A DNA stretch of 64,000 nucleotides from Paramacrobiotus metropolitanus. Lineage: Eukaryota > Tardigrada > Eutardigrada > Parachela > Macrobiotidae. Position 1 is the stretch's first letter; every line of letters begins with the position of its first letter. Under the pieces are notes generated by a model that had not been told where the DNA came from, did not search any database, and saw nothing but the letters and a program-made list of their open reading frames with translations. The stretch spans positions 1,227,524-1,291,523 of the forward strand of contig NW_026570251.1 of assembly GCF_019649055.1 (NCBI RefSeq). Direction: 5' to 3'. The translations under genes and the position numbers were made by a program. Of this stretch, positions 1 through 64,000 are shown one piece after another.

Positions 1-1383
1 GAAAGGGAGAACTGTACGCTCGTAAAAAGCTGGTTTTGCGTACATAGTTTTCGGGAATTTAATTATGACATTCGCCCCATTTGTAAGCAAGTTTTCAAAG
101 GTTATCAATTTTTCGAAGAGCGGGCCGCTCATTTTCCCCGTTTTATCTTGGGTGTCGAACATACGTAATTAATCGTCTTAAACCATTCGTTTCGTTCCTG
201 ACAACAACGTCCGTGGAACTGCACCGAATTTCGAAATTTCCCTTGCATGGCGTGAACGGGTTCTCCATGTACTAGCGTTGCTTCTCCGGTCTACGAAAAC
301 TTGATTGCTCAGTTTTCCCTGGTCTTGGACAGCTTTCAGAGCTTTTTCGTAGAAGATAGAACGGCTCCAGCTGAATGTCGTTGAGCAGCGACGAAAATCG
401 TACAGTAACTTCAGCAACATTACGTTAATACAGCATGGGCAGCTGGTTAAAGTGATATTTTGAGAGCCGCTGAAAGGTCACTGTTTAATTGTATACTCGC
501 ATTAAAGTCTTCGGAATCCACTTTGTGGGAAAACACAAAAGTGCAATGAGCCGTACAGTGCCTGTACAAAGCCCATAAAGTACCAAAACGTGCATACTTC
601 CTGCAAATTCAGAGATCGCGAGTGTTGCACAGCCTGCACTCTGAGTTCACCTTTTTAAAAAAATAAAATAAAACAATCTGACTTTAATAACCAAAAAGCT
701 TAAACTGTGAGGACTGGCGGCGCTAGTCAGTCATTAAACTGCACTACAAAAGGCAGATCATGATACGCGTTGGCTAGACCGTTGGGAAAAGGCAACCTGA
801 TTCGACCTGATCAGTTTTTGGGTGAGTAGTAAAGTTCTTGACTTGGAGGAGGGAAGGATTTCCGGTGATGTAATTCATAGACAGGGGATACGTTCGGCAT
901 ATTTTTTTATAAATGAAATGAGCTGCTTCGCATTTAGCAGTCAGTGTATGCGCTGATGTATTTCTGGTCGTCTGAGTTTCTGCTTAATACTTGTTAATGA
1001 CCACACGTATCTAATTATTTGTATTGTGTAAAGGTTTCCGTTTCCGGCAGGAGATTGAAAATCAGTGCTGATATTCATCCCCTTGCCGTTATCGGAAATC
1101 GACACATACTGTACATACGATTAGGATTAATGTGCTGCTTTTTTATTAATGTAATTACAATATCGCGCAGACATGGACTAATTTATGGTGAACGTTGCAT
1201 TAGTTTTGGTCTGGGCAAAACGTGCTATGCGCACATGAAAGGGGTTTAATATTGATATTGTTACGAAATCGAAATATCCGACAATTTTTCACCTATGCAA
1301 ATTACACATATAATACGAGTATCTGACCAACATCTCCGCTACTGTGTACAGAGGTATGTAGAGGTATCTTTATCTCTATATTC
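1..1383. other. unassigned flank, no recognised gene
   Basis: I recognise no gene here. The longest open stretch is an 80-codon minus-strand frame at 178-420 (Arg/Ser-rich, no known motif). It could be a lone exon, but no splice sites convinced me. One AAAGGTCA octamer lies at 473-480. Base composition is ordinary, with short A/T runs. Confidence 0.5.
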
Positions 1384-1429
1384 ATACAAGGTAGCCTCGC
1401 GCATTCGCGCTCGGCACTTAAGTACTGGA
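1384..1429 (+). repeat. left terminal inverted repeat of foldback element
   Basis: Starts ATACAAGGTAGCCTCGCGC and ends CTTAAGTACTGGA. The reverse complement occurs at 3747-3792 with a single mismatch. Confidence 0.85.
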
Positions 1430-1584
1430 AAATATGAATATTTTCAAATGAGTTATACACAGGAAATTGTAAAAAATTTTGATAATTGGGAAGGTATGGA
1501 AAATGTGATTTATTTAAGACTAAGATTGATCGTATATACGATTGACGTACGTATTCTTAAGACGTAATAACGTTCTAAGGTTTA

Positions 1585-2140
1585 ATTTTTTTCGTTCGGT
1601 TCTTACGTTCTGACCTTCTAACGTTTTAAAGTTCTGACGTTCTGAATTTCCGACGTTCTGACGTTTTTAATTTTCACGTTCCGACTTCCTGACCTTCTGA
1701 AGGTCTAACGTTCTGATATTCTGACGTTCTAACGTTCTGATATTCTGACGTTCTGTTTTTGGACGTTTTAATTTTTCACGTTCTGACTTTTGACCTTCTG
1801 ACGTTCTAACGTTCTAATATTCGGACGTTGTAACGTTCTGATATTCTGACATTCTGAATTTCTGACGTTCTGACGTTTTTAATTTTTCGTTCTGACTTTC
1901 TGACCTTCTGACGTTCTAACGTTCTGATATTCTGACGTTCTAACGTTCTGACATTCTGACGTTCTAACGTTCTGACATTTTGAATTTCTGACGTTCTGAC
2001 GTTTTTAATTTTCACGTTCTGACATTCTGACCTTCTGACGTTCTAACGTGTGCCGTTCTAAATTTCTGACGTTTTTGATTTTCACGTTCGGATTACCTGA
2101 CGTTCTGTTTTTGACGTTCTGACTTCTGATGTTTTTACGT
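1585..2140. repeat. GAACGT-type minisatellite, left arm
   Basis: Tandem, imperfect units of TTCTGACGTTCTAACG and TTCTGACATTCTGA types fill about 550 bp. The open minus-strand frame across it (1806-2015, an Arg-Thr-Ser-Glu repeat peptide) follows from the repeat and is not taken as a gene. Confidence 0.85.
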
Positions 2141-2261
2141 TGTGTCGTATAGATACTGTATAAGCGACATACTGGGCGATGTACCTTTATGGACGTTTGG
2201 GTACTAATTTATTGCTCACATACCTCGTAACAATTATTTATACTAAAAGGAAGTATTAATA

Positions 2262-3260
2262 TGTATCCGCTATAGTCTCCGTGGTTACAGTCATCATGTT
2301 AAGTACGAGTACTTACTTTGTGTTGCTGTGCAGACTGCAGTAGTGAATACTTCTTCGAGTGCTCTTTACGTTTCCTATACTTAAGACCTGGTGGAACCAT
2401 CTTCTGACCACTGGTTAATTAAAAAAACAAAATCTATTGGCACACCTATGGAAAATATGGAATTTTTTTAAGACCAAGCTGGACTAAAACTGACCACGCG
2501 TTGACGAGTCTATAAAAACGGCGCATAAATACGTTTTGGTCGGTAAGATTGTATGAATATAAAAGACAATCTTACCGTTCAAAAGGTATTTTTCCTGGGT
2601 TTTTATGGATAAATCGACGCGTGGTCAGTTTAAGTCAAGCTTAGTCCTGAAAAATTCCTAATTTTCCATAAGTGTGCCTTCTGAATTTTGATTTTGTTTT
2701 GAAAACGTTGGTCAGAAGAAATTTTGACAGGTTCTTAAGTATAGAAAATGGAGTACTTAATATTATAATGACGTTCTTTAGATACTTACTGGTACAGTGA
2801 TAGTGAGGTACTACAGTGCATTCTTACGGCCTACGGGTAAAACAAATTGTTGCCACGGAGGCAGCAATTAGTGCAGTAATGTAGAGAAAAATCGAAATAG
2901 CACGGACCATTTAATGAAAAAGGTGAAAAAATAGCCAGTGGTCACAGGTTCCAGAAAAAATCGTGGGGAGGTCAAATATCAGTTTCCGTCCAAGAGGGTT
3001 TTACCGAGCGCGGAGCGCGAGGCATACCTTGTATTCATACAAGCTTACCGACCAAAGCTTATTTATGCGCCGTTTTTAACTCCTCGATAACTCGTGGTCA
3101 GTTTAAGTCCAGCTTGGTCTTAAAAAATTCCATATTTTCCATAGGTGTGCCAATAGATTTTTGTTTGTTTTTAATAACCAGTGGTCAGAAGATGGTTTCA
3201 CCAGGTTTTAAGTATAGGAAACGTAAAGAGCACTCGAAAAAGTATTCACTTCACAGCAAT
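2262..3260. repeat. inner inverted repeats of foldback element
   Basis: The block 2270-2545 reappears inverted at 3055-3255; shared landmarks are TGACCA...GGTGTGCC and the TTAAGTATAG/CTATACTTAA motif. A third, more diverged copy in the right-hand orientation lies at 2600-2790. The sequence CGAGCGCGGAGCGCGAGG at about 3007-3025 resembles the outer TIR, so one element may have inserted into another. Confidence 0.6.
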
Positions 3261-3379
3261 AAAAATTGCTTTAAAACATAATGTCTGTAACCACGGAGAC
3301 TATAGCGGATGCATAAATACTTGCTCTTTAGGTAAAATATGTATGTTATTACGTCATGCAAAAAGTCCATACGTACTTC

Positions 3380-3710
3380 AGAGCGTCAAAACGTCAGAAA
3401 TTCAAAACGTACGAACGTCAGAACGTAACACCGTCAGAACGTTAGAACGTCATAAAGTAAGAACATCAGAACGTTAGAACGTTAGAACGTCATAAAGTCA
3501 TAAAGTAAGAACATCAGAACGTTAGAACGTCATAAAGTAAGAAGATCAGAACGTAAGAACGTCAGAAAGTAACACCGTCAGAACGCCAGAACGGTAGAAC
3601 GTCAGAACGTCATAAAGTAAGAACATCAGAACGTTAGAACGTCAGAACGTCATAAAGTCATAAAGTAAGAACATCAGAACGTCAGAAATTCCGAACGTCA
3701 GCCTTCATAT
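3380..3710. repeat. GAACGT-type minisatellite, right arm
   Basis: Units such as GAACGTCAGAACGTTAGAAC and GTCATAAAGTAAGAACATCA are repeated in tandem. The array is the complement of the array at 1585-2140. Confidence 0.85.
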
Positions 3711-3746
3711 ATTTATAATAACCTTTCCAAAACAAAGCCAATACTA

Positions 3747-3792
3747 TCCAGTACTTAAGTGCCGAGCGCGGATGCGCGAGGCTACCTTGTAT
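3747..3792 (-). repeat. right terminal inverted repeat of foldback element
   Basis: Reverse complement of 1384-1429 with one difference (GGATG versus the complement of CATTC). Confidence 0.85.
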
Positions 3793-3860
3793 TACTTTAG
3801 TGCTTAAGATTGTATACTCGATAAACAGTTGTCCCAGTACTTTTATTTACAGTATGCATT

Positions 3861-4232
3861 TGTTACATAATTTATGGCAGAGCGAAATAAACGGAAAAGG
3901 TCACGGCGGTGTAAGACCGGCCGGTTTCGTAGTCTAATATGTGGTGTTTACGGAAATATGCATAAACGGCAACGAACGAGACGGCAATTGCGAGTCAGGA
4001 ATTGTTATTGAAGGAAATTAGGCTGCACGGCTGTGACTGTCCCAGAAAAGCGCAAAAACATCGGTATAAAAGAGCACCAAGTGGAACGGTATATCAGATA
4101 ACGGCATGTACGGGCATATCGCCCTTAACAATCAGAAAGCGTATTTCATGAGAATCGGCACATACTAAGTGATTCAGGCATTGGGCAAGGGAAAAGTAGC
4201 GAGCCGAGCATCAGGACAAAGTACATGTAACA
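3861..4232 (-). repeat. 3' LTR of the 14-kb provirus
   Basis: 372 bp, identical by eye to 17520-17891. It begins and ends with the inverted hexamers TGTTAC/GTAACA. On the plus strand, antisense to gag-pol, it contains AATAAA at 3886-3891 and TATAAAAG at 4065-4072. I saw no equally good TATA box on the sense strand. An AAAGGTCA octamer lies at 3896-3903. Confidence 0.93.
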
Positions 4233-4239
4233 CTTCTCC
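4233..4239 (-). promoter_or_regulatory. candidate polypurine tract
   Basis: Read on the minus strand, GGAGAAG lies directly before the 3' LTR, where the primer for plus-strand DNA synthesis is expected. It is short, so the call rests mainly on position. Confidence 0.5.
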
Positions 4240-5700
4240 ATGAAAAAGGACTGTCCGCAGTCCATAACTAATATAAGAAAAGCAGAAAAGCCAGTCAACC
4301 AGCAGTACAATAAAGCAGCTGTTTTTGCATTTTAAAATTTTCGAAACACATTCATGAAATAGCAAATAATAATATGCAAGTAATAGTTATACTTTATACG
4401 GTTAGAAGAAATACAGGTAATATAGCGGAATAATCTGAATTTTATTTTTTGGAACGCTTTTAGGGAAAACCGGATTGAACCGAATTTTCATTTTATAAAT
4501 GTTTTGGATTTTAAATTCTCTGACTCATTTTATAATAAATGCGGTTCAGTCGATGATATCTTTCGGTCGCTCTTGAACTTGAACTTTGATCAGCGGTTAA
4601 CCGTACACCAAAACCACAACACCACACCGTATTTACGCAAATAAACAGACATTTCATTTCCTGAGGCAAAATCGACACAGTACAATTTATAAATATTAAG
4701 TCGCTGGTTTCAAACATTATTCATTCGCTTGTCTAAACACACGCCTCTTTTTCCCTTTTTTTTTTAATGCAGCTTTAGTGCATTCAGTCTACGATGCTAA
4801 ACTCGTGTCTGGCTGGTAAAAATTTTTTTTCGTCTGCTGCAGTCGAGTCGCGCGTGTGCGATCTCGTACGAAATTTTGTTCTGTTTTTTTTTCTCAGCAA
4901 TTTTCAATGCTGTTGCTTACGGGTTTTGGTCAGAGGCATTACAGCAAAAAATTTTTTTTTGCTGTTGCGGACAAGTTTTCTGCAGAGATTTCACAGCAGA
5001 TGGTATTGCTGTTTCAGACAGGTTTTTGTACATCGATTCTAGACTGCGTTAGTTGAGGTAATTTCGAAGCATGTGAGCGATTCTTCATTCGCGTAGACAC
5101 TGTGCAAACAAACTGCTGCACCAGCTTATCCGTTAACTATATTTTTTTAAAATTCCAATATCTAATTTTGCCCCAGAAAATTTCGATCTCAGTCTATTCA
5201 CACAAACACCATGCGCTACCCATGGTTGTAATGCAGGTCGTTTAATCTGATCACGCACTGTTCGTTGTGAGGCGGTAATGACTGATAAAAATCGGCGACC
5301 TAAAGCTTCAGGTAGCGAACCGTATATAACTGGGTTCGCTGGAGCGAACCTTAAAATTACTGGGTTCCCGGGGATAGAAACGGGTTTATCTCCAAGAACT
5401 TTTTTTTTTGAAATTCAAACGAAAATTTGACAATTCTCGAAGGAAATTTCCTGACCAATATTTTTGATAAATTTTCCACAAAAAATAAAGCGATGCTTTT
5501 TACTGAAAAATTTAAGTAAAACCTGACCATGTTAAATTTGACGAAATACAAGCGAGAACCTGACTTGATTTGAATTGTTTTTGCAAAATATAAAAAAACA
5601 AAAATCGCATAAAATACAATATTTTTGAAATTTTGCAATAGAAATTTTTTTTAAGAAATTTTAATTAATTTGCTGGCTGACTTTACATGAGCGGGAAAAT
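4240..5700. other. 3' part of provirus, no recognised gene
   Basis: About 1.45 kb between the env-like gene and the 3' LTR. It is A/T-rich, with long T runs near 4895, 4955 and 5400. Minus-strand frames at 4174-4365, 4511-4717 and 5357-5638 are open, but their composition is low-complexity Phe/Lys/Ile and shows no domain. I see nothing else in it. Confidence 0.45.
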
Positions 5701-5710
5701 AAGGCTAATG

Positions 5711-7825
5711 CTAAGCGGTTATACGCTGCTCACGGTCGGTGGAGTTCCGTACCGAACCGGTGCCAACTTCCGGCGCTGTTCCATCAACGCATTCCCAAAG
5801 GTCACCGTCGGTTCCATCCGTGTTCCGACCGTGTGCTCCGGGAGGAGTCCTGGCGCCGATTGTTGATCCATCCGAGTCCTCAGCGGTCGTACGCGCATTG
5901 GCGTAGACGGGATCCTGTCGGACGGTGTCCGAAGGACGGTAACGCGGCGTCATGGGAATATCCACCGTCCGTGTGGGTACGTCCCGGGACGGGTTCCGAT
6001 TGGGGTTTCCGTAGCGGTCGCAGTGACCGCAATCGTTCCCTGCCGTCGAGGCTGAAAATCATACTGCCGGCGCGAACGCGGGCGGCAACAATCTAGAAGA
6101 CAGCTGAGAACGCGATTACCGTTCGGTAATACCGAACGCAAAATACCACAGCAATGAAAACGGTTATCGAAGTAAGCGAAATATTTAAGAGACTATGCCA
6201 TGTCATGGACTTCATTGTACTTTGAACATATTTTGGAGTAATTATGGTACTCAAATTTGAAATACCGGTCTCCAACATCAGGCCGGATAACTCGGCTGTT
6301 AAGTCGAGAAACCGAAAAGGATCCATTGACAAGGAGTCACCGAGAGTGTCTTCCAAGTTATCCGTCAGGAATTTGACAGTATAATGCCAATGTGCAAGCG
6401 TTTTATGGAACGTAGGGTTTACAGGAGTCCAGGCACCGTCTTGGTAGCGGTAGAGAGTTCCGTGTATAATTACCACGGAGTGCCGATGGAGGCAAACTGA
6501 GTGCCTTTTGAGGGTTTCGCCGTCGAGGGCGATCGTGTATCCGCGATCGTCGTTTTCGGCCGCGATGTACGGATCTGGTCCGCATGTAGAGTACTTGACT
6601 CCGATGGTAACATTGACTTCCGTGCACTGGTAGATAGTCCCCGAATCTCCAAGAACTACGGCAGCCTGACATTTGGGAAAACCTAGTTTGCCTCCGACGA
6701 CCACAGGGAAAACTGGCTAAGTAGAATCAGACTTTCCATTTCCGTTCTGTCGGCCTGGCATTGCAACTTGTGCAGATGATTGAGGATTTTCATTTCTTGA
6801 AACGCGAAGAAATCCTCAACGTACTGAAGGTGGGACGATAGTAAGGTGGTAATTTCTGCCGAAAGATTTGCATTCAACCGACTTTGGATGCCAACAGGGG
6901 GACGAGCCGGAGGGCGGATTCTCTCAGTGACGTTAGGACGATACCAAGCGTGGTAAAATTTTATGCGAAGTGTCGGATGGGAGCGGACGTAATGAACAGA
7001 TGCGCCTTCATCGCATGTTCGTTCCATTTTTTCTTCAACCGTAAAGCTGAGTTGATGGAGATGGTCACGAATGTGGATCTCTCCTGATTTTAATTGGAAC
7101 AACTGCCCCTCGCTGTCAAGAACCGTGTTAGCACGACACTTCGTATGGTTTTTGTCGGTAGTCCACACGTAAGTTACGTGTGGATGGACACTGGACTCGG
7201 AGAGAATAGACGAAGAAATTTCGCCAGTGGCGGACAGTACTGGACAGTCGTCACACGTGGTTTCGAGGGTCACGTTCTCTAAGAGACAGGTAATGACGTC
7301 AGCCCGGCGGTATTGGTTCCACCGGCGGTATTGGTTCCACCGGCGGTCAACCACAGGTATTGCGTCGTATACCCAAGCACGTCCACTTTTGGTCATGGCG
7401 TTTCCACTGCATGTCTTTGTTCTGACCATGTCACGGCACTGATCAGCGGTTACCGGGAGTGCGACCTCAAAATTCTGGCTGTTATAGCCGCCGAAGAAAA
7501 AACCTTCTTGTATCGTGGTTTTCATAACCATCCGACAAGCGGAGCCGGAGAAAACTCGAGTAATGTTCTTATAGTCGAGAAGATAGTACTTCACGTCATG
7601 AGTTTCTCTGATGGGGCCGTCTAACTGCTCGCACCGGATTCGCGCAGAAAGGTCAGCGATTCCCACGTATTTACTCCGTGAGCAGTCGCATAGCGTAGTG
7701 TTCAGTCCGTACGTACCCGACAGGGTACAGAGTAAAAAAGAGAAAGTGTCACGAAGCTGGGTAGACCAGCGCGCATACGCTTCGCCGGAACCGGAGGCGG
7801 CGGTGCTTCGTTTTCTGGACCTGAG
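5711..7825 (-). pseudogene. env: env-like membrane glycoprotein, frame-broken
   Basis: Large open pieces lie in three frames: 6683-7666 (327 codons), 6093-6704 (203 codons) and 5711-5965 (84 codons). Upstream of 7666 a different frame encodes a hydrophobic, signal-peptide-like stretch (about 7700-7765). Features visible are many NxS/T sites, at least a dozen cysteines, a membrane segment near residues 171-193 of the second piece (core SITVFIAVVFCVRYY), and a hydrophilic tail in the third frame. I saw no RxxR furin site or baculovirus F-type fusion motif. The Cys spacing and the segment beginning CGPDPY resemble glycoproteins of chuviruses and related endogenous copies as I recall them; this is inference. 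An 18-bp in-frame tandem duplication lies at 7305-7340. It lies downstream of integrase, as in errantiviruses. At least three frame breaks prevent a continuous product as read. Confidence 0.65.
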
Positions 7826-7879
7826 TCATCGCTCGTAAACTTTCGCGATTTCCTGGTTTAGCCGGAGCATAGACGGGGT

Positions 7880-8250
7880 TGTGAACGGTCAGTCCTTTCT
7901 CTGTGGTTCCTCGTCCAAATTCACCGTTACGGTTGATTCCGCGTCGGAATCAGAATATGCTTCCAGAGGAGGTGGACTGTCAGAGTCCTTCCTCGCATTA
8001 GAAGCGTTTTCCGTCATCGGGAACAAATACGCGCAATGAGGACATATGTCGCTAACAGCGCATTGACCTCATGGTATCTGTGACCATAAATACATTCCTC
8101 ATCGGAGGAATACTTTCGGCCAAAATGACTTCTGCAGTACAAACACACACCTTGTGTCGATAAGCTGAAGAAAGGCACCGAGTGCACAAGAATACGGGAA
8201 TACCTTTGCGGTAAAGAACGCGGCCGTCCGTCATTTTATTACAGGAGCCG
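7880..8250 (-). other. broken coding-like stretch, Cys/His-rich
   Basis: Minus-strand frames here switch several times but look protein-like. One stretch carries CLYC, then C-x4-H-x2-H, and then CPHC in the next frame, which together resemble a zinc-binding module. It is followed by an acidic, Ser/Asp/Pro-rich segment starting MTENASN (from about 8018). Close to 7880 a segment HNPVYAPAK resembles QDPVYANAR in the env tail at about 5890. This may be a decayed piece of a duplicated env tail or the end of the upstream ORF. No function assigned. Confidence 0.35.
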
Positions 8251-8398
8251 TTATTTTTCGGGTATTACAGAGGCGATGGTTAAAACGTCAGTTGTGCGAG
8301 AAAACACTACTGTTCCATTCTCTCGATTCTTATTGTGCAGTTCAGAATCTGCACTTATCCCTAGCCCCCGTAAGGCGTTATTAGTGAAACAATCGCAA

Positions 8399-9611
8399 TC
8401 AAAGTCGCGTCCGTGTCATGATAGGCGACATGACAGGAATGTTCTCTCGTCGAGGTTGGGAAAAGGCCGATAGTGACTGCACTATGAAATGGCAGAAAGG
8501 CATAAGCGCCTTAAAGGCCATCGCTCTGGATTTCGGGTCCGCGGGGACCATCGCCATAAACTGGAAACAGAGTGGGTGATCCTGCAGCTTTCGGATATAC
8601 GTTTCGCAGGTGTCAAAAGAATACCCCGTTCTGTTCAGAAATCCATAACCAAAGTTATTAGCAATGATCCTAGACTCAGGAGACTTGTTTTGGCATACCG
8701 GAGAACTACGCAAATTCGATCGCTTAGATCGGCAAAAATATCTTCCTCGATACGAAGTATGAGTGCGCATAATCCTGAGAAATTTTATTGTTAAAATCTC
8801 GTTGATATCGAGCATACGAGATTGGCCTCGTGGATAACCTTGCCTTTGCATGGCCTGGGATTTACAGTGTACAACCCTTTGCGTTTCGGGAACGGTGTCC
8901 CGCGTGGCAAGTCTTAACAGTACTGTCATCGGGATGATGAAAGTCCGTCAAAATATCTCGTGGTTTGCGACCTTATAAAAACATCCCCAGCAATAGAAGA
9001 CAGGTATGAGTTTAGGAGGAAGGTACACACCAAAACGCTGAGCACGATTTTCACACTGTACGGTCGGTGCGCTAAGCTCGGCGTAATTAACAGTTGTGGC
9101 AGTACACCTGCCAACTTCGTTATTGCACTGGAAGATTAGGGAGGGCTTGTCTGGATCCAAGTGAGTTGACGAGCAAATGCACATGAAAGGTGCGGGGAAC
9201 CCGCGCTTCAGGCCATAGTTCCCTACAGCTAATTTCGCAAGGTACAACGACGGAAAGAAAGGTTTTAATGGCAGGTCTGTGGGAATTTCTGCAAGCGCAC
9301 TCAAATACGAGGTAAACTCAGCCAGATTCAGGTCTTCAAGTAAAGTACTGTTGACCGTCTGAATACTACCAATCTCATCGGGATCAAGAAAAGGTTCAAC
9401 GTACTGTCTGAGGATCTGTGGCTGAATGAACGAGACTGTGCGCACACTCGGCACACGCGAAATTACTGTCGTAATAACATTATTGTTATTTGCAAAGACG
9501 TCATCCTGCATACGATCACTGACTGTACGGAAATGATCCACAACATAATGGTTACCAAGGTTCGTAGGATTTATACCCGTATATCTACACAGTGACATCC
9601 GACGGCCGCTG
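8399..9611 (-). pseudogene. unidentified ORF3 of the provirus
   Basis: Two same-frame pieces, 8948-9598 (216 codons) and 8399-8929 (176 codons), are separated by one in-frame TGA after HEIF. Just upstream the minus strand reads TTTTGTTGTAG|GGCGTTG, a good 3' splice site at about 9611/9612, so this frame may be reached by splicing, as env is in errantiviruses. The first piece holds CICSS, FQCNNEV and QCENRA cysteines and no signal peptide. The second is basic in its first half and has several Cys later. I do not recognise the family. It sits between integrase and the env-like gene, a position normally empty in gypsy elements. Alternatives are the first part of a two-part envelope gene or a captured host gene. 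Confidence 0.5.
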
Positions 9612-9787
9612 GGATCAACGCCCTACAACAAAAGAGAGAGAAAATTAATTTAAAGAAATTAAACGGATAAAAGTTATCATAAGAAATGAACTGTTGTTTT
9701 TTTAAGATTTTTTTTTGGTAATAAAAATATACTTATTTTATATGATTTTAACCGATAATACATGAAACATTAAAATACTAATAATAT

Positions 9788-11455
9788 TCATTTTTCTCTC
9801 TTTTGTTTCAGGCGGTCCGAACGTCGAACCGTCTCAATTTCGGTAGTTCCGGTTGTCGGAACGTCAGGCGGGAGAGCGGACATTAGATTATTTGTTTCCC
9901 GACAATTTTCGAGATCAACGTTGTCCAAGTCTCTTTTCCCCGTTTTAAGTGGTTCTGCCAGAACCGACTCAACATACGGTGTGTCCAAGCGCTCGCTATA
10001 GTGGCGCAAGCGCTGCACATGGACAACCTGAGTCTTCGGCCGACCCCGAACGGATTCTATTTCGTAATTAACTTCGGACACTTGGGAGGTGATCCTCCAT
10101 GGTCCGTGCCAACGAATTAAAAATTTTGGAGAAAGATTATTATCAGGAGAAACAATTTCTTTTGGCGGTCCTTTTAAAAGGACTAGATCGCCAGGTGCAA
10201 ATGCGTGTTCACGCCGGGTGACATTAAATCGCGGGGCGGTCTTATCCTGAAGGTGGTTTGCCATGAGACCGGCAACCTCGCGTAAATTGCTCAAGTACGT
10301 CTGAATCTGACCTGGGAGTGTTTCATCTGGCTCCGCAAAATCAAAATTCTCTCCCGGATTCAGAACGTTATCAATGGGATGAGTCGGGTTATACCCGTGC
10401 AACAATTCGAATGGAGAAACCTTAACCGTATCATTAACCATCGTGTTTAATGCAAAAGTTATTGGTACCACGAGGTCATCCCAATTTCTATGTGTCGGAG
10501 ACACATAGTGCGCAATCGCTTTAACAAGAACACCATTTATCCGTTCGGTAAGGCCATCGGCCTTAGGATTGTACGCCGTAGTCGTACGATGAGTAATGCG
10601 TGCTAGACGCAGCAAATGTTGCAAGAGACTTCCGGTGAAATGAGTCCCGAGATCCGTAAGGATCGACCTTGGGCACCCATGTCTGGAAATAACTTGCTCG
10701 TACAAAAAATGTGCCGCGTTGGCGGCAGTTGCAGCTTTCACGGGTCGCGCTTCGATCCACTTTGTCAAGTGATCGACGGCAACAATTATGTACCGGTTCC
10801 CTTTACTGCTCGGTGGGAATGGACCAACGTAGTCCATACCCACACATTCGAAAGGTTGACCGATTTTGATACGTTGCAGAAAACCATATGGTGGTTTTAG
10901 CGGTGGTTTCAGCACCTGACAGGAATGGCACGAAGAAATGTATTCCGCAACATCGTGGGCCATGTTCGGCCAGTAATATTTGAGATACAGAGCTTCGAAG
11001 CACCGGGTGATCCCAGGATGACCAAGATCATCGTGATACGCCCTTAAGAGAGTGACCTTTAGTGAACTAGGCACCACAATGAGATATACCGGATCGTTGC
11101 CGCGAAATACGATTTTATACAAAATTTTCTCCTTTACGACGTAGTGCTGAATTCGCGTTCGAAATTTCGCGGTGTCGGTGGCACCGTTCAGGATTCCCAA
11201 AATCTTTTTACAGAATTCGTCAATTCCCTGTAGAGCAGGTAAGTCGACCGTTGAATCTGGTACGACTAGGGCGCAAATCTGCGGTAACGGTGGTGGTAAA
11301 GGTGATCGTGAGAGAAAGTCGGCTACGTTATTGGCACTTCCTTTTCGGTACTGGATCCTTATGTTGTATGGGCGCAAAGCCAGGATCCAACGAGCGAGAC
11401 GACCACTCGGGGTCGGCGTTTTAAACAAAGGAATTAAGGAGTTATGGTCCGTCAC
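9788..11455 (-). CDS. pol: integrase part of Pol
   Basis: 555 uninterrupted codons. The first ~50 residues are the end of RNase H (VADFLSR tail). A zinc-binding HHCC domain follows (H141, H146, C176, C179). The catalytic core has D208 (GMDYVGPF), D268 (LTDLGTHF) and E304 (DGLTERING), with the 35-residue D-to-E spacing typical of retroviral integrases. A GPY/F-type module (IRWHGPW) lies near residue 470. The frame ends in a basic tail. This enzyme joins the reverse-transcribed DNA to host DNA. It is the C-terminal domain of Pol, so the nominal ATG inside the RNase H tail is not a true start. No missing catalytic residue is seen. Confidence 0.93.
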   Translation of the reverse strand: MTDHNSLIPLFKTPTPSGRLARWILALRPYNIRIQYRKGSANNVADFLSRSPLPPPLPQICALVVPDSTVDLPALQGIDEFCKKILGILNGATDTAKFRTRIQHYVVKEKILYKIVFRGNDPVYLIVVPSSLKVTLLRAYHDDLGHPGITRCFEALYLKYYWPNMAHDVAEYISSCHSCQVLKPPLKPPYGFLQRIKIGQPFECVGMDYVGPFPPSSKGNRYIIVAVDHLTKWIEARPVKAATAANAAHFLYEQVISRHGCPRSILTDLGTHFTGSLLQHLLRLARITHRTTTAYNPKADGLTERINGVLVKAIAHYVSPTHRNWDDLVVPITFALNTMVNDTVKVSPFELLHGYNPTHPIDNVLNPGENFDFAEPDETLPGQIQTYLSNLREVAGLMANHLQDKTAPRFNVTRREHAFAPGDLVLLKGPPKEIVSPDNNLSPKFLIRWHGPWRITSQVSEVNYEIESVRGRPKTQVVHVQRLRHYSERLDTPYVESVLAEPLKTGKRDLDNVDLENCRETNNLMSALPPDVPTTGTTEIETVRRSDRLKQKREK

Positions 11456-11800
11456 TACGGTGAACGGTTTCGGACCTCCGAGGTAAAATGGAATTTGTCA
11501 GTAACCGACCAGAAAATAGCGAGGAGCTCCTGCTCGGACGTATGATAGTTCTTCTCTGCATCGGTTAACGAACGACTTGCGTAGGCAACAACTTTGAAAC
11601 CATCAGCTTCGCGCTGTGTCAGAACGGCGCCCAGTCCATCGAGACTGGCATCCGTTTCAGGACGTGCTCCTTTTCATTGTCAAAGTGGGTGAGGATTGGT
11701 TTTGTAATTAATGAGTTTTTATATCGTCAAAAGCGAGCTGCGACGCAGCAGACCAATGAAACGTTGTGTTTTTTTCTTGTTAACTCGAGAAGCGGGGCGG
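11456..11800 (-). pseudogene. pol: RNase H part of Pol, frame-broken
   Basis: Between RT and integrase the minus strand encodes RNase H motifs in shifted frames: [27 protein letters not shown] and SEQELLAI. The TDH triplet begins the integrase-containing frame. The order and motifs are standard for Ty3/gypsy Pol (degradation of the RNA strand of the hybrid). At least two frame changes occur within about 330 bp, so no continuous product can be read. They may be indel errors in the sequence or true mutations. Confidence 0.8.
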
Positions 11801-13417
11801 CAATGCGCGAAAAATTTTGATGAATCGCCGATAATGGCTGGCAGCGCCCAAGAATCCCTTAACGTCCCGGATACATGCAGGTACCGGACGAGCTAGGATA
11901 GCCTGAACGTTTTCCGGATCTGGGGCAATGCCCTGGGAATTTACCATATGACCTAAGAACTTTAGTTCCTTCTTCCCAAAGAAGCATTTGCCTGGTTTGA
12001 TTTTCAGTCCGGCTTCTCGAAGCCGTTGCAAAACGATTTGAAGGTTTACTAAAAGATTTTGCCACGAGTCCGCATAAATTTCAACATCATCAAGATACAG
12101 TATTAAAATCTTTCCTTTGAGATCGCCCAGGACGCGATCCATCATGCGACTGAAAGTCGCAGGAGCCGTACGCAATCCAAAGGGCATTACTTCAAATTGG
12201 AAAACGCCGTCCGGCGTTCGGAAACAAGTAAGACTCTTGGATGAGTCATCCATCCTGATTTGCCAGTAGCCACTAGCCAAATCAAGGCTAGTAAAGTAAC
12301 ACGAATTTTTAAGACTGTCCAAACAGTCGTCGATTCTGGGTAATGGGTAGGGATCAAAAATAGTGTCCTCATTCAAAAGCTTGTATGAAACACAAAATCT
12401 TAAAGACTCATCTCTTTTTCGTGCCAGTACTACATTGGCACATCGTTCTGAAATTTCGCATGGGCTGATCACGCCCTTTCGCAACATATCTTGGATCTGT
12501 CGAGTGATCTCGACTTTTTGCCATTTCGCGAAACGCCGAAGCGGTTCCACGACTGGATTCGCTTCCGGTTTCAGAAAAATTCTGTGTGTCAACACGTTAC
12601 AGGTACCGAGGCCCTGATCGTCGGTCGGAAAGACCTCAGTAAAATCCATGAGCAAACGTACTAGTTCGTTCCGTTGTTCGACCGAAAGGTCACCATAATT
12701 TAATTTTTGAAAATTAATGTCTGAAACTTTTGCCGCAATTGTGGTAGGACCAAAAAGGTCATCAATGTCATCTGTGATTTCCGAATTATTCTTCATAAAA
12801 CGCTTGAGGTTTTCCGGCAGTAACTCTTCCAACGCGACTGCACTATTCTGAATCTCTTGGTCCGGAACCTCGAGGGTTCGCGTTTCTGTAACAGCTCTAT
12901 TGGCATCCCTGATCCCGAAATTCTCTGTAACGGGTTCCTGATGCTTAGGGATTGTTTTCTCTTCGACCTCAAGGTTAATTAGTTCCTGATTCCCTGCTAC
13001 CTCAGTGGCAGGTTCCTGGGTCTCCGGACTCGAAACCTCCGGGACCTCTAACTTGGATTCTGTCTGTATGCCCGTGACCTCGGTGACGGGTTCTTGGGTC
13101 TCCGGGATCGGAATCCCCGGGACCTCGACCGGACCTTTCAAACTTCTTTCGTTCTCGTTGCGCTTTAGCAACCCAAAATTAAAAAACTTTTCACGATCGG
13201 CTAATGCCCTTATCATAATATCTTGTCTCACTTCCTTCCCACCTTGGGAGGAACCTGCTTCCAACAACTGTAACCCCTCGGGGACTGCGGGATCTGTACC
13301 ATCAATTGCCCTCACCGTTTCCGGGGACTGTTCCGCCAGCAGAACAGCGTCGGAAACTAGGTTCTTGGATGCGGCCAAGCCTGGGCTCGCCTTCTTTCTG
13401 AGCTCGCCCGGTAACAC
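11780..13417 (-). CDS. pol: reverse transcriptase part of Pol
   Basis: 545 codons. The C-terminal 300 residues form the RT palm and fingers: LDLASGYWQI, FQFEVMPFGL, the catalytic YLDD, and KFLGHMVNSQGI of the thumb region. The N-terminal ~200 residues are a spacer between protease and RT. It contains an imperfect ~30-residue repeat (PETQEPVTEV, PETQEPATEV, PKHQEPVTEN), unlike usual gypsy elements. The frame ends shortly after LGAASHYRRF, just before RNase H, at a frame break. RT copies the element RNA into DNA in cytoplasmic particles. Catalytic residues are present. Confidence 0.92.
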   Translation of the reverse strand: MLPGELRKKASPGLAASKNLVSDAVLLAEQSPETVRAIDGTDPAVPEGLQLLEAGSSQGGKEVRQDIMIRALADREKFFNFGLLKRNENERSLKGPVEVPGIPIPETQEPVTEVTGIQTESKLEVPEVSSPETQEPATEVAGNQELINLEVEEKTIPKHQEPVTENFGIRDANRAVTETRTLEVPDQEIQNSAVALEELLPENLKRFMKNNSEITDDIDDLFGPTTIAAKVSDINFQKLNYGDLSVEQRNELVRLLMDFTEVFPTDDQGLGTCNVLTHRIFLKPEANPVVEPLRRFAKWQKVEITRQIQDMLRKGVISPCEISERCANVVLARKRDESLRFCVSYKLLNEDTIFDPYPLPRIDDCLDSLKNSCYFTSLDLASGYWQIRMDDSSKSLTCFRTPDGVFQFEVMPFGLRTAPATFSRMMDRVLGDLKGKILILYLDDVEIYADSWQNLLVNLQIVLQRLREAGLKIKPGKCFFGKKELKFLGHMVNSQGIAPDPENVQAILARPVPACIRDVKGFLGAASHYRRFIKIFRALPPRFSS

Positions 13418-13449
13418 GGGTTTCTCAGACGGGTTCTCCAGTATTATGT

Positions 13450-14054
13450 CTACGGCAACTCGTTTGCCTGTCTTCGGGCCATCTCGTGGGTCGGATGGAC
13501 CGTGTAGAAGGTAAATGGGATTATTAAAACCGGTTTCCCATTCCCTTCATCCTGACCATTATCCGGGTTTGCAAGGCCCGGAAAACAGTAATAAAGCAAG
13601 GGCAAGACTACAGAATCATTACGCAGTGTTTTAGAATGAAAATCAATTTGGATCCGTGTTTGATTAAGGTAATCAATTCCGATTAATACCTCAAATGGAG
13701 CTTGGGTTATAACAAATAATTCACATGGCTGTACCTGGCCCAAAACTTCAAGATAGACATCAACCTTTTATTTAATTTACGTTGTGATGTTATTGTGGAA
13801 ACATATGGACCATCGGTATCAATTATTTCCAAACGATTGAGTTTCGCAAAACTTTCTGTAATCAATGAAATCCCTGAGCCGGTATCGAGTATCGCCCGGC
13901 ACGATATATTATTCACACGAGCCCGACAGATAATTGGACCTACTTCACTAATTTTATAAGGATTTATGATGAAATGGTCTGTGCGTGCGTCGGTACCACA
14001 CACAGACCTATTCAGTTTAAAGAAGCGGGTGCGTCCATCGGGAGCTGTTCCCAT
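13450..14054 (-). pseudogene. pol: protease part of Pol, frame-broken
   Basis: The frame 13707-14054 overlaps the end of gag by 43 nt in a different frame and contains the aspartic protease active site LDTGSGISLI. A second frame, 13450-13743, holds the C-terminal protease strand VLIGIDYLN. The two halves of one protease are therefore in different frames, and the RT frame (13417) is shifted again. The gag/protease overlap fits programmed frameshifting; the second and third shifts do not and look like lesions or sequencing indels. Confidence 0.85.
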
Positions 14055-15160
14055 GGATCTGCCGGTAGGTTACTGTGATAGAAAACTCGTGTCGGATTTG
14101 CAGCTGTACCGGCTGCAGGAAAAACTGGAGGAACTGGCGGTCGATTGACCTGCGGACCACTCGTAAGCATGGGGACGGGCTGCGCTGGACCCATAACGGG
14201 ATAATTATTCCCTGGAGGCGGCGGTCCGTAAGAACCGCGAGCTACGGCGTTAGCGTAAGTGCCTCGCCCTCGACCGCGACTGGTCGATCCCCTATAATTT
14301 CGACTTTGTGGATTCTGCCAGCAAACACCCTTGAGGTGGCCAGCCTTCCCACAATAATGACATTTACGAGACTCGCGTTGTCGAGTATCACGACGTTGAC
14401 CACCTGCTTCGAGTTGGCTGAGCCTGGCGCGAATGGCTTCCATCTCAGCTGGATCCGGTACCGCAACGTCGACACGTACGGCTTTAGCTTGGGTATCGGC
14501 TGGGGGCGGAAAGTTTCCATAGGACTGCGTTGTCCGTTTAACTGTTTCAGTTTCAACCCGGGGTGGTCGTCGTGAAGGACCGGCACCGGCTTCAGGAAAA
14601 GCGATACGTTGACGGTATTTGTAAGCGCGAGAAATGTTTTTCAACCTCTCGAGGAAGTCTGTTGTGTCTTCGATCTCATCGTAGACCGACACGATCTCGG
14701 CTTTTAAGCCATCAGGTAAGCCTTGGAATAAATGTAAGATTAAGTCATCCGGTGAGGCGTTTGGATTACGCGTTGTCACGATGCGCGTGATCCGTGTCAC
14801 ATATGCCAAAGGGTCATCAGTTGAAAGCATTTTCAAACTGGTTCCCTCCAGATCAAAATCTATGGGATTTTTCCCGAAGGTCTCTTTGAGAGCCTTCTTC
14901 AAGTCGTCCCAGCTGTTGTCATCGGGACGATTGACGAACCAGTGAAGGGCGTCGCCCCTGAGACAGGCTCTCAGGCAGCTAAGTAACTGTCCTGACTTCC
15001 AGCCATAAAGAGTCCCTTGAGACTCGTATTCGAGAATGAAATTATCTACGTCTTCAAGAAAAGTACCAGTAAACTTGGGCAGATCCCTGATATTGGGAGC
15101 ACGGAGCTGAAAACCTTTTCCTGCAACCGGGTTAGCGTCATCCTCGTCGCCTGGTGCCAT
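14012..15160 (-). CDS. gag: Gag (capsid and CCHC nucleocapsid)
   Basis: The first ATG in frame is at 15160 (MAPGDEDD). The frame stays open upstream to about 15535 without another ATG. The capsid part (retrotransposon gag family) runs from about LPKFTGTFLEDVDNF through DDNSWDDLKKALKETFG. One zinc knuckle, CHYCGKAGHLKGVC (CX2CX4HX4C), follows near the C-terminus, with an Arg/Gly patch (RGSTSRGRGRGTYA) after it. Gag packs the element RNA into particles. The 3' end overlaps the protease frame. A plausible 3' splice site TTTTCAG lies near 15541, followed immediately by an in-frame TAA, so the upstream extension is probably untranslated. Confidence 0.9.
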   Translation of the reverse strand: MAPGDEDDANPVAGKGFQLRAPNIRDLPKFTGTFLEDVDNFILEYESQGTLYGWKSGQLLSCLRACLRGDALHWFVNRPDDNSWDDLKKALKETFGKNPIDFDLEGTSLKMLSTDDPLAYVTRITRIVTTRNPNASPDDLILHLFQGLPDGLKAEIVSVYDEIEDTTDFLERLKNISRAYKYRQRIAFPEAGAGPSRRPPRVETETVKRTTQSYGNFPPPADTQAKAVRVDVAVPDPAEMEAIRARLSQLEAGGQRRDTRQRESRKCHYCGKAGHLKGVCWQNPQSRNYRGSTSRGRGRGTYANAVARGSYGPPPPGNNYPVMGPAQPVPMLTSGPQVNRPPVPPVFPAAGTAANPTRVFYHSNLPADPWEQLPMDAPASLN

Positions 15161-15684
15161 GATATAGTCGGGCTTAGTAATGGCCCGTCGAGGCTTACGA
15201 TTCTGCTTACGTACAAGAGAAAGCCGACCTTTCACTTCTGTCCAGCTCAGGTTCTGGGTCACTGCGGAGCGAAGGAGGTACCCCGTGGGAGACGGCGATA
15301 GTGACTCAATGGTCTGACTAAAGGGCAAGACCGGATTGAAGCTTACTTCATGTGGCTCGTAGAATGCCGTGTTATGTAAGTCTGGCTGATCAATGTTGGG
15401 AGGGTCGGAGTCCGATAATGACTCAACGACGTTCCCAGGAAGGTTTGGTTCAGGCTTCTTACTACGGTGCTCTCGCCAGAATTTATCGACCGTGGAATCG
15501 GAGCTATACTCCGGATCCAGGTTGAATGAATCTGATTACTGAAAAGTTATCACGCGGCAAGGACGAACTATTATGAGAAAAGTAGCAAAACAGGAAGTAG
15601 GATTGGTGCCATGATTGTCCAACAGGAACTTATCGGACAGATCACCGAAAGAAGAAATAACAAAAACAGGGCACAGCTGACTTA

Positions 15685-15927
15685 TCAGCTTTTGTCATCC
15701 GGTTTCGCACAACAACAGCCAACAATCTTGGTAAGAATCTTTACCAGAAAAACATAACGGGATGATTCATCCCGAGGTAACGATTCTCTTATTTTAATAT
15801 AGAACGGGTCACGTTTTGGAAAAATAAAGTTCATCTGATAACATACATGTTGAATGCTATGTGCAGCATAATATTTATGCTGTTTAAATGGATACGTACA
15901 AAAATAAAACGTAGCTCTATAGAGCAT
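15685..15927 (-). CDS. leader small ORF 4 (weak family member)
   Basis: 80 codons. The C-terminal part (ESLPRDESSRYVF followed by a CCC cluster) resembles the end of leader ORF 3 (LVAPRQNLSDLYVF then CPCC). The N-terminal part is not clearly alignable. It may be a decayed fourth copy. Function unknown. Confidence 0.35.
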   Translation of the reverse strand: MLYRATFYFCTYPFKQHKYYAAHSIQHVCYQMNFIFPKRDPFYIKIRESLPRDESSRYVFLVKILTKIVGCCCAKPDDKS

Positions 15928-16040
15928 AACCGGAAAATATGAATATTATTTGCAAGAAGAAGACAAAAATAATAAAATGAAATCCAGAAAACTGTAAATA
16001 AATTTCGAATGATGAAACCACATCAAAAGAAAAGAGAATC

Positions 16041-16343
16041 TTACAATCGATGCGGCTTTTGTCGATGCGCATTAACCAACAACGTGTTACAGCAGGGACA
16101 CACGGTTTCTGTTATATACTGGAAAACATAAAGGTCACTCAGGTTTTGTCGAGGCGCAACTAAATGTGCTCTCCTGGACTCAAGAACAATACAATGGACA
16201 AACAAAACTTTTGCATCATTGCTGAAAATGGTAGTACAAAAATCTGCGAATTCATCAACATCATCACTTTCTTTTGTCTGCCAAACGCTGTGAATTATTC
16301 GGCCCGTATGATCACGTGAAACAGTTTTATATGTGAATTGCAT
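16041..16343 (-). CDS. leader small ORF 3
   Basis: About 100 codons from the ATG at 16343 (MQFTYKTVSRDHTG); the frame is open further upstream to 16406. The pattern M-aromatic-x-V-x-R, then DEFADFC..IFSND.KVLFV, then a C-terminal CPCC is shared with the neighbouring small ORFs. No known domain recognised. It lies in the leader of the provirus, antisense to nothing known. Confidence 0.5.
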   Translation of the reverse strand: MQFTYKTVSRDHTGRIIHSVWQTKESDDVDEFADFCTTIFSNDAKVLFVHCIVLESRRAHLVAPRQNLSDLYVFQYITETVCPCCNTLLVNAHRQKPHRL

Positions 16344-16412
16344 TTCACAACAGATTATTGAAAAGAAAGAGATAGAGGAATATGTCGATTTATTCCAATG
16401 CAACAATGAAAT

Positions 16413-16683
16413 TCATACATAAGAATGTTTACAACAAGGGCACGTTGCCTCAGCAATATATTTTGTATATACGGATCCGTACTTTTCTCACGTACATTAA
16501 TACCGCTTCCGATGGGGTTGAATGTCACGTAATCAATTAATAATGCCTCAGGATTATTTTCAAAAAAGGTATCACAAAAGGAATCGAAAGCTTCTTCGTC
16601 AGCGTGATTTGCATTCCGAAAAAACGCCAGTAGATTACGCCATCAGATGTACGGCGACAAAGAACTTTATAGTCGAATAACAT
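16413..16683 (-). pseudogene. leader small ORF 2, frameshifted
   Basis: Begins at an ATG at 16683 (MLFDYKVLCRR). Family motifs (FDSFC..FFENNPEALLIDYV, and a terminal CPCC) are present, but in three successive frames, so at least two indels interrupt it. It lies between small ORFs 1 and 3, which it resembles, and is best read as a damaged member of the same tandem family. Confidence 0.5.
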
Positions 16684-16814
16684 TTCTTAAAATATCTGGA
16701 AAGAAAGTAAAGAAATGCCCGACAATGATTTTCATGAAAAGAGAATGTACGCAATAAAGACGATTAGAAAATGCAAATATTGAAATATTAAAATACGGAG
16801 ATTAGTGATTTATT

Positions 16815-17096
16815 CTATTCAGGAATTTGCAGCACATTGCGCATACCACCAAGCGATACCAAACGATCAACAATATCCTGAACAAGAGAATCCGTAATAG
16901 GCATTTTAAATAAAATCCCTGTATCTTCAGTATCCAGGTTTTTCCACTCGACATACAATACAGTCGAATTTTGAATAAACAGATTATTGCAAAATGCCGC
17001 TAGTTCATTATTATTTTGGAACGAATAAGTCTGCGACAATTGATGTATATACACCTGATTATTAATTCGCTGCACAAGAGATAATTCATATACCAT
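16815..17096 (-). CDS. leader small ORF 1
   Basis: 93 codons, intact, with an ATG at 17096. Shares with ORFs 2 and 3 the order M-x-aromatic...V.R, then ELAAFCNNLFIQNSTVLYVEW, then a Gly-Ile/Leu stretch; it lacks the terminal CPCC. It is the first open frame after the 5' LTR and so is well placed to be translated from the genomic RNA. No known domain recognised. Acidic and small; regulatory or accessory function is only a guess. Confidence 0.5.
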   Translation of the reverse strand: MVYELSLVQRINNQVYIHQLSQTYSFQNNNELAAFCNNLFIQNSTVLYVEWKNLDTEDTGILFKMPITDSLVQDIVDRLVSLGGMRNVLQIPE

Positions 17097-17498
17097 ATTT
17101 AAATTTTATCACGAACGATGCATAATTAATAAGCGGGATAAATTATAACAAACATTCCGACAATAGTCAAAAGTACACAACAGTATTACAGCATATACAT
17201 TACGGCAGAATATCTGACATCACTTGATGCATTGACTCTAACGTTCCAATCGGAACGTATAAGAGTATGGTATATTCAAATATACCACTGGCAAATTAGC
17301 GTTGGTGAAAATTAATTTATTTTAAAAATTAATAACTGGTGCAACTTACAATACGGTGTTGCGCTTGATCCATCGTAGAACTGTGAACGCGGGAAAACGG
17401 CTTCCGTAGACGAAACGTAAGGCGGCCGGGTGGTCAGTTAACGGAATAACGATGCCGTAAATACCGATCGCACGCGACTGTAGTAACCGACAGGTGGC

Positions 17499-17516
17499 TT
17501 CTCAGTCGTCGGACCA
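17499..17516 (-). promoter_or_regulatory. candidate primer-binding site
   Basis: Reading inward from the 5' LTR on the minus strand, AAT is followed by TGGTCCGACGACTGAGAA. TGG is the complement of the tRNA CCA end, so this is the expected primer-binding site. I could not assign the tRNA. Confidence 0.6.
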
Positions 17517-17519
17517 ATT

Positions 17520-17891
17520 TGTTACATAATTTATGGCAGAGCGAAATAAACGGAAAAGGTCACGGCGGTGTAAGACCGGCCGGTTTCGTAGTCTAATATG
17601 TGGTGTTTACGGAAATATGCATAAACGGCAACGAACGAGACGGCAATTGCGAGTCAGGAATTGTTATTGAAGGAAATTAGGCTGCACGGCTGTGACTGTC
17701 CCAGAAAAGCGCAAAAACATCGGTATAAAAGAGCACCAAGTGGAACGGTATATCAGATAACGGCATGTACGGGCATATCGCCCTTAACAATCAGAAAGCG
17801 TATTTCATGAGAATCGGCACATACTAAGTGATTCAGGCATTGGGCAAGGGAAAAGTAGCGAGCCGAGCATCAGGACAAAGTACATGTAACA
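17520..17891 (-). repeat. 5' LTR of the 14-kb provirus
   Basis: 372 bp, identical by eye to 3861-4232 (see that entry). TATAAAAG on the plus strand is antisense to the coding genes. Flanked outside by CATT, matching 3857-3860. Confidence 0.93.
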
Positions 17892-18818
17892 CATTTGTAC
17901 AATAACATTTGTACATTTATTTACAGTATGCATTTGTACAATATTATTATTCTTCGGATAGTGTAATAATCTGAGTCCATCTAGCACTGGTGTTAAACAC
18001 TGTTATAAGGGATTAAAAGAAGCAATGTGTAAATCTGTGAGAGAGATAAATTGTACATAATTACATTAAACTTAGGTACTGCAACTAGAACAACAGTATG
18101 AGTGCGTATGCCGAGAAGGCGGTCGTTAAAGGCTCTACACTAGTATCTGTACTTGCATCCTTCACGAGTAACCACAAAGTTTTTTCTATAGAAAGAATAA
18201 TACGTAAATAAGCTTTGAATTATCAAAAGGTACAGCAAATAAAACAAAACGCATTGCGTTCTGGCGGTTGCTGTCAAACGCGGCATACTTCGTACCTAGT
18301 AACCATGAAACCTTTTGTAACTTTGCCATGTAACCTGCACACATGTAACCTTTTGTGACTTTGTCAACGGAAAAGTGGCATACTTCTACTGATCTGCCGA
18401 TATGTTGGTGGTGCCATTGGCGCTTCTGGTTATCAATAACGAGAAAATCAAGGAAGTGAGCGAATATTGACAGTAGATCCAGTTTCTCAGTTTACACTGC
18501 TGAAGCATCCATCCTCGCCAGTGCATCTGGAAACATTTTCTCTTTGCTCCTCAAAACAGCTGATTCGTCTACTCTTTCCACTATCCTAGTACAAATATAA
18601 TAATCAATTTACTTGCGCGGATATTGCACACAAGCAGTACATCGACCACACCTCAATCTCTCGTTTGCCAGCCGGTATTCTACCCGTCTGGGCATTCGTA
18701 GCGGAATCGGCTAAGTACCTGGACTAAAATTACTCAGTGTACGACTAAACCGTACTCGCAGATGCTGCGACTGTAATGCATATTGCGCAGATTTAGCGTT
18801 GTCCTGTAAAGCCAGAGC
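17892..18818. other. spacer, no gene seen
   Basis: Holds the target-site sequence of the provirus. TTTATTTACAGTATGCATTTGTAC near 17914-17938 repeats the sequence to the left of the element at 3843-3860, so a local tandem repeat existed before insertion. Nothing else recognised; it could contain the receptor promoter. Confidence 0.5.
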
Positions 18819-20361
18819 TTGCAGTCTATGCGCACTAAAAGTGTTCCTGCTGCACACTTTTTGTTGTTTACATTATTAATCTTTGAACCGTGGACCTACT
18901 TGCCGATTCTCACTTTCCCTACTCCGGGATTATATTTGGCACGTGTGCGCTCAAATCCCAAGATGTCAACGAACGCCACATTTAACGTAACAAACTCCAC
19001 GTTTGTCAAGGAGGATATTTTGGGCGCTGCAGTATCCTGGTTCACCGTGATTTCCTGCTGTCTGAGCGTTATCGCCAACACCCTCGTTATTCTTTGCTAC
19101 ATCGCCACGCCGTCTCTCCGCACCGCTTTCAACGTGTACATCCTCAATTTGTCCGTAGCAGAGCTCGTGTACGGGATCAGCGTCCTCCCGGAAACCTTTA
19201 TTAAAACGTACTACGTACTACGACGCGTGGCCAGCCAGTTACGCGTTGTGCAGTTTCCTGGTCGGATGCAACACAATTATCGGCGCCGGCATCCGGCACG
19301 CCCATCTCCTCATGCTCATAAATCGAGCGTGGGCTATTCTGTCGCCAGTATCGTATAAACAGCGCCACAGTACACAGGTGGCGCTGTGTTTTATTGCAGT
19401 AGCGTGGTGCGTCGTGACAGCGTTCTATTTGGCAATTATTGTGCCGGGACGACTGTTCCCCGACCCGGCGGATAAAAAATGTGGTTTGAATGTTCGTTTC
19501 CAGATTAACTTGGTCATTGCGGCGCGGATCATTGGTTACGATTTGCCATGGGTGGCGCACGTGATGGGATTTCCGGTTCTGCTGCTGTGGCTGTATTGCC
19601 GCCGGCGAAGGAAAACGCGGATTGGTGTGCAGCTGACCGCGACACAGTGTAAGCACGCGTTTAAGATCACTTTTTCTGTCAGTTTAAACTATGTGCTGTA
19701 GTTAATATTAATATTACTGCATTATTAATGTTTCTGTTCAGCACGCATAAAGTATAATTAAAAATGTAATATAATAAATATTTTTTGAATATTTTATTAG
19801 TGAAAAAGGTTTTGGAGCGCTTAAAAGAGGAAGTTATGGTGCATGCATGAATCACAATTTATTGGAAATTACGGATTAACTGCTCTTAAAATAAAATTGC
19901 TGACTTTTTATGATTAAGTTATAATTTGTATGTCTTGTTTACAAACGTGTTGTTGATATTGTTCAGTAAGTTTCATTTTTACTCACTCACTGCTTTCACT
20001 TCTGTTTGCTTGTAAATTCAAATTTTAAGTAACGGTGTGTTAATGCTTTTAAGCGGGCAGTAACGCAGCCAGTGGAACCCCCGGTACCGTAAGACCCTCC
20101 CCGGAAAAGCGCACGCCGACATCAAACAAGCACTCCAGTGGGAACACGCGCGTGTTTACGTGCCTGTCCATTAATCTGATTGTGTGCTGGACGATCAGCA
20201 ATGTTTACTGGATCCTGTTCGATCACACCGGTTACTGGAGCGATCTCTACTTTGCCATACAAGCGCTGTTCATTTTCGCCAGTTCTTGGGTGAACCCGCT
20301 ACTGTGCTTCTTAGCAATGGATGGCTTCCGTAGCGCCTTGAAAGCTATGTTAACGTGTTAA
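18819..20361 (+). pseudogene. rhodopsin-family GPCR, one intron, frame-broken
   Basis: A class A G protein-coupled receptor. Exon 1 begins at ATG 18819, or more typically at ATG 18963 (MSTNATFNVTNSTF, N-glycosylation sites). TM1 has the IANTLVI asparagine. TM2 reads LSVAELVYG, with Glu where Asp is usual. TM3 ends NRAWAILSPVSY, in place of DRY. ECL2 has KKCGL. TM5 ends VLLLWLYCRRRRK. Exon 2 (20069-20361) carries TM6 with CWTI instead of CWxP and TM7 with NPLLC instead of NPxxY. An intron 19649-20068 (GTAAGC...GCAG) joins both exons in phase 1. A 7-bp tandem duplication, GTACTAC twice at 19208-19221, shifts the frame between TM2 and TM3; without it the two parts are in register. Ligand unknown. 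Either a recent pseudogene or an assembly error. Confidence 0.85.
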
Positions 20362-20958
20362 CCGGAATAATGCTTCATCAGCGTGCAGCAGCTGCAGCAC
20401 TTACAGAGTACATGTGATTCGATATGAATGCATCACTAAAATAATAATATTAATTTTATGAATGCATAGCACAAAGATGCGCAGCGTATTAAGGGGACCA
20501 CTATGAGATGACTTTTCGTTTAATATGTTTCAAATTTTAACATCAGCTTGTAGGAAAATTTTCGGGCTTCCAGAGAGTGTGTCCCGATAAGATATAGTAT
20601 ACTGTGATCACAAGTTATCAGTTAAAAAACAAGGCGGGTCAGCAGCGGCGCAGTAAATGCACTGATGTTATCGGCTAGCCATGGCCAGCCACATGGCAGA
20701 TATGCCACAGAAGATCTCAGACAGAACATCAAATGCTGTCCTGTGGCCGGAGCAAACCCATTCTTCCCTCGCAAGCTATGTCCTGTCTGATCTCTTTATG
20801 CACAGCGCGGGCATGGGTAGCCGGCTCTGGCACACATTGCTGCCGGCCAGTCAACAAGCCCTCCATTCAGCTGACGTTTTCCAAAAACTAGTTAAAGGGC
20901 TTTAAAAATCGATAACTTCATTGTTAAACTTCCTACACTTTCCAAATGGGCATCAGAT

Positions 20959-21130
20959 AATGTGTTATTTTCTAGAAAGCTTATATACCGACACTCCGCT
21001 GTAGTCCAACAAAGCGTGTTTGAGTAAACTCAAAAAACACTTTTCAAAAGTGTTTTTCTCAATTTTGTAAACTAACAACATTTTTTATTAACATGTTGGA
21101 GAATATAAGCTTTCCAGGCTAAAACACATT
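20959..21130. mobile_element. 172-bp foldback MITE-like element
   Basis: Ends are inverted: AATGTGTT...GAAAGCTTATAT at 20959-20986 and its complement ATATAAGCTTTC...AACACATT at 21103-21130. A second hairpin, AAAACACTTTTCAAAAGTGTTTTT, lies inside. No coding capacity. Confidence 0.6.
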
Positions 21131-22290
21131 TAACGATGTGTATTGCATCTAATTCAAAAAAACTTTCTCATTCAGCTTTTGATTCCAAAGTTTTTTCTTT
21201 GTTTCTTGAATAGCTCTGTCTAGACAGAGCGCAGACAAGATCGCAGCACACCATTGTGTAGCCAAACATTTTGCGCCTGCAGTCATAACAATAGCAACAG
21301 TGTTCTTTCAGTTGTTTTAAACTTATTCATGTTTTCCCAGACCCACTTTCATCTCATAGCCCTCCCCTTAAATTGAAACACGTTAAGTACGTAATTGGGT
21401 ATGCATATTGCATCTACCGTAGTAGCTTAGCAACCTGCCACACGGTGCCACATTTTAACCATGTAAGTATCTGTAGGGCGTATGCACAGTGCCACAGTTG
21501 TTCCATGTCAATCCATGAGTACCAGCTGCAGTTGTAATCGCAAAATTATCGAGATCAGTTGAAGCCAGCGACTCCTCAAAAATCTATTTGCCTTGCAGCT
21601 TAGCATGTACAGCTTTATAAAACTGTAAACAATTTTCTGCGATTTGTTTATTTACTTTGATAATTCCTGAAAACCAAGTCCTTCTTCATACGGTCGATTT
21701 CCCCACTTGTCTAATTGATGTTGCGATAAAATTGTGTTGGTTGTTTTTTACAATGATTTGCATTACCCTATGCACGCGAGAAACTTTGTTCGATATGTTG
21801 CCTTTTCCTGGAAATCGCATCTTTTCTCTCTCTTCAAAAACTGAGCTGGTAAGTTAGAGCTAACTTGCGCGTCCGAAAGCCAGCCTTATGGTACGTAGGT
21901 GCTTTGGTCGCTACGCAGCCCGGTTTTTTGCCTTCAGAAAGTTTTCTCATCTCATGAAGCTGCGCAGCCACGGGGGTACCACACTAAGCTATACAGGAGC
22001 ACTACCCTCCGTACACTACCTTTCCCTAACTTTTACTCCGTACTGTAACTTTTGCGCTACTTTTTCAATCCTCAGAAGCTATAAATCAAATTCACGTGAA
22101 TAGGTAAATAACTCTCGGCGCGCCCGTGTGCCGGTTTTTCTTCGCAGAATTTGGAAAGTGCCGTTTTTCAGCGGATTTTCGACTCAGTTTCGTAGGTCTC
22201 TTCCTATATAAGATTTTGCCCCTGGGTTACTGACATAGGGCAAATCTGTGCCGCAAACGCGAAGCCTCGACCGTTTTTTTGGGTTCTGAA

Positions 22291-22612
22291 GTACGAGGCA
22301 AGCGACAACTCTTTCCCATCGCTTTAGTAAATTTTATCATTTTCCCTGCTGCATCTTACCCGTATGCAGGCGCTCACGTGATACCTGATTTCAGCCGTTT
22401 CACGTCGGTTGCAGTTATAGTTGATTGTGCAAACTGATAAAGAATATAGAGAAGAGCACGGCAGGCGAGATTTTATCGCCGGCTCAGTAAGCGCTGATTA
22501 CAATGGATACGATATCAGTATCACGTGAGCGCCTGCACACGGGTAAGATGCAGCAGGGGGAAGTGATAAAATTTACTAAAGCGATGGGAAAGAGTTGTCG
22601 CTTGCCTCGTAC
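22291..22612. mobile_element. 322-bp foldback MITE-like element
   Basis: Left arm 22291-22384 (starting GTACGAGGCAAGCGACAACT) and right arm 22518-22612 are inverted copies about 95 bp long with only a few mismatches, around a 133-bp loop. No coding capacity. Near-perfect arms suggest recent activity or gene conversion. No clear target duplication. Confidence 0.75.
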
Positions 22613-22703
22613 TACAAGTAGCCCAAGTAGAAGTGCAGTATATTATATAATTATGCAGTATATTATATTATTATAGTATATCATTTGATTCGTTTCGCAC
22701 TCG

Positions 22704-23330
22704 TTATCCCCGCCCAGCCGCCCTTGTACTGAACTTGCATGCAGAAGCTTTGCACTTACGAGTATTAGCACTTCGTTTAGCAACGCTGTTACTCACCGGG
22801 AAACCAGAAACGGCCTTAATAATTTCCAGCTGCATTTCTGGGAGTAGGCATACAAAATTCGCAACTACAGTTTCAACTGACTTTTTAAGTTTGGTTAAGC
22901 ATTCCGATGGAAAATGTTCTTGCAACTTAGGCAGGTTTCAAACTCGTCAAGATTGTCCAGCGTGAGTGTCCGACGATAACAGTCAATGCTGAATGTTTTG
23001 CTATGCCGGTACACGTTATGCACTTGGCTTTTTCCTGAGTTTGTTGTCGTTTCTGGATATTTGAAGTTTCGGTCAGTTTGAAAGGGTCTGACTCCATTAA
23101 ATTACAAAGCAATTGTCTCAGTCTCCGTAAAGGAAGATTTTGTGTAACAGCAAGAACAAAAACCTATTAAATCGCATATTACCCCGATGTAAGCCAAATC
23201 AACTGCATTGGGAACACATTGTTGCAAAGGAGGACTGCATTAATAAGGGCATGAAGCCAGAAATCCCCTTCAGACTCAGTTCAGAGTTGAATGCAACACC
23301 CTGGTCCAACATCGGAACTATGTAAGACTT
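22704..23330 (-). other. possible degraded exons, unidentified
   Basis: Minus-strand frames at 22704-22925 and 22927-23112, and a stretch near 23200-23320, read like protein (Leu/Lys-rich helical, one TCTGIAKHSA segment) but change frame and carry stops. I could not place splice sites. It could be part of a gene running into 23486-23827, or a transposon remnant. Confidence 0.2.
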
Positions 23331-23485
23331 CACGTCTGGATACTTGAGCTCAATTTCTGGAGTTTCACATTAAAAAGAAGCTAAAATTTTGCCTGTAATC
23401 AAGAATGCCCAAGAATGCCCAAGCATCTTTTAGCCCGTATTCAGGAATCTGCTTGTTGTGAACCGATATTTGTGGTCGTTACTAA

Positions 23486-23827
23486 TTAGCAGACGGTATC
23501 AGAATGTAAATGGCTATGGCTGAATACCTCTAGTTCTAAACTGACAGGATTCCGAAAAACTGCGCTATCGAAAACGTAAACCCTGGTGCACTTTCTAGGA
23601 TCAAAGCTTTGTCTTGGTTGCGGAAACCGTTCCACCTCGGGCAGAAAATCTAAGATAACAACTGCTTTTCGGGTGGTGCACTCAGACGTTTCCTTGATAG
23701 GATCACAGTTGATGGTAATGTAGGTCGTAGGAGAACCACGGGAGATGGTCGGGGAGCACCGCAGTTGTTCACAATAAACAAAGCAGGCGAATACCTTTAC
23801 TTTGTAAGAACTGGTATGTGGGCCCAT
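23486..23827 (-). CDS. possible extracellular-domain exon, unidentified
   Basis: 113 open codons, Cys-rich in the first half (CFVYCEQLRCS, ITINC, SECTTRK), then a regular hydrophobic pattern (VVILDFLPEVERF, TRVYVFDSAVF, SLELEVF). This resembles the start of a leucine-rich-repeat ectodomain with its Cys cap, but the repeat is too weak to assert. There is no signal peptide in the exon and no partner exon found. The downstream neighbour on the same strand is the degraded stretch at 22704-23330. Confidence 0.3.
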   Translation of the reverse strand: MGPHTSSYKVKVFACFVYCEQLRCSPTISRGSPTTYITINCDPIKETSECTTRKAVVILDFLPEVERFPQPRQSFDPRKCTRVYVFDSAVFRNPVSLELEVFSHSHLHSDTVC

Positions 23828-24655
23828 ACAGTGTCGTCCAGCTGGTTCTATCTTACATTCTTTTCCCGGTCGTAGAGGGGCGCCAAGGATTGCACGCGCT
23901 CAGTCACCGTGTTGCTGAGGGTAGTTATAAAACAATACCTATGAGACAATATTCAACTGGAAACTTCTTTTCCCATGGGTTGCTTGCAGTCGTTCGACGG
24001 GGCGCTATCATGATGTTTCGGTTGCTGCAGCTAAGCAGCAGAACTCTCCAAAGCGCGCACACCCTGTACCACAACAAAACAAAGGTCAAACGTGCGGTAA
24101 CCACATTTTTTCTTGAATTACGTATACGACATTGGTAAAAAACAAAAGGCTTTGCCGTTTACAGCAAAAAAAAGTTTTGCCTGGAATCCTCACGGATAAG
24201 ATTGTGTACGAGAACAGGGTTAGTACTCGGGATCACCTAAAAAAAACGAGCGACAATTCGGGATCACCTTGCCCGGGTCGTGCAGCACGGGCATTCCGTT
24301 ATGTTTGCAATCATTTCGTAAACATGATCAAAATCACAAATCTTGTTTCTGTACCACCGCAGGCTTATTCACCTAATTTAAAACTACGAAACTGATCGCT
24401 AAGACATTAATTTTCCGTGGTACGACACTGGTAAAATAACATTGTCTTGTTGCTTTCGTTTCGAAACGCTTCCCGATCGACAAGCTCTTAGGGCCAAAGC
24501 CATACGATCATCGTAAGCTTCTGATAAATTTATTTGCGTCTGCACGAAGTGTCCGTAAATTTAACAAGAAATAATCATTATCTAATAAAACTAAGCTGTC
24601 ACATGCGGAACAATTTGTATAAAAAACGAAATACCGAACAAAATAGTTCCACAGT
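23828..24655. other. no gene seen
   Basis: Open frames are short and of ordinary composition. One AAAGGTCA at 24081-24088. Nothing else recognised. Confidence 0.4.
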
Positions 24656-24659
24656 TTGC

Positions 24660-26745
24660 TGCAGATTGGCAGACTTCCGCTGCTAAGCAGGCTGCCGTAC
24701 TTTAGAATTTTATTTGTACGATAATGTTAAAGTCTGTGTCCGCTGGAACCTCTCTCCCCCGCAACTCAAAAATTGCATTTTATGTCCCGGCATTTACATC
24801 AAAACGGCAACAGCAGCGTCCTTAGTCCAGTATTCTTAACCATTTAAGGCCATACGCGAGTTTTCGTGGAACGGTATCCGGACAGAGATGCGATGCCGCA
24901 CCGCCTTTAAATGCATTTTTTTCCAGCAAGCTCTGCTGGTACTAATTGGCTCGCACTGCTTTTAAATGGATTTTTTCCAGCAGGTTCTGCTGGTACTGGT
25001 TGAGACTGTTTTGACGTGGGACGAGTCATTGTACTGAGAGCCATAAATTAGCTAACGGCTGCAGCAATCTTTTTGTAACCACGTTATTATAATGCATCTT
25101 ATTAACCATGCCGTCGGAGACAGGCATGAAAGATGGACGTGACACCTGCCACGGGCACTGGCAGCTGCCACAACGCGTCTTGCCGCCATTTCCGGTTTCA
25201 TAAACTTCGCTTCGCATGATAACGTCGATGTGATACTCCGAATACCGCAGCAATAAAGGCTCGAAAGACTTCACTAACTAGATACTGTACCCGCGCGAGT
25301 TTAAGGGACAGTAAATTCCCCTGGACCGCCCGCAGTAGACGTCGGTTTCTTTGATGCCAGAGAAGCCGACACCTAGTGCGGGCGGTCTGGGGCAACTTTC
25401 TGTCCCTTAAACTCGCGCGGGTACAGTAACTACAGATACTGACACTAATCGTTGGTGACTTGGAAAGTTTCAGTAGTTGTGTGATCTTCAGTTCTCTTAC
25501 TCGCTTTTTTATTATTTTAATTCATTCGGAAACTGGCTTCAGTCATTTCGGCAAACCGCAAGATTACTCTAAAAATGTAAGGATATCAGGAAATTAGGAA
25601 CACGGTAATTAGGAAATGCATTTATTGCTTCGAATTCACGGCGTCTGTCGAGGTCAATAACAGCTGGGGTGGATCGTACTAGCATGTCCCGTTCTTCACG
25701 GCATACTTTTAGTTGCCGCTCCAGTTCCGTTTTTTTACAGTTCTCACCGAGCCAGTTGTCGGGTAACGATAATTTCACCAGATCAGGTCACTGTCTCACC
25801 AAAAGGTGCAGACAAATCAACAAATTGTTGTCGTTCAGAATTACCGTCTGCGGTTACGACAGGAATAGCGCTAAGTTGTACAGGTCTCAGTTTCGCATGC
25901 TCAATGTAGCAAGCTTGGAAAACACAGTCAGTATGGTGGCTGTGTTGGGAGTGTGACGATTCGCTGTGGACTTTCCAATCCTCGGAACTGTCATGACACT
26001 CTTCGTCGGCTACAATTCGAATTTTTTCTAGCCATCTTTTTTAGCTATGTTTGCCCCATTTCCGCGATAGTGTCATCGATACCACGGTGGAGCTCAAATT
26101 AGCCTGGACCAGTTCACAACGAGCTGAATCTTACTTAAGTACGAGTACGTCACCCACTTGTCTACGAGCCATTATTTAGCTTCTTCGGAAATGTGCAGTA
26201 CTGTGATAGCACAAACCTAAGACAGTTTCCGACACTGTAATATAATTCGGCCGGCTTCTTGAAGCAGTTTAGAAACTGCTACCAAGGTTCACAGAACGTT
26301 GCCCCGCTGCTGTCAAAGTGGTACGCCAGACTCTACCCGTCATACAAGCGGAATACGGATTACACGCATTATCCAGTTTGCAGTAACCGGTAAATTTTTG
26401 TATCGTATGTCTGTATATGTACCTTACCGGGGTTTTTATTTGAGCTGCCAATATTACTTGTTCTTTACCCACCATCGTTACAAACGGCCAGACTATCGTA
26501 CCGTTGGCAAGGAAAACCGGTTTTTTTTTCGACCGCTCTATAACGTATAACGCTCAATATATAGCAATTCGCGGCAAATGCGATGTTTTCGCAGCAGGTG
26601 TTTGGATTTTCTCCAAAAATATCCTCAAAGGCTTTCTGTAAAGTGTTAAGAAGCCTGGAATAAACGCGATCGATTGGAATTACATATTTATCCTTGATTA
26701 CTCTAAGACTGTTTTTTTATTTATTTGATTTCTTAGATTTCTTAA
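24660..26745 (-). pseudogene. copy 1 of an unrecognised four-copy gene family
   Basis: Minus-strand coding remains in separate pieces. 25569-25778 encodes a charged, coiled-coil-like peptide with ELERQLKVCREERD and DRRREFEA. 25198-25274 encodes PLLLRYSEYHIDV. 25740-25990 is an inverted match to 37585-37845. The flank 24660-25000 matches 33040-33350. The segment 26505-26745 matches 28916-29131. The pieces keep the same order as in the other copies, so this is a gene-sized duplication. A hairpin element (25284-25427) interrupts it. No known domain recognised. No uninterrupted frame spans it, so it is probably a pseudogene, unless the pieces are exons. Confidence 0.5.
25284..25427. mobile_element. 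144-bp hairpin MITE inside gene-family copy 1
   Basis: The ends ACTGTACCCGCGCGAG and CTCGCGCGGGTACAGT begin inverted arms of about 48 bp around a ~45-bp loop. The related copy at about 33,745-33,830 runs through the same place without the insert (CTTCACTAAGAACTGCCAG), so it is an empty site. The flanks AACTAGAT and AACTACAG suggest a diverged ~8-bp target duplication. Confidence 0.75.
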
Positions 26746-28390
26746 TAATAACTGTAAGGTCCGTATCGCTAGTGTGAAGCGACTGCTCAGGATCGTAGCC
26801 AGACGGGAAGTGAACTGAAAAGCGAAAGAATCGTAGCTAGAGAAACAGGGTAGGAACAGTAGAAGATGTTAGAAGAGACAAAGTATCAGGGAAGCAGAAA
26901 GGACAGAATTCAAAATCTCGAGAAATCAATACACCAGCGTAGTTCATGGTCGCATTGCGAGGAGCACACAAGCGAGGGCTATGATTTCAATCATCCAACC
27001 CGTAACCAAGTCCCGAGGCTCGAACCGATCCGAAGGGCCCGCGACCACCGCGAATACATCGTTCATCTTCATTCATTATACTGCAACGATCATTTTTAAC
27101 AATCTCCACTGACACTGTGTGTGTTTCTGAGTTGCTTTGTGCCACTCACCTCGATCTGCGTCGGCTGCTTGGGCTTTCGTGCATGGATAACGGTGACCAC
27201 AAAGCATAGGATCTGCGAGTCTCAACGGCTAAGTGGAGTATCACTGCACTGGCTTCCCTTGGTGGCTGGCTGGCTGGTGACTAGCTGTGCTGCACAACCC
27301 GGGTACGGGGATCACGAATTCTCGCTAGCTTTTCAGGTGATCACGAATACCTGTCCTCGTATAAAAAATATGAAATAACAACCAGTATAAGAGACGTAAG
27401 AGAGAACAAAAGAAAGCATAAGAACCTACGTCTAGCTAAGAAACCAAAGTGGACAGAACTAAAGAAAAAAACAGCCAAAAAGCTAAAAAAACAAAAACCT
27501 AAGAACCAGACCGGTAAGCAGGCTGTGGGCCTACAAAGTACGTAGTTTCAGCAAAACATCAACATTGTCGAAAAGCGAATTGTAGGTCAGAATCTGTCGG
27601 TCAGCAGGCTATGTGAATCACCATTAAGGCTACGTAGTCTGTAAATTGCCGGGGCAGCAAAACAGAGGCCAAAGAATTAACTTGTTGCCGCGTTGGGCGT
27701 TACGCACTCACTCACTATTGTCGTATTGCGTTGTCTGTGGATCGGTTAACAATGGCTGTACGCAATTTTGCATAGTAAACTAAAATACTCTGCGAAGCCC
27801 GCTCTCACGGCGAGAGCCTGCTTCGCAAAACAATAATTTTCTGTAAACTACTCTACATTTAAAAAAAATTGGCGAAAATTCAGTTGCAATAGCCATGTTT
27901 GCACAATCGATATAAAATGTTTAAGCGGTGTGTACCAGATAGAGCATAGGCCACCGGGGCTTTGTTCCGTGCTTGATCCTAGTATTCACAGGGTGCCCTT
28001 CCAAAAGTATCCGTTGGCCTTGTGGTAGCGGGCTTCCGCCTTGATGTGCTGTCGGAAATGCCTCGCCTTGGTTTTAGAACCGCTTACCTGGCAGCTGACC
28101 TTCTCTTCAGCCCATGGCCGTGTCTCGCTGAAATGCTGCCTGCGACGTTTGCCTCCTGACTTTTTTTCGATGAAGAGACGGTTTTTTTCTGAGACGGTCC
28201 AGTCTGCGCTTCAGGGAGCGCAACCTAAGTACCGTCCTGGCCGGGCGGACGAGCAAGTAAAACCGAAGGATTCGCTAACCATAACGGAGGCGGAGGCTTG
28301 CAAGTGGCATTAGAAAAGAGGGACCCTACCGCGAGACGAAAGAGCAGTTTCTTTTTGCGCTAGTAATAACAATTAATCAATTTTGTCAAA
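26746..28390. other. no gene seen
   Basis: Frames at 26866-27099, 27121-27378 and 28041-28313 are open but show no domain, codon pattern or splice context. A run of AAGAACC/AAAACC-rich sequence lies at 27370-27510. Confidence 0.4.
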
Positions 28391-28394
28391 ATAA

Positions 28395-29131
28395 TCAGGA
28401 AACGCAGTTAATGCTCTTCGAATTCACGGCGTCTGTCGATGTTATTAACAGCTGCCGTGGATGGTACCCGCACAAGGTTTTCCCGCTCTTCACGGCATAC
28501 TTTTAGTTGCCGTTCCAGTTCCGCGTCTCTTGTAGCATTTTATTGTCATCTTTGAAAATCTGATCTCGTTCTTTTGGATAGCCCGATACGCCTCATATAC
28601 GTAAGAAGCTGCTCCGTCTGTTGGTCGTAGTCCCCTTCTTGGCATCGCTCCATTCTACGAATCTTCACAAAGATGATTATTGAATTTTTCTCTACGATGT
28701 CTTGGGGAAACGGGTTCATATTCATGGTGTTTCGGCAAAATTATATTGCGGGCTTTAGGATAAAAATGCATAAACACAATATTAACAGCTGTGATTGCGT
28801 CAAAAAAGGGTTTAATTTTGTGAAGTATACAGTTCACTCGTAAAAAGATCATGCGGCATCCGCCACAGTAACAAATGACCTTTATATGATAACGTACCGT
28901 TGTGAAGGAAATTTAACTTTTTTGTTCGACCATTCTATAACGTATAACGCTCACTATATAGCGATTCGCTGCAAATGCGATTTTTTCGCAGTAAATGTTT
29001 GGATTTTCTTCAAAAATGTCCTCAAAGGCTTTCCGTTAAGTATTATAAGAATCTGGAACAAACGCGACTGATGGGAAATATTTATTTGATTACTTCCTTG
29101 ATTACTTTTAAACTGTTTTTTTATTTGTTTG
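28395..29131 (-). pseudogene. copy 2 of the four-copy gene family
   Basis: 28395-28540 matches 25600-25740 and 33945-34070 (the DRRREFE/coiled-coil segment on the minus strand). 28655-28760 encodes KHHEYEPVSPRHRREKF, which recurs with changes at 34205-34270. 28916-29131 matches 26505-26745. The rest of the family unit is missing, so this is a truncated copy. Confidence 0.5.
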
Positions 29132-31200
29132 ATTTAATAATTTATTATTGAGCATTAAGAAATCAATCAACGCTATCAACGTGACAACGGCATTCGCTTC
29201 CTTTGCCAGCAGCTTTCAGCCGCCCATGGCAGTGGCTGGCAGCGATATCAGCCCGCACAGCGGCACGGCTTCCGATCATGGTGCGATCGCACTAGTCGCG
29301 TTGACAACGGGTGGCACTCGTGCTGCTGACTGATGCTTTAGGAGATCCATTCTACCGGTTTCTCATTTTTTCGCTGGCAGTTTTCGAGGGCAACGCAAAG
29401 ACCGCCACAACTAGGGACTTTGTTTTCACCCCTCCATGTTTTTGTATTTGTATTCATGAGACCGGTCCGATGCAGAAGCTGTGTGTGCTGAATATATTCT
29501 GGGGTAGAATGTATAACTTGTCAGCATATTCTGCCATGCATGTTTTTTCCTGAGTAGCTGATTACTTAATTACTTTAGAAATTTGGCATCTATGTTTTGC
29601 GTGAGCATTTTACACGTTTTATTGCCATTTCCCAGATTATACCTGATATAAAAATATAAGTGCAATCGTAAAAAAGATTATTGTACCAAAATATATGAAA
29701 AATAATAATATAGAATCGGCTTTCTTGAAATTCCACAAAATTAGTTACGGGTTGCCAAGTTTCTTCTCTGCTGAACCGTAGTTTGATCTAAAGAAAGACC
29801 TGTCTAAGTAGGTTGTTGTTAGCCAAAAAATGCACCGGCTCTCTCTGATTACGATAACTCGCGAATTCGGCTTTGGGTTTCCGTTTTTGGCAGCATTTCA
29901 GATATCGTAAAACCGATATCCGCTTGCTTGCTGAGTGCGGAAGTCATAAAGGTTCCTTCACCATTCCGTACGACAAACTGCATTACAAAAGTACATAGTT
30001 TCCGCTGCTGAAACGAACTGACAGCAGCATACCAATTATTTTTTGATAATTACATACAGCATTTGTCCGTACTGCGTTACTAAGTACATACAGTATTAGA
30101 CATGCTTGATCCGATGATTTTGTTTAGATACTTACTCTAAGTATTGTAATTGTGGAACAACTAAGCATCGCCGGGTACAGCATTACATACAACTGCGAGA
30201 ATGCCCTTCATTTCTTTAACGATTCATTCGCGTGATAAATTTTTTTAAACAAGCACTTAAAGCCGCAACAAACAGTAAGTACTACATCTATTACTGATCT
30301 TCTAATGTGTAAACGCGAAACAATTCCCCTTACGTTAAATGTTCACGTACGTTTCAGCTTTTTAGCAACTGCAGTAGCACCACGAATTGCATTTCACATC
30401 TTTAAATCGATTAATAGTTCTTGATACGAAGGTACGGCTTCATTTGCGTAAAGTACGAGGTATTAACGCACTAATAATGAATGCTTTAAATCACTGCTAT
30501 ACTACTAAACAACGGACACGTCATGTGAAGCACATGTCAGGTGCTGTACGAAGTACGAACGTCTATCGCACTTAGGAGCTTAGCAACTAGGTTTGCAAGT
30601 CGTTCATGAAGGCGCATATCCAACATACTGCATTGTAGTTTGTGTGTTTAGCGAGCGTAAAACTACTCTTAATGACCTTCATTTAATTTTTAATTTTGCT
30701 TTATGATTATAGGAAGTGTGCAGTCGTACCGATAGTACATAAATGCAAAACGTTTGACCATAATTCAATTGAGTCACGATTACGAATTAGCTTTTATCTG
30801 CAATAAGACTTTATCATAATACTTACTTTAGTTCCTGATTGCCATTCTTTCAAGATCGTACACCACACGACCGACTTATAAGCGCGTTAAGTTCATGATA
30901 AGGCTTTAGCTTTGGACTCTCTATCTACATATGCAATCCTTGCAATAATTATTATAAATTATAATCCTTGCAATTTCCTTTTCTCGCAAGGAAGCGAGCG
31001 CGTCTTAATCGCTGTTGGAAGCTAAGAAGGTAAGTGGATACTGTAAGCCAGTATGCCGGATGTCATGCATCCATGTCGCACGATTCCCAATTCGTCAGCA
31101 AAACTACGATTAAAAAATGACCACACTTCGGGTTTCTACACTTCGGAACGGCAACAGCATCATTTGCAGAAACTACTGCATTGTTGCGGTTATAAATTTT
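29132..31200. other. gene-poor, contains one dispersed repeat
   Basis: No gene recognised. A dispersed ~120-bp repeat lies at 29832-29948 (separate entry). Other frames are short. Confidence 0.4.
29832..29948 (+). repeat. dispersed ~120-bp repeat, copy 1
   Basis: Shares GATTACGATAACTCG, TTTCCGTTTTTGGCAGCATT and TTGCTTGC.GA.TGCGGAA with copies at 36412-36530 (inverted), 38893-38990 and 51570-51662. On its minus strand the copies can be read as FRIRQAN, so it may be a fragment of a coding sequence. Confidence 0.65.
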
Positions 31201-31208
31201 TTTTATGC

Positions 31209-31610
31209 TTATATAAATGGGTGAGACAATATACATCCCTTTCGCCCCCGTTTGCTATAGGCACCCCCTTTTCCCTTCCATCTTTCCTCGGTCAGAGGAT
31301 GGTTGTGTCCGACCTTCTTCTTAGTAATGCACACCGTGGCTTCGCGGACGCTTTCGGTAATCTTAACAACAGCAGGACATTTCTGTTTCCGGCTACGGGT
31401 AAGGATCCGCTTCCCTTTGCCTTTCCCGTCGTAGTCCTTATAATGGACACATTCGTATTCGCTCTTTTTGCACTTCAAGTTATCCGCTTTGGGGTGCGTT
31501 TTTCCCAGGCTTTTAGATCGTCTGACTACCAGTATTTGGAAAATATTTCTTTGATACTGCTTGAAATTGCAGCCTCAAATGCGGAAAAGTCCGGGTAACT
31601 GTCCTTAAGG
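31209..31610 (-). pseudogene. ZSWIM3/FAR1-type zinc-finger domain fragment
   Basis: The open frame 31209-31478 encodes YECVHYKDYDGKGKGKR...KCPAVVKI...VGHNHPL, the C-x-n-CPA...HNH zinc-binding fold of FAR1/FLYWCH/ZSWIM3 N-terminal domains. Just upstream, in another frame, lies YPDFSAFEAAISSSIKEIF ending in KYW and a stop; this is the typical start of that domain. Such domains usually sit at the N-terminus of Mutator-like (MULE) transposases or genes derived from them. A stop and a frame break separate the halves, and no transposase follows on this strand, so it is a relic. Confidence 0.6.
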
Positions 31611-33035
31611 TCGTTTTATTGGGTAGCGTTTGGGTAGATCAGGTCGTTTTTAAATCGTGGATTATCTGCGGATAGACCACTTATTACGGAACTGTTAGAC
31701 ATTATTATTACAGAGACGTTTCTGCTGTAGAACGCACATAATTATACCCGCATACGGAAATCTACATTCGAGACAACTGTCGAGAGCGAGGTATGAAAAG
31801 ATTTAATGTAGTTACGAGTATTTCGATCGCAGATTAAAGTTAAATGTGAACACGCCCAGCTGTATTATTTTACTCTTCTCTTAGCTTCGTTTTCGTTTCA
31901 TATGTGAACGAATTGCATTATTCTTTCTTTTCCTGCTTTCCTTCATTTTGCTCATTCCCAGTGGTTTCAGTAATCGCAATAAAGTCTGTGAAATTCGAAC
32001 AGGTGTAGTAAGGTTTTTTCATTTTTATAATTGTATTTTTGTATAATTTATAACTGTTTAGAATATTTGATGAGTTTTTAAGTATAATGATATCATAATT
32101 ATTGGAATAGTATTATTTTATAATTAGTGAGATACTGATGCTCTTAGGAATCGTTGGCAGAAATTTTGATTCGTTGGCATGTAATAACGCTTCCTCCTTC
32201 AATGTCAGTTTTGAGGCTGGTAGTTCCAGTTCACTCAGCCGTTCATTTACATACTTTCGTTAGGCATCCTAATACAGGAAACCTGTTGCTCGGCATTTTT
32301 CACACAAAATTAAATGTCACTTTTCTCCATACACTTCTTCCTGGGAGGCACCCGCTTCGCTTCATGGAATAGTTAAAAAACAACTGAGATCATTTGTGTC
32401 AGCTTGGATTACGATGACCTTTTTCCGCGAACAATCAGTTAGACCACACCGAGCAACGTGAACTGCTTGCGAAGTGAGGCTTTAACAGATAAGCTTTCAA
32501 TGTAAAAGTCTATATATTAAACCAGTTTTGACAATTTTTTTATCCAGTTGCGAGCAAAGCTGTCTCCACAAACCATAATGGGATATAAAGGCCTTCTCAA
32601 GCAGCTGGAACGGCACGCTGAGCTTCGTACTGTGCTTCAGAAAACGATTTTGCACCATAACAATAAGCAATCTTTCATTCCTATGCAGATGCAGTAAATA
32701 CCTACGGTATTTACAGGAAGCGAAGATGCGTACCTACAGGCTACAACGTGTTATTTTTCACGATTATGTGGTACAGCTTTTTTGAGTCATGGCAGATTGG
32801 TCGGTGATGCACTGAGGACAAAACACGCAAAGCCTTTGTCAAGATGTCCAAGAATATTAAATACGCTATTAAGCGTTCTTGGGATGTCGCGCACCGTATA
32901 ATAACAGTAAGTCATTATTAAACTACAATCGAAACCGTTACAGCTAGCGGTAAGGCGGTAGCACTTCGGATGACTGATATGACTCTGCCACTGCCACTTT
33001 CTATTCCCTCCCCAGAAATCTTCTCCGCTGGCAGG
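31611..33035. other. no gene seen
   Basis: A/T-rich around 32000-32130. Open frame 32154-32372 has no recognised domain. TGACCTTT at 32414-32421. Confidence 0.4.
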
Positions 33036-33039
33036 ATTC

Positions 33040-34330
33040 CCAGTTTGCCGCAGACTTCCGCTGCTTAGCAGGCCAGGCTGCCGTACTTTTAAACCTGTGT
33101 CCACTCGAACCCCTCCCCCACTCGCAGCGTGAAAATATAGACATGTATCCTTGCAAGACTGTATCCCTGCACTGATGCCTCGGCATTCATCAACTGCACA
33201 GCAGCGTTCTTAGTCCGGTATTCTGGAGCAACCCAGTTAAGGGCATACGCGAGTTCTAGTGGAACGATATCCGGGCGGAGATGCGATCTGCTCGCACCGC
33301 TTTTAATGCTTTTTTTCCAACTAGCTCTGCTGGTACTGATTGGCACGGTTTGGACGTGGGACAACTATAAATTAGCTAACGGTTGCTGGCTGCAGCAGTC
33401 TTGGTGTAACAACGTGAGTTATTGCTTATTACTACCTGAGTCTACCTCTGTCGCTTGAGACAGGCATGAAAGACGGAAGTGACTTCGCCACGGGCACTTG
33501 CATGTGTCATAACGTGTCTTGCCGCCATTCCTTTCTCTTAAATTACGCTTCGCATGATGATGTCGATGGAGTCATCCGTCCAAACGGGATGCGGATAGTG
33601 GCCCAAACAAAGCCGTCCGGATAAGACAAACGGATCTCGCAGGAAAAGTTCTTCACGGTCAGCGTGCGGCACACCGTCACGAGCGAATCAAATACACCGT
33701 GAAGAGTGGTGATGTAATACTCCGAATACCGCAGCATTAGAGGCTTGAAAAACTTCACTAAGAACTGCCAGTCTGCCACTCATCGTTGCAGACTTGGAAA
33801 TTGCTGTGATCTTCAACTGACTTCTTCGCTGTTTTTTTTTAAAAATATTTTTAAGTCAATCGGGAAATCGCTTCAGTCCTTTCGACGAACCACAAGATTA
33901 CTCTGAAAATATAAGACTGGAGTACGGTAACACGGTATTTAGGAAACGCAGTTAATGCTTCCAATTCACGGCGTCTGTCGACGTTAATAACAGCTGCGGT
34001 GGATGGTACAAGCCTGTTCCGTTCTTCACGGCATACTTTTAGTTGCCGCTCCAGTTCCGTCTTCTATTGTGCAGTTTTATTATAATCATTCAAAAGTTGA
34101 TCTTCATTCTATTCGATAGTCTGATACGCAAGGAGCGAATCAGTCTGTTGATCGTGATGCCGTTCTTGGCATTCTGCCAATCTTCAAGAGGACGATTATC
34201 AAATTTTCCTCTACGATGTCTTGGGGAAACGGGCTAATATTCATGGTGCTTCGGCGAAATTACATTGCTGGTTCCAAAATAAAAAACAAGAAATACAATA
34301 TTACAGCTGTAAAAGCGTTCACTGAGCAGT
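33040..34330 (-). pseudogene. copy 3 of the four-copy gene family
   Basis: The best preserved 3' half of the family: 33543-33779 encodes FLVKFFKPLMLRYSEYYI, then VKNFSCEIRLSYPDGFVW and IRIPFGRM, related to 25198-25274. 33945-34070 carries the coiled-coil segment, and 34205-34330 the KHHEY...SPRHRR segment. The left flank (33040-33350) matches 24660-25000. No recognised domain. The pieces could be exons of a minus-strand gene; stops within KHHEY*PVSPRHRR argue that this copy is not functional. Confidence 0.5.
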
Positions 34331-35595
34331 GGTGTCATCTTTGGAAGTCTCTGAAGGATCAGGGCTCGAACTGCATAAAAATGCGAACTCACTTTCTATC
34401 CATGACTGGGCGCATGAAGACGGTTGAGGCAATTCAGCAGCATTAATGCAAAGTCGATGGTAACTATTTTTTCTTACATTTACTTGACCCTTTTGTTAAC
34501 TTTCCTCACTTAGAGAGGGGAAAATTATTATGATTACAGGTAGTTTTGTTGTCTCCATGACCATCTTACTGTTTGTTTCTGACTTGTGAGGACTCCATGC
34601 GGAAACTGTACGGCCGTCTGCACCAAGATTGCAGCCATCTCTAAAAACGCAAAGCTTCACGGCGGAAGTTATAACAGCCGCGAAATGTGAAAAACAAAAT
34701 CGCTGAAAATAAACTCAACGCCTCGAATAATTTCCGGCCTATCATCATTGGGCATTTATATTAGTGAAGTAAAATTTTTATAAATAATTCATTCCCAACC
34801 ATATGGGAAGAGTTCCGAAAGAAAAGCCTTGGTAGAGAAACGGCAAAAAGGAATTCACATACGTATATCAAGTGGCAAATGCGTTTGGACCGTATCGAGC
34901 TGAAATGGCAAACTAAACCATAAAATTCTCGAGCAAGTTCGTTAACTGTTAACAATTTACGATGGCTGCAAACAGGAATTCCCGTAGAAATTATTTTTGA
35001 CCGTATAGCTATTTTCTATGCCAGCCTCGTTAGTAAATAGTAATTAATTAATTACAGTACTTTGTCTTTATTTTTTTGCAAAATGTTTTACGCATTGACC
35101 ATATATGTTACAAAATTTTGTTGCAAGCGGCTGTTTTAGCGGGAATATGTACATGTAATACTACAAACAAACAAATTTCCAATACTGGAATTCTGGCGGG
35201 CTACAATGTACTGGGCAATAAAGAACCAATAGATGGCGCATTACAAGATGCCATTCGGATTACCAAGTTAGCATGGGATTACTAATGGCGAAAATGTACT
35301 GTATCTGAAGCACGCTTTTTGTTTCATCCTATTCGGCATGATAACTTTCATCTTCTCTAATGCTTTCAAGGATCAGTATTACTCTGAAATCGTTTAGCCG
35401 TTTACCGGTAGTTGCCGTTCTTCTCCGACAAGTTCTAACGGCATGGTTTGCTTTATGGGGCCAGCGATAAGCACTGCATCTACACCGACAACTTGCGACT
35501 GTGATGTGTACTTAATTCTTTGCGCGTACTGTGTAATTGCACTAATCGGCGGTATTTAATTATCAATAACAGTTGGGTATTTAATTAGTGATTTA
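34331..35595. other. no gene seen
   Basis: Only short frames without domains. Nothing recognised. Confidence 0.4.
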
Positions 35596-35599
35596 ATTC

Positions 35600-36044
35600 T
35601 TGATAACAATAGGTTGTTTTTTAATGTTTAAATTATTAAAAATTATTATACATTTGGCTGCGCCTCCCGCCGTGTTGCGGAACGAACTGAATAATATGCT
35701 GGACTTGGGAAAATTGACGCCTATCGTCGTGAAAGAAAATGCGCGTGGGGAGTCGATATTAATTGCCGATACTGGACGGGAAGATGAGCACCGAATTCTT
35801 GTTTTCGGTGATCCCAAATGCTTTGATAATCTTGCAAAGTCTGCTGTCTGGTTAAGTGATGGAACGTTCAGCGTGAGCCCGCCCATCTTCACGCAGCTTT
35901 ACACTATCCACGGCAAATATGTATGCGGATCAACGGCTCCTCTGGTCTATGGATTACTACCAAATAAATGAGAACTCACATATCGCCGCTTTTTGAAATC
36001 ATTCGTGACCAATTGGTGGGAAAAAGTGGACAGGGTTACCGGTT
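35600..36044 (+). pseudogene. MULE transposase fragment
   Basis: 123 open codons contain HRILVFGDPKCFDNLAKSAVW followed by LSDGTFSVSPPIFTQLYTIH and PLVYGLLPNK. This is the first part of the Mutator-like element transposase core, where the D of DGTF is the first catalytic residue. After LPNK an in-frame TGA at 35969-35971 is followed by ELTYRRFLKSF, the expected continuation, so the gene is cut by a nonsense codon. The rest of the core (second D, E, SWIM finger) is absent. A zinc-finger relic of the same transposon class lies 4 kb away on the other strand. Confidence 0.75.
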
Positions 36045-37570
36045 AAGGACAAAACTTTATTATTTTATGTCAGTTCTTCCTTCTATTAATTTTTATTACA
36101 AAGCATGTTCCAAAATGTTTGGCAGTACAGAAAGTACTTGAACAGTTGACCTTAAAACGTGATTAATCGACCACAGAAATTAGATTCCAGCAAATACGTA
36201 CGGAGTTTGTTGCTTTGCACGATTTACACGTCATTAATAATATTATTACGATGCATATGTGACATTAGTAGCACTGACAATACCGTAATTATTAATTGCG
36301 TTACCCCTTCTGGTGCTTTCTGATTCACACGTGCCCTAAGACGTAACAAAAGTTTATCATTTTATGTCAGTATGTTGTCCGTATTTGCTGCCGTTTCGGT
36401 AGCGTTTACGGAATTCCGCTATGATTTCCGCATTCGGCAAGCAAACAGTTATCAGTTCGATACCTGAAATGCTGCCAAAAACGGAAACCCAAAGGCAAAA
36501 TGCACGAGTTATCGTAATCATAGAGCTGGTTGATTCTCTTAATATTAGCACCGGCGTATTTAACTAGTTAATTCTTTTATACAAATTTTTTCTTATTTGT
36601 ACGGGTTTTAATTTGCAGTTAATTTGCTTAATTCGTACAAACATGCGAAACCGACAGTCAAAACGCAAGAATCAGACGCAAAACAACTGAACTGAAATCC
36701 TGTTGCTCACTCCGGCGAAACAAGGGGAGCGGCTAGGACTGATGTCAACGCTACCGCGGATAAGGCTTGTTTCAGCACCTACAACTTCCGCATCGGACCG
36801 ACCAAAACAGTATAACACACATTATCACCAAGAAACAAAAATACGGCAATCAAATTACTAGCTTAGTGTTGAGCCATGGGAAACTGTCAGGCGCGAGAGA
36901 ACCGAAAAGAGAAACGTTCAAAAGAGCACCACAAGACCTAAACGAAATGCTATCCCTGAGTGCGATCATATTACGACCGGAAGCTGTACCGGTGTCCGTG
37001 GTGTCAGCTATACTGCGGTCCGCCTCGGCACGCAATAAACAGCAGCTAAACCTGAACAGGGTCAACCGACTGGGACACGGAAAGATGTTATGCAGAAATT
37101 TACGATACTTTCCACATAATTATCCATGACAAGTTTTTGCGAATTTTTCGACAGTGCTTTAAACCCTGGAGCATTTTTCCCTTCACCGTTACTGCTGCCG
37201 AACTTGAAGGGCGGCGTACTGAAGTAGTATCGAAGTAGAGTCAACGAGAGTCGAGAAGAGCGAAACACTGAATGCAGTTTACTGCGGCGTTCTAGCAATT
37301 TGCATTTTTCATAATCAGCCTAAGTTTATTTACAGGATCAAAAATATGGGATAGTAACACGAATACTGGAATCCCTAAACGCAATATTGCGAATGCTGTC
37401 TTATGCTTTTTTTTACATTTTTACGGTATTCAACTATTTAAATTTTGCAGTTATTTAATTACCCAAAATATTTAAGTTGAGGTTTATTTCGAGCTCCACT
37501 GTGGTACTGAAGAAGCGAGCGCGGAAATCGGGTAAAACATAGCTGAGTCATTGTTAGAAGGAATTCGGGT
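36045..37570. other. no gene seen, one dispersed repeat
   Basis: Apart from the repeat at 36412-36530, only unassigned frames (36767-37129 is 120 codons, Arg/Leu-rich, no domain). Confidence 0.4.
36412..36530 (-). repeat. dispersed ~120-bp repeat, copy 2 (inverted)
   Basis: Reverse-complement match to 29832-29948, including the GATTACGATAACTCG and GGCAGCATTTCAG cores. Confidence 0.65.
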
Positions 37571-37579
37571 TCAAGCCGG

Positions 37580-37850
37580 CGGAAGTGAATTATGACAGTT
37601 CCGAAAACTGGAAAGTCCACAGCGAATCGTTACCACACAGACTGCGTTTTTCAAGCTTGAGTATGCGAAACTGTGACCTGTATAACTTAGCGTTGTTCCT
37701 TTCTGCCCTACCGCAGACGATAATTCTGAGCGACCACAATTTGTTGATGCCCGGATGTCTGCATCATTTGGTAAGACAGTGCCTTGATCTGGAGAAATCA
37801 TCGTTACCCGACAACTCGTTCGGTGAGAAAGTGCCTTTCATCCGCAGATG
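37580..37850 (+). pseudogene. copy 4 of the gene family (fragment, opposite strand)
   Basis: Encodes SENWKVHSESL...SLSMRNCDLYNLALFLS...SSLPDNSFGEKVPF. The complement of 25740-25990 carries the same order (YNLALF, KLSLPDNWLGE). Only this exon-sized piece is present. Downstream, 37848-38411 is open for 187 codons without recognised similarity; it may be chance. Confidence 0.45.
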
Positions 37851-38411
37851 GATTTGACGAAGACGAAGGAGTTGGATTTCCGAACATTCATATTTCAGAT
37901 GTTGCACGGTAACTCATCTATCCAGCAAACCACCACTACGTGTAATCGGAACAGCATACTTCGCAGGACACACGTTTTTCAAGCAAATACATTACAAGAA
38001 CGAACCCGACTTCGTTTACTGGGCTCCGCTGTGGTATGCCAAGAAAATGTCGTTGAAACGAAAAAGGAATTGAAATGTTCGCTAAAATATCTGTATCCGT
38101 TTTCTTCATATTCAGTAATTTTTCTATTATTGATGACAGAAGAAGGAGTTCAATGTTGTAATGCTTGTACATACTCTGAAGTCCTAAGTCTGAAGTCCGT
38201 TTGGCTGATCGGTGTACAAACGTGTCCGATATTTTCAAAAGGACTTATACAACCAACTAGGCCTGATTCGGAACCGTCGCATGGAAGATGCCATCGCGAG
38301 ATCGGACTTAACATCACCCAGGAAGTCCGCTCGCGCACGCGACAGTTCGGTCTGGCGGTTAAATCAAGACGAGAAAGCATTCGACTTGAAGTCGACGGAA
38401 TAAAGCGATGA

Positions 38412-40170
38412 TAGTTCCCTGGACGAGGAAACACACACGCAGTACATGCAGCAACAAAATTCCGTGCAATGTTGTAATCGAGGCCGGTGTAGGATGTTAT
38501 CAACATGAATGATCATCCGTTATACCGGCATGATTTTTTTGGAGTGCACTGTATAGTACAGAAAATTAACCCCCTTTTTAACGCGATCATCCGTATGAGC
38601 AGCAGTAAAATGCATCCAGAGGGAGCAAACCGTTCAGAGTTCGTAAGTACTGAACATTTCGAATTATAGCGGTTTTTCCTGTTCGTGTATTTTCCTACCA
38701 TCGCTGTCGATGTCCTGCTTGTTTCAGATTTATGTAGAGGTTCTTGCCATATTTCTTGTTGCGTTGAGCGCCATTTTTGCAGGTTTTGCGAAATCAAGAA
38801 TCAGGTAAGCTGCTATATTATAAACTTCGAGCTCCATTAGTACGTTAAGTACATTATCTAACGAAAAGAATGGACAAGTTCTATGGTTACTTTGACTTAT
38901 GGATTTTGGCCTTTGGTTTCCGTTTTTGGCAGCATTTTAGATATCGTTAACCGATATATGTTTGCTTGCCGAAAGCGGAAATTAGTAGGTGCCTCCAGCG
39001 GTCACCGTCCACGAAGCACGAGAAACTATATTCTAGAAATAAAACCAGTTGGAAGAAAAAGGTTGTTGAAAATTGAAATGGCAAATTAGTATTTTCCATA
39101 CAGTAAACTTTAAGAGCTACGAGAAAATTACCCGTAACTACTCTAGTCGTAAATGGGACGATTTTTGTACATGTTTACAAATACATTCGTGCGACAGCAT
39201 TTTAACATAAGTGCTGTATTCAGTTTTGTGAGCGGACCAACATAAAAAATTGGTACATACTACTTACTATTATCAGAACCACAACACTTTTAATTTTTAT
39301 TGTAGGTGTCAGTGATAATAATCGCACAGTATACTTCGAAGTACTCGTAGGAAAGCACCAGGCAGGTACAAGCCAACTCGAAACCACTGTAAGCGCGATG
39401 CAGTGAACAGCGCACAGTACGACCTTTGTAAACTCTTTGCAGTGTAAAATACACGGTAGTACTGGGTCTTCCTGCCTAATACTGCTACCAGTGCTGTATT
39501 GTTTCACCCGTGTACAGAGGCTTCTCCAGTTGCATACTGTTCAAACCCTTGCGGTTCGATTTTCTGGACAGTTTATGATTTCATCTGAGCGCCAAAATAT
39601 AGAATGTCAAAAATGAGCACATAATCTAAACATATTTGGATAATCTAAATGTACCTCCCATCTTTATTTCGATTCGTAAAATCACGGCAATAACAGCAGA
39701 CTGTAGACACTACTGCTTCAAAATAACAACCCAAATTGCATTTTAAAATGCGGTAAAGATTCTTAAAATTTAGCTAATTACACACTTTTCGTCTCACAAG
39801 TTCCGCATTAAGCAAGTATAGTACTGCGTCGGCTTCAGTTTGACGCCGACAGTTTCGAGCAGATGAACTTTTTTTCCCTTATAAGCCAGTACGTGGGGTC
39901 TGCAAAATTGGCGGTGTTCCCACTGCGATTAAGAACGCAAAAAATGCAGCAAGATTAAGATAAAATGGTTGCAATTTTCCTGCTCTGATTTGTTGCTGCA
40001 TTGTTAATTTAGTGCAACTGTCTTTTGTTATTATAATTTTGTTCCGCTGTATCATCATGGACCACTCTTCTGAACAATACTTGTAGAGCACAAAGGTCAA
40101 CTTCGTAATGAATTCTGATAGGCGAATCATGTTCATTGAAGACAGTAAAATCAAGACTCGCCTAGGCGGC
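38412..40170. other. no gene seen; flank of Cys-rich cluster
   Basis: 38893-38990 is a third dispersed-repeat copy. 39840-40170 matches 43890-44240, which is the 3' flank of gene C, so the duplication that made gene A carried about 350 bp downstream. AAAGGTCA at 40092-40099. Confidence 0.5.
38893..38990 (+). repeat. dispersed ~120-bp repeat, copy 3
   Basis: Contains GGTTTCCGTTTTTGGCAGCA and TTTGCTTGCCGAAAGCGGAAAT. Lacks the left end seen in copies 1 and 2. Confidence 0.6.
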
Positions 40171-40172
40171 GC

Positions 40173-41600
40173 TCAGTTTATACAGCCAACTGTGAACAAA
40201 AACCCAGTTCCCTCTATCAGAATGCGCATGCCTTCTTCTCCGCACTGTCGTATTACTGCGGCACGGGCTGTGCCGTTTACATGCGCCATGAGTCGCGAAA
40301 TTTCACTGCAAATCATAATTAAAACTTGACTTAAAACTTTGACTACATCTGGAAAAGCGTACAGTTAAACTGCATTAAACCGCAAGTTCGTAACGCTTAC
40401 GGCTAACCAACCTGCAGACGTTTCGTTTAGCACTGGAAGTGTCATGGGATTGCAGTAGAAAGGATGAATTGGCGGGAAAGGGTGATCTGTCAGGGATCTC
40501 TTCGTTACGGTCATAGCAGGCACGCAACGCGGGAACATAGCGCCGCGGACCGAAAGGTGATCCGCACAACTTGGCGTTAACAGCATGCCACGCGACCATG
40601 AACCAGCCGCTCGCGTCTCGGGGAAGTGAATGCTCCGGACAATGTTCATTCATACTCTTCAAGCACTGCCCGGTTTCCTGACCCAGGCTGCAAAAGTTAG
40701 CTTAGAATCGTCTGTGCTCCCACGGCGTTTTCTTACATTTGAACCGCCCAAAATATTTTATCCGGCATGTCAGTTACCGATTGTTACTGTATATGCAGCT
40801 ACCCGGTAGTTGCAAAAGAAGCTATCACCGCACAGCGACGGAATGATCAAAATGCAAAGTCTTAATTAAAATCTAACGTTAGCCGTGCCTTAGAATAAAA
40901 ATGTGACTTTTGATTGGTTGGTTATGTATTGAGTCTGGTTCCAAACAACGTTTTTTAGACTTAAAAAAATTAAAGCGGTCCTGGCAAATTTCTTCTTAAT
41001 TTACATTACAGAAAGCATTACAGAAAAAGCCGTGTTTTGTGACAGATATCGGAAAGAAAAAACATCCGGAGTTTTCGAAATTTTCAGATAAAATCTCCGT
41101 TATCTATTACGAACGGGTGCCCCTGCTTCCAGCTTCGGAAATCTCTGACTGAATTTTTTACTTTACTGAATACTTTAACTGAAATTTTTTTATGTTATAC
41201 AGAAAAGTTTATTTCCAAAAGGTGCCATAAGGTACGTGCCATAAGGTGCCCTTTGCGCTTCTCAGCACTCAAAATACCGTAGTGCGAGTGGTAAAGAGAA
41301 AAATCAAAAACAGTCGAAGTAGGTGTTAGCATAACTGCATTAGGACTGATACGAGAATAAGTACTGTAACTCGAGTTATGATTACTTATGTATGTACCGA
41401 CAGAACTCTTGCTCCGCTGGGGCTGCCCGATTTGCCTCTTCATCAGTAATATTCCAGCGTTCAACGTAAAACGCCCAGTCCGCTTCTCGAAACTTCTCTC
41501 GCAGAGTTTGGCAACGTGCTTCCAGTTCGCCGCATAGCTCCAACGAATAGCATTCAGTCGTAAAGATAATTAACATCACACAAAACGTTGTGGCATGCAT
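40173..41600 (-). CDS. secreted Cys-rich protein A (three exons)
   Basis: Exons 41398-41600, 40412-40687 and 40173-40305 join in phase 2 at CG|GTACAT, GCAG|C, AG|GTTGGT and GCAG|T, giving 203 residues. ATG 41600 starts a signal peptide (MHATTFCVMLIIFTTECYS); a further in-frame ATG at 41648 would bury it. The mature chain has C-x6-C, NITDEEAN and EFCRY in exon 1, and CLKSMNEHCPEH, GWFMVAW, FGPRRYVPALRACYD and NVCRL in exon 2. Exon 3 has NGTARAAV and CGEEG. Exon lengths (203, 276, 133 nt) equal those of gene C, and flanks match too, so the two arose by recent duplication. I do not recognise the family. Secreted, disulphide-bonded; function unknown. Confidence 0.8.
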
Positions 41601-42055
41601 GACTGCCGTTGTTAATGTGGATGCTGCTTTCGGTTTGCTGCGAACCAATCATCAGTACATTTGACGGCAACAACTTCTACAACCTATCTCTACTGTTGCG
41701 GGGTAAACGCAAGTGCAGGTTTAATGTGATTTAACTCCAGTGTTTTCAGCTTCACAGCGTACCGGGGTTTTGAGATTTGTGCAATTGATAGCGCCCATTT
41801 AAAGCGATTTACAGTTTGATAATGTGCAAAGCGATCGGTCTACGGCCATAGCGGATATTGGCACTGCAGTTGTTCACGCTTGAAACAATATCCTAAAGCG
41901 AATTCCGCTAGCGTAAAATGCAGCATAATTACAGTATTTTTGAAAACTGTCGTGAAATTAAGGAGCCCATCGCAACGTTAACGATCAAATCCTCAGTTAA
42001 TCTTCCATTTTACCGAAGGACAATAAGCGCTGAATGCTAAAATAAAAAAACGTTT
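41601..42055. other. spacer between genes A and B
   Basis: No gene seen. Holds the presumed promoter of gene A and the 3' end region of gene B. Confidence 0.5.
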
Positions 42056-43298
42056 TCATACAACAGACACTTCATTTATAGAATTACAGTTGTCCAAGTA
42101 AAGATATTCCCAACTCTCCATCAGAATTCGTCTGCCTTCATCCCCACACTGTCGCATTACTGCAGTGTGCGCAGTTCCGTTCACATGTGCCATAAACTGC
42201 ATGAGAGTTCTACAAACAGGATCTCATAGAATCACAATGAGCAACGTGTTGAAAATCTGATTCAATTACGCTGAGAAACATGCAACCACACGCAACATTC
42301 ACATTTTTGCCCACGGCCCACCTGCAAGCGTTACGCTGTGCACTGGAAGCGCTGTGTGACTGCAGCGACAAGGGCGACTTGAACGGCGGTGACGGCCTGT
42401 CTGGAATATCCTCGTTGGTGTCGTAGCAGGCACGCAAGGCGGGCATGTATCGCCGTGGACCGAAAGGTGTGAAGCACAGCTTGGCATGGAAGGTATACCA
42501 CGCGGCCATGAACCAGCCGCTATAATCCCGGGGTAGCTCATGTTCCGGGCAACGCTCGTTCAAGGCCTTCAAACACTCTCCGGCTTCGTGGCTCACACTG
42601 CAATTACTGCAATTATTATTATGTCATCATTGCAATATTTTGCGACTTTTTTGATACCGTACTTGAACTTCTCTCGTATCTTGATGACTTAAAATACATT
42701 TCATGTGGAACGTTTAGCACCAGTACTGCTGTGTAAACCGGTGTCTTCCATGAGGACATGTACGATTGCACGTCAGATTTGTGCACGCATTTCCGAAATA
42801 TTAAAAGCATTTTCTGTTAATTTAAGGATACTGTATGGTACAATTATTACGAGTTTTATCTCCAAAAGCAAGGAATCCCACGTACATGTATTTTTTAGCA
42901 TGTTAGTATATGTACTGTATGCAAAAAGGACATGATTATAGTCTATAGACAAACTACGAGTATTCTTCACAAGTTTGTATAACTTAATTTGAAAAAGCCG
43001 GGCGTCGGTGGGTCTGCCAAGGCAGCAGAGTGCGGTACTCCCGGGTGTTTGTTTAACTGGAACATAGTATTATAATCTGGCTATACCGACAAAATTCTCC
43101 CGCGGCTGGGGCTGTCCGGTTGGCCTCCTCATCGGTTATGTTCCATTGTTCAGCGTAAAAAGCCCAGCCCGCTTCTCGAAACTCCTCTTGCAGAGTCTGA
43201 CAGCGTGTTGTCAGATTGCTACATGTCTCCGCAAGAATCAACGAAAAGCACCCGCTGGCAAGGGCAAAGAATACAACACAGAGCGGCGTCACGTGCAT
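42056..43298 (-). CDS. secreted Cys-rich protein B (three exons)
   Basis: Exons 43087-43298, 42322-42597 and 42056-42209, all phase 2, give about 213 residues. The signal peptide is MHVTPLCVVFFALASGCFS. Exon 1 keeps TRCQTLQEEFREAGWAFY, NITDEEANR and FCRY. Exon 2 (276 nt, same length as A and C) has LNERCPEHELPRDYSGWFM and FGPRRYMPALRACYD. Exon 3 has AHVNGTAHTAV and CGDEGRRI but a longer, diverged end. The exon 2/3 acceptor is TTTGTAG. It is the most diverged of A-C and presumably older. Family and function not recognised; same secreted fold expected. Confidence 0.8.
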
Positions 43299-43686
43299 CC
43301 TACCGCTTCGGAGTTTGGACGATTTCTTTAGCTTCTTAACAAATATGGTACCTTTAAAATGTCAGCGCTTTATATGACACTCGTGCAAACGACTGCAATG
43401 CCCGTAACTGCTGTCGATCTGTACACCCACCGATCAATAATGAGCCGCTTCGAAACGGGTGCTATCAAATCCAAGCATCTTAAGATACACTCGTGTACTG
43501 TACAAACGCTCGATCAGTAAGAATAAGAAACCTAACTTTGTTTTCAAATGCGCTCGTGTTTATTTGCAAACACTGTATCAAAGTTTGCCTGGCGTTGGAC
43601 TTTGGAATCGCCAACTGTAAAAGCCTGCATCGAGCATAAAATATTTCGGAAGAGCTTTAAATACAAACATATAAATCAACAGTCAA
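43299..43686. other. spacer upstream of gene B
   Basis: 43540-43686 resembles 45580-45737, the 3' flank of gene D, supporting a gene D-like origin of the neighbouring orphan exon. Confidence 0.5.
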
Positions 43687-43819
43687 TTAGTTCCGACAAT
43701 TCGCCTGGTAAAAAAGTGCAGGTCCTTCCAGCACAACGCGCACCCCTTCCTCACCGCATTTGGCTGTAATTGCTGCACGGGCGGTGCCGTTGAGGTGTGC
43801 CACGGTGTCAGACAGCATA
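43687..43819 (-). pseudogene. orphan third exon of the Cys-rich family
   Basis: 133 nt, the same length as exon 3 of genes A and C, with an intact acceptor (CGGCAG|T) and stop. Reads MLSDTVAHLNGTARAAI, then CGEEGVRV and YQANC, closest to exon 3 of gene D. No matching exon 1 or 2 lies upstream before gene C, so it is the remnant of a duplicated D-like gene. Confidence 0.75.
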
Positions 43820-44237
43820 CTGCCGATTAAAACTAGATATAACATTATAAACAGCGGAAAGTCATTATTCAGTGCCGCACTGCAGTAAAACCAACAGGCT
43901 CTAATCTGGCGCCGTCAGTTTCGAGCAGGCTGAGCTTTTTATCCCTTACAAGGTAGCATTCTGGGTCTGAACGACCAAAGGTGTACCCATTTCGATTAAG
44001 CACAGCACGTAAAAGATGCAGCAACATCAAGATAAAGTGATTGTATTTTTTTTGCTCCGGCTTGTTGCTGCGTTGGTGCATCTATCTTTTCTTGTATATC
44101 TTTATTCTATATTTTTGTTTTGCTGCATCATTCAAGTACACAATAGTACCTGCAAAGCACAAAGGTAACTTTCTAATTAGTTCCAGCAATTCACGTTCGT
44201 TGAAGACAACCAAATCAAGGCTCGCTGCTGGCGGCGC
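43820..44237. other. spacer, 3' flank of gene C
   Basis: Matches 39840-40170. No gene seen. Confidence 0.5.
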
Positions 44238-45342
44238 TCAGTTTAAACAGCTAGCTCTGAACAGAAACCCAGTTCCATCCATCAGAATTCGCAAGCCTTC
44301 TTCTCCGCACTGCCGCATTACTGCGGCACGGGCTGTGCCGTTTATATGTGCCATGAGCCGCGAAATATCACTGCAAAACATAATAATATTAAAACTGATG
44401 AACTTCTCCGGAAAAGCATGCATTTACGGTAAGTGCGTTCAACCGCAAGTTCGCAACGCTTACGGCTAACCAACCTGCAAACGTCTCGTTCAGCACTGGA
44501 AGTGTCATGGGATTGCAGTAAAAAGGTTGAGTTGGCTGGAAAGGGCGATCTGTCAGGAATCTCTTCGTTGCGGTCATAGCAGGCACGAAGCGCGGGGACG
44601 TACCGCCGTGGACCGAAAGGTGATGCGCACAGCTTGGCGTTTACGGCATGCCACGCGACCATGAACCAGCCGGTCGCGACTCGGGGAAGTGAATGTTCCG
44701 GACAACGTTCATTTAAACGCTGGAGGCAGGGTCCGGTTTCCTGGCTCAGACTGCAATGGTTCACTTATAATCTTCTGTGCTACCACGGCGTTATCTTGCA
44801 TTTAAATCGCCCAAAATATTTTCATCCGTAATGTTAACTATAGATTATCATAGAAGTATACATAATCTATAGTTAACGGACTTTTCTTTTCCTTAGACAG
44901 AAAAGTTTTTTATCTTATCTAATTTTTTTATTTTAAACAGAAACGTGGATTTCCAAGTGAATAAACTTTACCCGGAAGGAAATCGCGTATGTGCGATATG
45001 TGTCTATAAGCTGCCCTATGCTTAACTCAGCTATCAAAGTAGTGGGAGTGTTAAAGTGGAAAAACAGAAACAGTCGAGTAGGCGTTAGCATAACAAACTG
45101 ACACGTGATTACCGCAGCTCGAGTTATTACTATATGTACCGGCAAAACTCTTTCTCCGCTGGGGCTGATCGATTCGCCTCTTCGTCGGTAACGTTCCAGC
45201 GTTCAACATAAAATGTCCAATGCGCTTCACGAAACTTCTCTCGCAGAGTTTGGCAACGTGCTTCCAGTTCGCCGCATGGCTCCAGCGAATAGCAACGAGT
45301 CGTAAGGGTGATTAGCAACGCAAAAAGCGTTGTTGCATGCAT
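44238..45342 (-). CDS. secreted Cys-rich protein C (three exons)
   Basis: Exons 45140-45342, 44475-44750 and 44238-44370, phase 2 throughout, give 203 residues. ATG 45342 starts the signal peptide MHATTLFALLITLTTRCYS. Motifs are CGELEARCQTLREKFREA, NVTDEEAN and FCRY; CLQRLNERCPEHSLPR, GWFMVAW and FGPRRYVPALRACYD; NGTARAAVMRQCGEEGLRI. Exon lengths and much of the introns and flanks match gene A; changes between A and C are scattered substitutions without frame damage. Introns are 389 and 104 bp. Tandem placement with A, B and D on one strand suggests a locally expanding secreted family. Function unknown. Confidence 0.82.
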
Positions 45343-45737
45343 GGCTGCTGATGTGGTTGCGAACCGATTACTGTGTACAATTCTCAGCCGTTTATGCAGC
45401 TTCTCTATACTATTGCCGCAATTACTATTGCGGTAGTATTGCGGATACACCCAAGTGTAAGTTTAAAATTATTTGACTGTTGTGTTTTCGACCTTAAAAC
45501 CGTACCGGCGTTTTGAGATGTGTGCTTTTGATAGCGCCCAGTTAAGACTCACTCGTGTACATATGCTTGTTCGGCAAAAATAATACACCTAATTTTGTTT
45601 TATACCCGCGCTCGCGTTTATTTGAAAACACTGTAGGAAAGTTTGCCTGACGTTGGACTTTGCAATCAACCACTGGCAAATGCATAAACATGCATTAAGC
45701 ATAAAATGTTTTGGAAGAGCTTAAATAGGCAAGCATC
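45343..45737. other. spacer between genes C and D
   Basis: No gene seen; contains presumed promoter of gene C. Confidence 0.5.
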
Positions 45738-46571
45738 TCAATCAGCAGTCGTTGGATTCTGACAATTCGCCTGGTAAAGAAATGCAGCTCCTTCCAGCAT
45801 AACGCGCGCGCCTTCCTCACCGCACTTGGCTGTAATTGCTGCACGGGCGGTGCCGTTGAGTTGTGCCACGGTGTCAGACAGCATACTGTGGATTAAAATT
45901 AGAAATGAATTTAGAATGTCATCAATGAACTGCAGAGTTGATGGTAAACACCAACCTGCAGGCATTTCGATGGGCAATGGAAGCGCTGTTAGCCTGTAGG
46001 TACGGTGAATCGTTCAAAGACAGCGTCTTATTAACAATCTGGCTGTTGTGGAAGTAGCACTCCATCGCGGCAGGCAGGAAGCGCTGCGGTCCCACGGACG
46101 AGTTGCACAGCCTCGCGTTAAAGGTGTTCCATGCAGCCATAAACCAACCGTTTTCATCCTTGGAAAGCCGGTGTTCCGGGCAGCGCTCGTTCAAACTGTT
46201 CATACAATGACCGGTTTCTCGGGCCAGACTGCAAATACACCGCTGTTATTCTTGCTGTTATGCGATTATGGGTAAGTAAGAAATTGTTGGCCTTCTTTAT
46301 CTGTTTGGATTTCTCATTCCTTCGTTTTCCACGAGTTAATAAACTGCTGACTATACCGGCAGAAGGTTTCCGCTGGCTGGGCTCGCTGGTTTGCTTCCTC
46401 CTCCGTTACTGGCCAGCCTGTCCGCATAATTTCCCGATCGGACATACGGAAATCATCCCGCAAAGAGCGACAGATTGTTCCCAGTCCGTCACATGTTTCG
46501 TCCGCCCACGTCGGCACACAAAAGCCGGTAGGGAGCGCAAACGTCCATAAAAGCAAAGGCACCCAGAACAT
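45738..46571 (-). CDS. secreted Cys-rich protein D (three exons)
   Basis: Exons 46357-46571, 45956-46228 and 45738-45885, phase 2, give about 211 residues. ATG 46571 begins MFWVPLLLWTFALPTGFC; an ATG six codons upstream (46589) is also possible. Exon 1 has CDGLGTICRSLRDDFRMSDR, VTEEEANQ and FCRYS. Exon 2 (273 nt, one codon shorter) has LNERCPEHRLSKDENGWFM and VGPQRFLPAAMECY. Exon 3 has LNGTARAAITAKCGEEG. It is the most divergent member and the first in transcription order. Introns are 128 and 70 bp. Family not recognised. Confidence 0.8.
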
Positions 46572-46779
46572 TTGAACTGCTTTTGACAAAACCTTTGTTG
46601 CCGTGAACCGCTTTGAACCAGCAATACTTTCGTTCGGTTCAGCTTCGTTTGTATACGGCTTTCGATACCGCGAGTTCTGATTACGTGTGCAGCTTAAACT
46701 ATCTAGTTAGTAGCTTCTACTGATTGTGTGTCTTGCTGTGTTGGAACCATATGAGACACCGACCATCGGAAGTACCGCA

Positions 46780-47005
46780 TTCCGTTGGTCTTATCAGATA
46801 GAAGTATCGAAATCGCCATCTTTCGCACTGATCGTCGGGTATGATCTGCTGTGGGCATCGTATGTGGTGGAATTTGTGGTACTTTTAAGTACAGTAGTAC
46901 AACCACATCAGCAGTACTTCCAAAAAGTCCTGCTGATGTGGTTGTACAGTTTGTGTGCAGATTACCGTGATAAAAAATATGCGCGCCAAATTTACAATAA
47001 ATTAC
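46780..47005 (+). pseudogene. GPCR fragment (TM5 region) split by a hairpin
   Basis: The frame 46726-47013 encodes IVGYDLLWASYVVEFVVLL and, after an insertion, LMWLYSLCADYRDKKYA. The receptor at 18.8 kb has RIIGYDLPWVAHVMGFPVLL followed directly by LWLYCRRRRKT, so the two are related. The inserted piece contains a 17-bp inverted repeat (46897-46913 and 46931-46947). No other receptor exons are clear nearby, though 47160-47280 might hold a decayed loop. Confidence 0.5.
46897..46947. repeat. 17-bp perfect inverted repeat
   Basis: Arms GTACAACCACATCAGCA and its exact complement are separated by 17 bp. It lies where the receptor-like frame is expanded compared with the 19.6-kb gene. Confidence 0.8.
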
Positions 47006-47013
47006 ATACTTGA

Positions 47014-48115
47014 AGTACTCCGCTTTTTAATTAAAATAAATACTGTACAGAAATACGGTATTGTATTTTGTATGGTATTTTCGAGATATTTTTATTATGT
47101 TTTTATAATTTTTATAATTTTATGTTTTTATAATTTTGAAAATGATGAAGAAAGGTTTGGCATCTATTGACAGCGGCAGCCAGTTTAGCCACGGGAACAG
47201 CACAAAACCTTCCGGAAAACGTCCACCGATATCACGTGCATCTATTGCAGCATTTACTGTACGTATTGTGTAATAACACGCTATCGATTATTACATGAAT
47301 ACTAACTATCTGTGCCAGGATTTCGGCCCCTCTCCTTTGGCGCCGGTGATCTCAGCTTCTACTCATCCAATTTTCCTGCTTTAAAATGCTTTAGAAACCT
47401 CCCGATCACGCGGGTGTTCTAAGACCAATCGTCGTTGCCAGTTTACAGAACCTCAAGTCCAGTGGTTACTCAAAAGCTTGTTACCATGGATGCCATTGGT
47501 CTAACATGGGCGGGTTAATTTGCAAATTTCCAGGGAGACAGCTTATGTTCTAACCATGTTGCAACATATGGCATTATTCTGATAAAAAAATCTGAGATAG
47601 TCGCAAGCCGATATTCATCCGTGCTCAGCTTGTATCATTTATATGTATACCTTACGGATAAGTGCAATGCAGTGTACTTACCGTATAACTCATAAATATT
47701 TTCATACGGTTACTGGAGCAATATTAAACATTAAAGCATGAATGGCATAACTACCGACTCAACATATCAAAACAATCAGAAGCCCCAATTCAGTACTTCA
47801 TTAACTGGTACCTTAGCAACGCACGGCACGGTACCACTTTCCATCAGAGACTGCGTAGTGTTGCAGTAGTTGTCTTCCACATTATAATCGAAAGGATTAG
47901 TATTAGATTGCACAGGTTCCTAAATTCAGGTCTACGAACGCTCACGAATGTGCATAAATTTACTGGCTCGTGCACTGGTTAGATAATCCGAAATCTGTTG
48001 ACAAATCTGGCAAATGTTGATGTGAACTAAACATTGATTTGGCTACGTTTTATTTTGCTAAACGAGTCATCGATGCGCCTTTGCGCTTTCCCCTGAGAAA
48101 ACCTTTCAACCCTTG
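47014..48115. other. no gene seen
   Basis: A/T-rich near 47085-47150. No convincing open frame. Confidence 0.4.
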
Positions 48116-48119
48116 ATCC

Positions 48120-48860
48120 CCCGCAACAGCCACTAATGGATAGTCAGCCAGGTAAGTGGATTCATTTGCCTCTGTGATTTTATCCGGAATGTCATCTAAA
48201 TATAAGTACACTGTACATGTATGTAATATGCGTTTACCCAATCGAGATCTTGGTCCATGTTAGCAGTATGACGCTATTTTCAAGCGATAAAAGGGGTGCA
48301 AATAATTAAATTACAACAAACAAATTCCAGGCCGGTCTTGCGTAGGATTGTATGGTTTTCATTCATACGATGTCGCTCTATCCGCTGCCGCCTGCAACAG
48401 TCGCAAAGCATCTGGGTCTGTGAGTACAAAAATTGAGTTTTGCGCTTGCGGTTCCGTAATTTAATTGAACGTTGGATATTCGGACAATTTGGATTTGCTT
48501 AGTTGAAAATACTGCGTACGAATAATACTGCGAATCCAGCGACTGAAGTTGAAGGCGGCCCAACTGTTGTTATTACTGCCAGATTGTCACTTCGCAAAAT
48601 AAACATCGACACACTACCGCCTGGTGCCAGGCAATTTCTCTGCAGCGCAAGAACACTAATCTGCGTGTCATCGTTACTTGGTTTCTTCTTAGTAACGTGG
48701 CTCACCCAACGGATTAGTGCGATACCGCTGCGGAGGCCACGCAACATTGTTGTTTTCCATTTACAAGAAAGGTTTCTTCTGTTTATCTTCTTCCTAATAG
48801 GAAATTTCCGTGAAAGACGTCACTGGTAGTTCTCTCTTTCGTACTGTTCGTTGTACTGAA
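48120..48860. repeat. direct duplication, copy 1
   Basis: Matches 49640-50345 in the same orientation with insertions and many substitutions; shared landmarks are CGCCTGCAACAGTCGCAAA, CATCGTTACTTGGTTT and TTTACAAGAAAGG. On the minus strand both copies can be read as LRLLQA.ADRA.SY, so they may carry a decayed exon. No domain recognised. Confidence 0.6.
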
Positions 48861-49639
48861 TTCGTGTAATATGAGCCGCATCTAGATACCTTTGGCCGAT
48901 CTCAAATATATTATTCCTGAAAAAGATTTCAACCGGTTGGCTATTATTGTACAGGGTTATGACACTCCCAAGTCTGCTTTTATGGTTGGGGAGGTATTCT
49001 TCTTTTAGCATTTGAGCGAAGCTAGTGGCATCTTTTTTTTCCATACGGTTGCTTTAATATTCATCAGATATCTCGTAGGAAACAACTTATCATCTTCTAA
49101 AACACCAGCCCAACATGGTTCGGCCGGATAGGAACCAAAAGGGCCGGAATCCCGTCAAACATGGTATTTTTAGCTGCTTAAATAGCACTTTCTTTGCTAA
49201 TCTTTAGCGACTGTAACATTTTCAGTACGGCGACCTTTTTTCCCGGAAACATTTGAATACTACGCTGTTACTTGTTGAACTGTAGCGGCTGAACTAAACT
49301 CAATGTACACATCCCACATCCCTATTTGGTAGATTTTAAAAATGAGATATCGAGCGGTACATTTTTAATTTTTTAGACCAGAGCGGTCTGGGCTATCAGT
49401 TTCAGTTCGAACATGACGGTTTAGAAGAACCCAAAACTATCTGGCCCGCCTTTAAGCATTAGGTTTTGGAATAATATTATGGTTTTGGAATATGGTAACC
49501 TGGGTCTGGGAGGGAGGCAACGGACTCGTCATTTTGCTCGCTTATGGTAATACAGATAATAATCTACATAATATGCTTCTGTTAAGTGCGCAGAATTCAT
49601 GCTACACCGCTAGGGGGGTCCGGTATAGCTTGCAGGCCC
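48861..49639. other. no gene seen
   Basis: Between the duplicated units. Nothing recognised. Confidence 0.4.
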
Positions 49640-50345
49640 TGCCCTTTATCGTTGCCGGGACTAAGACATAATGCAGGCAATGGATTTACCCGTTCCAGTC
49701 GGACCTTGCATAGGTTTGTTTGGTTGTAGTCCATACGATGCCGCTCTGTCCGCTCCCGCCTGCAACAGTCGCAAACCCTCTGTCGCATACGAGTACAGGA
49801 ATCGAGTTTTGTTTTTGCGGTTCCATAATTTTAATGGGTCGTCGGATGTTCATCGAATAATTTGGATTTGCTTATTTGAAACTACTGCAGACGAGCAGCG
49901 TTAAAGAATATTACTGAAATTCGAGCGATTGGAGCTGAAGGCGGGCCAACTGTTGCTGTTGCTGCCAGCGGAAGCCCCAGCTCCACCGACTGCCATTTTG
50001 CAAAATAACATCGCCAAACTGCCGTCTTTTCGAGATTCGATTTCTTTGCGGGCGCAAGAACTCTGATTTGTGTGCTCATCGTTACTTGGTTTTCTTCTTA
50101 GTTTAAACGTGGCTCACAGCCCCACACAACCCATGAGTGCGATACCGCTGCTGGGACCACGCAACGGTATTACAAAAGACGCAATCCTTTGAATGCGCTC
50201 TTTCTTCCATTTACAAGAAAGGGGTTCTTCTGTTTATCTTCTTCCTAATAGAAAATGCTCGTGTAAGACTTCACTGGTGCTTCTTCCTTTCGTACTGCTC
50301 ATTGTACTGAAACAGTGCAATATGAGCGGCATCTACAGACTACAG
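49640..50345. repeat. direct duplication, copy 2
   Basis: Second copy of the unit at 48120-48860. The minus-strand reading continues as QGPTGTGKSIACI, superficially like a P-loop, but it lies at a chance-like frame end and is not taken as an ATPase. Confidence 0.6.
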
Positions 50346-51890
50346 TGCAAGGTACCTTTGGCCGATATCAGATGGATTATTTTTGAGAAAAAGTTCAACT
50401 ATGATAGCTATGATAGCTTGCGACGACATGCGCAGAATCACTTACTGCATATTTTTTTCTGGTATAAATGTATCTCTCTGCATTATCCTTCCGAATGCCT
50501 TTACGCTACCAAATTCTGACCATGAACATCAAACATTTTTTTTTTGTAAAAACATCAGACTTCAGACATATCCTTTCGTAACCTACTTCCGGCGGTGTTT
50601 TTCGTATCCCTTGTGCTCCGTTTCGAGTACCGAAAATTATCTAGCTTGTAACGAAAGTACCTTAGTGCGTCCGTTGCTTTTTTTCTTCGGATGCTTGCAC
50701 GCCGGCAGAGACTTCCGGGATACAGCCGATGTCTATTCCGTGGCTGTGTAATTTATGCACTGATCCGCGTCTGGCTATACGGAAGAACGATTTCTTCCAG
50801 ATGGATCGAAAGACTCAGTACTTGCTATTTTACGGAAAATGTAAAAAATAGTAGACTGGCCGGGTTGCATAATCTGAGTTGAAGTGAATTGCGCCTGTAT
50901 ATTGGACATAATTATTAAAACATTGAATTGTTAAAATATTTTTATAAGTGAAATACGTTCAGTGTATTGTTGTATTGATGTTCTGCTTCGACCGATCGAA
51001 ACGTAGCGAAGCCATCCGCTTGCAGCAATGACAATGTGGTGTCCGTACGTCGGTCACTGCCATTCCTTACACAGTCGTAGGTGACCGTATTGCATGCATC
51101 TACATGATATCTTCCTGTTGGCCGCTTTCCTATCGTAAACTGCTACCACGGACAACATCACAACCACCGGCGAAACCATTAACTAGGGTAGGTTTTTGCC
51201 TTTGGAATTCATAAAAACTGCCTTCTGTCCCATGAAAGTAGGACAGACCGCTGCAGACAGCAGATCCTGTGCGCGCCATATAGATTTTTCATAATTATTT
51301 TTGACGGCAACCTAGTATCAAAGGTCTCTGAGGCATTTATTTTTCTTGCACATGTCTCGCTATTTTACATTTAATTTTGCAAGTGGTGGTACAGTTTTCG
51401 CATAATGTTTCTATTGATTCAGAGTTTCCGTTCCGCTGTTTTTTCGGTACTTTTCAGCTGCTTATAGCACGGCATAAGAACATACTGCAGGCAGTAGTGA
51501 GTAAAAGGTACTTAAGCACGCAGTTGTTATGAAAGCACGAGAATGTATCACCTGTATAAACAAACTCAATTCTGAATTTTTGGCTTGGTTTTCCGTTTTT
51601 GGCAGCATTGCAGATATCGTCAACCGATATCCGTTTGCTTGCCGAATGCGGAAATCATAAGGATATCTCCGCCGTTCCATAAGCCAACGGATAGCTATGT
51701 AAAACCAAGTGGAGGATAAGGATTGCTTCATTGCTTTAAAAAAAAAGGATTTTTGTCGAAATCTTAAATTTACTATTGCAGTTCGAGTGAACTTGGTACG
51801 ATTGAGTGATTGATGTTCTCGGGACAACAGGCGTACAAGCATGCGCTAACATACGATGATTAATTCTGTTGGTAGACTTCAAAAAGATAC
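50346..51890. other. no gene seen, one dispersed repeat
   Basis: Frames 50383-50751 (+) and 51462-51842 (-) are open for more than 120 codons but show no domain; the second includes the repeat listed at 51570-51662. Confidence 0.4.
51570..51662 (+). repeat. dispersed ~120-bp repeat, copy 4
   Basis: Contains TTTCCGTTTTTGGCAGCATT and CCGTTTGCTTGCCGAATGCG. Minus-strand reading YDFRIRQANGYRL matches the complement frame of copy 2. Confidence 0.6.
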
Positions 51891-52541
51891 AGTGAAACCC
51901 CTCCTAACGTACACCCTTTTATAACGTTCACCCCTTTATTATTTGCATACGGCTGGGAACCGGACTGTCCGGCATATTATAACATAGGAGCAGTTCTCTG
52001 TATAACGTTCACCCCTCTACAACAAGTACAACGTACACCTATCATGGAACGGCAGACCATATTTAACGTATATTCAACCCCTGCGTTACGTACACCCGGC
52101 TAAGAACGAGTAGCAACAATTTCAAAGAAAGCTCCGGCTTCAAGTTTTAAGTCTGCCCAATTCCGGATCTTGCGATGCAGAACAGCCGAACGATATTAAA
52201 ACAACATTTACATGCGTAGTTGGGAACGTACCCTGTCAGTAACGTTACTGTGGCGGTTTTAAAAAATGGACGCGAAGTGTAAGCGTCAGAGCTTTTCTTT
52301 GGAGAAAAAGCTGGAAATCATTATCGCCGTTAAGTCAGAGGAACTCAGTGTGAGCGCAGGCGTACATGCGTACACCCTCGCTTTGGCAGTCTGTTGTGTT
52401 TTGCTGCACGCCCGCCTTACGCGTGGCGGAAGCACGCTGTTCTGCACGCACCCGCACTGTGTGGCGGCTACGTGCGCATTTTCCACGCTTGCTGCAGTCA
52501 GCAATGCGGAGTTGTCGATGAGGAAATTCTATCGAATTTAG
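51891..52541 (+). pseudogene. pogo/Tigger-type transposon, 5' part
   Basis: Begins CAGTGAAACCCCTCCTAACG, the form of terminal repeat seen in pogo/Tigger elements, followed by repeated CGTACACC/ACGTTCACCCC motifs. At 52266 an ATG opens MDAKCKRQSFSLEKKLEIII followed by AVKSEE, the start of the CENP-B/pogo N-terminal helix-turn-helix. The similarity stops near residue 33 and the frame runs into unrelated Cys/His-rich sequence ending at 52541. No DDE core is seen before the second LTR element begins, so only the 5' end remains. Confidence 0.65.
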
Positions 52542-52559
52542 TCTTGTCATAAATTCCTA

Positions 52560-53250
52560 GCAGTCACGCCATTTCTCGCTTTCTGTAGCGTAGGCGCTTT
52601 CATAGCACTGCCAGGCTTTTTGGTAGGCAGAATCACGTCAATTCTGTTCCTACGCGTGAACCTTCACCAGGTCCACGCTCATATGGTAGCAAGAGTCGTG
52701 TTTCTCCAGAATAATCTCTGAAGTTTTTCCCGTCCATTTGACGAGGTGTGGAAGAAGTCTCCCGCGAGAAAGGGCTCGCGTACTGATCGGTGGCGAAGGA
52801 GCGTTTGGATCTCAGCAGATCAGCATCAGTGTGTCTCTACTGAGTAGAGCACGCTGTACTGACCTGACGCGATCAAGGCTACTGAAGTAGCTTTGATTGG
52901 AGGGGCACAAGCGCCGAGAAAGATCGCCGCAAGAGGCAGAAGCCCGAAGGGGGGCACGAGTGGGCAAGCCACTTTGGCTGTCGGGTGTGGAGTTTCAGGT
53001 GCGTCTCTACTGAGTAGAGCGCACACATTATACGCGCTCTCCCAAAGGGTGATCGAGCGCCCCTGTCGTTGCCAACGTTAAGGCGCGACAGAAGACCCGC
53101 AACCAGCAAGCTATTTGGTCGACGCACCGTTGCGTCCCGTTGAGGCGAAACGGAAGGGGTTATCGGCTGGCCCAGGAGAAGTCAGCTTAATCGCTGGAGG
53201 ATTGGAGGAATCGCGGAAGGACGCGCAGGATCGATTTCTGGATCACGGAG
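52560..53250 (+). other. upstream part of LTR element 2, boundaries unknown
   Basis: Not coding. From about 52800 it contains hairpins: CTCTAC-TGA-GTAGAG at 52835-52849 and 53005-53019, GCTAC-TGAA-GTAGC at 52878-52891, and GGC-ACAAGC-GCC at 52904-52915. The last uses the same loop found at 62.1 kb inside the element, so this part probably already belongs to it (LTR or leader). The matching 3' LTR would lie beyond the window, so the LTR ends cannot be set. Confidence 0.5.
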
Positions 53251-53279
53251 ACGATCAGGTCAGATTTTCGTTTATTAAT

Positions 53280-53560
53280 TTAGCTATTGGCTGATTGGTA
53301 AAATCCTCAATTCTTATTGGTCGGTGATGAGCTGAGCGAAAAAGTAGGCGGTACTTTTGCGCACGGCGCGCTAGCTAAAATTTTCGATTTTCGACGTGAC
53401 GTCACTCTGCCTTATAATCTGAAAAACAACGTTTCTGATTGGTCAGTTATTCGCACTGTGATTGGCGCAGTAACGTAGTTAGAAATTAGCCAATTAGAAG
53501 CTGAGATTTCGATAGGAGGCGGAGTTTTGCGCACGGCACTTAAGATCGTGACGTAGCCAG
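53280..53560 (+). promoter_or_regulatory. CCAAT/CRE-rich putative promoter of element 2
   Basis: Six CCAAT-box pentamers lie within 210 bp: ATTGG at 53286, 53294, 53316, 53438 and 53461, and CCAAT at 53490. A palindromic CRE, GTGACGTCAC, is at 53396-53405, and a TTATAAT stretch is near 53412. TTTTGCGCACGGC occurs twice (about 53356 and 53525). Clustering of these sites upstream of the first gag ATG suggests an RNA polymerase II promoter, probably in U3 of the 5' LTR. The TSS is not identified. Confidence 0.55.
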
Positions 53561-53589
53561 CTGAGAAAATTTTCTGAATCGACTGACGA

Positions 53590-54050
53590 GAAGTTGACCT
53601 TTACCAAAAATTTCGACGAGAATGATGACCTTTATTAAAAGTTGAAAGCTGAATAAATAACGTTTATTCTGAGGAAATCTAAGTTGATTTCTCAATAAAA
53701 TCGAAAAATATTCTCAGGTTAGACGTTCTAGAACGAAGTTGATAGTGACCTTTAAAACAGAAAAGTTCTGAAGGAAAAAGTGACCTATAACGCGACGGAG
53801 TAAGCTATTAAGCTGAAACAGTGGAAATTAATCTCATTTTACTAAAGGAAGTGACCTTTAGAAGGGACTTAGCATTTTTGAGGCAGAGTGACCTTTAGTA
53901 AAATTGAGCTGATACAAAAGAAGGTGACCTTTAGGACAGCACTTGTTTCTGTTTACGTGTAAAGGGGCTTACGTAGCTAAAACTAACACACGTGTCAGAA
54001 ACATTATTAGCATCGTCCAAGTTATCCGATCATCAACGGAAGCCAAAGAT
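53590..54050 (+). promoter_or_regulatory. untranslated leader dense in TGACCTTT
   Basis: Six exact TGACCTTT octamers (53595, 53626, 53746, 53852, 53889, 53925), all in the same orientation, plus a TGACCTAT at 53781, lie in 340 bp of non-coding leader before the first gag ATG at 54051. No primer-binding site could be assigned. Confidence 0.6.
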
Positions 54051-57000
54051 ATGGACCAAGACACAGACGGTAATGAACCGGTCTCATCGAGCAGTCAGAG
54101 AGAACGGTCTCAGGGTTAGAAAACCCTTACGAACGGAAACTAAAGCCGTACACACGGCCCGTGGAACATGAAAGAGCAACTCGAGCTCAAAAGACCTTTG
54201 GGAGGAAGGACACCAGAGGCTCAGAGGCCACATATCAAACGGCCCTGAGGGAAACTCAGAACGAAAGCTCGAGTGACGGAAATGGAAAAGCTCCGAACGA
54301 CATGTCGGAGATAACACGGTAGACCAAGCAAAGGTCACCGAAGAGAGAACGGCTTCAGATGGACAGAACAAAGATGACAAGAAGGCCGAGACCGGAGGAA
54401 TGGCACGGTCGGCCGAAAAGGTCAAGGAGGAAAACGCGGATCAAGTTGAGAAGGGAAGTGACGAAGTCAGTCAAAAGGTCACCGAAGGTAGTGGCGCCGT
54501 CAGCAGCAACGAGCTGATCGACGAGGGAAAGGTCAAACAGAATGACCTTTCGGAAAACTCACTGTCCTTACAAGAACAGCTGGAAGAGAACGGTACCAGC
54601 CCCACGTCAAGTGACAAGTTTTACACTGACGATGAAGACGAAACGACGGTACAGACGTCTTTCCATACGGCAATGAAGGAGGCAAACTTAACGAAAGGGA
54701 TGTTTGATACGACCCTCCAGGACAAGCCAGAAGAGACCTTTGAAGGAACGGCGTCAGGAAGAGCCGACGACCGGGACCAAAGGTCACCATCACCAAAAAC
54801 ATCCGTAATGAATGGCTTAAAGCAGCGTGTCAAGGAACTCGAGCAGCTACTTGACGAGAAGGAGAGCCAGGCATTCGCTGCCATTCGAGAACAACGGAAT
54901 AAAACTATCGAAGTCGAAGCAAGGCTGTATGTGATGGAGCAAGAAAAGGTCACGCTCGAAGACGAAGCGCAACAATGGAAAGTTAGATTTGAAGTTCAGA
55001 AACAAGCGGCGGAAGATCTAAGGAAAATGGTCGAAGATCGAGACGCGGAAGGCATACTCACCGCAGAAGAAGACGGTCTGTCCGAGGAAGCAGCTGAAAG
55101 GTCACAGGAAATAGCAGAATTGAAAAATGAGCGTGACCTTTTACAGTCAAAGGTCAAGGAGGCCGAGAAAAAACGTGACGAATCTCTAGCAAATGCGACG
55201 AAGTTCACCGGAAAGGTCACCAGCTTGACGGCTGACATCTCGAAACTGAAGGATGACCTTAAATTACGCGAAGACCTTGTCAACACGTTACAAACAGAAT
55301 TAAAAGAGATGAAAAGGAAACACAACGAAGCGGAAAGCCAGAGAGATCAAGCAGCAAAGGAACTGCTTGAACTGGCTGAAATAACAAAAACTGAATTCAA
55401 GCGACTCAATGACGAAATCGACAACCAAAAGAAAGAAGCAAAGAAGTGGTTGAAGGAAGCACAACGGTGTGACGAACGGGTCACTGTGCTAGAAGTCGTG
55501 AATAAAGAAGGAAAGACAGAAAATGAAAAACAAAAGAAGAGATCGCCAAATTGAGCGATGAATCAGTCGGATTGGCTACTTCCGTAATGGAAAAGGATGA
55601 TAAAATTACGGAACTAAAAGTCCAACTGAAAGCAGTTGAGGAAGAGTGCCAAGCGAGAGGAAGGACCCTCGCAGACAGAGCGGATCGTATTACACGATTG
55701 GAAGCAGAAGCTGAGATCCTAAAAGCAGCGAAAATGGATCTCGATAAGACCCTTGATAACAGGGCCAGTACAATCCTCGAGCAAATGAGAAAGGTCACCG
55801 AAGCAAACAACGATTACGAGAAACTGCGGAAGGACGCAAATGAAACCGTGAGACAGCTACAAGAAACAATTAAACAAAGAGACGAAGAAATCAAGACTCT
55901 CAAACGCTCGGCAAAACAGAAGGAAACTGAGATCCAACAGCCGGAACGAATCGAATCTCCGCCCCCTGGATACGGTGAAGTCCACACCGTCGAAGGTAGC
56001 TTTCATTTCCAAGCTCCCTTAAAGACGGGGACTGGCCGAGGCGACGGCCATGATAAAGATAAGGTCAAAGCTGAAAAGGTCACCGACGATACTGAGTTGG
56101 CGAAGGGGCACTCAGGACCGACCGGTGGGGTCAATCCTCGGCAACAAGAAACAGGACCGAGGGAAACAATCGTCTACAAATCTGACCATCAACCAGATAA
56201 TCATGAAGATCCACGAGTTCGCCAAAACGAGCAGGAAAGGGTAGCTCGTGAAGAGGAGAGGCGAGAAAGAGAATACCGCGCGGAATACCATGCTGAGGCA
56301 CAGCGACTCCGTCGCGAAGAACGGGAATTCAGAGGTTACATGAGAGCCATGGCCCGGAAATCCGCGTTGATCGACTACAACGGCAACCGAGAAGCTTTAC
56401 TTGGTTGGATCCGTCAGGTCAAGGAGACTCAGAAGACGTATGACCTTTCGGATGCAGCAATGATGCTGAAGTCGCCAACGCAGTCAAAGGGGACGCGAAG
56501 GCATGGTTTGACGCGGAAAGAGAAATCGATGACGAAGAAGAGGCGGAAGAGTTAACCGTCGATGAATGGATGACAAAGTTCAAAGAACATTTTGGCGATC
56601 GTGACGAAGGGTCAACGCCTTAAGAGAAGCGATGACGAGAAAGTTCGAGGCTGGCAAAGAAACGCTTGACCAGTTCTATCAGGCGATCATGCGCTTCAAG
56701 TCGAAACGGATCATAACTGAGAAGCAGGCTATCGGATTCCTGATTCAAGGATGTAAGAATGACAGTGACCTTTATAAGGCACTCCGAGCACAGAAATTCC
56801 ATAACCCAATGGATATCAAGGAATTCTTCCGCACCTGGTCGACTGGCGAAGAAAAGTATAAGGTCACGAGAGGCAATCGAGTCCAAGATGATTGCGTGAT
56901 CATCCGATCGGGCCAGATCGAAGAAGTCGCGAATGGGCGACAGAACCAGTCGTGCTCGGCGCAGGCGTCAGGATACAATACGGAATTCCCGCCGTTAGGC

Positions 57001-58137
57001 ACTCAAGAGATGACCTTTGGTAACGGTCGAAATGAAGGTCAGGTATCGTACGCGACGATCGCGGCGATCCAAACGGCCGTCCAAGAAGTAACCAAGCCTG
57101 CGATCGCGGCGATCCAAGCATCAGCTCAGCAAGCAGCAAGGCCGAAACAGAATCCACAAGGAAACGTGCAGAGAAATGCCCTGAATGGAGGGCTCGGTGG
57201 TCAAGGAATGGCTCAGGCGAATCCGGGCTTTGCTGGCCAGGGATTCAACGGTGGCGGAGGAAATCAGGGAAATTTCCGACCGAACCGTGGACAAGGAAAT
57301 CAAGGACCACGATACGGGTCGCGAGTAGAGCGCCTGTTCACCATGATCGACGGATGGGTGGTCAATAACGCGCTGACATGCCAGAACTGCATGTACGGCA
57401 ACCACTACACACAAGCGTGTTCGTTCGCGGGAACACCGTGGAATCAGAACCCCAACCGGGTCGTGTATGAAGAATGGTTGATGCTGCGTAACAATCATGG
57501 CGGATGGCGCAACGCAATAGCAAACGGATACGTGCCACAATCACGCCAAGGCGGTCGGTATGCTGGTCAAGGTGGCCAAGGGAACTTCGCCGGTCAAGGT
57601 GGCCAGGCCAACTACAACAATCAAGGAGGCCAGGGCAATTTTGGCGGCCAAGGGAATTTCGCTGGTCAAGGTGGCCAGTGGAACAACGGAGGTCAAGGCG
57701 GCCAGGATAACTTCGGAGGCCAAGGCAACTTCGCCGGTCAAGGTGGCCAAGGCGGAGGAAACGGCGGATATGGCCCGGTTAGAGGCGGCTTCCGAGGTAG
57801 AGGCAGAGGCCGCGGCGGCAATCGCGGAAATTACGGCGGTGGCCAATGGAATGGTGGTGGTCAAGGTGGCCAATGGAACGGTGCTGGTCAAGGAGGCCAG
57901 TGGAATAATGGTGGTCAAGGTGGCCAGAATTTTGCCGGTCAAGGTGGCCAGGGCAATTTCGCCGGTCAAGGTGGCCAGGGCGACTTCGGCGGGCAGCAAG
58001 GCGGCTTCGTCGGTGGGAACCAGAACGGTTTCGGTCAGCAAGGCGGAGGTTTTAACTTCGCCCCGGCGAATGGTGCCGGTCAGGCGCAAGGTGCGCCGGT
58101 TCAGGGAATGGCCCAGGGAAACGTTCAAGGTCAGTAG
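54051..58137 (+). CDS. gag: Gag of element 2 (coiled coil, capsid, CCHC, Gly-rich tail)
   Basis: From ATG 54051 (MDQDTDGNEPVSS) the product is readable to the stop at 58137, but in several frames. Breaks lie near 54115, 54310, 55545, 56480 and 56620; the longest open pieces are 54400-55554, 55551-56555 and 56632-58137. The first ~600 residues are charged, heptad-rich coiled coil. A retrotransposon-type capsid follows (GWIRQVKETQKTYDLS, then FEAGKETLDQFYQAI and ITEKQAIGFLIQGC). One zinc knuckle CQNCMYGNHYTQAC (CX2CX4HX4C) lies at residues ~250-263 of the last piece. The final ~190 residues are a GQGGQ/NFAGQGG low-complexity, prion-like tail with a GRGRGRGG patch. Such length and tail are unusual for Gag. 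Confidence 0.82.
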
Positions 58138-58140
58138 GCG

Positions 58141-61100
58141 CCGGTGAGCCTACTGATCGTCCGGAACCGAAACCACCGGATATAGAGGAGCAAGGTGCTC
58201 CGCTGCAGGCAAGGACCGCAGCGAGAAAGGGATGCTGCGAAAGTAACGCAAAGACCCGGAAAAGAAATCCGAGGATTCGAGAAAGTAACTCGAAATCGAG
58301 CGAAGGGGCTCGTAAAGGTCAAGAGAAGGGTTTAAAAAGATTGCCGCAAGGACGGAAGAATTTGACCGAAAGGTCACCGCAGAAAGTAACTGCGGGAAGT
58401 CAAGAAAATAACTTGACTCAGCCGGGGCCGACCGAAAGGTCACCGCAGAAAGTAACTGCGGGGAACAGGGTTGACGGAAGGGCCTCAACTCTGCATCCGG
58501 GACAGCAGAAAGTAACTGCAAATCAAGAAAGTCACGAAAGTAACGTGACGCTGCAAGGACAGCAGACCCAAAGGTCACCGCAGAAAGTAACTGCGAGCAA
58601 AGGTCACGAAAGTAACGTGACGCTGCAAGGACAGCAGACCCAAAGGTCACCGCGGAAAGCAACCGCGAGGAAGAGTGAAGCTACTCTGCGAAAGACGCAA
58701 GCGGAAATCTCAAGCGAAGAGGATGATGAAACACATCACGCGAGATTCCGAAAGTTCGTCGAAAATACGTTTGAAGTTGACGGAATGACCGTAACCGTGC
58801 AACGAACGCACGAAGGCGGTCCAGATAGACCGAAATTCCTTGAGCAGATGGCAAAAGTATTTCAAGCAAGAGCTGCCGAGGAAGATCACAGAAGGGCCGT
58901 GACTGCGCAAGGAGCGCAAGAGACCGAAAGGTCACCTCAAGCGAGAGTTGAAGAAGTGAAAGGTCACGAGAGATTGCCAGTGCAGCAGACTCAAGAGTCA
59001 CTGAAAGAGAAAGGTCACGGTGAAGTCGCCGATGAACCGAAAGGTCAAGAAAGTAACTTGACTCTGCGAATGGCGCAGCAAACAGTGAAACAGAGCGAAG
59101 GGGCACAGCAAGTCTCAGATGACTCTCTCGATGAGGCAAACACTCTACAACAGAAGAATGAGTGGCAAAAAGTCGCTTACAGGCCGAATGGACGGCACGG
59201 TATGTGGAAACCAGTTCCTCCGCCACAAAGGTCACCGCAAGATGTGAGAATCTCCAGAGAAGCTTACTGGGAAGAAAGAGAGAAACAAGACTGGCGGATG
59301 AGAAAGCATCTCGAGGAAACGGTTAAAGCTTCACAACCGAAAGTACAAGAGTACTGGGAAGAGAAAGTCCAATGCGACGAAAATAACCGTCAGTTTCGAG
59401 AGCGGATTGAGAAGGGTGAACTACCGCCTCAGTATGGCGAGAAAGTACCTTTACAAAGGTCACTAAATGGTGGATTTTTCATGTCAAGACCAGAAAGGTC
59501 ACCGGACTTAGCGCAAACTCCGCAAAAGGAGAAGTCATATGACATGACAGAAGCAATCCGGAATGACAACGAAAGGTCACCGCCAAGAACTGACGGATTA
59601 TCATCTCAAATCGATCCAACTCGCACGAATAACGAAATTGCGAAGAAAATTACTGATTGGATGAAAGAAAACGACCATAAGATGGTTGTGTACGAAAGGT
59701 CACCAGAGAAAAAGAATGAGGATGACGAGATGACCTTTGCGGATGAAATTACGCAAGAGATAATGGCAAAGTTGCAAGAAAAACCGTCCAAAGATGTGCG
59801 CAATGAAAGGTCACAATACGAAGTTATTGCGCAAGTGATAAAAGGTCACGAGAACGCACAAGAGAAGGGTTTAACGTGCGAAGTGGCAAAGGTCACGGGT
59901 AAAGAAAACGCTGCGAAGGAGCAAGCGAATATCTTACCGAAGTCAAAAAGGATCGAAAAGTTCTCAGATGTGCGACCCGACGTACCGAAACGGATAGACC
60001 GTTGGAGCTCAAAAGGTCTGATAGAGAGCAAGCATGCTGCACCAATCCCAGTCAAGTGTCGAATAAGAGTCTTGAAACTCGAAGATGGAAACTTACCGAA
60101 ACGGATCGAAGCTTATACACATGAAGTCAAAATTGGAAATAAAAAGGTCATGGCAATGCTTGACACTGGCGCAGAGACGTCTTTGATTTGTCAACAGTTC
60201 TGTGAAAGGAATGGCCTCCAGACTATAAGACTACCACCGAAAAAGAAGGTGATGATCAAAGGGATCAGCGGGACGTCAGGCTTCGAAGTAACGCACTACT
60301 GCGTAGCACCAGTGACCTTAAGAAGGAAAACGAGTCAACACTCGTTCTACGTCAGACCAGCGTCAGACGACGTCCAAGTCCTACTGGGATTCGACTTCCT
60401 CGCAAAGAAATTCGTCCTGATAGACGGACACGACGAGGAAGAAAGGGAAACTGAAGCTGAAGACGATGAGCCGAAATCATCCGCAAAAGTTAATGCAGGA
60501 AAGGTCACCGAACTTCAACTAAGAAGTAATTCGGGGCAAACGGCTATCCCAGTACCAGAGGCACAGGGATCGAAGGAAAATAAGCAAAATGAGAATGGTG
60601 AAAATCTAATCCCAGTACCAGAGGCACAGGGATTAGAAAAGGCTGAAAGAAGCAAAAGGTCACCGAAGTCTAAAGGAAATCAAAGGTCACCAACGATGAA
60701 ACAAATCAAGATAATGCAAGCAGAAGCACTGATTGCAAAGAAACAGTCGCTAGTGCCAGGAATGGAGTGGTCAAGGCTACTCCCAGTACCAGAGGCACTG
60801 GGCACGAGAATGGTTGGGCCCAGGACAGAGCCAGGACTGATGATCGAAAGCGACGAAAGAGCACTATTCTCGGAAATACGAGATCAAGCCATAAAGCAAC
60901 TGGATGCAAGGAAAACGGAGCATGGTGCTCAACACACTTTCGAACCACGTGATAAAGCAAGAGGGCGGATGAAAGGTCGAGACACGCGCCTGCGCAAAGA
61001 GGTAGCAGAGAGTAGTCGTCGTCTTACTTCCGAACCACGCTCTGCAGATGAAGAAATCGAAGTCATCGAAATATCATCAGATAACAGCGTAATCGAAATC

Positions 61101-62045
61101 GAAAAAGATGACGAATGGACAGATACCGATTCCGGAGAAACGGATAAGCGAGTTATCGTCCGTCCCGAACCGAGACAACGGATGCCGGAAGGGAACAATC
61201 GCGTCATTTCCCGCAAACCAAGAGAATGGACGGCGGAAGAGAGAGCAACCTCTTGCCATCACGATTGGCACGACAGCGACGACCTTTCGATAGCGCGACC
61301 TCAAGAAAGATGTGCAAAATGCATGCAAGAAATGACACAAGATGACCTTTCGGAATGGCCGAAATGCAATGCAGCAATTGCGCGTCATAAAAGACAAGAA
61401 GAAATAGAGGTCAAGTCGATTATGAGAACACTTCCCATGCCGGAACTGTCAAAAGCAACTTACCTTTGGCAATGTTATCGAGAATGGTTATCGGTAGTCA
61501 AGAACTACATCATCTCCAGAGGGAAGTGGCTCCATCATTGGCAGCAAGAAGCGGACAACTTCATTCCCGAGAAAGCGGATAAAAGCGACCCGTGGTATAC
61601 AAACCCGATTACAAAGCTCGACAGAGAAAGGCGACGAGCAATGGAAGAGAACGAAATATGGGAGCAAGCGAGAGTTGACTTATTTTGGGAATTCAGAGTT
61701 AATTATCTATGGAAAGGTCAAGGACGAGCAATCATTTTCCCAATTGGACTCGGCACAGTAGTGTACGAATTATTTGACCTTTACCAGGCCTGCCTCAAAA
61801 AGGGAAGCTTACGAGAATGGAATAAACAATGGGGCAAAATCCTCGAAGAAGTACCGATATTCACAGGAGAAATTCCAGAATTAAAGGTCACGCGAAAAAG
61901 ACGCGAACTTGGATTATTTGGCTATCGAGAAAAAGAAGGTGACCTTTACCAGATCCAGATGGAGTGGAGTATCCCGAAAGAGGCGGAGATACTTGGTGCA
62001 TGTATGAGACGGTACCGAACAATGACTGGACTACAGAAGAACTGA
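58141..62045 (+). CDS. pol: Pol N-terminal part of element 2: repeat region and protease
   Basis: Open without interruption to 62045. The frame is -1 relative to the end of gag and open through the gag stop, so it fits -1 frameshifting; an internal ATG at 58341 is not needed. The first ~170 residues are repetitive (ERSPQKVTAG, GHESNVTLQGQQ) because the RNA carries octamers and hairpins. The aspartic protease has MLDTGAETSLI near 60155 and LLGFDFL near 60385. Then come repeats of IPVPEAQG (60546, 60610, 60781), an acidic stretch, a possible zinc module (CHHDWH...CAKC, about 61256-61325) and a Trp-rich domain (about 61440-62040, e.g. KWLHHWQQEADNF) that I do not recognise. Retroviral Pol normally goes straight from protease to RT. 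Confidence 0.8.
58236..59062 (+). repeat. array of hairpins with conserved AAAGTAA loop
   Basis: Eleven perfect stems of 4-7 bp enclose a 7-nt loop, AAAGTAA (once AAAATAA, once AAAGCAA). Stems: TGCG (58236), TTCGAG (58276), CCGCAG (58377, 58443), AGTCAAG (58398), GCAG (58505), GTCACG (58531, 58603), CGCAG (58579), CGCGG (58651) and GTCAAG (59044), each followed by its exact complement. A related TGCG-AAAGA-CGCA is at 58687. The loop is read as ESN or KVT depending on frame. A 49-bp direct repeat with 71-bp spacing (58533-58581, 58604-58652) explains two of them. Confidence 0.85.
60546..60802 (+). repeat. three hairpins with AGTACCAGAGGCAC-type loop
   Basis: Copies at 60546-60570 (stem ATCCC/GGGAT), 60606-60636 (stem CTAATCCC/GGGATTAG) and 60782-60802 (stem CCCAGT/ACTGGG) share the core CCAGTACCAGAGGCAC. 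A diverged relative is at 62312-62330. The paired ends change together. Confidence 0.65.
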
Positions 62046-62883
62046 TGGCAAATTGCGTCTTTATCGGCGATAAGAGACCGAAAGGTCATGGCACAAGCGC
62101 TGAAAAGAAAACGGCACAAGCGCCGAAGAAGAAAAGAACAAAGATAACGGCACAAGCGCCGAAGAAACCAAAGAAAAGAACAAGAGGTCAGCACAAGTGC
62201 TGCTCAAGAAAACGGCACAGGCGCCGAAGAAGAGGAACCAACGCACACGGCGTATGAGTTGGCTCAGATGATCAAGGGAACTGAACCAGGCGTTTCGGGA
62301 TAAGGAAAACGGAATCCCGGTAACAGAGGCAAAAAAGGCTCAAATGTCGCCGCAGAGAAAGCAGCGTCGTTAGTGGCTTCACTAAAGGTCACTCGGTAAC
62401 GGCGAGGAAGGGCCACCAACCGAGAAGAACGAAAGGTCACTAAACGCGATGCTGGAAGAGGAGCCAGAAAGGTCAGTTCCGAAAGTTGACGAAAGGTCAC
62501 CTGAAACTGGCGAGGAAGGACCGCCAGTTGGAAAAGCAAAAGGTCACAGAATACCGCTCAAGCAGATGATAGCTCGGAAGACGATGAAGGGATAGGTCAC
62601 GAGCAAGGATTCGTGCAACACGAACAAATCCGAGGATAGCAGCACGAAACGGACGAAAGTCCAAGAAACGGACAAACCTCTGCCCGAAAAACGAAAGTGA
62701 AAAAACTTAGCGCTTCCAAGGATGAAAGCGATGACCTTTCAACAGAAAGTGAAGACGAAGGCGTCGATGAGCGACCAATCGAGAAAGAAGCAAAGGTCAA
62801 GAGCTTGAAGCTAACCACAGCAGCGAATCCGACTCGGAATTCTCGAGCACGAGCGATAACTCGACCACTTCTGAAGATTCTGG
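62046..62883 (+). other. pol: Pol spacer of element 2, frame-broken
   Basis: Coding-like but in changing frames: Lys-rich AQAPKKK repeats (62097-62230), NERSLN...EEPERSVPKVDERSP (62430-62520), and SDDLSTESEDEG (62730-62765). It carries eight further AAAGGTCA/TGACCTTT octamers and the ACAAG hairpins. It links the protease ORF to the next Pol segment. No domain recognised. Confidence 0.5.
62112..62226 (+). repeat. hairpins with ACAAGC-type loop
   Basis: CGGC-ACAAGC-GCCG at 62112-62125 and 62148-62161, CAGC-ACAAGT-GCTG at 62189-62202, and CGGC-ACAGGC-GCCG at 62213-62226. The CGGC/GCCG to CAGC/GCTG change is compensatory. The same loop with stem GGC/GCC occurs at 52904-52915 upstream of gag. Confidence 0.65.
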
Positions 62884-63492
62884 GTGAGTGACCTTTCAGA
62901 TCAAGAAGATCTGCTGGACCTCGACGAAGACGATGAAAAGAACGAACAACAAGAGAAAGAGATCATTGTTCGAAGAATTAAAGTGCAGAAAGCAAGAATC
63001 CCAGAAGGAGCGATCAAGGTTTACAGCGACCAACGAGTTAAGCTGAGACCAAACCTTGGCACACGCGTAAAGGTCAAGATGGGCGTTCATGTGCCACGGA
63101 ATCAGCTGATGTATACAGCAATTCCTCAAAAGGATAATGAAGTCCAACCGAGAACGGGAGTCACGGACCATAACGGCACTCGATTCGAAATTATTATCGA
63201 AAACCGAAGCAAAAGCCGAAAGACCGTAAGGAAGGGCCAATTTCTCGGTTACGTAGAACATTACGAACACCTAGAGAATGTAAAGGTCAACTCGGCTACC
63301 GTCGTGAAAAACATACTTGAAGATCCTGAAGTGGACGCAAAGACGAAAGAAGAATTGAATGACATCATTGAAAGATTAAAGTTGGGACCAGACCTAACTG
63401 AAGAACAGAAAAATGACGTGCGAAATGCATTTTGGGAGTTTTGGAAAGTTCTCCCCACGTCAAAGAAACCGTACGGCGATGTCAAAGGGTAA
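62884..63492 (+). CDS. pol: Pol segment before RT (beta-rich linker)
   Basis: 202 open codons. The first third is acidic (DLDEDDEKNEQQEKE). Then comes a beta-strand-like region (VKLRPNLGTRVKVKM, FEIIIENRSKSRKTVRKGQF followed by LGYVE). The end, NDVRNAFWEFWKVLPTSKKP, is the lead-in to RT in Ty3/gypsy Pol. The KGQFLG pattern recalls linker or dUTPase-like folds between protease and RT in such elements; I would not call it a dUTPase. The start at 62884 is only where the frame opens. The next RT piece is in another frame. Confidence 0.65.
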   Translation: MSDLSDQEDLLDLDEDDEKNEQQEKEIIVRRIKVQKARIPEGAIKVYSDQRVKLRPNLGTRVKVKMGVHVPRNQLMYTAIPQKDNEVQPRTGVTDHNGTRFEIIIENRSKSRKTVRKGQFLGYVEHYEHLENVKVNSATVVKNILEDPEVDAKTKEELNDIIERLKLGPDLTEEQKNDVRNAFWEFWKVLPTSKKPYGDVKG

Positions 63493-63501
63493 CGCACACT
63501 A

Positions 63502-64000
63502 TTGACACAGCCGATGCCAAACTCGGTTAAATGCAATCCAGCAAGAACAAGTTGGAAAGGTCGTGAATTCATCACAAAGCACATCGAAGAGATGCTACAG
63601 CAAGATGTCATTGAACCATCCGATGCGGAATGGAGTTTTCGGTCGTACTCGCCGCAAAGAAGAATGGCGACGGAACTATGGGAACAAGATTCTGCGTCAA
63701 TTACATTTTGCTGAACAAGCTGACGAAAAGAACAACTATCCACTGCCGAACCCAGATGAACTGCTTGACGCGTGCGCGGGAAACAAGTACTACGGCAAGA
63801 TGGACTTACAAAGTGGCTTCTGGCAGATCCCAATGGATCCAGCCTCGAAAGATAAGACAACTTTCGTCACGCAGGACGGAATGTTCCGTTTCAAAAGAAT
63901 GCCTTTTGGAGTCTGCAATGGACCTGCGACCTTTCAACTCTGTATGGATAAAGTCTTGTCGAACGCAAAGAGAATGGATGCGTTTTCGGCTACATTGATG
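63502..64000 (+). CDS. pol: reverse transcriptase of element 2, cut by window end
   Basis: RT motifs in order: GREFITKHIEEMLQQDVIEP with SDAEW (63562-63630), VVLAAKKNGDG (63640s), FCVNYILLNKLT (63690s), then in another frame KYYGKMDLQSGFWQIPMD (63786-63840), FKRMPFGVCNGPATFQ (63890-63938) and, after one more shift, VFGYID at the last bases. So the window ends inside the YxDD active site. At least two frame breaks occur in 500 bp. RNase H, integrase and the 3' LTR would lie beyond 64000. Confidence 0.85.

Follow-up and report, generated by a model that had tools for sequence, protein, structure and literature searches.

Drosophila gypsy carries about a dozen Su(Hw) sites, which are confined to its leader, and VANDAL21 is a DNA transposon. 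The VANDAL21 motif has been described as short and dense in one transposon group, with single substitutions that sharply cut binding in vitro; some of its copies are reported to come from tandem repeats, and in related groups the motif is a different one or is lacking (PMC5735166). A short word is also known as the NBRE, the monomer site of NR4A receptors, which is given as AAAGGTCA (PMC4777543), and cellular stress is one of the stimuli described as inducing the NR4A family (PMC7901948). The same octamer is found here in dozens of copies within a retrotransposon of the tardigrade Paramacrobiotus metropolitanus, in a 64-kb window (the whole stretch of DNA that was analysed). Among the titles and abstract starts listed by a literature search, none dealt with this element or with retroelement genes studded with an octamer, and in a tardigrade transposon paper (PMC11071193) a term search of the main text did not find Paramacrobiotus named. 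At this title and abstract level, the search suggests that the element is undescribed.

The host element

The octamers lie in a long Ty3/gypsy-type LTR retrotransposon of P. metropolitanus that is truncated by the contig end (Table 1); the window ends where contig C31 ends, and the element is incomplete there. The 5' LTR matches L045:7350-7684, a second copy located 3' of the integrase (90.5%), and the two LTRs of the C7 element are 97.4% identical. In the ORF of L045 that is homologous to the RT part of the window, RVT_1, RT_RNaseH, Integrase_H2C2 and rve follow each other in this order; with the protease taken from the window and the rest from L045, the domain order is PR-RT-RNaseH-IN. The gag frame of the window copy is broken by an in-frame TAG at 54117-54119 and by further breaks later. 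Pfam profiles gave nothing over the cut-off in the gag region, and its GGQ-rich stretch (57401-58200) has no octamers. The octamers of the gag-protease linker are partly within 39-nt and 72-nt repeats.

The octamer had been said to stop at the RT. This was wrong, since two other copies carry 37 and 39 more sites 3' of the RT core. In L045, just 1 of its 37 3' sites falls inside the RT, RNase H and IN cores. The octamer is also dense in the 3' part, and the LTR and the catalytic cores have few copies of it or none.

Table 1 Features of the element in the window and their octamers
Feature	Position	Strand	Remarks
5' LTR	52349..52683	+	335 bp, TG...CA by sequence reading; 0 octamers
Candidate primer-binding site	52684..52705	+	adjoins LTR; sequence reading
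Non-coding leader	53595..53932	-	six octamers, all -; starts 53595, 53626, 53746, 53852, 53889, 53925
gag region	54051..58200	+	coiled-coil-like part, middle part, GGQ-rich repeat; 16 octamers (11 +, 5 -)
gag-protease linker	58201..60080	+	19 octamers, 10.1 per kb, densest part
Retroviral aspartyl protease	60081..60460	+	PF13975 E=1.8e-9, PF00077 E=1.1e-5; 1 octamer
Protease-RT linker	60461..62883	+	16 octamers
RT part, start	62884..63600	+	the window's final 3 octamers: 62889, 63069, 63282
RT core to end of contig C31	63601..64000	+	0 octamers

Abundance and conservation of the octamer

Exact AAAGGTCA occurs 61 times in 53595-63289 (44 + and 17 -), against expectations of 0.6, 1.8 and 6.5 under Markov models of order 1, 2 and 3, and each of 60 order-1 simulations contained at most 4. 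The preliminary description had put the number at about 61 across the element, and the case is stronger than it claimed. Its by-eye estimate for the first 53.5 kb was about 11, and 13 were counted in the rest of the window. AAAGGTCA ranks top among the 7,206 octamers of the interval; the count of all octamers had been set beforehand as a test, and no other octamer was equally frequent. Each single-base variant occurs at most 4 times in the window, at most 3 times in L032 and at most 2 times in L033. After masking of the motif copies together with 7 flanking bases, the top octamer was CCTTGACC (n=13), a word belonging to the GGQ-coding repeat. The mean spacing of AAAGGTCA was 138-175 bp in five stretches, and its distribution was broad (CV 1.0-1.3), with no nucleosome-like regularity seen.

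Most window sites (45 of 61) are located inside five ORFs, for which 1000 synonymous shuffles gave a mean of 5.0 and a maximum of 13. Four ORF pieces of other copies, shuffled synonymously 300 times each, carried 45 against 5.7, 31 against 3.1, 14 against 1.1 and 10 against 0.5 sites (observed against shuffled). Chance, composition and codon bias as causes of the excess were ruled out by the Markov expectations and these shuffles. The ORF sites occupy five frame and orientation classes, and 35 of 45 are in + orientation; because the one - frame without any site (0/45) makes a stop codon, the + excess is partly expected.

In copy L032 (74% identity), 49 of the 61 window sites were retained, compared with 17% of other octamers. 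Separated by strand, retention was 36/44 (+) and 13/17 (-) in L032 over the background of 17%, and 22/44 (+) and 12/17 (-) in L033 over a background of 4%. Identity was 0.92-0.96 over the eight octamer bases, compared with 0.64-0.80 over the six-base flanks on both sides. Among copies at 62-83% identity, 114 of 142 site comparisons were retained; the 142 were drawn from about 153 sites after gapped, poorly aligned or edge sites were excluded, and some copy pairs were counted in both directions. When octamers occurring at least 10 times were ranked solely by conservation, AAAGGTCA came first (108/139). For codons of the same amino acid in the ORF 58341-62042, identity with L032 was 73/78 at octamers against 501/736 elsewhere, and identity with L033 was 45/53 against 229/454, so octamer codons are more conserved than their synonymous surroundings in both comparisons. 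The earlier statement that protein-level selection cannot explain the octamer is upheld by the synonymous-shuffle excess and this codon identity.

Some sites lie within 29-, 39- and 72-nt repeats, as expected if the octamer had no function and had been spread by local duplication or mutational bias. However, the flanks of the 61 sites have near-background composition past the adjoining few bases, five frame and orientation classes are used, and conservation is limited sharply to eight bases between diverged copies. Pure duplication as the main cause was ruled out by the background-like flanks and the eight-base limit. Because the sharp conservation and the synonymous constraint require selection, a functionless origin is contradicted and is considered barely credible.

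Four leaders carry 6, 8, 8 and 17 sites, 36 of the 39 reading TAAAGGTCA. The six leader sites of the window were retained in 6/6 cases in L031, 5/6 in L032 and 5/6 in L033, and the leader of L033 has an array of 13 sites spaced 29-31 bp. All 39 leader sites are in - orientation while coding sites are mostly +, and sites after the last long ORF are - in 4/4 cases (L045) and 7/12 cases (L046). Long-range pairing of leader UGACCUUU with body AAAGGUCA would thus be possible, in an RNA signal that could also serve packaging or export. However, tandem duplication can account for the leader orientation, as in the L033 array, and the + excess in ORFs is partly expected from the stop codon. Since + and - sites are conserved alike and single-base variants, including G-U-compatible ones, are nearly absent, the pairing or packaging element proposed in the preliminary description is disfavoured, and an RNA signal of any of these kinds appears quite improbable.

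Related copies and candidate readers

In a tree of 20 copies, all from this genome, the 12 word-rich copies form one clade, and the other eight are word-poor (0-10 sites per 3.6 kb); because these eight carry 0-10 sites, the dense exact motif marks one group by density only. Lack of the word in related copies, which had been named as contrary evidence, does not apply to the 74%-identity copy, which retains most homologous sites, but it does apply to other family copies with few or none. L034 and L058 have no octamers, yet their frames are open over 2,982 and 2,828 aa; the family as such therefore does not require the octamer. Because conservation is exact over eight bases, holds on both strands and at synonymous positions, and goes with clade-limited density, the target of selection, as judged from the aligned copies, is the exact octamer in double-stranded form, in the leader and in coding linkers. 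The octamer is probably read as double-stranded DNA.

That a sequence-specific DNA-binding protein binds the AAAGGTCA array, and that the array has been selected across the whole provirus, is given about an even chance. This assessment covers the binding-array reading as a whole, with which the two alternatives of an element-encoded reader and of another host protein overlap, differing mainly in the reader. The word-rich clade would be selected to carry the octamer over the integrated provirus wherever its proteins tolerate it, and a protein-bound array with one site per 140-175 bp on average would keep the provirus transcribable where the reader is present, acting as a distributed enhancer or as a shield from silencing. 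We lean slightly towards such a role in transcription or against silencing. Several observations weigh against the array: the 5' LTR, the expected location of the promoter, has no octamers; word-free L034 and L058 share the genome and have long open frames; and almost no variants are tolerated, which is atypical as transcription-factor sites usually tolerate them.

The most likely reader would be a host NR4A/Hr38-type nuclear receptor, whose monomer site is this octamer; a role of host NR4A is plausible, though somewhat short of probable. A candidate NR4A gene at C45:296812-298442 has three exon-like pieces with 83, 76 and 65% identity to an NR4A-type DNA-binding domain (DBD), the first two being the top identities of 39 matches. 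Judged by these identities, the host genome likely has an NR4A gene.

Another host DNA-binding protein (insulator, zinc-finger or architectural) could read the octamer, like Su(Hw) in the Drosophila gypsy leader. The leader array of L033 and the exact, variant-intolerant match, unusual for a receptor, are in line with this, and candidates are many, with zf-C4 pieces alone numbering 63 in the host genome. However, the octamer boundaries coincide with those of the NBRE. Genome-wide, AAAGGTCA occurs 42,562 times against 15,522 for the reversed word; CAAGGTCA, the word favoured by ERR/FTZ-F1 receptors, is without enrichment (6,332 against 7,867 for its reversed word). Another host protein is thus considered unlikely.

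An element-encoded, VANC-like protein might instead bind the octamer and protect or activate the copies of the element that encodes it, with reader and word evolving together clade by clade, as VANC21 of Arabidopsis is reported to behave (PMC5735166). Word density marks one clade though all copies share one host, and word-poor copies have an excess of another word, the degenerate AGMTSA, picked after inspecting L034 (L034, 111 against 33 expected; L058, 33 against 11; L059-L062 and L067, 45-58 against 13-15), which in word-rich copies is at 0.8-1.9 times expectation. The element also has a fast-evolving accessory ORF with many matches at 32-39% identity, and CPxC...CWxC is found in this ORF of P0002 and P0003. 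However, AGMTSA is conserved at most slightly above its flanks (72/225 retained in wider pairs, 90/136 in closer pairs), a conservation-based word search of the word-poor copies found nothing comparable to AAAGGTCA, and an unrelated Gypsy (3.8-17.7 kb) is likewise enriched in the octamer (8 against 0.7 expected). The accessory ORF does not track the word, because it is equally divergent from word-rich C1:846556 (34%) and from word-free C97:73661 (38%) and C44:716340 (39%). No domain or fold match was obtained for its 347-350-aa piece and two longer relatives: the model of the 347-aa piece was weak (pLDDT 60, 3 sequences) with a best Foldseek match of E 0.9, and no PDB chain was matched significantly (catechol dioxygenase, E 0.088; TRF1, E 0.79-0.83). 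On these grounds the accessory ORF was rejected as the reader, and an element-encoded reader in general seems somewhat unlikely.

A broader formulation of the binding-array reading, which we put forward only tentatively, is that a retroelement lineage writes a clade-specific octamer address into its own coding sequence, and a reader coats, shields or activates the provirus. Codons, and linker peptides as well (ERS, KVT, KGH), would then bend to the octamer, which we hold equally tentatively, and related lineages with little or no octamer may use another word (AGMTSA).

Comparison with known systems

The locus provides a clean quantitative case of DNA words that are under strong, protein-independent selection within the genes of a retroelement, with a natural control in word-poor copies of the same family and genome. 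It offers a direct way of asking how retroelements of animals interact with DNA-binding proteins of the host or withstand silencing. If NR4A is the reader, element activity would be tied to host state in an extremely stress-tolerant animal group.

Like the DNA uptake sequences described for Neisseriaceae (PMC3630211), the octamer is a short motif that recurs very many times and has lineage "dialects", but those sequences belong to bacterial genomes and natural transformation, and the machinery is unrelated. With the NBRE as given in PMC4777543 it shares all eight bases and the boundaries, an identity already pointed out in the preliminary description; the NBRE is described there as a single response element, whereas the tardigrade element has ~60 copies in 10 kb, almost free of variants. 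With VANDAL21 and VANC21 it shares a dense, variant-intolerant short motif of partly tandem-repeat origin, accumulated in one transposon group, and a dense exact motif marking one such group was indeed found here. The VANDAL21 motif, however, is a 9-bp motif of a plant, mainly non-coding and in one orientation (PMC5735166), whereas the present host is an animal LTR retrotransposon with most sites coding (45/61 in ORFs), both orientations in use (44 +, 17 -) and candidate readers only. The gypsy insulator of Drosophila, as described, also belongs to a Ty3/gypsy element and has a 5'-leader array for the host protein Su(Hw), and a binding-site-like word array is present in the four leaders analysed here; the tardigrade element differs in its word and in carrying dozens more copies of it along gag and pol and in the 3' part.

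Octamer excess and selection

The octamer AAAGGTCA was found 61 times between 53595 and 63289 (44 plus strand, 17 minus strand), matching the roughly 61 copies of the preliminary description, with 13 more elsewhere in the window. Markov expectations for this stretch were 0.6-6.5, and single-base variants reached at most 4 copies each. Five ORFs contained 45 of the 61 sites (35 plus, 10 minus), while synonymous shuffles gave a mean of 5.0 and a maximum of 13 (n=1000). Every frame was used in these ORFs except the minus frame that sets TGA in frame (0/45), which was also without the octamer in four ORF pieces of other copies. The 38 kb of the window upstream of the element, with an unrelated Gypsy excluded, held 5 octamers (1.1-1.6 expected). 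In the genome searched (169.8 Mb, 533 contigs; the window is the final 64 kb of contig C31), AAAGGTCA occurred 42,562 times in all contexts against 15,522 for the reversed word; counts were 6,965 against 771 for AAAGGTCACC, 2,652 against 56 for close pairs, and 6,332 against 7,867 for CAAGGTCA, the sole one-base variant counted genome-wide.

The sites were compared with other copies of the element. In L031 (94% identity) 40/44 plus and 17/17 minus sites were kept (background 76%), in L032 (74% identity) 36/44 and 13/17 (17%), and in L033 22/44 and 12/17 (4%). By blastn only, covered sites kept were 55/60, 38/47 and 21/30, respectively, and 3, 8 and 1 sites were found only in the other copy; sites are therefore also gained and lost. 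Eight ordered pairs of 3.6-kb stretches, reciprocal pairs among them, gave 142 site comparisons, of which 114 kept the octamer; about 11 of 153 sites were excluded for gaps, poor alignment or an edge position. Identity in these pairs was 0.92-0.96 at the eight octamer positions versus 0.64-0.80 at six either side, and AAAGGTCA ranked first by conservation alone (four pairs). Codons were compared in the window ORF 58341-62042 at positions with agreeing amino acids; L031 was dropped because no open frame with protease was found. Identical codons were 73/78 for the motif and 501/736 for others against L032, 45/53 and 229/454 against L033, and 11/28 and 205/443 against motif-free L034. Codon identity and shuffles thus bear out the earlier claim that protein-level selection is no explanation. 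Since sites are conserved on both strands and motif codons mostly stay identical, the target of selection is the exact octamer on either strand, not the peptide.

Element structure and octamer placement

Features of the window and the element family (window positions unless a copy is named)
Feature	Position	Strand	Remarks
8-bp-period arrays GTTCTGAC / AGAACGTC	1599-2141; 3380-3698		near unrelated Gypsy
Unrelated Gypsy element	3800-17700 (3.8-17.7 kb)	-	gag, RT, IN
Two ORFs 3' of its integrase	6093-7666		usual place of env
Ty3/gypsy-type LTR element	starts 52349		LTR, leader, gag region, aspartyl protease, RT, contig end
LTR of element	begins 52349		335 bp, TG...CA
gag region			coiled-coil-like and GGQ-rich parts; frame broken in window copy
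27- and 72-nt tandem repeats	57544-58025		code GGQ-rich stretch within octamer-free coding part
25-nt repeat	60546, 60609, 60780; L031-L034 ~7090-7750		codes IPVPEA(L/Q)G
Accessory ORF	L045:4898-5950		P0002-P0004; frames ~900-1,000 aa in other copies

An ORF of the element was 97% identical to a Paramacrobiotus metropolitanus protein and matched contig C41 at 97%. The copy on C7 has a derived LTR-to-LTR length of about 18.4 kb; it contains RT, RNase H and integrase, and its LTRs are 97.4% identical. On C73, LTR matches are separated by 24.6 kb, pointing to either longer copies or an insertion. The family has probably been active recently, because several of 150 scored copies have stop-free frames of about 3,000 aa. 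Measured from the RT match, the accessory ORF sits about 10 kb further 3' in C1:2488735 and 5.4 kb further 3' in C7. No known domain was found in it (L045 or P0002-P0004); P0002 and P0003 carry CPxC...CWxC, and its annotation in P. metropolitanus is uncharacterized or caldesmon-like. The IPVPEA(L/Q)G repeat, with 3-5 copies per element in word-rich and word-poor groups alike, ranks among the best conserved words behind the octamer. Its idealised form folds into a hairpin (-12.7 kcal/mol, ViennaRNA), window copies having imperfect stems, and it is possibly an RNA signal.

Octamer density was highest in the gag-protease linker (10.1 per kb), followed by the coiled-coil part (5.6) and the leader (4.4); the LTR and the GGQ stretch had none. 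In L045, 1 of 37 sites fell within the 1,290 nt that make up the cores of RT, RNase H and integrase, and the remaining 6,060 nt contained 36. The L033 leader has 13 sites spaced 29-31 bp, with the exact word in every unit. In four leaders, two from close relatives, all 39 sites share one orientation (36 reading TAAAGGTCA), as do 4/4 sites in L045 and 7/12 in L046 3' of the last long ORF. Because both orientations of the site are conserved, we ascribe the uniform leader orientation to duplication. L046 also carries a AAACCTAAGAAA-type word, whose octamers occur 9-13 times in 9 kb.

Octamer-rich and octamer-poor copies

Twenty copies, picked from 150 scored matches to cover the identity range, were placed in an unrooted tree. 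Along a stretch of about 3.6 kb that begins upstream of the RT and extends into it, twelve had 13-22 sites and formed one clade (local support 0.995); L063 had 10 sites, five copies 2-5 and two none. Since most poor-copy sites are homologous to L033 sites (11/15 in the five copies, 6/10 in L063), both site loss and growth from few sites are possible histories. Word-poor L034, L058-L062 and L067 are enriched in AG[AC]T[GC]A (L034, 111 versus 33 expected), which forms a cluster in the L034 leader; no clear conservation of this word was seen in word-poor copies.

Putative reader and mechanism

The strand symmetry and exactness of the octamer point to a protein that reads it as double-stranded DNA. 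As the preliminary description had proposed, it equals the NR4A response element NBRE, AAAGGTCA (PMC4777543). The best NR4A candidate, found with an NR4A-type DBD query, is a putative gene pieced together from three parts on C45. C stood first in 1 of 67 NAAGGTCA words of the octamer-rich stretch; taking first-base preferences to separate these receptors, this near absence favors NR4A over ERR or FTZ-F1 as the putative reader.

The unrelated Gypsy has 8 copies of AAAGGTCA (0.7 expected), its top over-represented octamer by score. Two share identical contexts and probably mark its LTRs; two diverged relatives kept 2/2 and 4/5 covered sites (background 31% and 54%), and its ORFs at 6093-7666 had no Pfam match. 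These octamers hint weakly at a host reader. What speaks most strongly against a simple host-receptor model is the presence, in the same genome, of word-free copies whose frames are open. The array may act as a distributed enhancer or anti-silencing coat, by analogy with the VANDAL21 protein VANC (PMC5735166) and with the Su(Hw)-bound gypsy leader.
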